Source: Alphaproteobacteria bacterium
GTDB lineage: Bacteria; Pseudomonadota; Alphaproteobacteria; UBA8366; Aestuariispiraceae
NCBI GenBank assembly: GCA_030065235.1
Contig: JASJDC010000001.1
Coordinates: 124,001 to 188,000, forward strand
Length of the DNA: 64,000 bases
Direction of reading: 5' to 3'
The notes beneath the pieces are model-generated. The model searched no databases. It had not been told where the DNA came from and worked only from the letters and a program-made list of their open reading frames with translations. The translations under genes were made by a program, and so were the position numbers. This document shows positions 1 to 64,000 of the stretch, one piece after another. Each line of letters opens with the position of its first letter. The first letter of the stretch is position 1.

Positions 1-258
1 CAGCGGCCCATAGACGATCTGACCGACCGCAAGACCGATGAACAGCGCCGAGATGATATATTGCGCGTCGTTCGGGACCGGGATCGCCAGCGCCGATCCA
101 ATTTCCGGCAAGACCGGCAGCATCGCGTCGATCGACAAGGCGACCAGGGAGAACATCAGGGCGGCGATGGCGACGAATTCGCCCCGGCCCGGCTCGGCCG
201 AGCGAAGGCGCTCCTGCGCACCCGCGCCGCGGGGCTCCTTCTCGACGGCGCCGGTCAT
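1..258 (-). CDS. Bcr/CflA-type MFS drug efflux transporter (N-terminal part, cut by window edge)
   Basis: Only the first 86 codons lie in the window; the gene continues past position 1. After a hydrophilic tail of about 27 residues comes a first membrane helix with the sequence LSIDAMLPVLPEIG, then QYIISALFIGLAVGQ and VYGPL in the second helix. This pattern is characteristic of Bcr/CflA drug-resistance transporters, proton-driven inner-membrane exporters with 12 helices. The ATG lies 7 bases after the stop of the universal stress protein gene, so the two are probably co-transcribed. The substrate cannot be told. Family assignment is from recognisable sequence; the rest of the protein is not visible. 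Confidence 0.8.
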   Translation of the reverse strand, partial: MTGAVEKEPRGAGAQERLRSAEPGRGEFVAIAALMFSLVALSIDAMLPVLPEIGSALAIPVPNDAQYIISALFIGLAVGQIVYGPL

Positions 259-265
259 CGCGCGA

Positions 266-1096
266 TCAGTGCGACATGTAGATCGGGATCGCCGAATGCC
301 CCAAGACGTAACGGCTGGGACCGAAAAACAGGCGTTCGCTTAAGCTGCTGCGCCCATAGCCGCCCATGACAAGCCGGTCGACGCCGAGCGTGTGGGCCGT
401 GTCCAGAATTTGCTCGCCGATCGCCTCGTCATGGTCCTTCGAGACCACTTCGGCGGCGACGCCATGCCGGGCCAAATATTCCTGCAGCAGGTTCGGCGCC
501 GCATGCCTCTCCGGATGCGACTGCAGGGCCAGGATCGTCACCTTTTTGCTGTCGCGGAGAATTTCCAGCGAATCGCGCACCGCCCGCATCGCTTCTTTCG
601 AGAAGCGCCAGGCGATCATCGTGTGGATCGGTTCGTCCAGCTTGGCCGGCGCGTGCCCTTTGGGCAGAACCAGCACCATGCCGCCGGCCTCTTGAATGAC
701 CAGTTCCGGCAATTGGAACATCAAACGATCTTCGAAATGGTCGAACTGAACCTGGGTGACCACCGTCAGGTCCGTGCGATGCACATGCTCCATCAACTGA
801 TCGAAATGGTCGGTCTCGCCATAAGCCCATTCATACGAGATCCCGGACGCCGCGCAGAGCGCCTCCGCCTCGTCTCTGATTTCGCCGCTGCGGCTGCGCG
901 CCAGATCGCGCGCCTCGGCGATATAGGCGGCCGAGGCGCCGCGTCCCGCCGCGCCGGCCGGCATATGCACGGCGGCGGCGACATAAAGACAGATCAAATG
1001 CGCGTCGAAACGATGCGCCAGGGCGACCGACGTCTTCAGCCGGATCTCCCGGTCTTCGTCCAACGCCAGATGCACCAGTATTTGCTTGATGGACAT
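266..1096 (-). CDS. Universal stress protein, tandem UspA domains
   Basis: The product has 276 residues, twice the length of a single Usp domain. Residues 1 to about 150 form one UspA-like unit, starting with IKQILVHLALD, and about 155 to 276 a second. The second unit keeps the nucleotide-binding signature near residues 245-261 (GGYGRSSLSERLFFGPS), which fits G-x2-G-x9-G(S). The first unit lacks a clear copy. Such proteins are cytoplasmic stress factors, often induced under low oxygen or energy shortage. An FNR/FixK-type box lies about 200 bases upstream, between this gene and the divergent phasin gene, and suggests oxygen-dependent control. The efflux gene follows directly. Confidence 0.85.
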   Translation of the reverse strand: MSIKQILVHLALDEDREIRLKTSVALAHRFDAHLICLYVAAAVHMPAGAAGRGASAAYIAEARDLARSRSGEIRDEAEALCAASGISYEWAYGETDHFDQLMEHVHRTDLTVVTQVQFDHFEDRLMFQLPELVIQEAGGMVLVLPKGHAPAKLDEPIHTMIAWRFSKEAMRAVRDSLEILRDSKKVTILALQSHPERHAAPNLLQEYLARHGVAAEVVSKDHDEAIGEQILDTAHTLGVDRLVMGGYGRSSLSERLFFGPSRYVLGHSAIPIYMSH

Positions 1097-1222
1097 CGCG
1101 AACCACCCGCCCCAATCGGCGCCGTGCGCCGGTTTCGCCCGTGGGGGAAGCCTTCCCCTTCGGTCAGGCTAGTCCGCGACCGAAGCGGCGGCAAGGGCGG
1201 TGCGGCCCCCGACGAGGTCCTT

Positions 1223-1270
1223 GGCTGGGCTCCGGGCTGGGCTCCCGGCTGGGCCCCGGGCTCGGCCCCA
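1223..1270. repeat. Four tandem 12-bp GC-rich units
   Basis: Four head-to-tail copies of GGCTGGGCTCCG, with one to three substitutions in later copies, lie in the 315-base region between the universal stress protein gene and the phasin gene. The 12-bp period keeps any reading frame open, which explains long spurious reading frames across the region. It is a simple tandem repeat; a function is not evident. Confidence 0.8.
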
Positions 1271-1297
1271 GACGGGATCATTGAAAAACTGCGACAG

Positions 1298-1311
1298 TTG
1301 ATCCGCGTCAA
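1298..1311. promoter_or_regulatory. FNR/FixK-type box between usp and phasin genes
   Basis: TTGATCCGCGTCAA is a near-perfect dyad (TTGAT, 4 bases, GTCAA) matching the alphaproteobacterial FnrL/FixK consensus TTGAY-N4-RTCAA. It is about 100 bases upstream of the phasin start and 200 bases upstream of the universal stress protein start. The other bases of the 1097-1411 interval hold only the 12-bp tandem repeat. Binding is inferred. Confidence 0.6.
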
Positions 1312-1411
1312 TGTCCCTACTTGCTCCATGGTTTATTCGTCGAAGATCGCAGCGCGCGGGCTCCCCTCACGCGCCAGGCGGACCGTCAATAACAGTGAAT
1401 GGGAGGAAAGA

Positions 1412-1789
1412 ATGCCCGTTTCCAAGAACGCCAGTATGCCGAGCTATCCCTTTCCCGCCGAGCTCGCCGCCATGGATCCTTTCAAAGGGCCTCAGGGTCG
1501 CTCTATGTCGGCGTTGAACGAGACCGCCCTGAAAGGGATCGAGTCTTGGCATAAAGAGGTCAGCCGTTTTGTCGCGCATCGGATCAAGAAGAATATGGAG
1601 CTGCAAACCGCCCTGGGCCGCTGCGGTTCGGCCAATGATGCGTTCGAGACCTGCGTCTCGCATTGGCAGGACATGGTGAACGAGTATTGGGAAGAGAGCG
1701 CCAAGCTCGGCGAGATATCGGCGAAAGCTGGGATGGAGGAAGCGGCTGCGATCGCGAAGACTGATTTTAACGGCGGCGGAAAGTCATAG
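1412..1789 (+). CDS. Phasin family protein
   Basis: This 125-residue protein is predicted to be mostly amphipathic helix from about residue 30 to 115, with the arrangement LNETALKGIESWHKEVSRF then a run ending in HWQDMVNEYW, as in short phasins. Phasins coat polyhydroxyalkanoate granules and control their size. The ATG was chosen because GGGAGGAAAG stands directly upstream; a much longer open frame through this region is only an artefact of antisense openness over the stress protein gene. No PHA synthase gene is in the window, so the role rests on family resemblance. Its upstream region contains an FNR/FixK-type box. Confidence 0.75.
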   Translation: MPVSKNASMPSYPFPAELAAMDPFKGPQGRSMSALNETALKGIESWHKEVSRFVAHRIKKNMELQTALGRCGSANDAFETCVSHWQDMVNEYWEESAKLGEISAKAGMEEAAAIAKTDFNGGGKS

Positions 1790-1823
1790 TCGCCCGCGAT
1801 TGTCTTGGCCGCGGCGACGGGGT

Positions 1824-2414
1824 CTAAGGCGCGGCCGGGTCGAGCCCCGCGCGCATCGCTATGCGGACGAGGTGGGAGAGATTCTCCGCCTTGGTCTTCT
1901 GCATCACCCGACGCCGGTGCGCCTCCGCCGTGCGCGGCGAGATGTTCAGTGCGCGCGCCATTTCCTTCGCTGTCCGGCCGAGCATCAATTGGTCCAGCAC
2001 TTCCCGCTCTCGGGCGGTCAGCCCGTCGAACGCTTCGGCTTGGTCGGGCGCGGGCGCCTTGGCGATGACAGCGCCGAGGCGGCGCAGCAGCTCCGGCGCG
2101 GCGATCGGCTTTTCGATGAAATCCGCCGCCCCGGCCTTCATCGCCTCGACCGCCAGACGGATATCGGCGTGGCCGGTCGCCATGATGACCGGCATGGAAC
2201 TGCGCCGGGTCACGCGACCGAGCAGGGCGAGCCCAGTCGTATCCGGCAATTGATGATCCAGAATGATGCAGCCCGCTTCAATATCCGTGTCGAGGACCGA
2301 CAGAAAATCCGACCCGCGGGCGTAGGTCTGGACTGTGAAGCCGTTGTTCGTCAGCAGGGCGTTGAGCGACTCCCGCACGGCCCGATCGTCGTCGACGACA
2401 TGGATCACCGGCAT
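1824..2414 (-). CDS. FixJ-like response regulator (receiver + LuxR-type HTH)
   Basis: The 196-residue protein has a receiver domain (residues 1 to about 118) with acidic DDD at 8-10, phospho-acceptor Asp53 in IILDHQLPD, Thr80 in MATGHAD and Lys102 in EKP. From about residue 131 a LuxR/GerE helix-turn-helix follows (LTAREREVLDQLMLGRTAKE...). This is the FixJ/NarL-type layout used for phosphorylation-dependent transcription activation. It starts 4 bases after the stop of the partner kinase gene, so the pair is one operon. The regulon is unknown; the FixJ name describes architecture, not proven oxygen control. Confidence 0.9.
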   Translation of the reverse strand: MPVIHVVDDDRAVRESLNALLTNNGFTVQTYARGSDFLSVLDTDIEAGCIILDHQLPDTTGLALLGRVTRRSSMPVIMATGHADIRLAVEAMKAGAADFIEKPIAAPELLRRLGAVIAKAPAPDQAEAFDGLTAREREVLDQLMLGRTAKEMARALNISPRTAEAHRRRVMQKTKAENLSHLVRIAMRAGLDPAAP

Positions 2415-2418
2415 CGGG

Positions 2419-3657
2419 TCACGTCGCGCTGGGCAGATAGATGGAGAAACGGGCGCCGCCCGTCTCCAGATTCTCGGCTTGGATCACGCCGCCATGGGCG
2501 CGGATGATTGAGGCGCTGACCGACAGTCCGACGCCGGTTCCGCCGGCCTTGGTGGAGATATAGGGCTCGAACAGCCCGTCGATCAGGGCGACTGGGATCC
2601 CAGGTCCGTTATCGTCGACAAAAAACCAGACGCCGGCCTCAGCGGCTTGAACGCGGAGCGATATCGCGCCATTTGGCGCCGTCGCGATCGCATCTCGCGC
2701 GTTTCGGAGCAGATTGATCAAGACCTGTTGCAGTTGGATCCGGTCGACATACACCGTTGTCGGCGCCTTGCTCAGATCCGTGGCGATGCGCAGTCCTTTG
2801 CGCCGGCCGCTCAAGGCGACCCCGATGCACTCCTGCACCAGGCCGTCGATCTCCTCGACCCGGCGCTCGATCGCGCCAGTCGCGAACAGCGCGCGCATCC
2901 GCTGCACGATCGACGCGCAGCGCTCCGCCTGACTGCGCGCCTTGTCCAGGAGCGCGCCGGCCTCGACGGCGTCGTCAAGGGGGCCTAGCTTTTGGCGCGC
3001 CGTGTAGAGGTAGTTCAGGACCGCGGCGAGGGGTTGGTTGATTTCATGCGCCAGCGAGGAGGAGAATTCGCCCAACGCGCCGGTGCGCGCCGCCTGGGCG
3101 ATATGGTCCTGAAGCGCGGCGATACCGGCGGTTTGCCGCTCGAGCGCAGCTTGCGCCTTCTCTCTGTCCGTGACGTCCAGGATCACGCTGTTCCAGACGA
3201 TGGTCCCGTTGGTCTGGCGGTGCGGCGTGCCGCGGCCCTCGAGCCATTTCAAGCGACCCGATGGCGTCACGATGCGGTAGATATGCAGCCAGTTATCCAT
3301 CGTTTCGGCCGACTTAACGACCGATGCGCGCATCGCCTCGATATCGTCGGGAACCACCAATTGCCAGAGTTGCGTCGGGTCGTTCCGAATGCACTCGGCG
3401 CTTGTTTCCCAGATCTGTTCACAACCGCTGCTCATATATTCGATCTCGTCCCGGCCGTCCGGGTGGAGCAGATAGCGAAACACCGCGCCCGGCAGGTTCT
3501 CAGCCAAGTCGCGAAATCGTTCATCCGCGCCGTTGTCCTGATGATGATTAGCGGCGCGGCCGAACCCTGGATCGGCTTTCGTTTCCGAGCCGACGCCAGA
3601 CGCCGGCGCGGCCAGTCGAAGAGATCGTGCGGTCAAGATCGGCGCGGGGTTCGACAT
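2419..3657 (-). CDS. PAS-domain sensor histidine kinase (FixL-like architecture)
   Basis: The chosen start gives 412 residues. A PAS domain covers about residues 48-165 (ENLPGAVFRYL, IEYMSSGCEQIWE, DVTDREKAQ). The dimerisation/phosphoacceptor region follows with His204 in SLAHEINQPLAAV. The ATPase domain has the N box QVLINLLRNARDA (about 311-323), G1 DDNGPGIP and G2 GGTGVGLS. No membrane segment is seen, so it is probably cytoplasmic. An upstream in-frame ATG at 3816 would add 53 residues, but that stretch is AT-rich (ttgatataagaatgac...) and looks like a promoter. I see no clear heme-binding PAS histidine context, so oxygen sensing is not established. Confidence 0.85.
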   Translation of the reverse strand: MSNPAPILTARSLRLAAPASGVGSETKADPGFGRAANHHQDNGADERFRDLAENLPGAVFRYLLHPDGRDEIEYMSSGCEQIWETSAECIRNDPTQLWQLVVPDDIEAMRASVVKSAETMDNWLHIYRIVTPSGRLKWLEGRGTPHRQTNGTIVWNSVILDVTDREKAQAALERQTAGIAALQDHIAQAARTGALGEFSSSLAHEINQPLAAVLNYLYTARQKLGPLDDAVEAGALLDKARSQAERCASIVQRMRALFATGAIERRVEEIDGLVQECIGVALSGRRKGLRIATDLSKAPTTVYVDRIQLQQVLINLLRNARDAIATAPNGAISLRVQAAEAGVWFFVDDNGPGIPVALIDGLFEPYISTKAGGTGVGLSVSASIIRAHGGVIQAENLETGGARFSIYLPSAT

Positions 3658-3903
3658 TGCCAGAGCGCATGTTGATATAAGAATGACTTCATATACAAAA
3701 TTTTTGCGGATATTCCAAGACGCGCGCGCCACCGCATGATTGCACCCTGACGCCAAGCCTGAATCCGCGTGATTGGGGTGCGGGCTCACCTCCCGGACGG
3801 ATCGCGTCGGCGGCATTGCCCGGCGCGGCGAGAGCCGTTAGGAATTGGTCGCGCGCGGTCGAAAGCCGGACTCGTTTTCAGGCGCGTCGGCCTCAGCCGA
3901 TAC

Positions 3904-3980
3904 GGCCCCTTAGCTCAACTGGATAGAGCACCTGCCTTCTAAGCAGGATGTTGCAGGTTCGAGTCCTGCAGGGGTCGCCA
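3904..3980 (+). tRNA. tRNA-Arg (anticodon UCU)
   Basis: A complete cloverleaf can be drawn. The acceptor GGCCCCT pairs with AGGGGTC with one G-U. The D arm is GCTC/GAGC, the anticodon stem CCTGC/GCAGG with loop CTTCTAA (anticodon TCT, reading AGA), and the T arm GCAGG-TTCGAGT-CCTGC. The CCA end is encoded. It stands alone between the kinase promoter region and the acoC-type gene. No integrase or attachment-site duplication is visible beside it. The 107 bases after it up to the end of the next gene contain nothing I recognise. Confidence 0.95.
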
Positions 3981-4087
3981 TCCGCCTATCAAGATAATGA
4001 TATGACAGTGTTCTCAAGGTCTCGGAGAGTTCATTGACCGTCGCTTCTCTCGAAGACCGGCTGGCGCCTTGTGCGAGGCACGCGAAC

Positions 4088-5398
4088 TCAGATCAAGCGC
4101 CGGAGGACGCTATGTGTCTCCAACGGATTGGTCGTATAGGGCGCGTGGCCGCCCGTCAGGAAGTGGACGCCGACAGAAGCGGGCAGCGTGGTCAGCGTGT
4201 CTTCCGGGCGCCAAGGAACGACGCGGTCCTCCCATGACAGGCCGAGCGCCACCGCCCCGCCGAGCGCCTCAAGATCGTCGCGCATGCTGGTCGGCGGCCC
4301 GTCTTCGGGCGCAATGTCTTCAATGAACTGCGCTAGGGCGGGTCTTGCCGCTTCAATCCGCGCCAGGAGCGCCGCCAGCGCTTCATTGGTCAGCACCGGC
4401 GCGCCGAGCGGTTCCAGCGCATCGCCCAACGCCTCTGGCGTCCGCGCCGCGAGGACGGCCTCCGGAAATGACGTCTCAAAGCGTCCGCCGAGTCCGATCG
4501 GATTGATCAGACAGATCGCCTCAACGCCGCCGCCGCTTAAGTCGGGCGTTTGCGCGGCTGCACGCACGGCGAGGGCTCCGCCCAGAGAGTGCCCGAGCAG
4601 GATTAACCGGCCTGGCGTCGCCGAAGCGATCTCCGCTAACAAATCCGCCAGCGCGGCGGCGCAGGCGTTGAATGTCATCGGCGTGTTGTCCGCCGCGCCG
4701 TGACCGGGCAGATCGATGGCGCTGACATGGACGCCGTCGCGCGCCAGCCGCCGCGCCAAAGCATCAAATCCTCGTGCGTCGGCGAACAGGCCATGTACAA
4801 GAACCACATGCGGCGCCGGGCCGATGTCGGTCTCCCGCGCAGCCTCCCAAACATGCAGAAAAAATGGGCCGCGCGGTCCGGACTGCGGCGGCGCGGCCGC
4901 GACCGCCGCGACATCGGCGGCGGTAATCCGACCGTTTCGCCCTGTCCCTTGGATCGTCTCCAGCGGCAGTCCCCAGCGTTTGGCCGCGTCGCGCGCAGCA
5001 GGACTTGCAGCAACGTCGCTTTGGGCGGGCGGTGACGTAGAGCGGATCGGCGCCGGCCTGATTTCTTTTTTGGGTCTCGGCGCCGAGTTTTCTTTCTCGG
5101 ACGCGCCTGCCGGCGTCGCCAACCTCTGCCCGGGGGCGACGGCGATCCGGGCGATCGCGGCCTCTACAGCGACTTCGTCGCCCTCCGGCGCCAGGATTTC
5201 TACCAGCCGGCCGGCTTGCAGGGCAGGCACCTCGACCACGGTCTTGTCGGTTTCGACCTCCAGGATGATCTCGCCACGCTCGAACCGCGCGCCGGGCTCG
5301 ATCAGCCAGGCCGTAATCCGCCCCTCATCCATCGTCTCGCCGAGGCGCGGCAGGGTCAGATCGATCTCTGTCTCGTCCTGGTCCGGCGCTAGGCCCAT
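4088..5398 (-). CDS. acoC: AcoC-type E2 protein: lipoyl domain, E3-binding domain and alpha/beta hydrolase
   Basis: The 436-residue protein begins with a lipoyl domain whose lipoyl-lysine is Lys52 (EVETDKTVVEVP). A proline/alanine linker leads to a peripheral subunit-binding domain at about 130-168 (SPAARDAAKRWGLPL, GTGRNGRITAADV). Instead of the CoA acyltransferase core of pyruvate dehydrogenase E2, the rest is an alpha/beta hydrolase fold with nucleophile elbow GHSLGG (Ser271) and a candidate histidine in TGGHAPYTTNP. This layout is known for acetoin dehydrogenase AcoC proteins. Its start overlaps the E1beta stop by 10 bases. It would accept the acyl group from E1. No E3 (dihydrolipoamide dehydrogenase) gene is in the window. 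Confidence 0.8.
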   Translation of the reverse strand: MGLAPDQDETEIDLTLPRLGETMDEGRITAWLIEPGARFERGEIILEVETDKTVVEVPALQAGRLVEILAPEGDEVAVEAAIARIAVAPGQRLATPAGASEKENSAPRPKKEIRPAPIRSTSPPAQSDVAASPAARDAAKRWGLPLETIQGTGRNGRITAADVAAVAAAPPQSGPRGPFFLHVWEAARETDIGPAPHVVLVHGLFADARGFDALARRLARDGVHVSAIDLPGHGAADNTPMTFNACAAALADLLAEIASATPGRLILLGHSLGGALAVRAAAQTPDLSGGGVEAICLINPIGLGGRFETSFPEAVLAARTPEALGDALEPLGAPVLTNEALAALLARIEAARPALAQFIEDIAPEDGPPTSMRDDLEALGGAVALGLSWEDRVVPWRPEDTLTTLPASVGVHFLTGGHAPYTTNPLETHSVLRRLI

Positions 5399-6396
5399 GC
5401 CGGCGCCTCCCGGCTCACCAGCCAGGCCATGGCGTCAGCGATCAAGCCCGGCGTCGGGATGGAGGCGGCCTCCAGATCGGGCGCGACCGGGATCGGCACA
5501 TCTTCCCCGGCGATACGGATGACGGGCTCTTCCAATCGGTCGAAGCAATGTTCGCTGATCTGCGCCGAAAGCTCGGCCGCGAAACCGCCTGTCAGGCAAC
5601 TTTCCGTCACCACCGCCGCGCGTCCGCAGGCCCGTACCGACTCGAGGATCGGGTCCAGGTCCATCGGGTTCAAACAGCGCAGATCCCAGACCGCGGCCTC
5701 GACGCCCCTTTCCGCCAGCGTCTCGGCGGCGGCCAGCGCCTCATGCACCATGCGGGAATAGGCGACGATCACCGCATCGCCGCCGGCCCGGCGCAAGACC
5801 GGCGCCCCCCAGGGCGCGTCAGGCTTATCCTTGTCGAGCGTTCCCTTGCTGACATAGAGGGCTTTGTGCTCGATGAAGACGACCGGATCGGGCTTTGTCA
5901 GCGCCTGACGCAGCAGGTGATAGGCGTCATTGACCGTCGCCGGCATGACCACCCGCAACCCAGGCACATGCGCGAACCAGCTTTCCAACGATTGCGAATG
6001 CTGTGCGGCGGCCGATCGGCCGGTCCCTCCTTGCGTCCGCAGCACCATAGGGACGCCAGTCTGGCCGCCGAACATATAACGGATCTTCGCCGCCTGATTG
6101 CCCAATTGGTCCATGACCAAGCCGGCGAAGTCCACATACATGATCTCGGCGACCGGGCGCAGACCCGTCATCGCCGCGCCGACCGCCACCCCGACGATCC
6201 CGGCCTCGGAGATCGGCGTATCGAGCACCCGGGCCGCGCCGAACTCGCCGATCAGGTCCTTGGTGACGCCATAGGCACCGCCGTAGAGTCCGACCTCTTC
6301 TCCCATCACGATGACATCGCCATCCGCCCGCATAGCGTCGGCCAAGGCCTCTCGGAGCGCCTCGCGATAAGTCGCGGTCTGCGCCGCCGCCGTCAC
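5389..6396 (-). CDS. acoB: 2-oxoacid/acetoin dehydrogenase E1 component, beta subunit
   Basis: With a GTG start this is 335 residues, the usual length of E1beta. GTG was chosen because it overlaps the TGA of the alpha-subunit gene (GTGA), typical of translational coupling; longer upstream frames are shadows of the alpha gene. Visible family features are TYREALREALADAM at the N terminus, VIVMGEEVGLYGGAYGVTKDL, DTPISEAGIVGVAVGAAMTGLRP and EIMYVDF. Together with the alpha subunit it forms the thiamine-diphosphate enzyme that cleaves acetoin or a 2-oxoacid and loads the product on the lipoyl arm of E2. The AcoC-type E2 beside it favours an acetoin-like diketone/hydroxyketone substrate over pyruvate. 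Confidence 0.82.
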   Translation of the reverse strand: MTAAAQTATYREALREALADAMRADGDVIVMGEEVGLYGGAYGVTKDLIGEFGAARVLDTPISEAGIVGVAVGAAMTGLRPVAEIMYVDFAGLVMDQLGNQAAKIRYMFGGQTGVPMVLRTQGGTGRSAAAQHSQSLESWFAHVPGLRVVMPATVNDAYHLLRQALTKPDPVVFIEHKALYVSKGTLDKDKPDAPWGAPVLRRAGGDAVIVAYSRMVHEALAAAETLAERGVEAAVWDLRCLNPMDLDPILESVRACGRAAVVTESCLTGGFAAELSAQISEHCFDRLEEPVIRIAGEDVPIPVAPDLEAASIPTPGLIADAMAWLVSREAPAWA

Positions 6397-7424
6397 CGAT
6401 ATTCTCTCAACACATCGCTCAACCGGTCGCGCAGCGGCTGCGGCGGCGGCTCGTCGGGGGCGTAGACATGGTCGAACATGGCCGCGCCGGGCGGTTGGGT
6501 CTGAGCCAGCGCCCAATCCAGGGCGGCGTCCATTTCCTGCGCCGCCTCGGCGTCGAGCGCGTCGAGATCGGCCTCGCGCGCCTCGCTGCGGTCGAGCAGG
6601 CGGGCGCGCGCGGCGGCCACCGGGTCGTGTCCGCGTCCCTCGGCCTCTTCCGCTGCGTCCCGATAGGGGCTCTTGTCCATCCGGGCGTGCCCGAAAAAGC
6701 GATAGCAAGTCATGGTCAAGAGGCCCGGCGTTCCGGATCGCGCCGTCGTCATCGCCGCGGCCGCCGTTTCCAGCACCATCTCGACGTCGCTTCCGTCGAC
6801 ATGGCGCCCGGCCAAACCGAAGGCCTCTGCGCGCGCGGCGAAATCCGTATTCGCGGCGGCGCGATCGATGCGCGTCCCCATCCCGTATTGGTTGTTGATG
6901 CAGACGAACAGCACCGGCAGCGACCAAAGGGCGGCCATGTTCATCGACTCGTAAAGCAGGCCCTGCTGCATGGCGCCGTCACCGAAGAATGCGACCGAGA
7001 CGGCGTCGATCCCCTTGGTTTTGTAGCTCAGCGCGGCGCCGACTGCGTGCGGGATGCCGCCGCCGACGATCGCGTTGGCGCCAAGATGGCCGACGCCCAT
7101 GTCGGCGATATGCATCGAGCCGCCCTTGCCGGCGCAGTAGCCCGCTTCCTTGCCGCCGATCTCCGCCAGCATGCGGCCCGGCTCTCCGCCGCGCGCCAGG
7201 AAGACGCCATGGCCGCGATGATGGGTGGTGAAACTGTCGCCGTCCTCCATCGCCGCGCAAACGCCGGCGACGCCTTCCTCGCCGATGGAAAGGTGCAGCA
7301 TCGACCCAGCCGTGCCTTGACGCACGAACATCTCGCCGACCCGCTCCTCAAAGCTGCGGATGCGCCGCATGGTCCGGTAGAGGTCGAGCAGCGGACGGTT
7401 GCTGGCGCGCGCGACGTCACTCAT
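6393..7424 (-). CDS. acoA: 2-oxoacid/acetoin dehydrogenase E1 component, alpha subunit
   Basis: This 343-residue protein carries the thiamine-diphosphate/Mg motif GDGAMQQGLLYESMNMAA..., ending with INNQYGM about 30 residues later, and HHRGHGVFLARG and GKGGSMH in the active-site region. It has the length and layout of AcoA/PdhA alpha subunits. Its ATG overlaps the stop of the FGGY kinase gene by 4 bases, and its stop overlaps the beta gene, so kinase, alpha, beta and E2 are one transcription unit headed by the aldolase. The gene symbol follows the AcoC-type E2; a substrate other than acetoin is possible given the sugar genes upstream. Confidence 0.85.
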   Translation of the reverse strand: MSDVARASNRPLLDLYRTMRRIRSFEERVGEMFVRQGTAGSMLHLSIGEEGVAGVCAAMEDGDSFTTHHRGHGVFLARGGEPGRMLAEIGGKEAGYCAGKGGSMHIADMGVGHLGANAIVGGGIPHAVGAALSYKTKGIDAVSVAFFGDGAMQQGLLYESMNMAALWSLPVLFVCINNQYGMGTRIDRAAANTDFAARAEAFGLAGRHVDGSDVEMVLETAAAAMTTARSGTPGLLTMTCYRFFGHARMDKSPYRDAAEEAEGRGHDPVAAARARLLDRSEAREADLDALDAEAAQEMDAALDWALAQTQPPGAAMFDHVYAPDEPPPQPLRDRLSDVLREYR

Positions 7425-8917
7425 CCGGCCGCATCCCGAACCGATTTGAGCGCGCCGTAGAGCGTCTTATACTGCGGGAAAATCTGTTCATAGGCGGCCA
7501 TGTGATCGGCGTTGGGCTCGACCGTGTCGGTCACCCGAACCATCGCCGCGACGCCGTCTTCGATCGATGGATGCAAACCCGCGCCGACGGCCGCGAGGAT
7601 GGCGCCGCCGAGCGCTGGCGCGTCGGCGACTTCGGTCAATTGCATCGGGGCCCCCAGCGTGTCGGCGTGAATCTGGAGCCAGAGCGGCGAGTTCGTAGCG
7701 CCGCCGGCGACCACCAAGCGCTTCGCCGTGAAGGCGTCTCCAAAATTCTCGACGATCAGCCGCGTGCCCAAACAGACGCCTTCAAGCATCGCGCGGAAGA
7801 CATGGGCGGGTTCGTGCTTCAGGGTCAGTCCAGTGATCGCGCCCCGCGACAGGGGATCGGTGTAGGGCGTTCGGTTTCCTTGGAAATGATCCAGCACCAG
7901 GACGCCCTCGGCGCCGGGAGGCAGGGCCTCTGCGGCGGCGTTCAGGGCTTCGAAACTGGTCTGGTCGGCGAAATGCCGCTTGAACCAGGCGATCACCGAT
8001 CCGGTCGAGGTCTGGCCGCCCTCGATAATCGGTTTGCGGGGATAGACGGCGTCCATATAGGTTCCCCAGACGCCTGGCGCATGCACCTCGCGGTTGGCGA
8101 CGCCAAGCTGCAGGTGAGACGAGCCGGTGATCAGGCCCATCTCGCCGGGTTCGATGACGCCGAGGCCGATCATGGCGATGAACGCGTCGGCGCCGCCTTG
8201 CACGACCGGGGTGCCGGGATCCAATCCAAGGTGCTGCGCGGCGGCGCTTGTCAGCCCGTCGATCACCTCGCCCGGCCGACAGATTCTTTGCGGCCATTTC
8301 TGCGCCAGGTCCTCAAGCCCTATTGCGGCGAGGAGGGAGGTCGGCGCGCCGCCGTGATCGGTCTGATAGTGCCACCGCACGGCCATATTGTTCAGCGACG
8401 CCGCCCAGACCCCTGTCAGATGATAGGTCATATAGTCCTGGTACTCGCCGATCTTGGCGGCTTTGGCGTATATCTCGGGCTGGTTGCGCTTGATCCAGAG
8501 CGCTTTCGGCAGCATCCATTCTGCTGAGACCGGGCCGGCGCCGCCGCTATTGATCCGCAGGGCCGGGTCGCCGGTTTCGGTGATGATCCGGGTCTCCTCC
8601 GAAGACCGCACATCCATCCAGATCATCGCCGGTCGCAGCGCTCGCCCCTCGGCGTCTAGCGCCACGACGGAACAACAGGTCGTGTCAACGCAGAGCGCCC
8701 TTATCTCCGCGCCGGAAAGGTTTGCTTTTTCCAGGACGCCATTCACCGAAGCGCCCAGCGCCGACCACCAGTCATCCGGGTCTTGGTGGGCCCAGCCGGG
8801 TTGGGGAAAGTCCGTCTTATACGTGGTCGCATGTGACGCGACCGGCCGTCCTTCCAGATCGAAGATGAAGGCGCGCAGGCTCTCGGTGCCGCCGTCTATG
8901 CCCAAAACATAGGCCAT
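7421..8917 (-). CDS. FGGY-family carbohydrate kinase (pentulose/ribulokinase-like)
   Basis: The 498-residue protein starts with the ATP-phosphate loop YVLGIDGGTESLRAFIFD and has the actin-like FGGY fold. Other visible family features are ALCVDTTCCSVVALD, MIWMDVRSS, VVQGGADAFIAMIG, TGSSHLQLG and, near the end, RLVVAGGATNSPLWLQI with the adenosine-site glycines. The 'GIDGGTES' start is common in ribulokinase-like and other ketose kinases; the sugar cannot be assigned from sequence. The gene follows the class II aldolase by 2 bases and overlaps E1alpha by 4, so kinase and aldolase probably act in sequence: phosphorylate a ketose, then split it to dihydroxyacetone phosphate and an aldehyde. Confidence 0.85.
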   Translation of the reverse strand: MAYVLGIDGGTESLRAFIFDLEGRPVASHATTYKTDFPQPGWAHQDPDDWWSALGASVNGVLEKANLSGAEIRALCVDTTCCSVVALDAEGRALRPAMIWMDVRSSEETRIITETGDPALRINSGGAGPVSAEWMLPKALWIKRNQPEIYAKAAKIGEYQDYMTYHLTGVWAASLNNMAVRWHYQTDHGGAPTSLLAAIGLEDLAQKWPQRICRPGEVIDGLTSAAAQHLGLDPGTPVVQGGADAFIAMIGLGVIEPGEMGLITGSSHLQLGVANREVHAPGVWGTYMDAVYPRKPIIEGGQTSTGSVIAWFKRHFADQTSFEALNAAAEALPPGAEGVLVLDHFQGNRTPYTDPLSRGAITGLTLKHEPAHVFRAMLEGVCLGTRLIVENFGDAFTAKRLVVAGGATNSPLWLQIHADTLGAPMQLTEVADAPALGGAILAAVGAGLHPSIEDGVAAMVRVTDTVEPNADHMAAYEQIFPQYKTLYGALKSVRDAAG

Positions 8918-8919
8918 GG

Positions 8920-9828
8920 TCAGCCGCGCCTTTTCCGCGCGCCGGCTTTCTTCCCGCTCTTCGGTGCGCGTTTCGGCCCGCTTTTCTGGTCGCTTTTTTG
9001 GGCGCGTCTCGGGGCGTCGCGGCGGACCGGCGCTTCGACCGCCAAGGCGTCATTTTCGCCCAACTCGTCCGATTGCAGGCCGTAGGTCTTGAAGCGCGCC
9101 AGGACGCCTGTCATTTCGGCGTCGCCCAGGACCACCGGTTGGCCGGCCTGACAAGCGATGAAATACTGCCTGCATAAGGTCTCGATCTCGACCGCCAATT
9201 TCAACGATTTCGGCAGCGTGTCGGCGAAACAGATCATGCCGTGATTGGCCAGCAGGCAGGCTGTGCGGTCCTCGAGCGCTGTCATCATCGTATTCGACAG
9301 CGCCTGCGTTCCAAAGGTGGCGTACTCGCTGCAGCGTAAGGTGGCGCCGCCGGTCACGCCAATCATATAGTGGAAGGCCGGGATCTCGCGTCGCAGGCAG
9401 GAAAGCGCTGTTGCATAGGTCGCGTGCGTGTGCACCACCGCCTGCGCCTCTGGCTTGCCGAGATAAACGTCCAGATGCATGCGCCATTCCGACGAAGGCA
9501 GCCATTCGCCGAAATAGCCGCCTTCCAGGTCGACCTGCACGATCTGCTGCGGCGTCATCTTTTCATAGTCGACCCCGGATGGCGTGATTAAGAACCCGCT
9601 CGCATTCCGCGCGCTGATATTGCCGGATGAGCCTTGGTTAATCCCCGCGGCGTTCATGGCGAGGCAGGTTTCGATGATTTCCTGCCGCAGCGCGCGATCG
9701 GCGAGGCGGCCCGAAGCGCGTCTCGCGGCGCCCTTTGCGGCGGCTCCCTTCCGAGAAGCGGCTTTCTTTGCGGCGGCTTTCTTGGCGTTCGCCTTTTTTG
9801 CGGGGGCTTTAGCTGGTCTTCTGGCCAT
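8920..9828 (-). CDS. Class II aldolase (fuculose-phosphate aldolase family) with basic Lys/Ala-rich tails
   Basis: The core (about residues 40-250 of 302) is a class II aldolase/adducin domain. It has GINQGSSGNISAR, LITPSGVDYEKM, the zinc ligands in VVHTHATYAT, and LLANHGMICF. These enzymes cleave ketose-1-phosphates to dihydroxyacetone phosphate plus an aldehyde; one branch, Ald2/DrdA, acts on 5-methylthio- or 5-deoxyribulose-1-phosphate. Before the core are about 35 residues of AKKA/AAK repeats and after it about 35 residues rich in K, R, S and P, resembling histone H1 tails. ATG at 9828 was preferred over an ATG at 9906, whose extra 26 codons translate the promoter repeat. It heads the aldolase-kinase-E1-E2 operon. 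Confidence 0.82.
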   Translation of the reverse strand: MARRPAKAPAKKANAKKAAAKKAASRKGAAAKGAARRASGRLADRALRQEIIETCLAMNAAGINQGSSGNISARNASGFLITPSGVDYEKMTPQQIVQVDLEGGYFGEWLPSSEWRMHLDVYLGKPEAQAVVHTHATYATALSCLRREIPAFHYMIGVTGGATLRCSEYATFGTQALSNTMMTALEDRTACLLANHGMICFADTLPKSLKLAVEIETLCRQYFIACQAGQPVVLGDAEMTGVLARFKTYGLQSDELGENDALAVEAPVRRDAPRRAQKSDQKSGPKRAPKSGKKAGARKRRG

Positions 9829-9843
9829 GGGGCGGTACACTTT

Positions 9844-9879
9844 CTTGAATTGAAGGCGGGGCTTGAATTGAAGGCGGGG
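9844..9879. repeat. Perfect 18-bp tandem direct repeat in a divergent promoter
   Basis: Two exact adjacent copies of CTTGAATTGAAGGCGGGG fill half of the 67 bases between the divergent aldolase and FGGY kinase genes. A fixed-orientation tandem pair of 18 bp in such a short shared promoter suggests an operator for a regulator controlling both directions. The local SorC-family protein is a candidate; this is inference. Confidence 0.75.
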
Positions 9880-9895
9880 CGAGGGACGTCTGAAA

Positions 9896-11323
9896 ATGGG
9901 GCGCAACCATCCGCGCGGCGTCGCGGTGATCGACGCCGGGTCGACGAATACGAAACTTTTTTTGTTCGGGCCGGAACTTGATCTGTTGGCGGAGGAGACG
10001 GCGCCGTCGGTTCATCCGCACGGCCCGCCGTATCGCTGGATCGACCCGGCGCCGGTTCTTGGCTTGATCCAAGCCGGGTTGGCGCGGTTCGATCGGATCG
10101 CGCCGGTCGATATGGTGATCCCTTGCGCCCATGGTTCGGCATTGGCGCTGCTGGATGCGGATGGCGACCTGGCCTTGCCGATCATGGATTACGAGGCCGA
10201 ACCGCCGACGGACATTGTCGAGGGCTACGCGAATCTGGCGCCCGATTTCAGCGAGGTTTTCGCGCCGACCAATCCCGGCGGCCTTACTTTGGGGCGTCAA
10301 TTGTATTGGCAGGAGACGGCGTTCCCCGATGCTTTCGCATCCGTGCGGACGATCCTGCCCTGGGGTCAGTATATCGCTTATCGATTGACCGGCGTCGCGC
10401 GCTCCGAAGTCTCGGCGCTGGGCGCTCAGACGCATCTGTGGGATGTCACGGAGAACCGGTTTTCCAGCCTTGCTCAAGCGCGCGGTTGGGCCGATCGGTT
10501 CGCCCCTATCGCCCCCGCATGGAAGACACTCGGAACGCTGAATCCGCCCGTCGCCGGAGCCGATTTCACGGGCGAGGCGCGAGTCGTGACCGGAATTCAT
10601 GACTCGAACGCCAATCTGCTGCGTTTCATGGCGGGCGGCGTCGCCGGTTTCACCTTGCTCTCGACCGGAACCTGGATCATCGGCTTCGACACGGATGCGG
10701 ATATCCGAGGATTGGACCCGCGCTATGACCTCGTCTCCAACACAACGATCTTCGGCGCGCCGATCGCCTCTTGCCGTTTCATGGGCGGCCGCGAGTTCGG
10801 CCTGATCGCGGAAGGCGAAACAGCCGCGCAGGCGAGCCTGGGGGCGGTCGAGGAATTGATCGGGCGGGGGGTCTTTGCTTTGCCGTCCTTCACCGATAGC
10901 GGCGGACCGGCCCCCGGTACAGGCGGGCAGGGCCGGATCATCGGCGCTGAGGGGTTCGCGCCCGGCGATCGCGCAAGCTTGGCGGCCTTGTATTGCGCGC
11001 TGATGAGCGCCGAGTCGCTGCGTGCGCTCGGAACCGATTGTCCGGTGATCGTCGACGGTCCCTTCGCCGAGAACCCAACCTATCTCGCCTGTCTGGCAGG
11101 GTTGATCCCGGATCGATGCGTTAAGGCCTTGAGCGCAGTCGGTGGTTCGGTCGCGGGGTTGGCCCAAGGATCCGCTGAGGGCGCCGCGCTGTTGGCGTTG
11201 ATCGTCCCCGACGGTGCGTTGCCGCATCGCGCGCTCAATCTGAGCGAAATCGCGCCGCCCAATCTGCCGAACCTCGCCGCCTACCAGGCCGCCTGGCGGT
11301 CGCGGGCGGGCCTCACGCCTTAG
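9896..11323 (+). CDS. FGGY-family carbohydrate kinase, second paralogue
   Basis: This 475-residue protein has the FGGY N-terminal phosphate loop GVAVIDAGSTNTKLFLF and the central catalytic stretch VVTGIHDSNANLLRF, where the Asp is the expected catalytic base. It continues with STGTWIIGFD and a C-terminal VGGSVAGLAQGSAEGAALLAL. It is only distantly similar to the other FGGY kinase nearby and resembles the fuculokinase/rhamnulokinase-like side of the family (DAGSTNTK). The ATG has GAGGGACG about 7 bases upstream. It is divergent from the aldolase operon, sharing a 67-base promoter region with an 18-bp tandem repeat, and converges on dhaL with 83 bases between. Substrate unknown; a ketose or deoxy-ketose is likely from context. 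Confidence 0.82.
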   Translation: MGRNHPRGVAVIDAGSTNTKLFLFGPELDLLAEETAPSVHPHGPPYRWIDPAPVLGLIQAGLARFDRIAPVDMVIPCAHGSALALLDADGDLALPIMDYEAEPPTDIVEGYANLAPDFSEVFAPTNPGGLTLGRQLYWQETAFPDAFASVRTILPWGQYIAYRLTGVARSEVSALGAQTHLWDVTENRFSSLAQARGWADRFAPIAPAWKTLGTLNPPVAGADFTGEARVVTGIHDSNANLLRFMAGGVAGFTLLSTGTWIIGFDTDADIRGLDPRYDLVSNTTIFGAPIASCRFMGGREFGLIAEGETAAQASLGAVEELIGRGVFALPSFTDSGGPAPGTGGQGRIIGAEGFAPGDRASLAALYCALMSAESLRALGTDCPVIVDGPFAENPTYLACLAGLIPDRCVKALSAVGGSVAGLAQGSAEGAALLALIVPDGALPHRALNLSEIAPPNLPNLAAYQAAWRSRAGLTP

Positions 11324-11406
11324 AAAAAGGCGCCAGCGACTGCGCGGCGATGACGGCGCGGTCGCGCAAACTTTTGGGGGGCGCTGTTGGGGCATCGCGG
11401 CGTCAG

Positions 11407-12009
11407 TCAGCGGTCGAGCAAGCCATCGATCATCCGGCGCGCGGCCAGCATGCCGGGATCGTCGAGACCGATGCTCTTCTCGCCGAACATGCGCGCCCGG
11501 CCCAACCCGTTCGGCTTGTCGCGAAACGCGTCCAGGCACTCCGTCGCCGCCGTGTCGATCGCCTTCAGCAAGGGGGCGGGCGTGTCCAAACCATCGGCTG
11601 CCGCAGCCAGGGCGTCCACCATGTCGAGCACGCTCTTTTGACCGAGTTCACCCTTGCCGCGCGCCATCATCGCATCGCGCGCCTGGACCAGGATCGGACC
11701 GATTTCGTCCCAGCCCGCTTCCTTCCGACCTTTGGTCGCCTTGGCCGCCGCCATCAACCCGGTCGCAACCAGGGTGCCGTAGGAGGAGGGAGAGACCCGC
11801 TGAAACGCTTTCGAGAGTTCGAGAAAGGCGCGGCCGAGATCATCCGGCAGGTCGACTGAGGCGGCTTCGCGCCAGCCTTTTGAGACGGTGATCCCGAGAT
11901 CGCCGTCACCCAGCTTGCCGTCTTGCACGTTCAACTCGTCGGCGACCGTCTCGGCCTTGCGCGCGACGCGCTCGGCGGCGGCCGCCAGATCCGACGAAGC
12001 GAACCCCAT
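11407..12009 (-). CDS. dhaL: Dihydroxyacetone kinase subunit DhaL (ADP/ATP-binding)
   Basis: The product has 200 residues with the start ATG overlapping the dhaK stop by one base (TGATG). The Mg-nucleotide site appears as DGKLGDGDLGITV, with Asp30, Asp35 and Asp37. PSSYGTLVATGLMAAAKA and a C-terminal GRARMFGEKSIGLDDPGM follow; the latter matches the DhaL GRASYLGERSIGHxDPG motif with Leu replacing His. It supplies nucleotide to DhaK. No DhaM phosphotransferase gene is nearby, so the pair may use ATP directly. Related split or fused kinases act on erythruloses as well as dihydroxyacetone, so the true substrate may be a C3 or C4 ketose. Confidence 0.85.
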   Translation of the reverse strand: MGFASSDLAAAAERVARKAETVADELNVQDGKLGDGDLGITVSKGWREAASVDLPDDLGRAFLELSKAFQRVSPSSYGTLVATGLMAAAKATKGRKEAGWDEIGPILVQARDAMMARGKGELGQKSVLDMVDALAAAADGLDTPAPLLKAIDTAATECLDAFRDKPNGLGRARMFGEKSIGLDDPGMLAARRMIDGLLDR

Positions 12010-13007
12010 CAGCCCACCGTCCAATAGGCGCAGTGGCACGGCGCCTTCAGCAACGCCTCCATCTCGTCGTCCAATTTGCACAGCGTGACGGTCGCGCCCG
12101 TCATCTCCATCGAGGTGGCGTAGCGCCCGACCAAAGGCGAGACGATGCTGACGCCGGCCCCTTCGAGGCGCGCCTTGGCGCGGCGATACATGATGTAAAG
12201 CTCTTCCGGCGGCGTCGCCCCCAGCGAATTTACGAGGATCGAAACGTGGTCCCCGCTGGCGAGCGGCATATCCGCCGTCAAACGCTCGATCATTTCATCG
12301 GTGATGGCGTCGGCTTGTTTCAGGGCGTCGCGCCAGATGCCGGGCTCTCCGTGTATGCCCATGCCCATTTCCATTTCATTCTCACCCAATTCGAAGGTGG
12401 GCTTGCCGGCCTGGGGCACGGTGCAGGGGGTCAGCGCCATGCCGATCGACCGACAGGCGTCGGCGGTCTTTTGCGCGACCGCGGTGACGGTCTCAAGGTC
12501 GGCCATTTCTTCGGCTTTCGCGCCGGCGATCTTGAAGGCGTAGACCATACCGGCGACGCCGCGGCGCTTCTCCGCCTCCTCCGGCGGGGCGGAAACGACG
12601 TCATCGGCCAGCAGCACCGTGGTCGAGGCGATATCGTCCTCCAATTCGACGGTCTCGCCCGCCATGTCGAAATTCATCACATCGCCGCCGTAATTGCCGT
12701 AGAGCCGCAGCACGCCGGCGCCGCCATGGGCCTGGCGCATGCTTTCCGCCATCTGCTCCGCCGACGGCGAGGCGAAGACATCGCCAATCGCGGCGGCGTC
12801 CAGCAGCCCCTTGCCGACATAGCCGGTGAAGATCGGCAGATGGCCCGATCCGCCGCCGGTCACGATGCCGACCTTGCCTTGCGTCGCGCCGCCGGCGCGG
12901 CTGACCACACGCGGGCTGGGTTGTGCATAGATGTCGGGGTGCGCGGCGATCATGCCATCGAGCATTTCGTCGACATAGTCGGCCGGGTTGTTGAGGATTT
13001 TCTTCAT
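12009..13007 (-). CDS. dhaK: Dihydroxyacetone kinase subunit DhaK (substrate-binding)
   Basis: The 332-residue length is right for DhaK. KKILNNPADYVDEMLDG and TGGGSGHLPIFTGYVG (residues 50-65) form the substrate loop. His219 in MGMGIHGEPG is the histidine that forms a hemiaminal with the ketone substrate. NYGGDVMNFDMA is also conserved. With DhaL it phosphorylates dihydroxyacetone or a related short ketose (erythrulose kinases belong to the same family). It lies downstream of the sugar-importer operon but behind a strong terminator, so it is probably expressed at a lower level or from its own promoter. The start has GGAG 10 bases upstream. Confidence 0.88.
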   Translation of the reverse strand: MKKILNNPADYVDEMLDGMIAAHPDIYAQPSPRVVSRAGGATQGKVGIVTGGGSGHLPIFTGYVGKGLLDAAAIGDVFASPSAEQMAESMRQAHGGAGVLRLYGNYGGDVMNFDMAGETVELEDDIASTTVLLADDVVSAPPEEAEKRRGVAGMVYAFKIAGAKAEEMADLETVTAVAQKTADACRSIGMALTPCTVPQAGKPTFELGENEMEMGMGIHGEPGIWRDALKQADAITDEMIERLTADMPLASGDHVSILVNSLGATPPEELYIMYRRAKARLEGAGVSIVSPLVGRYATSMEMTGATVTLCKLDDEMEALLKAPCHCAYWTVG

Positions 13008-13060
13008 GGTCCAGGCTCCGGAAACACGGCGGATGGCGATCAGTCGGATTTACGCGAAAA

Positions 13061-13098
13061 GGAAAAAAAGAGCCGGGCGCTCGGCGTGAGCGCCCGGC
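13061..13098 (-). terminator. Rho-independent terminator after the sugar-binding protein gene
   Basis: An 11-bp perfect stem, GCCGGGCGCTC with GAGCGCCCGGC, closes a 5-base loop. Read on the minus strand it is followed by TCTTTTTTTCC. It stands 12 bases after the binding-protein stop and before dhaK. It should end most importer transcripts. Confidence 0.9.
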
Positions 13099-13109
13099 GG
13101 AAATGACGT

Positions 13110-14654
13110 CTAGATTTTGTAGCCGAGCGCGCGGGCGCCATCGACGAAGTTCTTATACTGCGACTTCTGATTGTCGATGCCGAGCTTCTGGACGATCTTG
13201 ACCCATTCCTCAGCCGCCTCGTCGAGCGCCTGCTGCGAGGTCAACTCGCCGGAGATCGCTTTCGAGATGTTGCGGCCCAGCGCATCGGCGTATTCCGGCG
13301 CGCCTTCCCAGAAGAACTGCGGATAGCCGACCTCAACATTGGCCAGACCGGCGTCCAGGTGGTTTCGGGCGCGTTCGAAGGTCTTGAAGGTGCCGTCATT
13401 GGTCGGCCACAGATCGGTCGTGCCGCGTTGCGGGTTCGGCTCGATATAGTATTGCGCGGCCTGATCGGTGTAGTGCGACTTGCCGAACGGATCGGAGCCG
13501 CAATAGGGATCGGCGACGATCCGGTCGGAATAGTCGGGATGCGACATCCGATAGATGAAGTAGAAGGCCGCGTCCTTGACGTCCTGCGGCAGGTTCTTCG
13601 GGATCGACGCCGTCCTGCACCAGAGCGAAATCGCGCGGTGGACGATTTCGCCGTCATCGTGACGCCAGCCGGGCACGATCGCCGCGCCCTGATCCTCGGC
13701 CAATTCGACACCCTGCTGTTGAACGGTGAATTCGGCCAGATCGATCCACCAGACGCTCATCACGTCGGAGCCGGACTGCCAGCGCTGAATCGTCGTGCCG
13801 ATATCCATGGCCTCGGCCCCGGGCGGGCCGAACTTGATGATCTCCCGATACATGTCGAGCGATTCGGCCGCTTTGCCCTGGTTGATCACCGGGTTCATAT
13901 TTTCGTCGAAATAGTTGACCCCGGCCGAGGCGGCGATGTCCATCCAGAATCCCCAGCCGAAGTTCGGCGGGTTCACGACCATGGAGGTGCCGTAAATCCC
14001 CTGGCTGCTGAGCTCTTCGGTAAAGAACTGCGCGCATTTCAGGAAATCGTCCCAGGTGTTCGGAACATCGAGCTCTTGCTGGAAGCGGGCCGAGAATTTC
14101 TTCTGCAGTTCCGGATTGGCGAAATGCTGTTTCCGATAGTGCAGGATGTGGATGTCGCCATCCAACATCACCCCGACCGTGTTGCCGTTCCATTTCGTGT
14201 AGAACTCGCGATAGGCCGGCATGACCCAATCGAGATATTCCTGCGTTCCTTCATACTGTTCGAAATACGGATCCAGCGGCTCAAGCTGGTCGGTCGCGGC
14301 GAAGGCGCCGAAGAACAATGACGGATATTGCACGAAGTCGAACCGGGGGCGATTGGACAGAAGCTGCGGCAGGATCTTGGCCACCGCGTCGCCGCCGTCA
14401 TACATCTCCCGGCTTTCGATCCCGACCCCGGCCTCTTTCATCATATGGTCCGACAACCACATCGGCGCGTGCAGCCAGTTGGAATCCTGGAAGTATTTCA
14501 GGCCGACATCGTTGAACAGCTTCTTGCCGGGCGGGACGGCTTCCTTCGACCAAGCGAGCTTTCCGGGGATCGCCGTTCCGGCGGCCGCCGCGCCCGCGCC
14601 CATGGCCACGTTCTTCATGAACTTGCGCCGGGTATATCCGCTAAATAATCCCAT
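13110..14654 (-). CDS. Carbohydrate ABC transporter substrate-binding protein with Tat signal
   Basis: This 514-residue extracytoplasmic protein starts with a twin-arginine signal, YTRRKFMKN (residues 7-15), followed by a short alanine/glycine-rich hydrophobic stretch. The body has the family 1 sugar-binding-protein layout: WMDIAASAGVNYFDENMNPVINQGKAAESL, and VMSVWWIDLAEF. Numerous aromatic residues could line a sugar site. Tat export suggests that it folds in the cytoplasm. It is the last gene of the importer operon (permease, permease, ATPase, ATPase, binding protein), 77 bases after the second ATPase, and is followed by a strong terminator. The ligand is unknown; the neighbours suggest a pentose, deoxypentose or polyol. 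Confidence 0.85.
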   Translation of the reverse strand: MGLFSGYTRRKFMKNVAMGAGAAAAGTAIPGKLAWSKEAVPPGKKLFNDVGLKYFQDSNWLHAPMWLSDHMMKEAGVGIESREMYDGGDAVAKILPQLLSNRPRFDFVQYPSLFFGAFAATDQLEPLDPYFEQYEGTQEYLDWVMPAYREFYTKWNGNTVGVMLDGDIHILHYRKQHFANPELQKKFSARFQQELDVPNTWDDFLKCAQFFTEELSSQGIYGTSMVVNPPNFGWGFWMDIAASAGVNYFDENMNPVINQGKAAESLDMYREIIKFGPPGAEAMDIGTTIQRWQSGSDVMSVWWIDLAEFTVQQQGVELAEDQGAAIVPGWRHDDGEIVHRAISLWCRTASIPKNLPQDVKDAAFYFIYRMSHPDYSDRIVADPYCGSDPFGKSHYTDQAAQYYIEPNPQRGTTDLWPTNDGTFKTFERARNHLDAGLANVEVGYPQFFWEGAPEYADALGRNISKAISGELTSQQALDEAAEEWVKIVQKLGIDNQKSQYKNFVDGARALGYKI

Positions 14655-14731
14655 GACGTCGTTTCCTCCTAGGTTGCAGTGTCCTTGTCGTAGCCGGCCC
14701 CTTTTACCTGAGGCTCTTTGGTTGACGGCCG

Positions 14732-15859
14732 CTAATGGACCAAATCCTCCGTCTCCGGATCGAAGACCATGACATTCGCCGGATCATAGGCCAACTCGAC
14801 GATCTCGTCGGGCGCAGAGCGCGTTTCCGGCGGCGCCAAGGCCCGAAACGAGACCGGGCCTCGATGCGCGGTCAGGATCGAGCGTTCGCCGAGATACTCG
14901 TTGATCGAGACTTTAGCCGATAGGGTCGCCGTTGTCTGTCCGGATGTCGCATCGGACGCGGTCGCCGGCGTGAGGTTCTGAGGCCGAATGCCGGCGATGA
15001 AACGGGCGCCGCCATGCGCCTTGACCGCGGCCCGGGTCTTCTCGCTCAAGTGCAGCGTGAACTTGGCGTCGTCGACCGCCAGGCGCAGGTCGCCGTCACT
15101 CTCGACCGCCTGCGCCTGGAAGAAATTCGTCGGCGGCTCGCCGATAAAGTCGGCCACAAAGACGTTGGCGGGCGCGTTGTACAGCGTGTTGCGGTCGCCG
15201 ACCTGCTGCAGCCGCGCGTTTGACATCACCGCGACACGATCGGACAGGGCCAGCGCTTCGACCTGATCATGGGTCACATAGATCATGGTGCGGCCCAGTT
15301 CGCGATGCAGACGTTTCAGATCAAACAGCATCTGGAATTTCAGATGCGCGTCCAGATGACTCATCACTTCGTCCAGGATGAATACGTCAGGCTCGCGGAT
15401 CAGCGCGCGGCCCAGCGACACGCGCTGCTGCTGTCCGCCCGACAAGGCCGGCGGATAGGCGTCGAGCAGGTCGGTGATGCGCAGCAACTCGGCGACGTTT
15501 TGAGCGCGTTTTTTCTGTTCGTCGGCGGAAAACCCGCGGACCTCGAGCGGGAAGGCGAGATTCTGCTCAACCGTGAAATTGGGATAGAGCGCATAGGTCT
15601 CGAACGCCATCGCCACGTTGCGATCCTGGGGTTCGAGCGCCGAGACGTTGCGATCGTCGAAATGAACCGAGCCGGAGGAAATGCTCTCCAGACCGACGAT
15701 CATGCGTAGGGTCGAAGTCTTGCCGCAGCCGGACGGGCCGAGCAGGGCGACGAATTCGCCGTCGTCGATTTTGAGGTTCAAGTCCTGCACGGCGTGCACG
15801 GCGCTGGGCCCTTCGCCATAGATCTTGTTGACGTTCGTGAGGGTGACGTCCGCCATCAC
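14732..15859 (-). CDS. Sugar ABC transporter ATPase (UgpC/MalK-like), second copy
   Basis: The 375-residue protein has Walker A GPSGCGKTS, signature LSGGQQQRVSLGRA, Walker B VFILDEVMSHLDAHLK and switch histidine in YVTHDQVEAL. A C-terminal TOBE/regulatory region starts near residue 240, as in MalK-type ATPases of carbohydrate importers. In Walker B the usual DEPLSNLD reads DEVMSHLD: Val replaces Pro. It overlaps the first ATPase gene by 4 bases, and the two probably form a heterodimer driving the two permeases. Paired ATPase genes in one CUT1-type operon are less common than a single shared MalK. Confidence 0.87.
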   Translation of the reverse strand: MMADVTLTNVNKIYGEGPSAVHAVQDLNLKIDDGEFVALLGPSGCGKTSTLRMIVGLESISSGSVHFDDRNVSALEPQDRNVAMAFETYALYPNFTVEQNLAFPLEVRGFSADEQKKRAQNVAELLRITDLLDAYPPALSGGQQQRVSLGRALIREPDVFILDEVMSHLDAHLKFQMLFDLKRLHRELGRTMIYVTHDQVEALALSDRVAVMSNARLQQVGDRNTLYNAPANVFVADFIGEPPTNFFQAQAVESDGDLRLAVDDAKFTLHLSEKTRAAVKAHGGARFIAGIRPQNLTPATASDATSGQTTATLSAKVSINEYLGERSILTAHRGPVSFRALAPPETRSAPDEIVELAYDPANVMVFDPETEDLVH

Positions 15860-16965
15860 GCTGACCCCGCCAGGTTGCGCCCTGTGACGGCGTCGAAAAA
15901 GTGGAAGCGGTCGGTCGAGACAGCCAAGGTGACCCGGTCGCCGGCGTCATAATGCGCTTCCGGGTCGGTGAGTGCGGTCAGACGCACGCCGCCCGATTTC
16001 GCGAGCATGATCCCGCTCGCCCCCAGCGGTTCGAAAATATCGACTTCGGCTTCGATCGTGTCGGCGGCGGTCTGCCCGTCTTTGACCGGGCGCAGGAATT
16101 GCGGCCTTAGCCCAACCGTGACGTCGTCTTTGGTGTAGCGCTCGAAGAGCGGCGCGTGACTGTCGTCAATGCGAAAGCTCAACGTTCCCTCGGCGGCGTC
16201 GACGCGCATCCCGCCGTCGCGCCGTTTCAGCCGCGCCGCAATGACGTTGATCGTCGGCTGTCCCATATGTCTGGCGACGGCGATATTGTCCGGCCGCTCG
16301 AACAGATCGCGCGGCGCGCCCACCTGTTCCAACTGGCCGCCGGCGCCCATCACCCCGATGCGGTCGCCCAGCGACAAGGCCTCAGCATAGTCGTGGGTCA
16401 CGTAGACCGTGGCGACCCTGCGCAGATCTTCGAGCGCATGGAACTGAGTCCGCAATTCATGGCGGATCTTGGCGTCGAGATGGCTGATCGGCTCGTCGAG
16501 CAGAAACACTTCCGGGTCGGCGACCAGGGTCCGTCCCAAGGCGGTGCGCTGCTTCTGGCCGCCGGATACTTCGCCCGGCTTGCGTTGGAGCAGCTGCTCG
16601 ATCCGGAGCAGATTTGCGACCGAGCGCACGCGTTCGTCGATCTCCGAGGTCGCGGCCTTGCGCGCCCGCAACGGGCTCGCGATATTCTCGTAGACCGTCA
16701 TATGCGGATACAGCGCGTAGGACTCGAAGGTCATGGCGATCCGCCGTCGATAGGGCGGCAGGGCGGTCATGTCGCGGCCGCCGACCCGCACCACGCCCTG
16801 GTCCGGCGTCTCTAGCCCTGAAATCAGCCGCAGCAGCGTGGTCTTGCCGATGCCGGACGGGCCGACAATGACGAAAAACTCGCCTTCCTCGACCGAGAAA
16901 CTCAGATCGTCGATGACCGGGAAATCCCAGCCTTTGCAGATCCCTTCGACCTCCAGCCGCGCCAT
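15856..16965 (-). CDS. Sugar ABC transporter ATPase (UgpC/MalK-like), first copy
   Basis: This has 369 residues. Walker A is GPSGIGKTTLLRL, the signature VSGGQKQRTALGRT, Walker B VFLLDEPISHLDAKIR and the switch region YVTHDYAEALSLGD. A C-terminal TOBE-like domain runs from about residue 240. It begins 4 bases after the MalG-type permease gene and overlaps the next ATPase gene by 4. The canonical DEPISHLD here contrasts with the altered motif in its partner, so the two nucleotide sites may differ in activity. Confidence 0.88.
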   Translation of the reverse strand: MARLEVEGICKGWDFPVIDDLSFSVEEGEFFVIVGPSGIGKTTLLRLISGLETPDQGVVRVGGRDMTALPPYRRRIAMTFESYALYPHMTVYENIASPLRARKAATSEIDERVRSVANLLRIEQLLQRKPGEVSGGQKQRTALGRTLVADPEVFLLDEPISHLDAKIRHELRTQFHALEDLRRVATVYVTHDYAEALSLGDRIGVMGAGGQLEQVGAPRDLFERPDNIAVARHMGQPTINVIAARLKRRDGGMRVDAAEGTLSFRIDDSHAPLFERYTKDDVTVGLRPQFLRPVKDGQTAADTIEAEVDIFEPLGASGIMLAKSGGVRLTALTDPEAHYDAGDRVTLAVSTDRFHFFDAVTGRNLAGSA

Positions 16966-16969
16966 CCGG

Positions 16970-17857
16970 TCAGCCTTTCACAACGCCGAGGGAAAGGCCG
17001 CGCACCATGTAGCGGCGCAACAGGATGAACATCGTCACCGGCGGGATCATCGCGATCAGGGAAAACGCCATCTGCAGGTTCCACAGGGTCTGGGAGCCGT
17101 GCGTGAAGGTCGGAATCACGATCGTGTAGGTGCGGACGTCGGTGCCGACGAACAGATTTGCGAACAGATACTCGTTCCAGGCGAATATCCAACACAGCAT
17201 CGCGACGGAGATCATACCGGGCAGCACCAAGGGCAGCGTCACCCGAACGAAGGCTTTCATCGGCGTCCAGCCGTCGAGATAGGCCGCCTCTTCGATTTCG
17301 CGCGGGGCGTCTCGGAAGAACACCATCATCAGCCAGGTCGCCAGCGGCAGGTTGAAGACCAGATAAAGAATGATCAGCGACAGATGGCTGTCGGTGCCCC
17401 AGGGCGTGTTGTCGAACAGGAAGAACATCGGCACCAGGATCGCCACCGGCGGGAACATTCTGTTGGACAGGATCCAAAAGGCCAGGTTCTCGCCGCCCGC
17501 TTGTTTCGGGAACCGTGCAAAGGCGTAGCCGGCCAGCGATCCGAGGAACAGCGCCAGCGCGGTGTTGGCGGTGGCGATGATGAATGAATCGACCAATGCG
17601 TTGAAATTGGTCGCTTCGGCGAACACGCCGGCGAAATTCTGCGGAAACCACTCGTTCGGCCAGAAGGTCGGGACGGTCAGGTTCGTCTCCGCCGCCGATT
17701 TAAACGCGGTGATGACCATGAAATAAAGCGGAAACAGTGTGAACAGCAGCCACAACGCCATAAAGGCCAGGAACAAGTAGCGCACGGCGCGCCATCGGTC
17801 CGCGACGGTCGATGTCTGTTGAAGCTGCGCTTCGGAATTTGCGGTCGTAACGGCCAT
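16970..17857 (-). CDS. Sugar ABC transporter permease, MalG type
   Basis: The 295-residue inner-membrane protein has about six predicted helices. The EAA loop that docks on the ATPase is EIEEAAYLDGWTPMKAFVRVTLPLVLPG (near residues 188-215). The N-terminal helix VRYLFLAFMALWLLFTLFPLYF is typical for the MalG group of CUT1 importers. The start has weak spacing information only; an ATG 21 bases after the preceding permease stop was used. It pairs with the upstream permease to form the translocation path. Confidence 0.88.
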   Translation of the reverse strand: MAVTTANSEAQLQQTSTVADRWRAVRYLFLAFMALWLLFTLFPLYFMVITAFKSAAETNLTVPTFWPNEWFPQNFAGVFAEATNFNALVDSFIIATANTALALFLGSLAGYAFARFPKQAGGENLAFWILSNRMFPPVAILVPMFFLFDNTPWGTDSHLSLIILYLVFNLPLATWLMMVFFRDAPREIEEAAYLDGWTPMKAFVRVTLPLVLPGMISVAMLCWIFAWNEYLFANLFVGTDVRTYTIVIPTFTHGSQTLWNLQMAFSLIAMIPPVTMFILLRRYMVRGLSLGVVKG

Positions 17858-17878
17858 GTACCCTGTTCCCAGTCCCGC

Positions 17879-18901
17879 TCAGGCGAAGCCTTGCGCCTTC
17901 ATCACACGCTTCATGTATTTCAGGAAAAGTGTGATCAGGATGGCGGAGATGGCGAAAATGACGATCGCGTAAGCGGCCGCCTCGCCGATGGCGAATTCGC
18001 GAATGCCGCGCTGGAACGCGATGTAGGTCGGCAGTTCCGACGACTGGGCCGGGCCGCCCGAGGTCATGACATAGACCAGGTCGACGAATTTGAACGCGTC
18101 GGTGAAGCGTAGAATGAAGGCGATGGCGATGACTTCCTTCAGCATCGGCAGGGTCACCCGCCGCATCACTTTCCACTGGCTCGCCCCGTCGACGCGGGCC
18201 GCCTCATAAACGGCGGGCGGCAGCGACACGCGGCCGGAATAGACGATCAGCAAGGGCAGGGCGGTCCAATTCCACGTATCGGCGATGATGATCGACCACA
18301 GGGAAACGCCAGCATTGAACCATTCGATATGCGCCGAGATGAGACCCAGATCCAACAACGCCTGATTCACCGCGCCGTTCGACGGCGTCAGCAGGAATCG
18401 CCAAAGCGTGCCGACAATCGACGGCGGCAGCATCATCGGCAAGACCATCAGGATCAGAACCGTCGTGCGAATTGCGTTGCTCTTGACGAATTCGTACAGA
18501 GTGAGCGCCAGGACGGTGCCGAGAATGACCTGAAAAACGGCGCCGAACGTCAGATACTGGACCAAATGCACCAGCGAATCCTGGAACCGGTCCGACGAGA
18601 GCACCGTGGCGTAGTTTTCAAAGCCGATATAGCTGTGGTTCCCCATGAACAATCCCTGGATATTCGTATCCCGCAAGGAATGGTAGAACATCCAGATCGT
18701 TGGATAGATCACGATGGCCAGCAGCACCAAGACCGGCACGCCGACCAGGAAGATCGGCACCCAGCGCGACACGATCAGAGGTCGCGTGGTTTTTTTGTTC
18801 TGGAACCAGGCCGGATAGGTGTCCGGATCGCCGCGCACAATATCGCTCACGGCGCGCGCTCCGGCGCCGCCTGACGGCTTTCCATTCTTATTGAGACGCA
18901 T
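17879..18901 (-). CDS. Sugar ABC transporter permease, MalF/UgpA type
   Basis: With ATG at 18901 the protein has 340 residues, a hydrophilic N-terminal tail of about 40 residues and six to seven helices beginning with VPIFLVGVPVLVLLAIVIYPTIW. The EAA loop is VYEAARVDGASQWKVMRRVTLPML. A further 35 in-frame codons up to 19006 exist but have low coding character and would run into the shared promoter region, so they were left out. It is the first gene of the importer operon and is divergent from mtnK, with 189 bases between. Confidence 0.85.
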   Translation of the reverse strand: MRLNKNGKPSGGAGARAVSDIVRGDPDTYPAWFQNKKTTRPLIVSRWVPIFLVGVPVLVLLAIVIYPTIWMFYHSLRDTNIQGLFMGNHSYIGFENYATVLSSDRFQDSLVHLVQYLTFGAVFQVILGTVLALTLYEFVKSNAIRTTVLILMVLPMMLPPSIVGTLWRFLLTPSNGAVNQALLDLGLISAHIEWFNAGVSLWSIIIADTWNWTALPLLIVYSGRVSLPPAVYEAARVDGASQWKVMRRVTLPMLKEVIAIAFILRFTDAFKFVDLVYVMTSGGPAQSSELPTYIAFQRGIREFAIGEAAAYAIVIFAISAILITLFLKYMKRVMKAQGFA

Positions 18902-19090
18902 CCCATGAGAAGCGGCGCCTTTTAGCGTTTTATCGGCCTCTTGCGAGGTCCTCCCTTGGTGGAACGATATCCGCCGCGTTTTGCAAAAGTCAAACATTCT
19001 TGACAATTGAATGACCGCTCATGAACCTGTTCTTCAGGTCGCCGTCCGTTAAGAGATGGTCGCCTAAGACAGTCCGGGAGGAACGTAAAA
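18902..19090. promoter_or_regulatory. Divergent promoter region of importer operon and mtnK-mtnA
   Basis: This gap separates the two arms of the carbohydrate island. It holds an AT-rich stretch near 18980-19015 with TTGACA at 19000-19005, but no good -10 at 17 bases. TTGTCAA occurs here (minus strand) and again upstream of the SorC-family gene near 22486-22499. This may reflect a shared operator, but the match is short. No gene is seen. Confidence 0.4.
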
Positions 19091-20386
19091 ATGAGCGCGC
19101 CGCAGTCGCCCGCCGCACGCGACGCCTACGAGCCTTTGACGATCGACAGTCTCGAAATACGGCTGGCTGCAGTGGCGGCGCTGCGTCAGGCCGTCGGGCC
19201 GTCGCCATGGCGGTGCCGCGAAGTGGGTGACGGCAATCTAAATCTGGTTTTCATCGTGGAAGGCGCCGCGGGGGCCGCGGTGGTGAAGCAGGCGCTGCCC
19301 TATGTGCGTTTGGTCGGCGATAGCTGGCCGCTGTCGCTCACCCGCGCCTTTTTCGAGTTCAACGCCCTGACCCGACAGGCCCGACGCGACCCCGGTCGCG
19401 TTCCCCAGATCCTGCACTATGATCAGGATCAGGCCCTGATCGTCATGGAGTATTTGCAGCCGCACCTGATCCTACGGAAGCACCTGATCGCCGGGGTGGT
19501 CCTGCCGGGTCTCGCGAAGGATATGGGGCTGTTCTGCGCCCGCACCTTGTTTCGCGGTTCCGATCTGTCGATGCCGACCGCAGAGAAGAAGGCCGATGTC
19601 GCGCTCTTCGCAGGCAATACGGAACTCTGCGACATCACGGAGAATCTGGTCTTCACCGACCCGTATTTCGATGCGCCGATGAACCGGCACACGACGCCGC
19701 AGCTCGACGGTCTCGTCGCGTCGCTGCGCGCCGATCAAAGCTTGAAGATCGAGGCGCAGACGCTGAAGTCACAGTTCTGCAACAACGCGGAGACGATGTT
19801 GCACGGCGATTTGCATACCGGCTCGATCATGGCGACCGACAGCGATACGCGGGTGATCGACCCGGAATTCGCCGTCTACGGGCCGATGGGGTTCGATCTG
19901 GGCATGCTGCTCGCAAATTTCCTGATGGCCTATTATGCGCAGGATGGTCATGCCGAACGGCCCGGCGCCCGCGACGCTTATAAAGCGTGGATCTTGGAGG
20001 TCGTTTCCGAGATATGCGACGTCTTCGAGGCGGAGTTTTCGGCCCTATGGCGCGCCGAACGCGACGGCATCCTCTATCCCGATGCCCTGTACGCGGATCA
20101 GGGCCACGAAATGGCGTCGGAACGCGCGCTGCGCCAGACCATCGAGCGCGTCTGGCGCGACGCGATGGGTTTCCTCGGGGTCGAAATCCACCGCCGCATC
20201 CTGGGCCTCGCCCATATCGAGGAATATGAAAGCATCGAAGATCCCGACCGTCGGGCTCCCTGCGAGGCGCGCGGTCTCGAACTCGGACGCGCGGCGGTTC
20301 TCAACCGGCGCACGCTCAGCCTGTCCGGCCTTCTGGCGCTGACGCGCCGTCTCGACGATGTCCCGACCGAGAGGATCCTGAAATGA
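19091..20386 (+). CDS. mtnK: 5-methylthioribose kinase (MtnK)-like
   Basis: The 431-residue length agrees with Mtn[10 protein letters not shown] (47-55) is the glycine-rich loop, [22 protein letters not shown] (68-89) is typical of Mtn[11 protein letters not shown] holds the catalytic Asp240, and [14 protein letters not shown] has Mg-binding Asp257. MtnK phosphorylates C1 of 5-methylthioribose; homologues in disposal clusters act on 5-deoxyribose. The start follows GGGAGGA by 7 bases. Its stop overlaps mtnA (ATGA), so kinase and isomerase are coupled. The divergent sugar importer suggests exogenous uptake of the substrate, unlike housekeeping methionine salvage. Confidence 0.9.
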
Positions 20387-21477
20387 AAGTGAACGGCGTT
20401 TCGTATCGGTCGATTTGGTTCAACACCGACTCACAAACCGTTGAGATCATTGATCAACGGTGGTTGCCGCATGAATTCCGGGTGGTTCCCCTTGTGTCGC
20501 GGGACGATTTCGCCACCGCCATCCGCGACATGTGGGTGCGCGGCGCGCCTTTGATCGGGGCGACGGCGGCTTTCGGCATGGCGGCCGAGATCGCCCGCGA
20601 TCCCTCCGACGCGCATATCGCCGAGGCTTGGGAGGTCTTACACGAAACACGACCGACGGCGATCAACCTGCGCTGGGCCCTGGACCGAATGCGCGCGCAT
20701 GTCACGCCGCTGCCGCTGGACGCGCGGGCCGCCGCAGCCCATGCGCTGGCGCTCGAAATCGCCGATGAAGATGTCGAGATCAATGCGGCGATCGGCCGAA
20801 ACGGGCTCGACCTGATCAAGAAGGTGGCAGCGGAGAAGCCGGCAGGCGATCCGGTTAAGGTGCTGACCCATTGCAACGCCGGCTGGCTCGCGACGGTCGA
20901 TTGGGGGACGGCGACCTCGCCGGTTTATCACGCGGTCGAGGCGGGAATCGACATGCATGTCTGGGTCGATGAGACGCGGCCGCGCAATCAGGGCGCCGGG
21001 CTGACGGCTTGGGAGATGAACAGCCACGGCGTGTCCCACAAGGTCATTGTCGATAACGCCGGGGGCCATTTGATCCAGCATGGCGACGTCGATCTCGTGA
21101 TCGTCGGCACCGACCGTACGACCGCCCGCGGCGATGTTTGCAACAAGATCGGCACCTATCTGAAGGCGCTGGCCGCTTATGACAACGATGTGCCTTTCTA
21201 TGTCGCTTTACCGTCGCCGACGATCGATTGGACGGTCTCGGACGGCTTGCGCGAGATCCCGATCGAAGAGCGCGCGGGCGAAGAAGTGACCAAGGTTTGG
21301 GGTAAGACGGAGGCGGGCGATGTGCTTCAAGTTCAGGTGACGCCCGACGGGTCGCCTGCCGCCAACCCAGCCTTCGATGTGACGCCCGCGCGTCTGGTGA
21401 CCGGCTTAATCACCGAGCGCGGCGTCAGCGCCGCCTCCGCCGAGAGCCTGGCGGCGATGTTCCCCGAAAAGGCCTAA
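20383..21477 (+). CDS. mtnA: Methylthioribose-1-phosphate isomerase (MtnA)
   Basis: This 364-residue protein belongs to the MtnA/eIF2B-like isomerases. Conserved features are [18 protein letters not shown] (50-67), active-site Cys164 in [10 protein letters not shown], Asp244 in [19 protein letters not shown] and [10 protein letters not shown]. It converts methylthioribose-1-phosphate (or 5-deoxyribose-1-phosphate) to the ribulose form. No mtnB, mtnC or mtnD gene of the full methionine salvage pathway is in the window, whereas a class II aldolase is. A DHAP-shunt route (aldol cleavage of the ribulose-1-phosphate) is therefore the favoured reading. Confidence 0.92.
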
Positions 21478-21488
21478 TTGGCCTGGCT

Positions 21489-22466
21489 TTAATCCGACTC
21501 GAGCAGCGCCCGAGCGGTCTTCACGCTGGTGACCGCGTGGGTCGCGAGGCCGCCGCGCAGAGCCGCCAGCATCGATCGCGTGCGCTCAGGGCCGGTTGAG
21601 ACCAACAGGCGCAGATCCGCCTTGGCGAGATCGCTCAACGGTATGCCGATGATCCGCGCGTCCAGAGGTCCGGGGATCGGCGCGCCGTCGGGATTGATGA
21701 ACCGCCCGCAGACGACCCCGACCGCCCCGCGCGCGGCGTACCATTGCACGTCCTCCGGGCTCGCGACGCCGCTTGTCGCGACATGACTGTCCGCCGCGCT
21801 GGCGCCGGCCGCGAAAATGACCTTGTTGCAGGTCGCGAGCGCGTCCAACTGATGTTGGATGATCGGCTCTTTGCGCAAAATCTCGGCGACGGCGGGGTCG
21901 CTTAAGACCGCCGGCGCATGCAGATTGATGCAGGCCGCGCCCAAGCGTTGCGCCAGCAGAGTCGAGCAAACCTCTGCGGTGAAGCCGTAAGGCGTCGCCA
22001 TGGACCCCAGCAGTTGGATGACGGTGAGATCGGCGATTTGGGTCGGGGCCGTCGCCCGGGCGACTTCGTAGACATTGCGCCCCCAACTCACGCCCAGACG
22101 GTCTCCGGACGCCAACAGGCGCGGCAACCAGGCCGCCGCGCCGCGCGCGACTCGCAGCAGCGCTTCGTCTTCGTCGACCGTCGCGTCCGGGACCAGATAG
22201 GCGGCGCGCAGATTGAACCGCGCACAAAGTTCGGTGACCAAGCGATGCCGGGTGAAAGCGTCGGGATCGAGCGAAATGGTGACCAGACCGCGCTCGCGCG
22301 CTTCCTGCAGATAGTTGACGACGCTCGCCCTGGACAGGCCCAAGCGGTCGGCGATGTCGCTCTGATTCAGACCGTCATGATAGTACATCCAAGCGGCCTC
22401 GACGATGACGTCGTCGCCGCTGATTTGACCGCTGGCGCGGCGTATCCCGGTCGCTTTCCCACCCAT
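21489..22466 (-). CDS. SorC/DeoR-family sugar-responsive transcription regulator
   Basis: The 325-residue protein has an N-terminal helix-turn-helix (about 34-58, QSDIADRLGLSRASVVNYLQEA). A sugar-phosphate-isomerase-like effector domain follows (GDRLGVSWGRNVYEVA, VIQLLGSMATPY, IFAAGASAADSHVA, VGVVCGRFINPDG), as in SorC/CggR regulators that sense phosphorylated sugars. It ends 11 bases after mtnA in convergent orientation and is the only regulator in the carbohydrate island, so it is the natural candidate for its control. The 124 bases between it and puuE hold a TTGACA-like element on the minus strand but no clear gene. Confidence 0.87.
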   Translation of the reverse strand: MGGKATGIRRASGQISGDDVIVEAAWMYYHDGLNQSDIADRLGLSRASVVNYLQEARERGLVTISLDPDAFTRHRLVTELCARFNLRAAYLVPDATVDEDEALLRVARGAAAWLPRLLASGDRLGVSWGRNVYEVARATAPTQIADLTVIQLLGSMATPYGFTAEVCSTLLAQRLGAACINLHAPAVLSDPAVAEILRKEPIIQHQLDALATCNKVIFAAGASAADSHVATSGVASPEDVQWYAARGAVGVVCGRFINPDGAPIPGPLDARIIGIPLSDLAKADLRLLVSTGPERTRSMLAALRGGLATHAVTSVKTARALLESD

Positions 22467-22590
22467 GAATTATCATTCGACATACCGGACTGATATTTGT
22501 CAATTTCAGGCGGCGGAGCGGCGGATGCTTGACCGGCCGGCGCTGGTCTGGCGAGTCGGATCGACGCAGTGACGATAGAGGAGCGCGCGC

Positions 22591-23505
22591 ATGTCGACCG
22601 ACTATCCCCGTGATCTGATCGGCTATGGCCCAAAGCCGCCGAGGGCCGATTGGCCCGACGGCGCGCGCGTCGCGGTGCAATTCGTGGTGAATTACGAGGA
22701 GGGCGGCGAGAATACGATCCTGCATGGCGACCCGGCGTCGGAGGCCTTCCTGTCGGAGATCGTCGGCGCTCAGGCTTGGCCCGGGCAGCGGCATATGAAC
22801 ATGGAGTCGATTTACGAGTACGGCTCGCGCGTCGGCGTCTGGCGGCTGTTCAATCTGTTTCGCGAGCGGCGCATTCCGATCACGGTCTTCGCCGTCGCCA
22901 TGGCCTTGGACCGGCATCCGGCGGTGGCGGACGCAGCCATGGAGGCGGGGTTCGAGATCTGCAGCCATGGCCATCGCTGGATCGATTACCGGGACGTTCC
23001 CGAAGACGTCGAACGCGAACACATGCGCACGGCCATCGAGATCATTCGGAAGCGCACCGGGGAACGGCCCCTGGGCTGGTATACCGGGCGAACCAGCGAG
23101 CGGACTCGGCGCCTGGTGGTAGAGGAAGGCGGCTTCCTCTATGACGCCGACGATTATAGTGACGAACTGCCGTTCTGGACCTGGGTCGCGGACAAGGACC
23201 ATCTGGTTGTGCCCTATACGCTCGACGCCAACGACATGCGCTTCGCGACACCGCAAGGCTTCAACAGCGGCGACCAGTTCTTCGCCTATCTCAAGGACAG
23301 TTTCGATGTGCTCTATGAGGAAGGGGCGGAGACGCCGCGCATGATGTCGGTCGGCCTGCATTGCCGATTGGTCGGCCGTCCGGGCCGGTTCGCCGCTCTG
23401 CGTCGGTTCGTCGATTACGCGCTGGGCCATGACAAGGTCTGGTTCTGCCGCCGGATCGACATCGCCCGCCACTGGCGCCATAAGCATCCGGCCTCTCCCG
23501 TCTAG
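22591..23505 (+). CDS. puuE: Allantoinase PuuE (polysaccharide-deacetylase family)
   Basis: The 304-residue protein matches PuuE: the N-terminal YPRDLIGYGPKPP, then VAVQFVVNYEEGGENTILHGD, EICSHGHRWIDYRDVP, and GWYTGRTSERTRRLV. It hydrolyses allantoin to allantoate without the metal centre of classical allantoinases. The ATG follows GAGGAGCGC by 3-4 bases. It opens the purine-degradation run with the M20 hydrolase, puuD and the uraD-uraH fusion, all on the plus strand with short gaps. Confidence 0.92.
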   Translation: MSTDYPRDLIGYGPKPPRADWPDGARVAVQFVVNYEEGGENTILHGDPASEAFLSEIVGAQAWPGQRHMNMESIYEYGSRVGVWRLFNLFRERRIPITVFAVAMALDRHPAVADAAMEAGFEICSHGHRWIDYRDVPEDVEREHMRTAIEIIRKRTGERPLGWYTGRTSERTRRLVVEEGGFLYDADDYSDELPFWTWVADKDHLVVPYTLDANDMRFATPQGFNSGDQFFAYLKDSFDVLYEEGAETPRMMSVGLHCRLVGRPGRFAALRRFVDYALGHDKVWFCRRIDIARHWRHKHPASPV

Positions 23506-23541
23506 CACCGCGCATCGCCGCTTGCCGAATTTGGACCGATT

Positions 23542-24774
23542 ATGAGCAAATCCTACGACACCGCGATCCTGAAGTGGATCGATCGCCACGAAGACGCCGC
23601 AGTCACGTTTCTGGCCGAGATGGTCAAGACCCCGTCTGACAACCCGCCCGGCGAATGCGCGCCGCATGCGGCCATGGCGGCGGAACGGCTGGAGGCGTTG
23701 GGCTTGACCGTCGAGAAACACCCGGTCCCTCAAGCGCTGGTCGAGGCGAACGGCATGATCAGCGCGACGAACCTCGTAGTCCGCCGCCGCTTCGGGGATG
23801 GGCCGGTGATCGCGCTGAATTCCCATGGCGACGTGGTCGCGCCGGGCGAGGGCTGGACGCACGATCCCTATGCGGCGGATATCGTCGATGGCTGGATGAT
23901 CGGACGCGGCGCGGCGGTCTCCAAGTCGGATTTCGCGACCTATGTCTTCGCTCTGCTAGCGCTGGAAGAGATCGCTTCGGAGCTGAGCGGCGCGGTGGAA
24001 CTGCATCTGACCTATGATGAAGAGGCCGGCGGCGCGATCGGGCCGAAATGGCTGTTGGATGAGGGGATCAGCAAGCCGGACTTCGCCTTTTCAGCCGGTT
24101 TCTCCTACGCGATCGGAGTCGCGCATAATGGCTGCCTGCATCTCGAGGCGGTGGTGAAGGGTAAATCCGCGCACGCCGCCAAGCCGGAAACCGGGCATGA
24201 CGCGCTGGAGGCGGCGACCGATATCTTGCGGGCGATCTACGCGCATCGCGCCGATCTGGCGGGCCAAGTGTCGGCCGTTCCGGGCATCGGCGGCCCCAAT
24301 ATCACGGTCGGGCTTATCTCCGGCGGCATCAACACGAATGTGGTGCCGGACAAGGTGGCGTTGCGCCTGGACCGGCGGATGATCCCGGAGGAAGACGCCG
24401 CCGCGGTCGAGAGCGGGCTCCGCGAGTTGATTCAGGAATCGATCGCCGGGCGGGACGGGATCGCGGTCGAGATCAACCGGATCATGCTGGCCGATCCGTT
24501 GCGTGAGGTTGGCGCTTTCGAAGAGATCGCCGGGCCGCTGCAGACCCGCGCCAGCGAGATTTTCGGCGAAGACATCCCGCGCCTTGGCGTGCCGCTCTAT
24601 ACGGACGCGCGGCACTACTCGAACGCTGGAATTCCGACCGTGCTCTATGGCGCAGGACCGCGTTCGATCGAGGAGGCCAACGCGCACCGCGCCGATGAAC
24701 GCCTGCCGCTGGCCGATCTGCATCGCGCGACCAAAGTCGTGGCGCTCACCCTGGCCGACATGCTGGCGCGCTGA
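23542..24774 (+). CDS. M20-family metallohydrolase (ArgE/DapE-like) in purine operon
   Basis: The 410-residue protein has the M20 layout: a catalytic domain with SHGD (His95, Asp97), the catalytic Glu pair in TYDEEAGG (160-161) and the late metal-ligand His in TDARHYSN. A lid domain contains KGKSAHAAKPETG. Two usual ligand motifs differ: GRGxxDxKG reads GRGAAVSKSD (Val126 at the bridging Asp, with Asp130 four residues later), and the usual GEP glutamate region reads FSAGFSY. Activity may remain with altered metal binding. Its place between puuE and puuD suggests the allantoate or ureidoglycolate step that is otherwise missing, but this is inference; peptide deacylation is equally possible. 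Confidence 0.75.
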   Translation: MSKSYDTAILKWIDRHEDAAVTFLAEMVKTPSDNPPGECAPHAAMAAERLEALGLTVEKHPVPQALVEANGMISATNLVVRRRFGDGPVIALNSHGDVVAPGEGWTHDPYAADIVDGWMIGRGAAVSKSDFATYVFALLALEEIASELSGAVELHLTYDEEAGGAIGPKWLLDEGISKPDFAFSAGFSYAIGVAHNGCLHLEAVVKGKSAHAAKPETGHDALEAATDILRAIYAHRADLAGQVSAVPGIGGPNITVGLISGGINTNVVPDKVALRLDRRMIPEEDAAAVESGLRELIQESIAGRDGIAVEINRIMLADPLREVGAFEEIAGPLQTRASEIFGEDIPRLGVPLYTDARHYSNAGIPTVLYGAGPRSIEEANAHRADERLPLADLHRATKVVALTLADMLAR

Positions 24775-24789
24775 GAATCGGAGGGGATT

Positions 24790-26010
24790 TTGGAGGTCGT
24801 CTTCACCGAATGGCTGAGCGCCGGGCTGCGCTGGCTGCACGTGGTGGCTGGGATCGCCTGGATCGGCAGCTCCTTCTATTTCATCGCGCTCGATCTCAGT
24901 CTGCGCGAGCGCAGAGGCCTGCCCGAGGGCGCGTCCGGCGAGGCTTGGCAGGTCCATGGCGGCGGCTTCTATCAGATCGCGAAATATCTCGTCGCCCCGG
25001 CGCGGCTGCCGGACCATCTGACCTGGTTCAAGTGGGAGGCGTACACGACCTGGCTGAGCGGCTTCGCCTTGATGGTCGTCGTGTATTACTTGAACGCCGA
25101 GTTCTACCTGCTCGACACCGATAAGAACGAATGGTCGGCCGGACTCGCCATCGGTGTCAGCCTCGCCGGCCTGGTCGCCGGCTGGCTGGGATATGAGGCG
25201 CTCTGCCGCTCGCCGCTCAGGAATTCAACAACTCTGATAGCCGTGATCGGCTATCTCGCGTTGGTGGCCGCGACCTATGGCTTCATGCAGGTCTTCAACG
25301 GGCGCGGCGCCTTTATCCAGATGGGCGCGCTGATCGGCACGATGATGGTCTTCAATGTCTTCATCGTCATCATCCCGAACCAGAAGAAGATCGTCGCCAG
25401 CCTGTTGAAGGGCGAGAAGCCGGACCCGGCGCTGGGCGCGGAATCCAAGCTGCGCTCGGTTCATAACAATTACCTGACCCTGCCGGTGATTTTCCTGATG
25501 CTGGGGAATCACTATCCGCTGTTTTATGCGACCGAATTCAACTGGCTGATCGTCGCCATGGTCTTGGCGCTGGGTCCGGTGATCCGGCATTTCTTCAACA
25601 CGCGCCATGCGGGGAAGGGCAGCCCTTGGTGGGTCTGGGGCGTCGCGGCGGCCGGCATGTTGGCGGTCTTTTATCTCTCCTCGCTGGGCCCGCCCCGGTC
25701 GTCGGAGGAAATGACGCAGTCGGAGACGATCACGGAGGTCGCTTTCGCCGATGTCGAGGAGATCGTGCTGACCCGGTGCAGCATGTGCCACGCGTCTGAG
25801 GTCCTGTGGGACGGGATCGCCATCGCGCCGAAAGGGGTGCTGCTGGACACGCCGGCGGAGATTGAACGCCATCTGCGCCAGATGGAGATTACGGCGGTGC
25901 GGTCGAACGCGATGCCGCCCGGCAACATCACCTATATGGAGTCCGCCGAACGGGCGCTGTTGGCGGCCTGGATCGCCGCCGGCGCGCCGCTCGACGATGC
26001 GCAGAACTGA
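24790..26010 (+). CDS. puuD: Urate hydroxylase PuuD, membrane protein with C-terminal cytochrome c domain
   Basis: The 406-residue protein has about eight N-terminal membrane segments (for example HVVAGIAWIGSSFYFIALDL and FMQVFNGRGAFIQMGALIGTMMVFNVFIVI), characteristic of the urate-oxidising DUF989 family. A C-terminal cytochrome c domain follows with heme site CSMCH (Cys330, Cys333, His334). PuuD converts urate to 5-hydroxyisourate and passes electrons to the respiratory chain instead of making peroxide. The start is TTG at 24790, with GGAGGGG 2-8 bases upstream; no ATG or GTG fits as well. The next gene codes for the two following enzymes. Confidence 0.92.
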   Translation: MEVVFTEWLSAGLRWLHVVAGIAWIGSSFYFIALDLSLRERRGLPEGASGEAWQVHGGGFYQIAKYLVAPARLPDHLTWFKWEAYTTWLSGFALMVVVYYLNAEFYLLDTDKNEWSAGLAIGVSLAGLVAGWLGYEALCRSPLRNSTTLIAVIGYLALVAATYGFMQVFNGRGAFIQMGALIGTMMVFNVFIVIIPNQKKIVASLLKGEKPDPALGAESKLRSVHNNYLTLPVIFLMLGNHYPLFYATEFNWLIVAMVLALGPVIRHFFNTRHAGKGSPWWVWGVAAAGMLAVFYLSSLGPPRSSEEMTQSETITEVAFADVEEIVLTRCSMCHASEVLWDGIAIAPKGVLLDTPAEIERHLRQMEITAVRSNAMPPGNITYMESAERALLAAWIAAGAPLDDAQN

Positions 26011-26028
26011 GCGAGGGGGAAGCGCAAC

Positions 26029-26910
26029 ATGAGCCGCCAGACAATCGACGACTTGAACGCCATGGATGCGGCCGGGTTTGAGCAAGCGCTGGCGAATGTC
26101 CTGGAACTGGCGCCTTGGGCGGCGCGCGCCGCTGCGTCTCAGCGGCCATTCAACGGGGTCACGGCTCTCTATGATGCGCTCTGTGCAGCGGTGCGCGCGG
26201 CGCACGATGCGCGACGGCTCGACCTGCTTAACCAACACCCGGACTTGGCCGGAAAGGCCGCCATCGCCGGCGACCTCACATCCGAATCACGGGCCGAGCA
26301 GGGGAGCGCCGGATTGGACCGGCTGTCAGAGGCGGAGTTCTCAGCCTTCTCAGAACTCAACGCGGCCTATCGGCGCAAGTTCGGCTTCCCCTTCATCATC
26401 TGCGTAAAGCGCCAAACCAAAGACGCGATTCTAGAGGCGTTCGAAGCGCGAAAGAACAACGACCCGGCGGCGGAGCGCGAGACCGCGGAGCGTGAGGTTC
26501 TACGCATCGCCGCCCTGCGCCTCACCGATCTTGTCGAGGGACCCGATCCGCTGCCGGTGCATGGCCGTCTTTCCACCCATGTGCTCGACACCAAAAACGG
26601 CGTGCCTGCGCAGGGCGTGAAGATCACGCTGATCGAACGCGCGGCGCGCGGCGAGTCCCGAATCCTGTTTGAAGGCGAGACCAATACGGACGGCCGCACT
26701 GACCGACCGCTGATCGGCGGCGCGCCGGTACCGATCGGCCGCTACGAACTGCGCTTTGATATCGGCGACTATTTCGGAGAGGAGCCGGACCAGGGGCCGC
26801 CATTTCTGGATGTCGTGCCGATCCGATTCGGCGTCTCTGAGCCTGAAGCCAACTATCATATCCCGCTTCTGGCGAGCCCGTGGAGCTACACGACCTATCG
26901 CGGGAGTTGA
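26029..26910 (+). CDS. Bifunctional OHCU decarboxylase (UraD) - 5-hydroxyisourate hydrolase (UraH) fusion
   Basis: Residues 1 to about 168 are UraD, with the catalytic His70 in NQHPDLAGKAA and the Glu in ESRAEQGSAGL. Residues about 176-293 are UraH, a transthyretin-like domain with the N-terminal LSTHVLDTKNG, PIRFGV and the C-terminal signature YRGS. UraH opens 5-hydroxyisourate and UraD decarboxylates the product to S-allantoin, so one chain completes urate conversion after PuuD. The order UraD-UraH is the same as in plant allantoin synthase and is found in other bacteria. Confidence 0.93.
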   Translation: MSRQTIDDLNAMDAAGFEQALANVLELAPWAARAAASQRPFNGVTALYDALCAAVRAAHDARRLDLLNQHPDLAGKAAIAGDLTSESRAEQGSAGLDRLSEAEFSAFSELNAAYRRKFGFPFIICVKRQTKDAILEAFEARKNNDPAAERETAEREVLRIAALRLTDLVEGPDPLPVHGRLSTHVLDTKNGVPAQGVKITLIERAARGESRILFEGETNTDGRTDRPLIGGAPVPIGRYELRFDIGDYFGEEPDQGPPFLDVVPIRFGVSEPEANYHIPLLASPWSYTTYRGS

Positions 26911-26958
26911 GACCGTACGGCTATTCGGCGCCGTTTTATTGGGCAGTTTCGCTGCAAC

Positions 26959-26973
26959 GCACAAAGTTTGTGC
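26959..26973. promoter_or_regulatory. NtrC-like palindrome upstream of a sigma-54 promoter
   Basis: GCACAAAGTTTGTGC is a perfect 7-1-7 inverted repeat. It keeps the GCAC-N7-GTGC spacing of NtrC enhancer sites and lies about 85-100 bases upstream of a -24/-12 element, a usual enhancer distance. The NtrC assignment is inferred. Confidence 0.55.
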
Positions 26974-27057
26974 CGTTTCGGCCTAAAAAGGAGTCGTCAT
27001 GTCCGGGTAAAGGTCTGATACTCCTGTATAAATCATGGCTTGTGCAGGCGCTGTTGT

Positions 27058-27072
27058 TGGCACGCGCCTTGC
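27058..27072 (+). promoter_or_regulatory. Sigma-54 (RpoN) -24/-12 promoter of the purine ABC-xdh run
   Basis: TGGCACGCGCCTTGC matches the consensus TGGCACG-N4-TTGC exactly, with GG and GC 10 bases apart. It lies 64 bases before the binding-protein start, in a 225-base gap that has no gene. It implies nitrogen-regulated transcription by an NtrC-type activator. Confidence 0.8.
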
Positions 27073-27135
27073 CATAAGAGACGAATCGACCGGCCAAGAA
27101 TATCGCTGGTCCGAGGAACAGTGGGAGATATGGCA

Positions 27136-28155
27136 ATGAACATGAAAACCCTTCGCAACGCCGCCATCGGCGCGGCTGGCGCGCTGGCCGCCGCAACGAC
27201 AGGCGCCGCGGCCCAGACCGAAGTGAAATTCGCGCTCGATTGGAAATTCGAGGGTCCGTCGGCGCCCTATTTCGTGGCCATCGACAACGGCTATTTTGAA
27301 GAGCAGGGGCTCGACGTCACCATCGATTCCGGCCCGGGTTCGGTACAGGGGATCGCGCGGGTCGCCGCCGGCGTCTATCCGCTCGGCTTCATGGACATCA
27401 ATTCGCTGGCGAAGTTCCTCGATCAAAATCCGGGCGCGCCGGTCACCGCAATCACCATGGTCTACAATGTCCCGCCCTTCGCCATCGTCTCGACGACGCA
27501 GCGGGGCGTCGCTGCGCCCAAAGATCTGGAAGGCAAAATCCTCGGCGCGCCGGCCCCCGACGGCGCGTACGCCCAATGGAAGGCGTTTGTGAAGGAAAAC
27601 GACATCGATGCGTCCAAAGTGACGATCGAGAATGTCGGCTTCCCGGTGCGCGAGCCGATGCTGGCGAGCGGCGAGGTTGATGCGATCACCGGCTTCTCCT
27701 TCTCATCTTTCTTCAACCTGCGGCGGAACGGCATCGCGGCCGAGGACATCAAGATCATGATGATGGCCGACTACGGGCTCGACCTCTATGGCAACGCGAT
27801 CATGGTCAATACCGACTTCGCCAAAGAAAACCCCGACGTGGTGAAAGGCTTCGTCGCCGCCGTGGTGAAAGGCGTTCAGGCCACCGCAGCGGATCCGGAG
27901 ACGGCGATCAAGTCGGTTATGGCCCGGAACGAGATCGCCGATGAAGCGCTGGAGCTTGAGCGGCTGAAGATGGCGCTGCGCGACAACATCATGACCCCGG
28001 CCGTGATGGCGGACGGGTTCGGCGGCGTCGATATGGATCGGCTCGCGAAATCGATCGATCAGATCGCGGTCACCTACGACTTCACCAATCGGCCGACCAT
28101 CGAACAGGTCTTCGATTCCTCCTATCTGCCGCCGGCGGCCGATCGGAAGCTTTAG
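27136..28155 (+). CDS. ABC transporter substrate-binding protein, NMT1/ThiY-like
   Basis: The 339-residue protein starts with a Sec signal peptide (MNMKTLRNAAIGAAGALAAA... cut after about AAAQ). The mature part has the NMT1 pattern: VKFALDWKFEGPSAPYFVAIDNGYFEEQGLDV, then GSVQGIARVAAGVYPLGFMD and a hydrophobic hinge. Members bind pyrimidines, taurine, sulfonates or purine-related compounds. Three in-frame ATGs lie close together; 27136 was chosen for its 8-base spacing from GGGAG. Its place between purine enzymes suggests a purine, urate or ureide ligand. An inverted repeat follows the stop. Confidence 0.85.
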   Translation: MNMKTLRNAAIGAAGALAAATTGAAAQTEVKFALDWKFEGPSAPYFVAIDNGYFEEQGLDVTIDSGPGSVQGIARVAAGVYPLGFMDINSLAKFLDQNPGAPVTAITMVYNVPPFAIVSTTQRGVAAPKDLEGKILGAPAPDGAYAQWKAFVKENDIDASKVTIENVGFPVREPMLASGEVDAITGFSFSSFFNLRRNGIAAEDIKIMMMADYGLDLYGNAIMVNTDFAKENPDVVKGFVAAVVKGVQATAADPETAIKSVMARNEIADEALELERLKMALRDNIMTPAVMADGFGGVDMDRLAKSIDQIAVTYDFTNRPTIEQVFDSSYLPPAADRKL

Positions 28156-28168
28156 TCCACCTTTCCAA

Positions 28169-28206
28169 GGCCGGTTGAGCGCGGCGGTCGCCGCACTCGG
28201 CCGACC
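28169..28206 (+). terminator. Strong hairpin after the binding-protein gene (partial terminator/mRNA stabiliser)
   Basis: About 18 bases on each side (GGCCGGTTGAGCGCGGCG and its near complement) can pair with a few G-U or mismatched positions. It is followed only by TTCTTA, so it is likely a partial stop that keeps binding-protein mRNA in excess. Confidence 0.5.
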
Positions 28207-28222
28207 TTCTTAGGGTTCCGCC

Positions 28223-29005
28223 ATGAATGTCGTGACCTTTGACAATGTCCGGCTGGATTACGCCGGCGCGAAGGCGGCGGTCACTGCGGTCGACGGGCTT
28301 AACCTGTCGGTCGACGAAGGCGAATTCGTCGCCGTGGTCGGCCCGTCCGGATGCGGTAAATCCACCCTGATGAAGCTGACCACCGGACTGGTCGCGCCGA
28401 CGGCGGGCGCGGTTTCGGTGGAGGGGGAATTGGTGACCGGCCCGGTGAAGATCGCCGGCATGGCCTTTCAGAACCCGAACTTGCTGCCCTGGCGGACGGT
28501 TCTCGACAATGTGCTGCTGCCGATGGAGATCGTCGAGCCGCACCGGGGCCGTTTCCGCCGCGACAAAGCGCTCTATGCACAGAAGGCAGAGGCGCTGTTG
28601 AAGACTGTCGGCCTGGACGGGTTTGGCGAGCGTTTCCCGTGGGAGCTGTCGGGCGGGATGCAGCAGAGGGCGTCGCTCTGCCGGGCGCTGATCCACGAGC
28701 CCGACCTGCTGATGCTGGACGAACCTTTCGCCGCGCTTGACGCCTTCACCCGCGAGGAACTGTGGTGCGTGCTGCGCGACCTGTGGACCCGTCTGAAATT
28801 CACCGTGATCCTGGTGACACATGATCTGCGCGAGGCGGTCTTTTTGGCCGACACGATCCATGTGATGAGCGCGCGGCCCGGAAAGATCGTGATGACCAAG
28901 CAGGTGGATCTGCCGCGCCCCCGCGACCTGGAAATCGGCTTCGATCCGAAATTTGTCGATATCGTGCATGAGCTGCGCGGCAAGATCGCGGAGGTCCGGC
29001 AATGA
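28223..29005 (+). CDS. ABC transporter ATPase, SsuB/TauB/NrtD-like
   Basis: This 260-residue ATPase shows Walker A GPSGCGKSTLMKL, Q-loop AFQNPNLLPWRTV, signature LSGGMQQRASLCRA, Walker B LLMLDEPFAALD and switch VTHDLREAVFLAD. The FQNPNLLPWR Q-loop is characteristic of the nitrate/sulfonate/taurine/pyrimidine importer group. It overlaps the permease gene by 4 bases and follows the binding protein by 67. Confidence 0.9.
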   Translation: MNVVTFDNVRLDYAGAKAAVTAVDGLNLSVDEGEFVAVVGPSGCGKSTLMKLTTGLVAPTAGAVSVEGELVTGPVKIAGMAFQNPNLLPWRTVLDNVLLPMEIVEPHRGRFRRDKALYAQKAEALLKTVGLDGFGERFPWELSGGMQQRASLCRALIHEPDLLMLDEPFAALDAFTREELWCVLRDLWTRLKFTVILVTHDLREAVFLADTIHVMSARPGKIVMTKQVDLPRPRDLEIGFDPKFVDIVHELRGKIAEVRQ

Positions 29006-29769
29006 GCCAGGCCATGATCGAACGGTTGGCGCCGTGGGCCTTCACCCTCGGGCTCTTTGTCCTGTGGGAATTGACGGTCCTGGTTTTCGATATCAGCCAA
29101 TTCATCCTGCCGGCGCCGTCTGCGATCTTTTCGGCGATGTTTGAGTATCGGAAGCCGGTTTACGAAAACTCCCTGGTGACGCTCTGGACGACGGTCGCTG
29201 GTTTCGCTTTGGCTGTGGTGTTTGGCGTTTTGCTCGGGCTGTTCATCGGCTGGTCCCGCACCATCTATCGCGGGCTCTATCCGGTGATGGTCGGCTTCAA
29301 TTCGATCCCGAAAGTCGCGGTCGTACCGATCCTGGTGCTCTGGTTCGGCGTCGGCGAAATCCCGGCAATCATCACCGCGTTCCTGATTTCCTTTTTCCCG
29401 ATCGTCGTGAATGTGGCGACCGGTTTGGCCACGACCGAACCCGAATTGGAGGATGTGTTGCGGGCGCTTGGCGCCAAGAAGCTCGACATCATGCTGAAGG
29501 TCGGCATTCCGCGCGCCCAGCCTTACTTCTTTGGTTCGCTGAAGGTCGCGATCACGCTGGCCTTTGTCGGATCGGTCGTGTCGGAGACGGTCGCCGCGAA
29601 TGCGGGCATCGGCCACATGATGGCTACAGCGGGGTCGAACTTTCAGATACCGCTGGTCTTCGCCGGCCTGATCGTACTCGCGGTCGAAGGGATCGCCATG
29701 TATGCTTTGTTCGCCTATATCGAAAGCCGGACGACCAAATGGGCGTTCCGCTCCTCGATGGGTGTTTAA
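29002..29769 (+). CDS. ABC transporter permease, SsuC/TauC-like
   Basis: The 255-residue inner-membrane protein has about six helices. The ATPase-docking loop is ELEDVLRALGAKKLDIMLKVGIPRAQP (near 150-175), and PVMVGFNSIPKVAVVPILVLWFG is typical for this permease group. It completes the NMT1-type importer and is followed by xdhA after 36 bases, so uptake and xanthine oxidation are probably co-transcribed. Confidence 0.9.
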   Translation: MSQAMIERLAPWAFTLGLFVLWELTVLVFDISQFILPAPSAIFSAMFEYRKPVYENSLVTLWTTVAGFALAVVFGVLLGLFIGWSRTIYRGLYPVMVGFNSIPKVAVVPILVLWFGVGEIPAIITAFLISFFPIVVNVATGLATTEPELEDVLRALGAKKLDIMLKVGIPRAQPYFFGSLKVAITLAFVGSVVSETVAANAGIGHMMATAGSNFQIPLVFAGLIVLAVEGIAMYALFAYIESRTTKWAFRSSMGV

Positions 29770-29805
29770 GCCAAGCTCGGTCAATCATTCAGCGCCTGAG
29801 GGTCG

Positions 29806-31236
29806 ATGGGGGGATCGGTGTTTTTGTTGAACGGGACGGTCGAGCGCACGGACGGCGTTCCCCCGACCACGACCCTGTTGGACTATCTTCGGCTCCAGGC
29901 CGGCCTGACCGGAACCAAGGAAGGCTGCGCCGAGGGCGATTGCGGCGCCTGTACGGTGATGATCAGCAAGCGGGATGCCGACGGCGCGCTGCGCCATCAT
30001 GCGGTGAACAGTTGCCTGATGACTATTGGCCAAGCGGCTGGTCTGGCGGTGACGACGGTCGAGGGCGTCGGCGGCCCGGATCGGCTGAGCCCCGTGCAAC
30101 AAGCGCTGGTCGAGGGCGACGGCGCGCAATGCGGTTACTGCACGCCCGGCTTCGTGATGGCGATGACGGCCTTCGCCAAAGGCGGCGAAGAGGCGACCGA
30201 AGGGACGATCCATGACATGTTAGCGGGGAACCTGTGCCGCTGCACCGGCTATCGCCCAATCGTCGAGGCCTGCATCGAAAGCGTCGGCGCCGATATTGAG
30301 GCGGACGACCCCAGTGCGGCGGACGCCCTGGATGAATGCGCAGCGCCGGCCTGCCTCTCGGGTCGCGGACAGGTCATGCATGTTCCTCGCAGTTCGAGCG
30401 AACTCTCGGCATTGTTGGCGGAGGCGCCGGACGCCTGGATCCTCGGCGGCGGCACGGATATGGGCCTCCGGTTCTCGAAAGGGCGCGAGTCGCCGCCGAC
30501 CGTGATCTCGACCGGGCGCGTCGGGGAGATGCGGTTGTTGGAGGCGGGGGAGGACGGAGGCCTGCATTTTGGCGGCGCCGTCACCTATACCGAGCTTCTG
30601 CCGCATCTGACCCGCCTCTATCCCGCCTTCGCCGATCTGGTGCGCCGGATCGGCTCCCGGCAGATCCGCAATCTTGGGACGATCGCCGGCAACCTGGTGA
30701 CGGCCTCGCCGATTGGCGACACGATCCCGTGCCTGATGGCGTTGGGCGCCGAAGTCACCTTGGCGTCCGGGACTGGGCGACGGCGCATACTGGTCGAGGA
30801 TTTCATCACCGGCTATCGAACGACCGACCTGCGGGCCGGCGAGTTCATCGAAAGCGTCTCCATTCCACCGCCCGGCGATGGTGCGCTCTTTTACGCCTAC
30901 AAGATTTCGAAACGTTTCGATCAGGACATCTCGTCGGTCGTCTTGGCGGCGACGTTGACGGTTACAGGCGGTGTTGTGGCCGAGAGCCGCCTCGCCATCG
31001 GCGGCGTCGGTCCGCGCACCCTGCGGTTGGAACGGACCGAGGCTGCGCTGAAAGGCGGCGCCTGGACCGAGGAAGCGGTTGAAGCGGCGTTGGCGATCCT
31101 CGATGCAGAGATCGCGCCGATGGACGATTTCCGCGCGTCGGCCGACTATCGCCGCGCTGTCTCGGGCGCGCTGTTGCGGCGTCTCTATCTCGAGAGCCAG
31201 ACGCCGGACTATGATCTCCGGTTGGAGGCGCTATGA
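29806..31236 (+). CDS. xdhA: Xanthine dehydrogenase small subunit XdhA (2Fe-2S and FAD)
   Basis: The 476-residue subunit has a plant-type ferredoxin domain (GCAEGDCGACTV) and a second 2Fe-2S domain (CGYCTPGFVM, GNLCRCTGYRPI). An FAD domain follows (GGGTDMGLRFSKG, SRQIRNLGTIAGNLVTASPIGD). It passes electrons from the molybdenum subunit to NAD. ATG at 29806 gives MGGSVFLLNG; a GTG at 29818 preceded by GGGGGG is an alternative. It overlaps xdhB by 4 bases. No xdhC cofactor-insertion gene is in the window. Confidence 0.95.
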   Translation: MGGSVFLLNGTVERTDGVPPTTTLLDYLRLQAGLTGTKEGCAEGDCGACTVMISKRDADGALRHHAVNSCLMTIGQAAGLAVTTVEGVGGPDRLSPVQQALVEGDGAQCGYCTPGFVMAMTAFAKGGEEATEGTIHDMLAGNLCRCTGYRPIVEACIESVGADIEADDPSAADALDECAAPACLSGRGQVMHVPRSSSELSALLAEAPDAWILGGGTDMGLRFSKGRESPPTVISTGRVGEMRLLEAGEDGGLHFGGAVTYTELLPHLTRLYPAFADLVRRIGSRQIRNLGTIAGNLVTASPIGDTIPCLMALGAEVTLASGTGRRRILVEDFITGYRTTDLRAGEFIESVSIPPPGDGALFYAYKISKRFDQDISSVVLAATLTVTGGVVAESRLAIGGVGPRTLRLERTEAALKGGAWTEEAVEAALAILDAEIAPMDDFRASADYRRAVSGALLRRLYLESQTPDYDLRLEAL

Positions 31237-33599
31237 GCAAGCACGCGCCCTCTCAAGCGGGCATTGTCGGCGGCGTCCACCAGGCGATGCGGCATGACAG
31301 CGCCGTCGGGCATGTCACGGGCGGGGCGCTCTATATCGACGATATCCCAATGACGCCCAACACGTTGCACGCGGCGTTGGTGCTGAGCGAGAAGGCGCAT
31401 GCGGCGATCCTGGAGATCGATATCGAGGCGGCGTTGGCTTTGGAAGGGGTGGTGGCCGTTTATACCGCGGGCGATATCCCGGGCCGAAACCAGATCGGCC
31501 CGATCCAGTCCGACGAGCCGGCCTTGGCGGACGGCTTGGTCGAGCATATCGGCCAACCCATCGCCATCGTGATCGCCGCAACGCTTGACCAAGCGCGCGC
31601 CGGGGTAAAGCGGGTCTCGGTCGCCTATGATGAGCGCCCCGCCATTCTTTCAATCGAAGAGGCCTTGGCGGCGGATCAGATGGTCTCGGCGAAGCCGGTG
31701 ATGGCGCGCGGCGATGTCACAGCGGCCCTAGAAGCCGCGCCGCACCGCCTGCAAGGCGAATTCCGCAATGGCGGCCAGGACCATTTCTACCTGGAAGGGC
31801 AGGTGGCGCTGGCCATTCCCGGAGAGGCAAGCGGGCAAGCGGGCGAGATGCTCATTCACAGCTCGACGCAGCATCCCACCGAGGTTCAGCATGGCGCCGC
31901 GCATGTTCTGGGAAGGCCCTTCGCCGCGATCACCGTTCAGGTCCGGCGCATGGGTGGCGCGTTCGGCGGCAAGGAAAGTCAGGCGACGATCATCGGCGCG
32001 CTCGCGGCCCTGGGCGCGGCCAAGACCGGGCGCCCGGTCAAGCTGCGCCTGCCGCGCGATGATGACATGGTCGCGACCGGCAAACGCCACCCGTTCCTGT
32101 TCCGGTACGATGTCGGGTTCGACGGGCAGGGGCGCATCCATGGGCTGGACTTAATGCTGGCGGCGAATGGCGGCCATGTCGCCGACCTGACAGCGCCGGT
32201 CCTGACCCGCGCGCTCTGCCACGCGGACAATTGCTACTATATTCCGGCCCTGAAATTCTCCGGCGCGCCGTGCAAGACCAACACGGTGTCGAACACCGCC
32301 TTTCGCGGCTTCGGCGGGCCGCAGGGGATGTTGGCGATCGAGGGGGTCATCGACCGCATCGCCGCCCATCTCGGCGTCCCGAACGAGGATATCCGACGCG
32401 CGAACTACTATGATTGGGAAGGCGCGCGCACCGTGACGCCTTATGGTATGGCGGTCGAGGACAATATCATCGACCGCGTCAATGCGGAGCTCGAAGCGGC
32501 GGCCGATTGGGACGCTTGGCGGGAAGAGATCGACGCGTTCAACGCGTCCAATCCTGTTCTGAAGAAGGGGCTGGCGCGGATGCCGATCAAGTTCGGCATC
32601 TCCTTCAACCGACCGACCCTTAATCAGGCCGGCGCGTTGGTGCATGTCTATACCGACGGCAGCGTTCATTTGAACCATGGCGGGACCGAGATGGGGCAGG
32701 GGCTCTATCAGAAAGTCGCCCAGGTCGCCGCCGAAGGCTTCCAGATCGATATCGGCAATGTGCATATTTCGGCCACCGCGACGGACAAGGTGCCCAACAC
32801 CTCGGCGACGGCGGCCTCGTCCGGCTCGGACCTGAACGGCATGGCGGCGCTGAACGCGGTCGAGCAAATCAAGACCCGGATGGCCGCGGTCGCGGCCGAC
32901 CTGTTCGACGCGCCGGTGGACGAAATCCTGTTCGCGGAGAATCGGATCTTCGCCGGCAACCGCTCGATCCCGTTTCCCGACCTGGCGCAGAAATGCTGGG
33001 AGCGCCGGGTCTCGCTGTCCGCCGTCGGCTACTATAAGACGCCGGGCCTGACGTGGGACTTCAAGAACAATACCGGCGCGCCCTTCTACTATTTCACCTA
33101 TGGCGCGGCGGCGTCGGAAGTCGCCATCGACACGCTGACCGGCGAATGCCGGGTCTTGCGGACCGAGATCGTGCAGGATTGCGGCAGCAGCTTGAATCCG
33201 GCGATCGATTTGGGACAAATCGAAGGCGCCTTCGTGCAGGGCATGGGCTGGCTGACCTGCGAGGAATTGTGGTGGGACGCAGGTGGGCGGCTGCGCACGC
33301 ATGGTCCCTCGACCTACAAGATCCCCGGCAGCCGCGACGTCCCGCCAATCTTCAACACCCGGATCTTGACCGACGCCGCCAACCCAAAGCCGACGATTTT
33401 CCGCTCGAAAGCCATCGGCGAGCCGCCTTTCATGCTGGCGATCAGCGTCTGGCTGGCGATCAAGGACGCGGTGGCGAGCCTGGCCGGACCTGAGGCGCGC
33501 CGCCATACCCATGTCGAACTGGATGCGCCGGCGACGCCGGAACGCATCCTCGCCGCGGTCAACCGGCTCCGCGGCGCTATGCCGGCCGCCGCCGAATAA
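31233..33599 (+). CDS. xdhB: Xanthine dehydrogenase large subunit XdhB (molybdenum cofactor)
   Basis: The 788-residue subunit carries molybdopterin-contact motifs MGGAFGGKESQA, FRGFGGPQGM and QGMGWLTCEELWW. The active-site glutamate is in KAIGEPPFML near residue 730. It oxidises hypoxanthine and xanthine to urate in the cytoplasm with XdhA. The early HDSAVGHVTGGALYIDDIP is usual for bacterial XdhB. The guanine deaminase gene follows after 17 bases. Confidence 0.95.
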   Translation: MSKHAPSQAGIVGGVHQAMRHDSAVGHVTGGALYIDDIPMTPNTLHAALVLSEKAHAAILEIDIEAALALEGVVAVYTAGDIPGRNQIGPIQSDEPALADGLVEHIGQPIAIVIAATLDQARAGVKRVSVAYDERPAILSIEEALAADQMVSAKPVMARGDVTAALEAAPHRLQGEFRNGGQDHFYLEGQVALAIPGEASGQAGEMLIHSSTQHPTEVQHGAAHVLGRPFAAITVQVRRMGGAFGGKESQATIIGALAALGAAKTGRPVKLRLPRDDDMVATGKRHPFLFRYDVGFDGQGRIHGLDLMLAANGGHVADLTAPVLTRALCHADNCYYIPALKFSGAPCKTNTVSNTAFRGFGGPQGMLAIEGVIDRIAAHLGVPNEDIRRANYYDWEGARTVTPYGMAVEDNIIDRVNAELEAAADWDAWREEIDAFNASNPVLKKGLARMPIKFGISFNRPTLNQAGALVHVYTDGSVHLNHGGTEMGQGLYQKVAQVAAEGFQIDIGNVHISATATDKVPNTSATAASSGSDLNGMAALNAVEQIKTRMAAVAADLFDAPVDEILFAENRIFAGNRSIPFPDLAQKCWERRVSLSAVGYYKTPGLTWDFKNNTGAPFYYFTYGAAASEVAIDTLTGECRVLRTEIVQDCGSSLNPAIDLGQIEGAFVQGMGWLTCEELWWDAGGRLRTHGPSTYKIPGSRDVPPIFNTRILTDAANPKPTIFRSKAIGEPPFMLAISVWLAIKDAVASLAGPEARRHTHVELDAPATPERILAAVNRLRGAMPAAAE

Positions 33600-33616
33600 C
33601 CCGGTTTGGAGCGCCC

Positions 33617-34102
33617 ATGGCCGATCTCAGCCCCGACGATCTGGAGTTTCTCGAACACGCCGCGCGGCTGTCGCTCGAGGGCTGCGAGAACCGCGCCGGC
33701 GGTCCGTTCGGCGCCGTGATCGTCAAGGACGGCGCCGTGATCGCCGAAGGCTGGAATCAGGTCACCAGCGGCAACGATCCGACCGCGCATGCGGAGGTTG
33801 TGGCGATCCGAAACGCCTGTGCGGCGCTTGAGACATTCGATCTGTCCGGCGCGACGATCTATTCCAGTTGCGAGCCCTGTCCGATGTGTCTGGGCGCGGT
33901 CTATTGGGCGCGGCTTGACCGGCTGATCTACGCCAACACCCGCGATCAGGCGGCGGCGATTGGTTTCGATGACGCGGTAATCTACGACGAAATCCCGAAA
34001 CCGCCCAGCGGCCGCACCCTGCCGACGCTTCAAGTCGACAACCAAACCGCGCAGGAGGCCTTCGCCCTTTGGGACCGGATGGCCGACAAGGTGGCGTATT
34101 GA
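33617..34102 (+). CDS. guaD: Guanine deaminase (cytidine-deaminase fold)
   Basis: The 161-residue protein has the zinc-deaminase motifs HAEVVAIRNAC (His58 ligand, Glu60 proton shuttle) and PCPMCLGAVYWAR (Cys88, Cys91). The C-terminal tail with NQTAQEAFALWDRMADK resembles the Bacillus-type GuaD rather than tRNA deaminase TadA. It would turn guanine into xanthine for XdhAB. It ends 23 bases from the convergent ureG. TadA is the alternative, but the context favours GuaD. Confidence 0.85.
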   Translation: MADLSPDDLEFLEHAARLSLEGCENRAGGPFGAVIVKDGAVIAEGWNQVTSGNDPTAHAEVVAIRNACAALETFDLSGATIYSSCEPCPMCLGAVYWARLDRLIYANTRDQAAAIGFDDAVIYDEIPKPPSGRTLPTLQVDNQTAQEAFALWDRMADKVAY

Positions 34103-34125
34103 GCGAGCGGGCGGCCCCGCCAGCG

Positions 34126-34776
34126 CTATTTCAACCCGCCTTGTTCCTCAATGAAGGAAACAATCGCCGCCACGCCGTCGCCGGCCTTCAGGTTCGCGAA
34201 GGTGTAGGGCCGGTCGCCGCGCATGCGTTTGGTGTCACTGTCCATGACCTCCAGGCTGGCGCCGACCAGGGGCGCGAGGTCGGTCTTGTTGATCACCAGC
34301 ATGTCCGATCGAGTGATCCCCGGGCCGCCTTTGCGCGGGATCTTCTCGCCGGCGGAGACGTCGATCACATAGATCGTCAGATCGGCGAGTTCAGGGGAGT
34401 AGGTGGCCGCCAGATTGTCGCCGCCGGATTCGATCAGGATCAGGTCGAGTTTCGGAAACTTTTCGACCATCTCATCGACCGCCGCCAGATTGATCGAGGC
34501 GTCTTCGCGGATGGCGGTGTGCGGGCAGCCGCCGGTCTCGACCCCCATAATGCGCTCGGCGGGGAGGGCGCCGGTCTCGGTCAGGATGCGGGCGTCTTCC
34601 TTGGTGTAGATGTCGTTGGTGATGGCGCACAGGTCGTAGGCGCCGAACATGGCGCGGGACAGCGCCTCCATCAGCGCGGTCTTGCCGGATCCGACCGGTC
34701 CCCCGATGCCGACCCTTAAGGGGCCGTTATGGGGGCCGTGCTGGGAACGCGTCTGCGCGGTCGCCGCTTCACTCAT
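34126..34776 (-). CDS. ureG: Urease accessory GTPase UreG
   Basis: The 216-residue P-loop GTPase has [17 protein letters not shown] (about 24-40), [25 protein letters not shown] (with the Cys-Pro-His nickel-binding motif) and INKTDLAP for base recognition. UreG drives nickel delivery to urease with UreD, UreE and UreF. Its start overlaps ureF by 4 bases. It is the last gene of the urea operon. Confidence 0.96.
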
Positions 34777-35453
34777 GATCTGAACAACCTCGTATATTGC
34801 GTTTCATGTTGCATCGACGCGATATCCGCCAAAGGGGAAAAGGCGCCCAGACCAGCCGGGTCCTCGGCGCCCTCGATAGCCGCTTGCACCGCGGCGATCA
34901 GGTCGCCCTCCAATGCTGCAATCAAGCGCACGCCGTCGCTCTGACCAAGCGGGATCAAGCGTATCCCGGCCGAAATCAGGTTCGCGGCGCCGGCATGTAG
35001 AAAGGCGCCCAGGGCGGCGTCCAAGCCAATACCGGCCCGCGCCGCGACGGCGCCGACAGCGACCGGATAGGGCGCCGCCGCCAAAGCCGTCACGCCGACC
35101 AATTCCGGCCATCCGGCCCGCACCGCCTTGATGAAGGCCGCGCCTTGCGCTTGGGTTTCCAACAATCGCTCTTCACTCGGCGGCAAGGCTGAGGCCAATT
35201 CAATCAAAGTAGCCAAAGCGTCCAGATCGTTGGCTAGGCGCCAGGCGCGGACGCAAAGGGCGGCGTCCTGCTTCAGCGCGCCATGGTCAAACGACGCCCG
35301 CAGCCAATGCAGTAGCGCATCGGCGTCTGCGACCTCGCCTGTCTCGACAGCCCATTCCAATCCTTGCGAATAGGTGTAGGCGCCGACGGGGAAGGAGGGC
35401 GAGAGCCAGGTCTGCAGTTTCAGCAGAGCAGGGAGCGCGGTGGGATCAGTCAT
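34773..35453 (-). CDS. ureF: Urease accessory protein UreF
   Basis: The 226-residue helical protein begins with [30 protein letters not shown], the UreF signature, and ends with [14 protein letters not shown]. It is a scaffold that recruits UreG to the UreD-urease complex. The ATG at 35453 overlaps the ureE stop by 8 bases; the in-frame extension upstream is out-of-frame ureE sequence. Confidence 0.93.
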
Positions 35454-35925
35454 GGGCGTGCATATGCGCCGGGCCATAAGCGCCGCCTTCGGGTTGGAAT
35501 GGCCGATGGACGCGTTCGACCGACCCGCCCAGCTTCTTGACCATTTCCTCGATGACATGATCGTAGCGGATAAACACCGCGCCTGGCTGGATTTCCGTCG
35601 GCAGGTGGCGGTTCCCAAGATGCCAGGCCAGGCGCAGCAATGTGTGGTCGTCGGGCGCCGTGATGCTGAGAAGTTCCTCCGGCGCGGCGGCGACCTCGAC
35701 CAGCCGTCCGTCTTCCAGTTGCAGCGCATCGCCCTGGGCCAGCGCCGCGGGCCGAGGCAGGTCGAGCAAGAAAGTCAGCCCACCTGCGCCGGTCATGCGG
35801 ATGCGCCGCCGGTGGCGCGCGTCATAGTCCAGCAACACCCGATCCGACGGCGCGCCCGACCAGGCGCCGCGTTGCAGGACCGACGCCGCCCTGACTAGTG
35901 GCCCCCTGACCAAAGGTGCGCTCAA
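35446..35925 (-). CDS. ureE: Urease nickel metallochaperone UreE
   Basis: The 159-residue protein shows the UreE N-terminal domain ([31 protein letters not shown]) and the C-terminal metal domain ([32 protein letters not shown]). It ends in HMHAHD, a short histidine tail compared with the long His-rich tails of some relatives. It overlaps ureC by 4 bases. Confidence 0.92.
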
Positions 35926-37634
35926 AACAGGAAGTAGCGCTGCGCCATCGGCAAGACTTCCGCCGGTTCGCAGGTCAGCAATTCGCCATCAGCGCGGACC
36001 TCATAGGTCTCGGGATCGACCTCGATATCCGGCGTGTGGGCGTTATGGACCATGCTGGCCTTGCCGATGCCGCTGCGGGTGTTCGAGACGGCGACCAGTT
36101 CCTTTTTCAGACCCAGCTCGGCGCCGAGCCCCGCCGCCTTGGCCGCCTGGCTGACGAAGCTGACGCCGGTCGCGGTCATCGCCCCGCCGAAGCCGCCAAA
36201 CATGGTCTGATAATGCACAGGCTGCGGCGTCGGGATCGACGCATTGGGATCGCCCATCGGCGCTGCCGCGATCATGCCGCCGACCAGAACCAGGTCTGGC
36301 TTCACCCCGAAAAAGGCCGGGTTCCAGAGCACCAGATCGGCGCGCTTGCCGGCTTTCAGAGAACCGATCTCGCCGGCGATTCCGTGCGCAATCGCCGGGT
36401 TGATCGTATATTTGGCGATATAGCGTTTGACCCGGAAATTGTCGTTCTCGCCGTCCTCGTCCGGCAGCCGGCCGCGCTGTTTGCGCATCTTGTCGGCGGT
36501 CTGCCAGGTGCGCACCAGCACCTCGCCGACACGCCCCATCGCCTGGCTATCGGACGCGATGATCGAAAAGGCGCCGATATCGTGCAGGATGTCTTCGGCC
36601 GCGATCGTCTCCTTGCGGATGCGGCTTTCGGCGAAGGCGACGTCTTCCGGAATGTTCGGATCGAGATGGTGACAGACCATCAGCATGTCCAAATGCTCTT
36701 CCAGCGTATTGACCGTGTAGGGCCGCGTCGGATTGGTCGAGGAGGGGATGACATTGGCCTCGCCGCAGACCTTGATGATGTCCGGCGCGTGGCCGCCGCC
36801 GGCGCCCTCGGTATGAAAGGCGTGGATCGTGCGGCCCTTGAAGCTGGCCACCGTGTTCTCGACAAAGCCGCTCTCGTTCAGCGTGTCGGTATGGATCATC
36901 ACTTGCACGTCATGGTCATCGGCGACCGACAGGCAAGTGTCGATGGCGGCGGGTGTGGTGCCCCAATCCTCATGCAGTTTCAGGGCGCAGGCCCCGCCTT
37001 CGATCATCTCGATCAGGGCGTCCGGCTTGCTGGCGTTGCCCTTGCCGCTATAGGCCAGATTGACCGGAAAGGCGTCGCTGGCCTGCAGCATCTTGCCGAT
37101 ATACCAGGGGCCGGGCGTGCAGGTGGTCGCGTTGGTGCCGGTCGCCGGGCCGGTGCCGCCGCCCAGCATGGTGGTGACGCCGGACATCAGCGCGTGTTCG
37201 ATCTGCTGCGGACAGATCATATGGATATGGGCGTCGAAGCCGCCGGCGGTCAGGATCTTGCCCTCGCCGGCGATCGCCTCGGTGCCCGGCCCGATGACGA
37301 TATCGACATTGGGCTGCACGTCCGGGTTGCCGGCCTTGCCGATGGCGTGGATACGGCCGTCTTTCAAGCCGACATCGGCCTTGATGATTCCCCAGTGATC
37401 GATGATCAAGGCGTTGGTGATCACCGTGTCGACGGCGCCGGCGGCGCGCGTCACCTGGCTTTGACCCATGCCGTCTCGGATCACCTTGCCGCCGCCGAAT
37501 TTCACCTCTTCGCCATAGGTGGTCAGATCGTCCTCGACCTCGACGATAAGATCGGTGTCGGCGAGCCGGAGCTTGTCGCCGGTCGTTGGGCCGTACATGT
37601 CGGCATAGGCGGCGCGTCCGATGCGTGCGGGCAT
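35922..37634 (-). CDS. ureC: Urease alpha (catalytic) subunit UreC
   Basis: The 570-residue subunit keeps all expected active-site motifs: HIHMICPQQ (nickel ligands), [10 protein letters not shown] with the carbamylated lysine, [23 protein letters not shown], the mobile flap [22 protein letters not shown], and [13 protein letters not shown] with the last nickel-ligand Asp. It hydrolyses urea to ammonia and carbamate. It follows ureB by 37 bases. Confidence 0.98.
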
Positions 37635-37671
37635 GGCGGTGTCCTCTTGTAAGCTCTAGCGCAGGCGGGCC

Positions 37672-38010
37672 CTAGAGGCCGCCCATGACCTTCTGGTTGA
37701 ATCCAAAGACGCGGCGCGATCCGCGATAGGGAACCAGTGTGACCTCGCGGGACTGGCCGGGCTCGAACCGCACCGCTGTGCCGGCGGCGATATCGAGCCG
37801 CATGCCGCGCGCTTGCTCGCGGTCGAAATCGAGCGCCGTGTTGGTCTCGTAGAAATGATAGTGCGAACCGACCTGCACCGGCCGGTCGCCGGTATTGGCG
37901 ACGGTCAGCACCGTGGTTTCCGCCCCGGCGTTCAGCTCGATCTCGCCGTCGGCGGGAAAGACCTGACCCGGTATGAAGGCGTTTGGATCGGCGGATGAGG
38001 ATGAGGTCAT
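37672..38010 (-). CDS. ureB: Urease beta subunit UreB
   Basis: The 112-residue subunit has [28 protein letters not shown] and [25 protein letters not shown], all typical of UreB. It is a structural part of the urease trimer, placed 12 bases after ureA and before ureC. Confidence 0.96.
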
Positions 38011-38022
38011 GATCTGGCCTTC

Positions 38023-38325
38023 CTAACGAATGGGGCTGTGGACGGTCACCAGCTTGGTGCCGTCGGGAAAGGTGGCCTCGACCTGAACGTCGGGAATCAT
38101 TTCCGCCACGCCCGCCATGACCTGGTCGCGGGTGATCACGTGGGCGCCCGCCTCCATCAGATCGGCGACGGACTTGCCGTCTCGCGCGCCTTCAACGACG
38201 AAATCGCTGATCAGGGCGATCGCTTCTGGATGGTTCAGTTTGACGCCACGCTCCAGCCGGCGGCGCGCGACCATCGCCGCCATCGAGACCAGCAGCTTGT
38301 CTTTCTCTCTTGGGGTCAGGTTCAT
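38023..38325 (-). CDS. ureA: Urease gamma subunit UreA
   Basis: The 100-residue protein starts with [20 protein letters not shown] and has [32 protein letters not shown] split over the middle, as in UreA. It has the normal size and stands first among the structural subunits, 27 bases after ureD. Confidence 0.97.
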
Positions 38326-38352
38326 GGCTTACGTCTCACAGGTTGCATCGCA

Positions 38353-39240
38353 TCAGCAGGACCAGGCGCGCGGCAGCGGGCGCCCGCCCAGATAATCATA
38401 AACAGCGGCGATCCAGCGCCTCAGCGCAAGACTGTCAGGCGCCACCGCGCGCAGGCTCAAGATTCCGCGCACGAGGCTGCAGCCCCAGGTTACGCCAAAC
38501 GCGCAGATCTCCGCCAAGGCGGCGCGCAGTCCATCCCGGCGCGCTTCAAGGTCGGTACCCACATACACGCCGGCGACAAACGCGGCGGCGCCCTTGCCAG
38601 CGATGGCGGACCGCAACTGATCTGTCATCGCGCCTTCAAGCAGGCCGTCTTCGGCGTAGCGCAAGCGATCCCCGATGCGGACGCGCCAGCGGTCGAAGAA
38701 CCGGCCGCGGATCTCGGTCTCGCCCATGGCGCCACGGCCGAAGACTACCGGCTCCAGCGCCAGAAGCGTGGCGTCGGGCGCCATATCGATGGTCAGTTCT
38801 CGCGATAGCGCGCCGCGATCGAAGAAGATCGTTTCCTGCGGCAGCCAGTGAAGCGCCGCGCCCTCGGCGATGGTGATGCGGTTTGCGACATGCGCATCGC
38901 TTCCCAGACTGCGATAGATTTTCTCACAGGCTTGGGTTGTGACGCGCACCTGCGCGTCGCGCGCCAGTGAAAGATCGCAGTCGAGCCGGTCGCCGCCGGT
39001 CAAGCCGCCCGATGTATTGATCGTCACCAGATCGGCGAAGTCGGACCCGAACGTGTTCGGCAGCCGCGCCTTGCCGCAGCCGCTTTGCCGCAAGCGGTCG
39101 ATGCGCGTGGCGGCGCCGTCATGTTTGAAAGAGGCTGCGACGAGGCCTCGGGCGCGTTGATGGTTGATTGTAGCGTATGAAGTCGCGTTAGTGTCAGTCG
39201 GCTCAGGCGACGGGTCAGACGGTGAGATACTTCCGTACAT
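38353..39240 (-). CDS. ureD: Urease accessory protein UreD
   Basis: The 295-residue protein contains the UreD/UreH patterns LPNTFGSDFADLVTINTSGGLTGGDRLD, TTQACEKIYRS, HWLPQETIFFDRGAL and FGRGAMGE. It is the scaffold that opens urease for nickel. The ATG at 39240 has GGAGGGG 4 bases upstream, although this makes it overlap urtE by 26 bases; translation is probably coupled across the transporter/urease border. Confidence 0.92.
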   Translation of the reverse strand: MYGSISPSDPSPEPTDTNATSYATINHQRARGLVAASFKHDGAATRIDRLRQSGCGKARLPNTFGSDFADLVTINTSGGLTGGDRLDCDLSLARDAQVRVTTQACEKIYRSLGSDAHVANRITIAEGAALHWLPQETIFFDRGALSRELTIDMAPDATLLALEPVVFGRGAMGETEIRGRFFDRWRVRIGDRLRYAEDGLLEGAMTDQLRSAIAGKGAAAFVAGVYVGTDLEARRDGLRAALAEICAFGVTWGCSLVRGILSLRAVAPDSLALRRWIAAVYDYLGGRPLPRAWSC

Positions 39241-39910
39241 CCGTCCCCTCCAATTCCTGCTTGCCCCCGGACGCGACCACCTCGCCACGCTCCATCACGA
39301 TGAAACTATCCGCCAGTTCCTTGGCGAAATCAAAATATTGTTCGACCAGGACAATCGCCATGTCGCCGCGTTTGCGCAGATAGTCGATGGCCCGGCCGAT
39401 ATCTTTGATGATCGAAGGCTGAATGCCCTCCGTCGGCTCGTCCAGCAGCAGCAGTTTCGGACGCGTCACCAGCGCGCGGCCGATGGCCAGCTGTTGTTGC
39501 TGCCCGCCTGACAGATCGCCGCCGCGCCGTCCGATCATGCTCTTCAGCACCGGGAACAGCTCGAAGACTTCGTCCGGCACGAAGCGCTCGTCCGAGCCGA
39601 CGCAGGCGTAGCCGGTTTGAAGATTCTCACCGACGGTCAGCAGCGGGAAGATTTCCCGTCCCTGCGGTACATAGGCGACGCCGGCCCGCGCCCGATCATA
39701 GGGCGCCAAGCCAATCAGCGATTTCTCGCCGAACGCGACCTCTCCGGCCGAGACCGGGTGATGGCCGGCGATGGCGCGCAAGAGCGAGGTCTTGCCGACC
39801 CCGTTTCGGCCCAAGACGCAGGTTACGGCCCCCGGCTTGGCCAGCACCGTCACGCCGCGCAGCGCCTGCGCCGCGCCATAAAACAGATCGATTTCTTTTA
39901 CAGCCAGCAT
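39215..39910 (-). CDS. urtE: Urea ABC transporter ATPase UrtE
   Basis: The 231-residue LivF-like ATPase has Walker A GRNGVGKTSLLRA, signature LSGGQQQQLAIGRA, Walker B LLLLDEPTEGIQPSIIKDI and VEQYFDFAKEL. The EGIQPSIIKDI motif is characteristic of UrtE. It starts 2 bases after urtD. Confidence 0.94.
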   Translation of the reverse strand: MLAVKEIDLFYGAAQALRGVTVLAKPGAVTCVLGRNGVGKTSLLRAIAGHHPVSAGEVAFGEKSLIGLAPYDRARAGVAYVPQGREIFPLLTVGENLQTGYACVGSDERFVPDEVFELFPVLKSMIGRRGGDLSGGQQQQLAIGRALVTRPKLLLLDEPTEGIQPSIIKDIGRAIDYLRKRGDMAIVLVEQYFDFAKELADSFIVMERGEVVASGGKQELEGTDVRKYLTV

Positions 39911-39912
39911 GC

Positions 39913-40704
39913 TCAGCGCCCCAGATAAACTTCGATGACGCGCTCATTCGCACTGACCGTGTCGAGATCGCCCTCCGCCAGGACCGAGCCTTCATGCAGC
40001 ACGGTCACGCGCACATCCAGATCGCGGACGAAATCCATGTCATGCTCGACCACGACGACCGAATGCGAGCGCGCGATCTCTTTCAAAAGCTTGGCTGTCT
40101 CCGCCGTCTCGGAATCGGTCATGCCCGCCGCCGGCTCGTCGACCAGCAACAGGCGCGGGTCCTGCGCCAGCAGCATGCCGATTTCCAGCCATTGTTTCTG
40201 GCCGTGCGACAGGTCGCCCGCCGGCTTCTCGCGCAGCCCGTCCAGCCGGATCAGCGCCAATAGTTCGTCGATGCGGGCTTGTTCCGCCTCCCGGACGCCG
40301 GAAAACAGCACGGCGAAGGGGCGGCGGTCGGCCTTGATCGCCAGCAACAGATTGTCTTCGACCGTATGGCTTTCGAACACGGTGGGTTTCTGAAATTTTC
40401 GGCCGATGCCGAGATTGGCGATCGTGGCCTCGTCCTCGGCGGTCAGATCGACCCGACCGTCATAGAGAACGTCGCCCTCGTCGGGCCGTGTCTTGCCAGT
40501 GATGACATCCATCATCGTCGTCTTGCCGGCGCCGTTCGGCCCGATGATCGCGCGCATCTCGCCGGGCGCGATGATCATCGACAAGGCGTTCAACGCTTTG
40601 AAACCGTCGAAGGACACGGTGACGCCGTCGAGATAAAGCAGGGAGCCGGCCGCCGGTTTCGCCTCGGCCGACCGGTTCACGGTGACGCCGCTCGCCTCAG
40701 CCAT
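39913..40704 (-). CDS. urtD: Urea ABC transporter ATPase UrtD
   Basis: The 263-residue LivG-like ATPase has Walker A GPNGAGKTTMMDVITGKTRPD, IGRKFQKPTVFESHTVEDNL (a UrtD hallmark), LSHGQKQWLEIGML and LLLVDEPAAGMTDSE. It works with UrtE and overlaps urtC by 8 bases. Confidence 0.95.
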   Translation of the reverse strand: MAEASGVTVNRSAEAKPAAGSLLYLDGVTVSFDGFKALNALSMIIAPGEMRAIIGPNGAGKTTMMDVITGKTRPDEGDVLYDGRVDLTAEDEATIANLGIGRKFQKPTVFESHTVEDNLLLAIKADRRPFAVLFSGVREAEQARIDELLALIRLDGLREKPAGDLSHGQKQWLEIGMLLAQDPRLLLVDEPAAGMTDSETAETAKLLKEIARSHSVVVVEHDMDFVRDLDVRVTVLHEGSVLAEGDLDTVSANERVIEVYLGR

Positions 40705-41851
40705 CGCCCTGGCCCTCCTTCGCGCGGCGCCGGAAAAGGCGAGACTCGGTGATCAGGCCGATAAAGCCTTTTGGCAGGAACAAGGTGGTCAGTACGAACA
40801 GCCCGCCCAGGAAGAACAGCCAGATTTCCGGAAAGGCGACGGTCAGGTAGCTCTTCGCCAGATTGACGCCGGCCGCGCCGAGCACGGCGCCATAGAGATA
40901 GCCGCGGCCGCCGAGCGCGACCCAGATGACGATCTCGATCGAGTTGATCGGCGAGAATTCGCCGGGATTGATGATCCCGACCTGCGGCACATAAAGCGCG
41001 CCGGCGATCCCGGCGAGCACGGCGGAGAGGGTGAAGACGAAGAGTTTGTAATACTCGACCTTATAGCCAAGGAACCGCGTCCGGCTCTCCCCGTCGCGGA
41101 TCGCGATCAGGACCTTGCCGAAGCGCGAGGCGACGATCATCCGACAAATGATATAGCCCAGCGCCAGTGCGAGGACCGAGGCGACGAACAGACCGTTGCG
41201 CACGCCGTCCGACCGCAGATCCAGTCCTAGGATGTCGCGGAAATCGGTCAGGCCGTTATTGCCGCCGAACCCCATGTCATTCTGGAAAAAGGCGAGCATC
41301 AGGGCGTAAGTCAGCGCCTGTGTGATGATCGAGAGATAGACGCCTGTGACGCGTGAGCGGAAGGCAAACCAGCCGAAGACGAAGGCGAGCGCGCCGGGCG
41401 CGAGCATCACCATCAGCATGGCGAAGCCGAAATTGTCGAACCCGTACCAGAACCAGGGCAGTTCCTTCCAATTCAGGAAGACCATGAAATCCGGCAGCAC
41501 CGGATGGCCGTAGACGCCGCGATCGCCGATCTGCCGCATGAGATACATGCCCATGGCGTAGCCGCCGAGGGCGAAAAAGGCGCCATGGCCGAGGCTGAGA
41601 ATGCCGCAATAGCCCCAGACCAGATCGACCGCCAGGGCCAACAGAGCATAGCAGACATATTTGCCGAACAGGCTGACCAGATAGGTCGGGACGTGGAAGA
41701 CCGAACTTTCCGGCAACTGGTTCAACAGCGGCACGCCGATCGCCAGCGCCGCCAGGATGCCGAGGAAGATCACCGTGCCTCGGTCCGACAAATGCAGCAG
41801 CGGGGAGCGCCTGCCGCGCCCGGCGCCGCCGGTTTCAGCCAGGGTCGCCAT
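40697..41851 (-). CDS. urtC: Urea ABC transporter permease UrtC
   Basis: The 384-residue LivM-type permease has about nine to ten helices. YCGILSLGHGAFFALGGYAMGMYLM, the docking region RFGKVLIAIRDGESRTRFLGY, and VWVALGGRGYLYGAVLGA are typical for UrtC. It pairs with UrtB to form the channel and starts after a 3-base gap. Confidence 0.95.
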   Translation of the reverse strand: MATLAETGGAGRGRRSPLLHLSDRGTVIFLGILAALAIGVPLLNQLPESSVFHVPTYLVSLFGKYVCYALLALAVDLVWGYCGILSLGHGAFFALGGYAMGMYLMRQIGDRGVYGHPVLPDFMVFLNWKELPWFWYGFDNFGFAMLMVMLAPGALAFVFGWFAFRSRVTGVYLSIITQALTYALMLAFFQNDMGFGGNNGLTDFRDILGLDLRSDGVRNGLFVASVLALALGYIICRMIVASRFGKVLIAIRDGESRTRFLGYKVEYYKLFVFTLSAVLAGIAGALYVPQVGIINPGEFSPINSIEIVIWVALGGRGYLYGAVLGAAGVNLAKSYLTVAFPEIWLFFLGGLFVLTTLFLPKGFIGLITESRLFRRRAKEGQGDG

Positions 41852-41854
41852 CGC

Positions 41855-43474
41855 CTAACTCTCCACCGCGCGGCCTTTAAGCGCGAACAAACCGCGGGGC
41901 CGGCGTTGGATGAACAGAATGATGAAGACGAGCACCAGGATTTTGGCGACGACAGCGCCGGTGAAGGGCTCCATGAACTTGTTGGCGACGCCCAGCGTCA
42001 TCGCGCCGACAAAAGCGCCCCAGAGATTGCCGACCCCGCCGAAGACCACGACCATGAAACTGTCGATGATATAGGCTTGGCCGAGATTGGGGCCGACATT
42101 GGTCAATTGGCTCAACGCCACGCCGCCGATCCCGGCGACGCCGGAGCCCAGCCCGAAGGTCATGGCGTCGACCCAACCGGTGCGGATTCCCATGGCGCTG
42201 GCCATCTTCCGGTTTTGGGTCACCGCACGCATCTGCAGGCCCAGATGCGTGCGTTTCAAAATCGCCAGTAGGGCGGCGAAGACCAGCAGGCAGAAGATGA
42301 TGATGTAGAGCCGGTTATAGGTGATCGAGAGTGCGCCGTTGACCTCGTAGAACCCGCTCAACCAGTCCGGTGTAATGACGGGCTGATTGAGCGGCGAGAA
42401 GATCGTACGGACCGCCTGTTGCAGCGCCAGACTGATGCCGAAGGTCGCCAGCAGCGTCTCCAGCGGTCGGCCGTACAGCACCCGGATCACCGACCGCTCG
42501 ATGCCGATCCCGATCAGACCGGTGACGATGAAGGCGGCGGGGATGGCGACAAACAGCGAATACTCAATGGCGTTCGGCATTAATTGCTGAACGACGAAGG
42601 TGGTGTAGGCGCCGATCATCAGCATCTCGCCATGGGCCATATTAATGACTCCCATGACGCCAAACGTGATCGCCAGGCCGACCGCCGCGAGCAGCAGAAC
42701 GGCGCCCAGGCTAAGACCGAAGAAGATCGTCTCGAGGATTTGGTAGAGCTGCTTCTGTGAATCGATCCGGGCCAGCGCCTCACTCGCGGCCTGGGCCACA
42801 GTCTGCGTGTCGCCGTCACCCTCCGCATTGGCGAGCCGTCCGAGCACCGCCCAGACATCCGGGTTCATGGACCCGTCGAGCGCTGCAACGGCGGCCAGTC
42901 GATCCTCGACGGGGCCGGATTGGGCCAGGATCGCGGCGCGGGCCAGCGTCAGGAGTTCAGCCACGCGCGCAGCCTCTTCGGCCGCCAGCGCGCGCTCGAT
43001 GCCCGACAGCATCGCCGGGTCGGGGTCGCTCAGCAGCGCCCGGGCCGCCTCGGCGCGCGCGCCATCGTCCGGCGCGAACAAACGCAGCCCGCCCAAGGCG
43101 CTCTTCAGAACGCCGCGCAGCTTGTTGTTAATGCTGACTTTTCGGACTTTGCGTTTGCCAACGTTGCCAAGCTCTTCACCGGTCAGCGCGTCGCTGATGT
43201 CATAGCCTTTTTCAGCGTCGCGCACGAACACCATGCGGTCGTCAGAACGCCGGAAATACAGGTCGCCTTCCTGCAGCGCTTGCAACAGCGTTTCGGCGCG
43301 CGGGTCGCCGGAGGCGGCGATCGCCAGGATGGCGGTTTCTTTGTCGGAGAATGATCGCGCGGTCAGCCCCGCCAGCGCGTCCTCGAGGCCCGTCTGAGCG
43401 GATGCGGCCGGCGCCAGCGTCGCAAGCAGCAAGACCGCCGAAAAGAGTTTGGCGAGGCGTCGGATCAGAACCAT
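41855..43474 (-). CDS. urtB: Urea ABC transporter permease UrtB with large periplasmic N-terminal extension
   Basis: The 539-residue protein has a signal peptide (ending about AAPAASAQ) and some 230 alanine/leucine-rich helical residues. A LivH-type permease domain follows from about residue 245 (GLAITFGVMGVINMAHGEMLMIGAYTTFV, MASAMGIRTGWVDAMTFGLGSG). The N-terminal extension occurs in proteobacterial UrtB proteins and is not a fusion error. The gene follows urtA by 105 bases, which contain a strong hairpin. Confidence 0.94.
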   Translation of the reverse strand: MVLIRRLAKLFSAVLLLATLAPAASAQTGLEDALAGLTARSFSDKETAILAIAASGDPRAETLLQALQEGDLYFRRSDDRMVFVRDAEKGYDISDALTGEELGNVGKRKVRKVSINNKLRGVLKSALGGLRLFAPDDGARAEAARALLSDPDPAMLSGIERALAAEEAARVAELLTLARAAILAQSGPVEDRLAAVAALDGSMNPDVWAVLGRLANAEGDGDTQTVAQAASEALARIDSQKQLYQILETIFFGLSLGAVLLLAAVGLAITFGVMGVINMAHGEMLMIGAYTTFVVQQLMPNAIEYSLFVAIPAAFIVTGLIGIGIERSVIRVLYGRPLETLLATFGISLALQQAVRTIFSPLNQPVITPDWLSGFYEVNGALSITYNRLYIIIFCLLVFAALLAILKRTHLGLQMRAVTQNRKMASAMGIRTGWVDAMTFGLGSGVAGIGGVALSQLTNVGPNLGQAYIIDSFMVVVFGGVGNLWGAFVGAMTLGVANKFMEPFTGAVVAKILVLVFIILFIQRRPRGLFALKGRAVES

Positions 43475-43512
43475 CGGCGCGCAATCGGCAAGTTAGGAAT
43501 AGCGGGAACGAG

Positions 43513-43554
43513 AACCCGCGGGCGCCGATATCTGGGTGTGGCGGCCCGCGGGTT
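43513..43554 (-). terminator. Intercistronic hairpin between urtA and urtB
   Basis: AACCCGCGGG and CCCGCGGGTT form a perfect 10-bp stem around a 22-base loop with no T-run after it. It is more likely an mRNA-stabilising or attenuating element that raises binding-protein levels over permease than a full terminator. Confidence 0.55.
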
Positions 43555-43579
43555 TGGCTAGTCAGTCAGGCGGTCCGGT

Positions 43580-44878
43580 CTAATAGTTCTGGCCGGAGCA
43601 GGCGCCTGTTGTAATGTTGAAGTTGCCGCATGAGATCGGCGCGGTCCAATCGGCCACCAGATTCTTCGATTCCGGCAGGAAATCAGTCCAGGCGTCGCCG
43701 ATCACGCCCTTCGGCGTTGACCAGACGATTTCGAACTGACCGTCATCCTGGATCTCGCCGATCAGCACCGGCTTGGTCAGGTGATGGTTGGTGTTCATCA
43801 CCGCAATACCGCCGGTCAGGTTCGGGTACGTGATGCCGTACATCGCCTGCCGCACCGTATCGACATCGGTCGTGCCGACGGATTCGACAGCTTTGGCCCA
43901 CATGTTGAAGCCGATATAGTGCGCTTCCATCGGATCGTTGGTGACGCGGTCCTCATCGCCGATGAAGGCGTGCCACTTCTCGATGAATTCGTCATTCGCG
44001 TCCGACTCGGCGCTCATAAAGTAGTTCCAGGCGGCGAGGTGGCCGACCAGAGGGCCGGTGTCGAGACCCGACAGTTCCTCTTCCCCGACCGAGAAGGCGA
44101 TGACCGGAATGTCTTCAGCGCCGATGCCCTGGTTCCCCAACTCTTTATAGAAGGGCACGTTGGCGTCGCCGTTGATGGTCGAAACCACGGCGGTCTTCTT
44201 GCCAGTCGAGCCAAAGGCCTTGATGTCGCTGACGATGGTCTGCCAGTCGGAATGACCGAAAGGCGTGTAGTTGATCAGGATGTCTTCCTGCGGAATCCCT
44301 TTGTCGAGCAGATACTGTTCCAGGATCTTGTTGGTCGTGCGCGGATAGACATAGTCGGTGCCAGCCAGCACGAAGCGCGTGACCCCGCCGCCTTCCTCGC
44401 TCAACAGATAATCGACCGCCGGAATTGCCTGCTGGTTCGGCGCGGCGCCTGTGTAGAAGACGTTTTTGGAGGATTCTTCGCCTTCATACTGGACCGGATA
44501 GAACAGCATCCCGTTCAGCTCCTCGACGACCGGCAGGACCGACTTGCGGGAGACCGATGTCCAGTTGCCGAAGATCACGTCGACTTCGTGCACTTCCAGC
44601 AGCTCGCGGGCTTTTTCCGCGAAGAGCGGCCAATCGGACGCCGGGTCGACGACCACCGCTTCCAACTGCTTGCCGAGCAAGCCGCCATTGGCGTTCTGCT
44701 CTTCGACCAACATCAGGACCGTGTCCTTCAGCGTGGTTTCGGAAATCGCCATCGTCCCCGACAGAGAATGCAAGACGCCGACCTTAATGGTCTCATCGGC
44801 CTGCGCGGCGGTCCCAACCGCCATCCCGGCCGCCATCCCGGCCGCAACGGTCGCGGCCTTGAGTCCGTAATGCTTCAT
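43580..44878 (-). CDS. urtA: Urea ABC transporter substrate-binding protein UrtA
   Basis: The 432-residue protein has a Sec signal (cut near AAQA-DE) and the UrtA body: IKVGVLHSLSGTMAISETTLKDTVLMLVEEQNANGGLLG, VDPASDWPLFAEKARELL, FGNWTSVSRKSVLPVVEE, FYPVQYEGEESSKNVFYTGAAPNQQ. It captures urea in the periplasm. The ATG at 44878 was chosen at the signal peptide; the open frame above it runs through the promoter. It is the first gene of the urt-ure operon. Confidence 0.96.
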   Translation of the reverse strand: MKHYGLKAATVAAGMAAGMAVGTAAQADETIKVGVLHSLSGTMAISETTLKDTVLMLVEEQNANGGLLGKQLEAVVVDPASDWPLFAEKARELLEVHEVDVIFGNWTSVSRKSVLPVVEELNGMLFYPVQYEGEESSKNVFYTGAAPNQQAIPAVDYLLSEEGGGVTRFVLAGTDYVYPRTTNKILEQYLLDKGIPQEDILINYTPFGHSDWQTIVSDIKAFGSTGKKTAVVSTINGDANVPFYKELGNQGIGAEDIPVIAFSVGEEELSGLDTGPLVGHLAAWNYFMSAESDANDEFIEKWHAFIGDEDRVTNDPMEAHYIGFNMWAKAVESVGTTDVDTVRQAMYGITYPNLTGGIAVMNTNHHLTKPVLIGEIQDDGQFEIVWSTPKGVIGDAWTDFLPESKNLVADWTAPISCGNFNITTGACSGQNY

Positions 44879-44926
44879 TATACAAAGTCTCCCAAAGTGT
44901 TTAGGTTTTGACCGGCAAGGCGCACT

Positions 44927-44941
44927 GCAACAGCCGCGCCA
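44927..44941 (-). promoter_or_regulatory. Sigma-54-like -24/-12 promoter of the urt-ure operon
   Basis: Read on the minus strand, TGGCGCGGCTGTTGC matches TGGCAC-N5-TTGC except for one base in the -24 box, and GG and GC are 10 bases apart. It lies about 48 bases before the urtA start. The rest of the 250-base gap (to 45128) is AT-richer and holds no gene; I could not find a convincing NtrC dyad in it. Confidence 0.65.
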
Positions 44942-45128
44942 CTTTCTCCATCGTTGCGCCGTCTCGATTTTGTGTTTTGTTTCAGATAGATGACAGAGAA
45001 GTGGAGAATTTCGCGCTCTTTTGCGCTTTGAGCCGTGCACAAGAATGAAGCACAAAAAATAGGCGAGCCTAGATAATAGGCAGAGTAAACCGTCTTAGAG
45101 CGCGCGACGCCCCGCGCGCCGACGACGC

Positions 45129-45332
45129 CTAGGTCAAGCGGTCAGTCTCGCATTTCCAGGAATAGCGCAGCCATTCCTGGCGTTGTTTCCGCCGTTCCGC
45201 ATATTGGCCGCGTTCAACCGCTGCAGCGAATTGACATCGCTCCAGCGAGGCGAAGCGGTGATCGCGTTCAAAACTCTGGCAATGCGTGTCGCCGGATAGC
45301 GACAGGCAGGTAACGAGCACAAGCACGAACAT
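45129..45332 (-). CDS. Small hypothetical protein with signal-like N terminus
   Basis: The 67-residue product starts MFVLVLVTCLSLSGDTHCQSF, a short hydrophobic leader, and then a basic, charged region with two more cysteines (CQFAAAVERGQ, YSWKCE). AAAGGGTGGA precedes the ATG by 5 bases. The pattern of a short leader and conserved-looking cysteines suggests an exported disulfide-bonded small protein. I do not recognise a family. It stands alone between urtA and anmK, with 143 empty bases on its upstream side. Confidence 0.5.
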   Translation of the reverse strand: MFVLVLVTCLSLSGDTHCQSFERDHRFASLERCQFAAAVERGQYAERRKQRQEWLRYSWKCETDRLT

Positions 45333-45475
45333 GGTTTCCACCCTTTGTGATGTGTCCCATTCGGGATCGCTCCTTATTGACCGGCGCTCTTCATTCGGGT
45401 GAGGCGCCCGCTTCATCGCGTAGCCTTGTTTCGCCTGACTTGACCTATAATGCCCCGATTCCAAGCCGCGCGGGA

Positions 45476-46651
45476 TTAGCCGGGATCGCCGCCTTCGCTC
45501 GCGCGATGGAGAACGCCGCCGGACATTGGGGCGGGGACGCCGGTTGTGCCGGGAAAGCTGATCGGCAGGCCACGCAGGGCGCGCACCGCGAGGAAGGCGA
45601 AACAGGCGGCTTCGACTGCATCGCCTTGCAGGCCGATCGCATCGGCGGCGACCGCTTCCGCGCCGGTCCTGCTCCCGAGCGCCCGCATCAGCGCCGGATT
45701 ATGAGCGCCGCCGCCGCTGACGATCAGGCGTCTCGGCGCGGCGGGCAGATGCGCGAGGCCGCGTGCGACGGACGCCGCTGCAAGCGTGGTCAGGGTCGCC
45801 GCCCCATCCTCTGGGCTGAGCCCCTCGGCGAGCGCCGCGGTGAAGTCGTTGCGGTCGAGCGATTTGGGGGGCGGGGCCGCGAAATAGGGATGGGCGAGAC
45901 ATGCCGTTAGGCGCGCCTCATTGATATGGCCTGTGGCGGCCAAGGCGCCGTCGCGATCCATTGCGCCCAACCCGTGCCGCGCGACCCAATCATTGATCGG
46001 TGCGTTGGCCGGGCCGGTGTCGAATGCGATCATCGCGCCGTCGGCGCCGCGCCAGGTCAGGTTCCCAACCCCGCCCAGATTCAGCATCGCCGTCTCTGGA
46101 CCAGCGCCGATCCGGTCGAGCAGGGCGGCGTGGTAGATCGGGGCGAGGGGGGCGCCGTTGCCGCCGGCCGCAACATCGGCGGAACGAAAATCATTCACCG
46201 TATCGATCCCCGTCAGCCGCGCCATGAGTGCGCCGTCGCCCAACTGCCGGGTCGCGCCCTTCCGCTCAGCCGTGGGCGCGCGGTGCAGCACGGTCTGGCC
46301 GTGAAACCCGATGCAGTCGATCTCGGACGGCGTCAGCGCGTTGTCGGTGAGGAATTCCAGAACCGCGTTGGATTGCGCTTCCGTAAGGGCCCGCTCCGCT
46401 TCGGAGAAAACCGCCGGCTCGGGCCCCGAAAATCGCCAATTCTGCGCCGCCGCCAACGCGTCTTGCAGCAACGCCACGGTCTTGGTCGCGTAGCGCGCCG
46501 CCGTCGCCGGCCCGAAAGCCTCGATCGTCTCACCGTCGGTCTGGAGCAGGGCGATGTCGATCTCGCCATCCAGCACGGTGCCGGTCATCAGCCCGATCGA
46601 TCGGCTCGGTTTCGAGGGGGGTGCGGTCTCGCTGGCCATGGCGGCGATCAT
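45476..46651 (-). CDS. anmK: Anhydro-N-acetylmuramic acid kinase AnmK
   Basis: The 391-residue protein has the AnmK phosphate loop [17 protein letters not shown] (usual form GLMSGTSxDGID), [57 protein letters not shown] and [13 protein letters not shown]. It opens the 1,6-anhydro ring of recycled murein sugar and phosphorylates it. It overlaps the SulP gene by 4 bases, so both are co-transcribed although functionally unrelated. Confidence 0.93.
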
Positions 46652-48417
46652 GCCGCCGCGCCGTCCTCCCTGGCAATCGCGGATGGCGCGGACGGTGCCG
46701 CCGCGCCGCTCAATTCGGTCACGGCCTGATGATGAGAAAGGAAGATTTCCCCCGTCAGCTCGTCGAGAAAGGAAGAGCGTTTCAGCCGGTCCATTACCGG
46801 GCCTTTCACTTCCGAGAGATGCAGCCGAACGCCCAACGCCTCAAGCCGACTGTTCACCGCTTCGAGCGATTCCAAGGCGCTATAGTCGATCTCGTTGATC
46901 GCGGGGCAGGCGAGGATCACATGCCGGATCGCCGGATCGCCGACGACCCGGTTCAGCACATACTCCTCCAGATAGCGGGCGTTGGCGAAATATAGGCTCT
47001 CATCGACCCGCAGGCTGACGATGGAGGGCTCGGTCAGCACTGAGTAGCGTTTGATGTTCCGGTAATGCTCGGTCCCGTCGATCCGACCGACCTCGGCGAT
47101 ATGCGGGCGTGAGGTCTTGAACAGATAAAGGCCGACCGACAGAAGGACGCCGGCCGAAACGCCGACCTCGACCCCCAGCGTCAGGGTCAACAGGATGGTC
47201 GCCGCCACGGCCGCGAAATCAGCCTTGGAATAGCGCCAGGTCTTGCCGAGCACGGAGAAATCCACAAGCGACAGAACCGCGACAATGATGGTCGCCGCCA
47301 AGGTCGCTTTCGGCAGGAAGAACAGAAGCGGCGTCAGGAAGACGGTGACCAGCAATATACCAAGCGCGGTGAATCCGCCGGCAGCCGGGGTCGCGGCGCC
47401 CGCATCGAAATTGACCACCGAGCGGGCGAACCCGCCGGTCACGGGATAACCGCCGCTGACCGAGGCGGCGACATTCGCGGCGCCGAGGCCGATCAGCTCC
47501 TGATCCGGGACGATCTGCTGACGCTTCTTCGCCGCCAGCGTCTGGGCGACCGAGACGGATTCGGCGAAACCGACGATGGAGATCAAGAGCGCCGGGCCGG
47601 CGAGGTCGCGCCACAGGCTCGGCTCGATCTCCAGAAGGGTCGAAACGGTGAGGGGCGGCAGGCTGTTCGGCACCGAGCCCACCAAAGCCACGCCCTGTGC
47701 GTCGAGGCTCCAGAACCAAGCCGCCAGGGTCGTTGCAATCACCGCGAAGGCCGGCCCCGCTTTCGTCAGTAGGCCAGCCGCGCGCTTCTTCAGCCCCAAT
47801 CGCATCAGAAGCGGCTGCAATCCGCCGCGCACCCAGAACAGGAACGCGAGGACCGAGACGCCGATCAGCGCCGTTGCCCAATTCACGTCGGGCGCCGCGC
47901 GCGCCAGGGAGAGCAGCACGTCGATCAGGGTCGCGCCGCCGGCCTCGACCCCCAGGATATGTTTCACCTGGCTGGCGGCGATGATCACGCCGGACGCAGT
48001 GATGAAGCCTGAGATCACCGGATGGCTGAGGAAATTCGCGAGGAACCCCAGCCGTAAGACGCCGAGCGCCACCAGCATGACGCCGGACAGGAAGGCCAGC
48101 GCGATGGCGGCCGCGATCGCCAGCGCCGGCGGCAGGCCGAGCGCCCCAATGGCGGCGGCGGTCATCAAGGAAACAACCGCGACCGGCCCGACCGCCAGCG
48201 CTTTGCTGGTCCCGAAGATCGTATAGGCGATCAGCGGCAGGATCGAGGCGTAGAGCCCCATTTCCGGCGGCAGCCCCGCCAGCAGCGCATAGGCCAGCGA
48301 TTGCGGGATCAGCATGATCGTCACGATCAGCGCCGCCATTGCGTCCTCGGCGAAGAGCGCGCCCCGGTACCGCCGCCCCCAATCGAGGATCGGGAGACCG
48401 TTCGAGAGCTTCATCAC
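46648..48417 (-). CDS. SulP-family anion transporter with STAS domain
   Basis: The 589-residue membrane protein has the SulP hallmarks [30 protein letters not shown] and [29 protein letters not shown], about 10-12 helices, and a C-terminal STAS domain from about residue 440. It probably carries sulfate, bicarbonate or another anion. It follows the sulfide:quinone oxidoreductase-type gene by 10 bases, so export of sulfur oxidation products or sulfate exchange is a reasonable guess. Confidence 0.9.
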
Positions 48418-48427
48418 TGCGACCCCG

Positions 48428-50116
48428 TCAGGCCGAGATCGGATCCTTGACCGTCACCTTCTCAGGCTTGGCCAGCCATTCCTTGCCGCGCAGCATGCCC
48501 TGCCAATAAAGCGGTGGCAGGATCCGCTCCTTCAACAGCCAGGCCATGCGCGACGGTTGGCGCCCGTTGACCAGCCAAGGCGGGAAGCTGGGCAGCAGCT
48601 TGCCGCCATAGCCGAACTCGGCCAGCACGATCTTGCCGCGCTCCACCGTCAACGGGCAGGAGCCGTAGCCGTCATAATGGGCGGCGGCCGAATGGTTGTG
48701 GATATCCGCCATCAGATTCTCCGCCACCACCGGCGCCTGTTTCCGCGCCGCCGCCGCCGTCTTGGCGTTCGGCGCGTTCATTACATCGCCCAGACTCCAG
48801 ACATTCTCAAATGTCTTGTGGCGCAGCGTGTTCTGATCGACATCGACCCAACCCGCCGCATCCGCCAGGGGCGAGACTCGGACGAAATCGGGCGCGGTCT
48901 GGGGCGGGCAGACATGCATCATGTCGAAATCCATCTCGACCGTCCGCGCCTCTTTCTCCGGCTCCGCCACCGAGAAGACCGCCTTTCTCGCCGGCCCGTC
49001 GACCGAGATCAGATTGTGGAAGAAATTCAGCGTGGCGTCATAGCGCTCGATATAGTCCATCAGGGCGGGGACATAGTCCTTGACCCCGAACAGCACGCCC
49101 CCGGCGTTGGCGAAGGAGATGTCGATATCCTTCAAAACGCCCGACCGGGTCCAATGGTCTGCTGACAGATACAGCGCTTTCTGCGGCGCGCCGGCGCATT
49201 TGATCGGCATTGGCGGCTGGGTGAAGATTGCCTTGCCCGACCGCATGCCTTTGACCAACCGCCAAGTGTAGGGGGCCAGATCGTAGCGGTAATTCGAGGT
49301 GACGCCGTTCTTGCCCAGCGTTTCAACCAGGCCTTCGACCTTGTGCCAGTCCAGCTTCAGGCCAGGACAAACGACGAGGCGCTTGTATTTCACCACGCGG
49401 CAGCCATCCAGGATCACCGCATCGTCCTTCGGTTCGAAGGCGGCGACGGCGGACTTGATCCAATGCACGCCTTTTGGAATAAGCGAGGCCATGGTGCGTG
49501 CGGTCTCTTGCGCGTCAAACACGCCGCCGCCGACCATGGTCCAGCCAGGCTGGTAGTAGTGGACATCGGCCGGGTCAATGATAGCGATATCGAGGCTGGG
49601 GTCGCGCGCCATCAGGCTGGAGGCGACCGAGACGCCGGCCGCGCCGCCGCCGATGATCACGATGTCATGCTGGGCGTCGGCGATGTCGGTCGGCGTCTTG
49701 CCGCCATTGATGATGCGACGGACGACGCCGTTCACGTCATAGCCGGCGGCCTTGGCGTCCGACAGAATATCCGAGACCGGCTTCTTGCCGCCCTGACCGA
49801 GCGCCCAGAGCGTGATCGAGCGCGTGCCCGTCCGGCAATAGGCCAGGGTCGGTTTCGGCGCCCGCTCCAGCGCTGCATCGAACTCGGCGGCGTCTTCGTC
49901 GCCCACCTGACCGGAGACGACCGGAAGGTAGTGGGCCTCTAGGCCGGCCTTTTCCGCTTCGACGCGGATCTCCTCAAAGCTCGGCTGGTCGGCGCCTTCG
50001 CCGTCCGGCCGGTTGCAGATGATCGACCGGAATCCCTGCTCGGCCAAGCCGGCGACATCGCCGGGCGCGATCTGAGGGCTCACCGAGAACGTGTCGTTGA
50101 CGGTCTTGAGTTCCAT
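48428..50116 (-). CDS. Fusion of DUF442 (Blh phosphatase-like) domain and sulfide:quinone oxidoreductase-type flavoprotein
   Basis: The 562-residue protein starts with a DUF442 domain (about 1-112, GFRSIICNRPDGE, PTLAYCRTGTRSITLW with a CRTGTRS loop). A linker leads to an FAD enzyme from residue about 150 (IVIIGGGAAGVSVASSLM). Cysteines in VVCPGL, PIKCAGAPQKALYL and HVCPPQ agree with type II SQR, where they carry the persulfide. It would oxidise sulfide at the membrane and reduce quinone. It lies 53 bases after the persulfide dioxygenase gene. In rhizobial Blh the DUF442 domain is instead fused to a persulfide dioxygenase. Confidence 0.87.
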   Translation of the reverse strand: MELKTVNDTFSVSPQIAPGDVAGLAEQGFRSIICNRPDGEGADQPSFEEIRVEAEKAGLEAHYLPVVSGQVGDEDAAEFDAALERAPKPTLAYCRTGTRSITLWALGQGGKKPVSDILSDAKAAGYDVNGVVRRIINGGKTPTDIADAQHDIVIIGGGAAGVSVASSLMARDPSLDIAIIDPADVHYYQPGWTMVGGGVFDAQETARTMASLIPKGVHWIKSAVAAFEPKDDAVILDGCRVVKYKRLVVCPGLKLDWHKVEGLVETLGKNGVTSNYRYDLAPYTWRLVKGMRSGKAIFTQPPMPIKCAGAPQKALYLSADHWTRSGVLKDIDISFANAGGVLFGVKDYVPALMDYIERYDATLNFFHNLISVDGPARKAVFSVAEPEKEARTVEMDFDMMHVCPPQTAPDFVRVSPLADAAGWVDVDQNTLRHKTFENVWSLGDVMNAPNAKTAAAARKQAPVVAENLMADIHNHSAAAHYDGYGSCPLTVERGKIVLAEFGYGGKLLPSFPPWLVNGRQPSRMAWLLKERILPPLYWQGMLRGKEWLAKPEKVTVKDPISA

Positions 50117-50169
50117 GATGCTCTCCTGATTTCAGCCGCTGAGCCCCAGCAAGGGCGCCCGCGGCGTCG

Positions 50170-51057
50170 CTAAAGCACGTTCACCGGCAGTTTCAGCATC
50201 GGGCGACCGTCCGCGTCTTGGGGGACCTGACCTGCGCGCATGTTCACCTGCAAAGAGGGCAGGATTAGACGTGGCACATCGAGCGTCTTGTCGCGTTCGG
50301 TGCGCATCTCGATGAAGGCGTCCTTATCCTTGCCGACGCCGACATGGATGTTCTTCGCCTTTTCCTCCGCAACCGTGGTCTCCCAGGCGACCTCGCGCCC
50401 GTTGGGGCCGTAATCGTGGCACATGAAGAGCCGCGTTTCGTCGGGCAGGGAGAGGACCTTCTGGATCGAGGCGTAGAGCGTCGCCGCGTCGCCGCCGGGG
50501 AAATCGCAACGCGCGCTGCCCTGATCGGGCATAAAGATCGTATCGCCGACGAAACCGGCGTCTCCGATCACATAGGTCATGCAGGCGGGCGTATGACCTG
50601 GCGTCGCCATCGCAAACCCGGTCAGGCCGCCGATCTGGAATGTATCGCCGTCCTTGAACAGGACATCGAACTGGCTGCCGTCGCGGCGGAAAGCGGCGTC
50701 CTCGTTGAAGACAGAGGCGAACGTATCCTGGACGACGGTGATCTGATCGCCGATCCCGATCTTCCCGCCCAAAGCGTCTTGAATATAGGGCGCGGCGGAG
50801 AGGTGGTCGGCATGTACATGCGTCTCGATCAGCCATTCCAACGTAAGGCCGCGCTGTTTCACGACGGCGATCATCTCGTCGGCGTGCTTGTAACTGACGC
50901 GGCTCGCATAGTGGTCGAAATCGGCGACAGAATCGACGATCGCGCAAGCGGTCGAGCCCGGATCCTTGACGATATAGCTGATCGTATAGGTGTCCGGATC
51001 GAAGAACCCCGTCACATCGGGTTTGGTGGCGGTATCCACCGGATAGTCTCTTGGCAT
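50170..51057 (-). CDS. Persulfide dioxygenase-like metallo-beta-lactamase-fold protein
   Basis: The 295-residue protein has the metal motif THVHADHLSA, later GHTPACMTYVIGD, VGDTIFMPDQGSARCDFPGG and MCHDYGPNGREVAWET. The short, ETHE1-like spacing is that of persulfide dioxygenases, which turn glutathione persulfide into sulfite. Paired with SQR it completes sulfide detoxification. It is divergent from the Rrf2-type regulator; 155 bases between them contain AT-rich promoter sequence near 51120-51190. Confidence 0.9.
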   Translation of the reverse strand: MPRDYPVDTATKPDVTGFFDPDTYTISYIVKDPGSTACAIVDSVADFDHYASRVSYKHADEMIAVVKQRGLTLEWLIETHVHADHLSAAPYIQDALGGKIGIGDQITVVQDTFASVFNEDAAFRRDGSQFDVLFKDGDTFQIGGLTGFAMATPGHTPACMTYVIGDAGFVGDTIFMPDQGSARCDFPGGDAATLYASIQKVLSLPDETRLFMCHDYGPNGREVAWETTVAEEKAKNIHVGVGKDKDAFIEMRTERDKTLDVPRLILPSLQVNMRAGQVPQDADGRPMLKLPVNVL

Positions 51058-51212
51058 TGTGCTTCCCCCATCGGTTCGCGCTTTCCGGACGACCGGCGGC
51101 GCAGGCCCTTCACATCGATACTGTTGAATGTGTATAAGTTAGATAGACAAGTGAGCTTTATGCATCAAGCAAAAAGTTGTACATTGAAGTTAGCTTTTAG
51201 GGGGCGGTTCCG

Positions 51213-51671
51213 ATGAAACTGACCATGTTCACCAATTTCGCGCTGCGCACCTTGATGTATGCGGCGATGCGCGGCGAGACGCTCAGCCGCAGCCAGGATA
51301 TCGCAGACGCGTTCGGCATCTCGAAAACGCACCTGACAAAGTGCATTCACCAGCTTGGGCAATGGGGCTATCTGGAGAATGTGCGCGGCCGAACGGGGGG
51401 ATTTCGGCTCTCGAAGCCGGCCTCGGAGATCACGGTCGGCGAGATCGTCCGGCGCACCGAGGATACGTTGGAATTGGTCGAGTGTTTCAACGCGGAGACC
51501 AACTCCTGTCCGCTGATGCAGCTCTGCCGCCTCAGCCTGACCTTCAAGAAGGCGCTCTCGGTCTTCATGGCGGAGCTCGACGGGATCACGATCGCCGATG
51601 TGGTCTCCAATCGTGACGCCTTGTGGCCATTATTGGAGGCCAACACCGGCGCCGCGGCGCGGGTGGATTAG
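51213..51671 (+). CDS. Rrf2/NsrR-like transcription regulator
   Basis: The 152-residue protein has a winged helix (RSQDIADAFGISKTHLTKCIHQLGQWGYLENVRGRTGGFRLS, shown only as motif positions 26-67) and three cysteines, Cys91, Cys99 and Cys105 (ECFNAETNSC, LMQLCRL), which could hold a [2Fe-2S] or [4Fe-4S] cluster as in NsrR. NsrR senses nitric oxide; the divergent sulfide-oxidation genes make sulfide/persulfide or redox control an alternative. Its stop overlaps the convergent idi stop by two bases. Confidence 0.85.
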   Translation: MKLTMFTNFALRTLMYAAMRGETLSRSQDIADAFGISKTHLTKCIHQLGQWGYLENVRGRTGGFRLSKPASEITVGEIVRRTEDTLELVECFNAETNSCPLMQLCRLSLTFKKALSVFMAELDGITIADVVSNRDALWPLLEANTGAAARVD

Positions 51672-52243
51672 CTCAGCGCCTCGCCGACTTGTTTTAGAGC
51701 GGGGAAGTGGTTGCGCAGGTAATGCTGCAGCCAATAGGCGTATCGTTCGGGCGTTGACCGCCAATCGTCGCGCAAGTTGGGCAGGGACGAATATACCGTC
51801 TCCGTCACCTCGATCGGGTTGAGCGCCAGGTCCTGCGTGAGCCGGCCTGTGAAGACCGTGACCACTTCATTCTCCGTCATACCATTTCCGAAATCGACGA
51901 AATAGGCGGTGGTGAAGGCGGGGGTCAGGTCGGCCCAGACACCCAGTTCCTCATGCACGCGGCGACGGGCGGCGCGGCGGATCGGCTCCTTCGGGCGCGG
52001 ATGGCCGCAGCAGGAATTCGCCCACAGCCCGCCGGAATGATACTTGCCCGGATGGCGTCGTTGCAGCAGCGTCCGCCCTTGATGGTCGAACAGGAAGACC
52101 GAGAAGGCGCGGTGCCGCAGTCCCAGCCGATGCACCTCATGCTTCTCGCCATAGCCGGTCTTCCGGCCCGACGGCGAGACCAGGATGACCTGCTCGTCGG
52201 TCGCGGGGAGGATTGTGTGAGGCGGCGCGGCGCCGTCCGGCAT
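51668..52243 (-). CDS. idi: Isopentenyl-diphosphate delta-isomerase, type I
   Basis: The 191-residue enzyme has the Nudix-like Idi fold with active-site Cys in NSCCGHPRP, the metal/proton Glu region TENEVVTVFTG, and HRAFSVFLFDHQGRTLLQRR. It balances IPP and DMAPP for carotenoid and phytol synthesis. ATG at 52243 has GGAAAG 11 bases upstream; a TTG start ten codons earlier is less likely. It is divergent from bchI and shares the promoter region with the PpsR-like element, as expected for an idi copy in a photosynthesis cluster. Confidence 0.92.
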   Translation of the reverse strand: MPDGAAPPHTILPATDEQVILVSPSGRKTGYGEKHEVHRLGLRHRAFSVFLFDHQGRTLLQRRHPGKYHSGGLWANSCCGHPRPKEPIRRAARRRVHEELGVWADLTPAFTTAYFVDFGNGMTENEVVTVFTGRLTQDLALNPIEVTETVYSSLPNLRDDWRSTPERYAYWLQHYLRNHFPALKQVGEALS

Positions 52244-52325
52244 GGCGATCAGCTTTCCAACTGCGCGGGTCAAACGCGGTGAGTGACCCTGGATCGACTC
52301 TCTTGTAACATTTGTTGATCTGCGC

Positions 52326-52359
52326 TGTCATTCGTAATTGACGTTACACTATGGTGACA
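52326..52359. promoter_or_regulatory. Composite PpsR/CrtJ-like element upstream of bchI and idi
   Basis: TGTCATTCGTAATTGACG (52326-52343) is TGT-N12-ACG, one base off the TGT-N12-ACA consensus. It is followed in overlap by CGT-N12-ACA at 52342-52359, giving TGT-N12-ACGT-N12-ACA in 34 bases. Two related elements precede dxs and bchN. Repressor binding under oxygen is inferred. Confidence 0.65.
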
Positions 52360-52398
52360 GGCGTCTGGCCGTTCGCGGCGAGAAGCACAGGAGCGAAC

Positions 52399-53415
52399 GT
52401 GCCGTTTCCATTTTCCGCCATCGTCGGGCAAGACGACCTGAAATTGTCTCTGTTGATCGCCGCGGTCGATCCGACCATCGGCGGCGTGTTGGCCTTCGGC
52501 GATCGCGGCGCCGGCAAATCGACGGCGGTGCGGGCGCTCGCGGCGCTGTTGCCGCCGATCGAAGTGGTCGCCGGCTGTCCCTACCATTGCCGCCCGGACG
52601 CGCGGGCGCCGATCTGTCCGGTCGATCACTGCGATGGCGGAACGGTCAAGACGCGGACGCCGGTCGTCGATTTACCGCTCGGCGCGACAGAGGATCGGGT
52701 GGTCGGGGCCATCGACCTGGAGCAAGCGCTGGCCCATGGCCGCAAATCCTTCGAACCGGGCCTGCTGGCGGCCGCCAATCGCGGCTTTCTCTATATCGAC
52801 GAAGTCAATCTGCTGGAGGATCATCTGGTCGATCTTCTGCTTGATGTCGCCGCGTCGGGCGAGAATGTGGTTGAGCGCGAAGGCTTGAGCATTCGCCATC
52901 CGGCGCGCTTCGTCCTGGTCGGCAGCGGCAATCCGGAGGAGGGGGAGCTTCGACCGCAATTGCTCGACCGGTTCGGACTGTCGGTCGATGTGACGACGCC
53001 GCGCGATCTGAAACAGCGCATGGAGGTGGTGCGCCGGCGCGATGATTACGAGCGTGACCCGGTGTCTTTCATGGAGACCTGGAAACGCAAGGACGCCGCA
53101 ATCCGCCGCAAGATCAGCAAGGCGAAAGCGATCCTCAACGATATCGAAACGCCGGACGCGATGCTCGAGGCGGCGGCAAAGCTTTGTATCGCGCTGGGGA
53201 CAGACGGGTTGCGCGGTGAACTGACCCTTGTCCGCGCCGCCCGCGCCGAGGCGGCCTTGAACGAGGGCGGCAAGAAGCAGCCGCCTGTCGTTGGTGACCG
53301 GCATATGAAGCGGGTCGCCGGCATGGCGCTACGCCATCGGCTGCGCCGCGATCCGTTGGACGAGACCGGCTCGTCGGTCCGGGTCGATCGGGCGGTCGAA
53401 GAGCTTTTCGGATGA
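52399..53415 (+). CDS. bchI: Magnesium chelatase subunit BchI (AAA+ ATPase)
   Basis: The 338-residue ATPase has Walker A FGDRGAGKSTAVRALAAL, Walker B FLYIDEVNLLEDH, sensor GSGNPEEGELRPQLLDRFGL and arginine-finger region. With BchD it forms the double ring that powers Mg insertion into protoporphyrin IX by BchH. GTG at 52399 with AGGAG 5 bases upstream is preferred. An ATG at 52351 would add 16 residues, but has no ribosome site and lies inside the PpsR-like element. It overlaps bchD by 4 bases. Confidence 0.94.
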   Translation: MPFPFSAIVGQDDLKLSLLIAAVDPTIGGVLAFGDRGAGKSTAVRALAALLPPIEVVAGCPYHCRPDARAPICPVDHCDGGTVKTRTPVVDLPLGATEDRVVGAIDLEQALAHGRKSFEPGLLAAANRGFLYIDEVNLLEDHLVDLLLDVAASGENVVEREGLSIRHPARFVLVGSGNPEEGELRPQLLDRFGLSVDVTTPRDLKQRMEVVRRRDDYERDPVSFMETWKRKDAAIRRKISKAKAILNDIETPDAMLEAAAKLCIALGTDGLRGELTLVRAARAEAALNEGGKKQPPVVGDRHMKRVAGMALRHRLRRDPLDETGSSVRVDRAVEELFG

Positions 53416-55217
53416 TCGAGACTTTGGTCGACGGCCTCGATCCCGACGGTCTGGCGCGGTTTCAGGCCGCCGCCGACGCGGAACGGGCGGCCGCGGTGCT
53501 GGCGATCGCGCCACACCGATTAGGCGGCGCCGTGTTGCGCGCCCGCGATGGGCCGGTGCGCGACCGTTGGTTGGCGCTGGCGACAAGTGTCATGGAAGAG
53601 GGCGCGCCGCTGCGGCGTCTGCCAAGCCATATCCAGGATGATCGGCTGCTCGGCGGCCTCGATCTGACGGCGACGCTGGCGTCTGGCGCACCGGTTCTGA
53701 TGAAGGGCCTGCTTGCCGAGGCCGATGGCGGTCTGATCATCGCGCCGATGGCGGAGCGCATGGGACGCGGCCTGGCCGCGCGGCTGGCGAGCGTGCTGGA
53801 TCATGGCGAGGTGCGGGTCGAGCGGGACGGGGCGGCGGACCGGTTCCAGGCGCGGTTCGGCCTTGTGACGTTGGATGAAGGCGTTGCCCCGGATGAGGCG
53901 CCGCCGGAGGCGCTGCTGGATCGCCTGGCCTTTCTGATCGATCTCAGCGCCTTGCGCGCCGCGGACATTGCCGATTGGTCCGTGCAAGCCGACGCGGTTG
54001 CTCATGCGCGGAGAGCTTTTCAGACAGTGCGCCATTCCGATGCCGATCTCGAGGCCTGTTGCGCCGCCGCTCTGGCGCTGGGTCTGCATTCCTTGCGGGC
54101 GGCGGGCCACGCGCTGGCTGTCGCTCGACTTTCCGCCGCTTTGGACGGACGCGGCGCGGTCGGTGAGACCGATCTGGCCTTCGCCGCGCGCACGGTGCTG
54201 ATCCCGCGCGCGACGGTTGCGCCTGATCTCTCGCCTCCGGACCAGCCGCCGGAACCGCCGCCCGAGCCGCCGGAGCAGGATGGGTCCGAGGGGGCTGAGG
54301 AGACCGAGGACACGATCACCGCCGCCGACGATCTGGCTGTCGAGGCGGTCGCGGCGATGCTGCCGCCCGACCTGCTGGAGAAGCTGCGGCAGGCGCGCGG
54401 TCCGCGCAAAGGCGCAGGGTCCGCAGGCAAGGGGGCGGAGAAGAAGAACCAAAGGCGCGGCCGTCCGGCGGGCCTGGCCGGCAGCCCGCCCTATGCCGGG
54501 GCGCGCCCGCACCTGATCGAGACCCTGCGCGCCGCTTCGCCTTGGCAAAAGCTGCGGGCGGCGCGTCCAGGGGCCGACGCTGCGGCGCCGAACCAGATCG
54601 CCGTGCGCAAGGATGATTTCCGCTATCAGCGCCTGAAACAGCGCAGCCAGGCGGTGACGATCTTCGTCGTCGATGCGTCTGGCTCGGCCGCCTTGCAGCG
54701 TATGGGCGAGGCGAAGGGCGCGGTCGAACTGCTGCTGGCTGATTGTTACATACGGCGTGACCTGGTCTCGCTGATCGCCTTTCGGCGCGACGGGGCCGAA
54801 TTGCTGCTGCCGCCGACCCGCTCGCTGACACGGGCGAAACGCAGCCTGTCGAGCCTGCCGGGCGGCGGCGCGACGCCTCTGGCGCATGGTTTGGATCTGG
54901 CCTTTCAATTGGCGGAGGCGGAGAAGCGCGCCGGGCGCAGCCCGTCTCTGGTGGTCTTGACCGACGGTCGCGGCAACATCGCGCGCAATGGCGAAGCGGA
55001 CCGGCGCCAAGCCGCCGAAGACGCCGCAGGCGTCGCGCGGTCGATTCAGGCGCTCGGCGTGCCGGCGCTGGTTGTGGATACGTCCGCCCGGCCCGACCGA
55101 CGCGCCCAGGAACTGGCGCAGGCGATGGCCGCGCGTTATCTGCCTCTGCCGCGCGGCGACGCGCGCACACTCGCCGCCGCCGTGCAGAGCCAGAGCGGCG
55201 CGCGCGCCGTTTCATAG
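53412..55217 (+). CDS. bchD: Magnesium chelatase subunit BchD
   Basis: The 601-residue protein has a degenerate AAA+ domain without a Walker A lysine loop. A proline/glutamate-rich linker (about residues 273-300) follows, and a C-terminal integrin-type VWA domain begins at TIFVVDASGSAALQRM, where DASGS is the MIDAS metal site. It couples BchI to BchH. The linker is Ala/Pro/Glu-rich, followed by a Lys/Arg-rich patch (GKGAEKKNQRRGR). Order bchI-bchD-bchO is the common one. Confidence 0.94.
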   Translation: MIETLVDGLDPDGLARFQAAADAERAAAVLAIAPHRLGGAVLRARDGPVRDRWLALATSVMEEGAPLRRLPSHIQDDRLLGGLDLTATLASGAPVLMKGLLAEADGGLIIAPMAERMGRGLAARLASVLDHGEVRVERDGAADRFQARFGLVTLDEGVAPDEAPPEALLDRLAFLIDLSALRAADIADWSVQADAVAHARRAFQTVRHSDADLEACCAAALALGLHSLRAAGHALAVARLSAALDGRGAVGETDLAFAARTVLIPRATVAPDLSPPDQPPEPPPEPPEQDGSEGAEETEDTITAADDLAVEAVAAMLPPDLLEKLRQARGPRKGAGSAGKGAEKKNQRRGRPAGLAGSPPYAGARPHLIETLRAASPWQKLRAARPGADAAAPNQIAVRKDDFRYQRLKQRSQAVTIFVVDASGSAALQRMGEAKGAVELLLADCYIRRDLVSLIAFRRDGAELLLPPTRSLTRAKRSLSSLPGGGATPLAHGLDLAFQLAEAEKRAGRSPSLVVLTDGRGNIARNGEADRRQAAEDAAGVARSIQALGVPALVVDTSARPDRRAQELAQAMAARYLPLPRGDARTLAAAVQSQSGARAVS

Positions 55218-55230
55218 GCGCGCGGTTCCG

Positions 55231-56115
55231 ATGCGGCTTTTCCAGGACAGGCCTGACTGGGAGCGGGACGGGGCGGATTGGCCGAACCGGTCCCATAGCC
55301 GTTTTGTCGAGGCAGGCGGCGTCACATGGCATGTCCAGGAAATGGGGTCGGGGCCGGCCTTGGCGCTGGTCCATGGCACCGGTGCGGCGACGCATTCCTG
55401 GGGACCGCTTCTACCGCTGCTGGCGGAACGGTTCCACACCGTCGCGATGGACCTGCCCGGTCATGGTTTCAGCCTGCCCCCAGAGACGGAGGACCTGTCC
55501 CTACCATCGATGGCAAAGGCTTTGGCGGCTTTGTTCGACAGGCTGGGGTTTGAGCCGGAGATCGCCATAGGGCATTCGGCCGGCGCGGCGGTCCTGGCGG
55601 CGCTGGCGCTGGACGGGCGTATTGCACCGGCCCGCCTGATCGCCTTGAACGGCGCCTTGATCCCTCTGACCGGGGCCGCCGGTGTGCTGTTTTCGCCCCT
55701 GGCGCAAATGCTGAACCGGACGGCGATGGCGCCCGCCTTTTTCGCGGCGCGCGCCCGGAACCGCCAATTTGTCGAGCGCTTGCTGCGCGGTACAGGATCG
55801 CGCGCTCCGGCCGGCAGCGTCGACGCCTATTGGCGGCTGGCGCAACGCGAGGGGCATGTGGCTTCGGCCCTGCGGATGATGGCGCAGTGGGATCTGGAGC
55901 CGCTGGCGCCACGGTTGAAAGACTTAACGCCCGCTATGGACTTGGTGGTCGGGAAGGGCGACCGGACAATCCGGCCGAGCGAGGCTTTGCGGGTGCGCGC
56001 CCTGGCCCCGCAAGCGGAGATCTTCTCGATCCCGCGTCTCGGGCATCTGGCGCATGAGGAAGATCCGGAGACAGTCGCCCGTGCAATCTTCGACCGGCTC
56101 GAGCGGTCCGCCTAA
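55231..56115 (+). CDS. bchO: BchO, alpha/beta hydrolase of the Mg-chelatase operon
   Basis: The 294-residue protein is an alpha/beta hydrolase with LVHGTGAATHSWGPLLPLLA (oxyanion region), nucleophile in IGHSAGAAVL, Asp in VVGKGDRTIRPS and His in LGHLAHEEDP. BchO is a conserved partner of bchID with a proposed auxiliary role in Mg-chelation or phospholipid handling; its exact reaction is not settled. ATG at 55231 is 13 bases after the bchD stop. Confidence 0.92.
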   Translation: MRLFQDRPDWERDGADWPNRSHSRFVEAGGVTWHVQEMGSGPALALVHGTGAATHSWGPLLPLLAERFHTVAMDLPGHGFSLPPETEDLSLPSMAKALAALFDRLGFEPEIAIGHSAGAAVLAALALDGRIAPARLIALNGALIPLTGAAGVLFSPLAQMLNRTAMAPAFFAARARNRQFVERLLRGTGSRAPAGSVDAYWRLAQREGHVASALRMMAQWDLEPLAPRLKDLTPAMDLVVGKGDRTIRPSEALRVRALAPQAEIFSIPRLGHLAHEEDPETVARAIFDRLERSA

Positions 56116-56121
56116 CATTTA

Positions 56122-56155
56122 TGTCAATTCTGGTTGACGTAAAAATTACTTCACA
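56122..56155. promoter_or_regulatory. Composite PpsR/CrtJ-like element upstream of dxs
   Basis: TGTCAATTCTGGTTGACG (56122-56139) is TGT-N12-ACG, and CGT-N12-ACA follows at 56138-56155 in two-base overlap. On the minus strand the second half reads TGTGAAGTAATTTTTACG. The 120-base gap between bchO and dxs holds little else, so dxs may be under photosynthesis-gene control and not just read through from bchO. Confidence 0.65.
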
Positions 56156-56235
56156 TTTTGTGCGGTTAAGGCTTTACTGTTCGCTGACCCCGTCTCTTTT
56201 TTCCGTTTTCGGCGGGGGTTTGGGGAGTGAAAGCG

Positions 56236-58158
56236 ATGGCGCCGCAAGACACCGCCGTGGTTCGGACCAAGAGGCGCGAGAAAAGCCGATCCAGCACGCG
56301 ACGACGCCGCTACCGCCATCTTGATTCGGTCGATTCGCCGGACGATATCAGGGCGCTGCCGGCCGACGCCATGAGACCGCTCTGCGACGATGTCCGCGAA
56401 GAACTGATCGACATCGTCTCGGAAACCGGCGGTCATTTGGGCTCCGGGTTGGGTGTGGTCGAACTGACCGTCGCCCTGCATCGCGCCTTCGACACGCCGC
56501 GCGACAAGCTGATCTGGGATGTCAGCCATCAATGCTATCCGCATAAGATCCTGACCGGCCGCCGCGCCGCCCTGCGGAAACTGCGGCAGAAGGGCGGGCC
56601 GTCGGGCTTCACCAAGATCAGCGAAAGCCGCTTCGACCCGTTCGGCGCAGCGCATAGTTCGACCTCGATTTCCGCCGGGCTCGGCTTCGCCGCGGCGCGG
56701 GATTATGAGCAGGCGCCGCATGCGGTGGTCGCCGTCATCGGCGACGGCGCGATGTCCGGCGGCATGGCGTTCGAAGGGCTGAATAACGCGGGCGCCGAGA
56801 AACGCCCGATGGTCATCGTGCTGAACGACAACGCCATGTCGATCGCCCCGCCGGCCGGCGCACTGGACCGACATTTGGCCGAGTTGCGCGCCATTCTGCC
56901 GGACAAAGAAGCCCGCATGGCCGCGTTGGCGCGCGAGGACCTGCCCAGCTTCGCGGAGACTCCGACACTCTTCGATCAGTTCGGCGTGCGCTATGTCGGC
57001 CCGTTCGACGGCCACGATGTCGAGGAGATGATCGAGGTTTTCAGCCGCGCCCGGACCTATCGCGACGGGCCGCTCTTGGTTCATGTTCTGACCGTGAAAG
57101 GTAAAGGCTTCGACCATGCGGAGGGCGCGGATGACCGCTATCACGGCGTGTCGAAATTCTGCGCCGTCAGCGGCAAGCAGCATAAATCGCCCAGCAACGC
57201 GCCAAGCTACACATCCGTCTACGCCAACGCTCTGATCGCCGAGGCGCGCAAGGACGATCGGATTGCGGCGGTCTCCGCGGCGATGCCCGGCGGGACGGGG
57301 CTCGACAAGTTCGGCGCCGCTTTCCCGGACCGCTGTTTCGATGTCGGGATCGCCGAGCAGCATGCGGTCACCTTCTGCGCCGGTCTGGCGGCGGAAGGCT
57401 ACAAGCCCTTCGCGACGATCTATTCCACCTTTTTGCAACGCGCCTATGACCAGATCGTGCATGACGTGGCGCTGCAAAGGCTGCCGGTGCGATTCGCGAT
57501 CGACCGGGCCGGCATGGTCGGGGCCGACGGCGCGACCCATCAAGGCGCTTATGACATCGCCTATCTGGGCTGTCTGCCGGGCGTCGTGCTGATGGCGGCG
57601 AGCGACGAGGCGGAATTGATGCATATGGTCGCCACAGCCGCCGCGATCGATGACGGGCCGTCCGCCATCCGCTATCCGCGCGGCGCCGCGGTCGGGATCG
57701 CCTGTCCGGACGAGGGCGCGGCGTTGGAAGTCGGCAAAGGCCGAATCGTGCGGGAAGGGACAGACGCGGCGATCCTTAGTTTCGGCGCGCGCCTTAACGA
57801 TGTGCTCACCGCCGCTGACCATTTGGAGCGCGAGGGCGTTTTGATCACCGTCGCCGATGCGCGATTCGCCAAGCCGATCGACGACGCGCTGGTGGCGCAG
57901 CTTGTCAAGGACCATCCGCTGGTCTTGACGGTGGAGGAGGGCTCGGTCGGCGGCTTCGCAACACAGGTGGTGGATAGTCTGGTGCGGCAGAAGCGACACG
58001 ATCAGCTCAACCGGCTGGCTCCGCTCTATCTGCCCGACGCGTTCGTCGACCATGACACGCCCGCCGGCCAAATCGCCGCAACGGGGTTGGATGCACAGGG
58101 CGTCGCCGCCCGGGTGTTGGAGCGGCTACAATTTGTAAGAATGGGGGCCGTCTCCTAG
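56236..58158 (+). CDS. dxs: 1-Deoxy-D-xylulose-5-phosphate synthase
   Basis: The 640-residue enzyme has the thiamine-diphosphate motif VIGDGAMSGGMAFEGLNNAG, SHQCYPHKILTGRR, FDVGIAEQHAVTFCAGLA, AIDRAGMVGADGATHQGAYD and RYPRG. It makes DXP from pyruvate and glyceraldehyde 3-phosphate, the first step towards isoprenoids. An Arg-rich N-terminal stretch (RRREKS..., about 35 residues) precedes the usual start region. ATG at 56236 sits 8 bases after GGGGAG; a GTG nine bases earlier is too close to it. It is placed among pigment genes, fitting supply of carotenoid and phytol precursors. Confidence 0.94.
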   Translation: MAPQDTAVVRTKRREKSRSSTRRRRYRHLDSVDSPDDIRALPADAMRPLCDDVREELIDIVSETGGHLGSGLGVVELTVALHRAFDTPRDKLIWDVSHQCYPHKILTGRRAALRKLRQKGGPSGFTKISESRFDPFGAAHSSTSISAGLGFAAARDYEQAPHAVVAVIGDGAMSGGMAFEGLNNAGAEKRPMVIVLNDNAMSIAPPAGALDRHLAELRAILPDKEARMAALAREDLPSFAETPTLFDQFGVRYVGPFDGHDVEEMIEVFSRARTYRDGPLLVHVLTVKGKGFDHAEGADDRYHGVSKFCAVSGKQHKSPSNAPSYTSVYANALIAEARKDDRIAAVSAAMPGGTGLDKFGAAFPDRCFDVGIAEQHAVTFCAGLAAEGYKPFATIYSTFLQRAYDQIVHDVALQRLPVRFAIDRAGMVGADGATHQGAYDIAYLGCLPGVVLMAASDEAELMHMVATAAAIDDGPSAIRYPRGAAVGIACPDEGAALEVGKGRIVREGTDAAILSFGARLNDVLTAADHLEREGVLITVADARFAKPIDDALVAQLVKDHPLVLTVEEGSVGGFATQVVDSLVRQKRHDQLNRLAPLYLPDAFVDHDTPAGQIAATGLDAQGVAARVLERLQFVRMGAVS

Positions 58159-58247
58159 AGACTTCCCCTAACCATCAGAAAACACTTTACTTTCTCTCGT
58201 TGCTGAGCGCGTGAGGTCGCTTTGTGCAGGAATTATCCCAGCGCCAG

Positions 58248-59695
<1,448 letters not shown>

Positions 59696-59699
59696 CGGG

Positions 59700-61277
59700 A
59701 TGCAGCTGACCGTCTGGACATATGAAGGCCCGCCGCATGTCGGCGCCATGCGCGTCGCGACCGCGATGAAGGGTGTGCATTACGTGTTGCACGCGCCGCA
59801 GGGCGACACCTACGCCGATCTACTCTTCACGATGATCGAGCGCCGCAAGGAACGGCCGCCGGTGACCTACACGACCTTCGAGGCCCGCGATCTCGGCGGC
59901 GACACGGCGGAGTTGCTGAAAGCCGCCGCTTTCGGCGCTTTTGAACGGTTCCAGCCGGACCTGATGCTGGTCGGCGCCTCTTGCACGGCTGAGTTGATCC
60001 AGGACGACCCGGGCGGAGTCGCCAAGACGCTGGGCCTGCCGGTTCCCGTCGTGCCGCTGGAACTGCCGTCCTATCAGAAGAAAGAAAACTGGGGCGCGGC
60101 CGAAACCTTCTATCAATTGACGCGCGCGCTCTGCCTGTCCCAGGCGCCGAAGCCGGGCGAGGCGTTCGAGCGCTCGGAGCGGGCGCGGCCGCGCTGCAAC
60201 CTGCTGGGGCCGACGGCGCTCGGCTTTCGCCATCGCGACGACATTACCGAACTGACCAAACTGCTCGACCGGATCGGGGTCGATATTCATGTGGTCGCGC
60301 CCTATGACGCGACGGCGGCGGATATCGCCCGGCTGCCGGACGCGGATTTCAACGTCGTGATGGTTCCCGAAATCGCCGGGACTGCGGCCAAGTGGTTGAG
60401 CCGGACCTTTGGCCAACCGGCGACCAAGACCACGCCCATCGGCGTCGGCGCGACGCGCGATTTCATCGCCGAGGTTGGGGAACTGTGCGGCATCGACGTG
60501 TCGGCGCTGTTGGCGGAGGAGGCGTCCCGGCTGCCCTGGTATTCGCGCTCTGTCGATTCGACCTATCTGACCGGCAAGCGGGTCTACATCTTCGGCGACG
60601 CGACCCACGCGATCGCCGCCGCCCGGATTGCGGCGGAGGAGTTCGGCTTCACTGTCGTCGGCCTCGGGACCTACAGCCGCGAACAGGCGCGTGATGTCCG
60701 CGCCGCAGCGGAGCGGTTGGGCCTGACGGCGCTGATCACCGACGACTATCTGGATGTTGAGGCGGAGATCGAGGCGCTGCGCCCCGAACTGGTCCTCGGC
60801 ACGCAAATGGAGCGGCATATCGCCAAGCGGCTCGGCGTCCCTTGCGCCGTGATTTCCGCGCCCGTTCATGTTCAGGATTTCCCGGCCCGCTATTCGCCGC
60901 AGATGGGATTCGAAGGCGCCAATGTGATCTTCGATACTTGGGTCCATCCGTTGATGATGGGGCTGGAAGAGCATCTGCTCGGCATGTTCCGCGAGGATTT
61001 CGAATTCGCCGACGGCGCCGCGCCGTCGCATCTGTCCCATGGCGGGGCTGCGCAGGCGCCGGTTGTGGAAGCGGCGCCGGTCGTCCTCGAGGCGCCCGCC
61101 AATGAGGACGAAGCGGCGCCCGGCTGGTCGAGCGAGGCGCAGGATGAGTTGAAGAAAATCCCGTTCTTCGTGCGTGGCAAGGCGCGCCGGAACACCGAGA
61201 AGTTCGCGACGGAACGCGGGCTCGGGACGATCACCTTGGAGACGCTGTACGATGCCAAAGCGCATTTCGGCCGTTAA
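59700..61277 (+). CDS. bchB: Dark-operative protochlorophyllide reductase subunit BchB
   Basis: The 525-residue NifK-like subunit starts [20 protein letters not shown] and contains [17 protein letters not shown] (cluster Cys), [24 protein letters not shown], and the C-terminal domain [21 protein letters not shown] typical of BchB. A variable Ala/Pro/Glu linker (about 440-480) precedes that domain. It overlaps the proposed bchH start by 26 bases. Confidence 0.95.
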
Positions 61278-64000
61278 GACCGCGACATCGCGCGGCCCGG
61301 CGGGAAGGGCGGCGTCGAAGCGGAATGGGCGGGACAAGGCCGGTCCGGTCTCGCGGGTCGTGATCGTCACGATGGACAATCATCTCGCGGCCTCGACACG
61401 GCGCGCGACAGCGGAGCTACTGAGCGGTCCGGCGCCCATCGAGCTGACATTGCATTCGGCGTCGACCTTCTGCGCCGACAAGGCGGCGTTGGCGCGCTGC
61501 ATCGCCGATATCGAGGCGGCGGACATCGTTATCGTCACCATGCTGTTCCTGGAGGACCAGTTCGCGCCGGTGATGGCGGCGCTTCAGGCGCGGCGCGACC
61601 GCTGCGACGCGTTGGTCGCCTGCATGTCGGCCTCTGAAGTGGTGAAGCTCACTCATATGGGCCGGCTGAATATGGCCGAGAAACAGGGTGGCGCCCTGAG
61701 CTTCCTGAAGCGTTTTCGCAAGCCCAGCAAAGGGGCCGGCGACGCCGGGTCCGGCAAGAATCAGATGGCGATGCTGCGGCGGCTGCCGCGCATCCTGCGC
61801 TTCATTCCCGGCACGGCCCAGGATCTGCGCGCCTATTTCTTGACCATGCAGTACTGGCTGGCCTGCAGCGACCAGAACTTGGTGAATATGGTCCGCATGT
61901 TGGTGGACCGGTACGCCAGTGGCGATCGCGCTTCTTTGCGCGGCGCCTTCGACGTCGCCCCGCCGAAGGATTATCCGGATATCGGCGTCTATCATCCTTC
62001 GATCAAAGGCCGGGTGGCGGAAAGCGCCGCCGAACTGCCGAAGCCGAAGCGCGCGAAAGGGACAGTCGGTCTGGTTCTGATGCGCGCCTATGTGCTGGCC
62101 GGCGATACGGCGCATTATGACAGCGTCATCGCTCTACTCGAAGAACGCGGCCTAGCGGTGATCCCGATCTTCTCGAGCGGGCTCGACAACCGAGAGGCGA
62201 TCGAGGCCTTCTTCAAGAAAGACGGGCGGTCCATCGTGGACGCGGTCGTCTCCTTGACCGGCTTCTCGCTGGTCGGCGGCCCGGCCTATAATAACAGCGC
62301 GGCGGCGGAGGCGGCGTTGTGCGACCTCGACGCGCCCTATGTCGCGGCCCAGGCGCTCGAGTTCCAAAGCCTCGAAGAGTGGCGCGCGTCCGAGCGCGGC
62401 CTGTCGCCGGTCGAGACCACAATGATGGTGGCCATACCCGAACTGGACGGCGCGCGGGCGCCGATGGTGTTCGGCGGCCGTTCGACGGCGGACGGGCCGG
62501 AGGGCGCGGATCAGCAGATGCGGATCGACCCCGAACGCGCCGCGCTGTTGGCCAACCGGGTCGCCAAACTGGTCGCGCTGCGCCGGTCGGAGCGGGCTGA
62601 GCGCAGGCTGGCGGTCACGCTGTTCGGTTTCCCGCCGAATGCGGGCGCGACCGGGACCGCCGCTTATCTCGATGTCTATGGCTCGCTCTTCAACCTTCTG
62701 AAATCATTGAAGGCGGGAGGCTATACCGTCGAGCTGCCGGAAAGCGTGGACGCCCTCCGCAATGCGGTTTTAGGCGGCAACAGTGACCGGTTCGGAACCG
62801 ACGCCAACGTCTTTGACCGGGTGCTTGTCGACGATCATGTCCGGCGCGAACCGCATCTGGCCGAGATCGAGGCGCAATGGGGACCGGCGCCGGGCAAGCA
62901 TCAGACCGACGGCGGCGCGATCCAGATCCTCGGTGCGGCGTTCGGCAATGTGCTGGTCGGGGTTCAACCCAGTTTCGGCTATGAAGACGACCCGATGCGG
63001 TTGCTGTTCGCCAAGGGCTTCGCGCCGACCCACGCCTTCTCCGCCTATTACCGCTATTTGCGCGAAGACTGGCTGGCGGATGCGGTGCTGCATTTCGGCA
63101 CTCACGGCGCGCTGGAATTCATGCCCGGTAAACAGACGGGCCTGTCGGGCGCTTGTTGGCCAGAGCGGCTGATCGGCGCCTTGCCGAATTTCTACCTTTA
63201 CGCGGCTAACAACCCGTCGGAAGGGCTGATCGCGAAACGCCGTTCGGCGGCGACGCTGATCACCTATCTCACGCCACCGATGCGTCAGGCCGGGTTGTAT
63301 AAGGGTCTGACAGACCTGAAAGAGTCGATCGACCGGCGCCGCGCCTTGGGGCCGGACCAGGAGAATGAACGCGCCAGACTGGCTGAAGCGATCCAGGCCC
63401 AGGCGGCGCAACTCGACCTCGCCGTCGCCGATCCAGCTTGGAAGGATGTCGAAGGCCGGATCGCCGGACTTCAGGAAAAGCTCGCCGAGGTTGAGAAGCA
63501 GCTGATCCCGGAAGGCTTGCATATTGTCGGCGAAATCCCGGACGCGGCGACGCGGGCCGAAACCCTGTCCGCAATCGCCGAGGCCTTACCGGAGACGGAG
63601 GACGAGACAGCGCAGAGCCGGTTGGATGACATTGAGGCGGCGCTTCAGGTGGATAGCGAAACCCCAGCCCTGATCAAGGCCCTGGATGGCGGCTTCATTC
63701 CGCCGGCGCCGGGCGGCGACCTGCTGCGCAATCCGGACATCCTGCCGACCGGGCGCAACATGCATGGGTTCGATCCGTTCCGCATTCCCAGCGCCTTCGC
63801 CCTGATGGAAGGTAAACGACAGGCCGATCAATTACTCGACCGGCATCTGGTCGAGAGCAAGACATTTCCGCGGTCGGTTGCGCTGGTGCTGTGGGGCGCT
63901 GACAATCTGAAAAGCGAGGGTACGCCGATCTGTCAGGCGCTCGCCCTGATGGGCGCCAAGCCGCGGCATGACAGTTTCGGGCGTCTCGCCGGCGCGGAAT
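61252..64000 (+). CDS. bchH: Magnesium chelatase subunit BchH (5' part, runs off window)
   Basis: An uninterrupted frame of 916 codons reaches the right edge; full BchH is about 1200 residues. Recognisable segments include [81 protein letters not shown] and [21 protein letters not shown] near the end. It binds protoporphyrin IX and inserts Mg with BchI/BchD. ATG at 61252 lies inside the end of bchB and has no strong ribosome site, but leaves the 36 residues usually found before VVIVT; the start is therefore the least certain part. Confidence 0.93.

Follow-up and report, generated by a model that had tools for sequence, protein, structure and literature searches.

A probable NtrC-sigma-54 promoter in front of an ABC importer and xanthine dehydrogenase operon of an alphaproteobacterium

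The NtrC-sigma-54 promoters described in enteric bacteria include those of glnA, glnK and glnHPQ, with an NtrC site that reads TGCACC(A/T)4TGGTGCA (PMC4987338). In Burkholderia cenocepacia H111 the NtrC/sigma-54 regulon includes xdhAB, urate oxidase, urease and ABC importers (PMC5491218), and in Ralstonia solanacearum rpoN1 is required for growth on xanthine, with a xanthine permease being a likely NtrC target (PMC4676750). The predicted NtrC regulons of Rhizobiales and Rhodobacterales, as given in the main text of one study, include urea genes (urt, ure); this text names urea, nitrate and other genes rather than xdh, and the word 'xanthine' is absent from it (PMC5343134). The NtrC proteins of Caulobacter and Rhodobacterales have been found to lack the GAFTGA loop, and for the Caulobacter and Rhodobacter capsulatus orthologs regulation has been reported at sigma-70 promoters (PMC10274813).

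The locus described here lies in a 64,000-nucleotide stretch of an alphaproteobacterial genome, referred to below as the window. Its operon spans positions 27130-34102, in the order substrate-binding protein, ATPase, permease, xdhA, xdhB and deaminase (Table 1), and is preceded on the same strand by puuE (allantoinase), an M20 peptidase gene, a gene for a puuD/urate-oxidase-domain protein and a uraD/hydroxyisourate-hydrolase fusion gene. The stop codon of this fusion gene (26910) and the ATG at 27130 are separated by a gap of 219 bases. An initial annotation of the window had placed in this gap a perfect GCAC-N7-GTGC palindrome about 85-100 bases upstream of an exact -24/-12 box, and both elements are present exactly as claimed: the palindrome GCACAAAGTTTGTGC occupies 26959-26973 and is separated from the box TGGCACGCGCCTTGC by 84 bases (99 start to start), and the -24 GG and -12 GC elements within the box are correctly spaced. 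The same annotation regarded this as the complete layout of an NtrC/sigma-54 promoter in front of the importer and xdhAB; the promoter assignment stands, while the layout has two NtrC-like sites rather than one, the site farther upstream having been missed. The assignment is supported by the regulatory proteins encoded in the same genome, by a lineage-specific model of the NtrC site and by conservation across orthologous operons, and on this evidence the operon promoter is very probably an NtrC-sigma-54 promoter responding to nitrogen limitation.

Table 1. Promoter elements and operon genes in the window (positions are those of the window; site centres are relative to the predicted start).
Feature	Position	Strand	Details
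NtrC-like site 1, CGCCGTTTTATTGGGCA	26929..26945	+	14.2 bits; 6th best of 63,984 window positions; centre about -147
NtrC-like site 2, CGCACAAAGTTTGTGCC	26958..26974	+	12.9 bits; 8th best in window; centre about -118; contains the palindrome
Possible IHF site (weak), TATCAGACCTTTA	27008..27020	-	one mismatch to WATCAANNNNTTR; about 5% of shuffles match this well
Sigma-54 -24/-12 box, TGGCACGCGCCTTGC	27058..27072	+	exact consensus match (TGGCACG-N4-TTGC); predicted transcription start about 27084
ABC substrate-binding protein, NMT1/THI5 family (operon gene 1)	27130..28155	+	PF09084, E 5e-43; NCBIfam SsuA/TauA-like
ABC ATPase, NitT/TauT type	28223..29005	+
ABC permease, NitT/TauT type	29002..29769	+
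xdhA, xanthine dehydrogenase small subunit	29806..31236	+	TIGR02963, 488 bits (cut-off 467)
xdhB, xanthine dehydrogenase molybdopterin subunit	31233..33599	+	TIGR02965, 1120 bits (cut-off 849.5)
Zinc deaminase, probably guanine deaminase	33617..34102	+	PF00383; guanine specificity inferred from context
Second sigma-54 box, TGGCGCGGCTGTTGC, before urtA (urea ABC importer)	44927..44941	-
Three adjoining or overlapping NtrC-like sites upstream of urtA	45036..45082	-	15.2-16.7 bits

The promoter shares with its enteric counterparts a 17-bp dyad with a GC-N11-GC core, two such sites with centres some 100-150 bp upstream of the start, a near-consensus -24/-12 box and an NtrC that carries GAFTGA. It differs in the inner bases of the half-sites, which follow the consensus of this lineage (TGCCTA..TAGGCA or GCACAAA..) instead of the enteric TGCACC..GGTGCA, and in its target, which is an importer-xdhAB operon. 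Pathway and regulators are alike in B. cenocepacia H111; that organism is a betaproteobacterium in which control was shown by mutant expression analysis, whereas the present case is made from sequence. What it shares with the alphaproteobacterial regulons named above is urtA, which is found in the window too and has a promoter of this kind.

P-II gene promoters are classic NtrC targets. The P-II gene (glnB/glnK) loci of the 13 other genomes in the family were used as the training source for a model of the lineage's NtrC site, a matrix of 14 dyads of the form GC-N11-GC with A+T-rich centres, located upstream of sigma-54 boxes, with the consensus TGCCTAAAATTTAGGCA. No sites from the window or from its genome were used in training. 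The model is not fully blind, the dyad form having been chosen after the glnB, glnK and urtA promoters of this genome had been viewed, and its independence is partial because the 14 sites were pre-selected by the GC-N11-GC, A+T-rich-centre filter. In a gap of such size about 0.004 matches this good are expected, and two were seen, their centres 29 bp apart. One P-II promoter site, TGCACAAAAATTGTGCA (L136), is nearly identical to the reported palindrome. The top eight matches in the window include the two at the operon promoter and three at urtA. Matches at 8899-8915 (16.7 bits), 4854-4870 (16.4 bits) and 470-486 (13.1 bits) have no sigma-54 box nearby.

Neither the palindrome nor the box would be sufficient by its count alone. 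GCAC-N7-GTGC occurs twice in the window, at the level of chance (1.8 expected), and 55 times in the genome against 36 in the reversed control; the exact box is found at one place in the window and at three in the 4.18 Mb genome, against five for the reversed control, and is thus not enriched genome-wide. It is the combination of the elements, their position and their conservation that exceed chance. When both strands of the window were scanned for an NtrC-like site and a sigma-54-like box no more than 200 bp apart, only two promoters were obtained, that of the operon and that of urtA, the first gene of the urea importer cluster, and their arrangements match. Elsewhere in the genome, the literal palindrome was sought beside a sigma-54 box among 48 other sites, of which two had a weak box (L082, within a gene, and L104). 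An exact box at L011 was considered as the promoter of a flagellar gene; this was not confirmed, no Pfam match being obtained for the gene.

Conservation was examined in orthologous loci. Of the 385 genomes sampled from the class, 29, this one included, have the orthologous binding-protein gene, and 80 named orthologous loci were compared, using sequences from genome contigs and random windows from the same loci as controls; as these loci are related, they are not 80 independent observations. Sigma-54 boxes scoring at least 13 were found in 61 of the 80 promoters, compared with 4.9% of control windows, and boxes scoring at least 13.7 in 72.5%, compared with 3%. NtrC scores of at least 11 were reached at 28.8% of the loci and in 2.8% of control windows. 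Because the random control windows are mostly coding, the upstream sequences themselves were also shuffled for comparison, and the mean best NtrC score of the 61 box-bearing loci was 8.24, against 3.06 for the shuffles (SD of null mean 0.38). NtrC sites are thus strongly enriched overall, with only about 30% of the box-bearing loci having one of at least 11 bits, and the literal GCAC-N7-GTGC was not found in the orthologous promoters. That all these elements should have come together by coincidence in a high-GC genome is extremely unlikely given the conservation of the box and the two model sites in one short gap, even though the palindrome by itself is about as common in the window as chance predicts and the genome-wide count of the exact box does not exceed that of the reversed control.

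Several orthologous operons have the genes for the binding protein, ATPase and permease followed by xdhA and xdhB, and the ortholog L174 carries a pair of NtrC-like sites spaced 30 bp apart, arranged as at the operon promoter. Two Rhodoplanes genomes have two paralogs of the binding protein each (L163/L220 and L164/L219), and every one of the four has both a sigma-54 box and NtrC-like sites. Among the orthologs that share the gene order around the promoter, the closest (L022, L023 and L024) have a perfect box that follows immediately on the stop codon of the upstream gene, and a matrix scan gave no convincing NtrC-like site at these three loci; the enhancer may be located within the upstream gene, or a different activator may be used. 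The SAR116 orthologs L224, L225 and L226 keep the importer-xdhAB operon and have no -24/-12 box despite the presence of rpoN in their genomes, and the operon must therefore be controlled differently there. Absence of sigma-54 was ruled out as the cause of box-less orthologs, since 21 of the 22 genomes tested have rpoN, those of box-less SAR116 among them.

The genome analysed here encodes both regulators. It has one rpoN gene (PF04552, E 3e-69; TIGR02395 above cut-off) and an NtrC of the TIGR01818 equivalog family (693 bits, cut-off 558.6) with an intact GAFTGA loop, which matters because the NtrC of Caulobacter and Rhodobacterales is without it; the NtrX of this genome lacks GAFTGA. FlbD-like and LuxO-like activators of sigma-54 are also encoded, together with an unclassified one, and one of these (the LuxO-like or the unclassified protein, for example) could act at the box in response to purines or another signal and not to nitrogen, as the close orthologs with a box and no NtrC-like site might suggest. 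This is unlikely, as both upstream sites fit the P-II-trained NtrC model and urtA is arranged alike, and a tblastn search with the genome's five activators found none beside the orthologous operons examined.

The operon might instead be transcribed mainly by read-through from puuE-M20-puuD-uraD, which run in the same direction and belong functionally with xdh, or from an unseen sigma-70 promoter, the box being decoration. We consider this very unlikely. The 219-base gap contains a terminator-like hairpin of 5 pairs (26917-26934), located 3' of the uraD fusion gene and overlapping NtrC-like site 1, no match to a sigma-70-like promoter was found in 26850-27200, and the box is kept in most orthologs, many of which have different upstream genes.

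If the promoter is, as we favour, controlled by NtrC and sigma-54, phosphorylated NtrC would under nitrogen limitation occupy the two upstream sites, which are about three helical turns apart, and oligomerise there. It would then reach the sigma-54 RNA polymerase at the box by DNA looping, perhaps aided by IHF, a candidate site for which is located between the NtrC-like sites and the box, and, using ATP, open the promoter. The importer, xanthine dehydrogenase and the deaminase would then be made from a transcript that begins at the predicted start. NtrC binding, the transcription start and nitrogen control at this promoter are all predictions from the DNA and protein sequences.

The substrate of the importer would be a purine, judging by the gene neighbours. 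Purine genes adjoin the importer in several orthologous loci and not in all, many orthologous importers are not beside xdh, and the closest solved relatives of the binding protein (PF09084 family) include 3ix1, which binds formyl-aminopyrimidine, a thiamine pyrimidine. In the window, urease and urea-importer genes face the purine genes, and purine nitrogen could be passed on to ammonia by way of the urate, allantoin, urease and urea-uptake genes of this neighbourhood. Also adjoining the purine genes are methylthioribose kinase and isomerase genes, a SorC/DeoR-type regulator and a sugar-type ABC importer (15856-22466), probably for methylthioadenosine or nucleoside salvage.

Control of xanthine dehydrogenase by sigma-54 and NtrC is on record for Burkholderia, and the promoter is thus a well-supported example of a type of switch that is already known. 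This bacterium probably obtains nitrogen by degrading purines when it is short of ammonium, given a standard nitrogen-starvation promoter that is conserved in most of the related operons examined. Such a promoter would tie purine uptake and oxidation to nitrogen limitation in alphaproteobacteria whose NtrC keeps the sigma-54 loop; the lineage model of the NtrC site can be used for regulon prediction, and a common, as yet unassigned family of NMT1/THI5-type importers gains a testable function. We propose more tentatively that xanthine dehydrogenase and a NitT/TauT-type importer, for a purine or for a product of purine breakdown, may together form an NtrC-sigma-54 unit that is widely conserved in alphaproteobacteria and has not been described before. 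If so, nucleobase nitrogen would be a standard component of the alphaproteobacterial response to nitrogen limitation.
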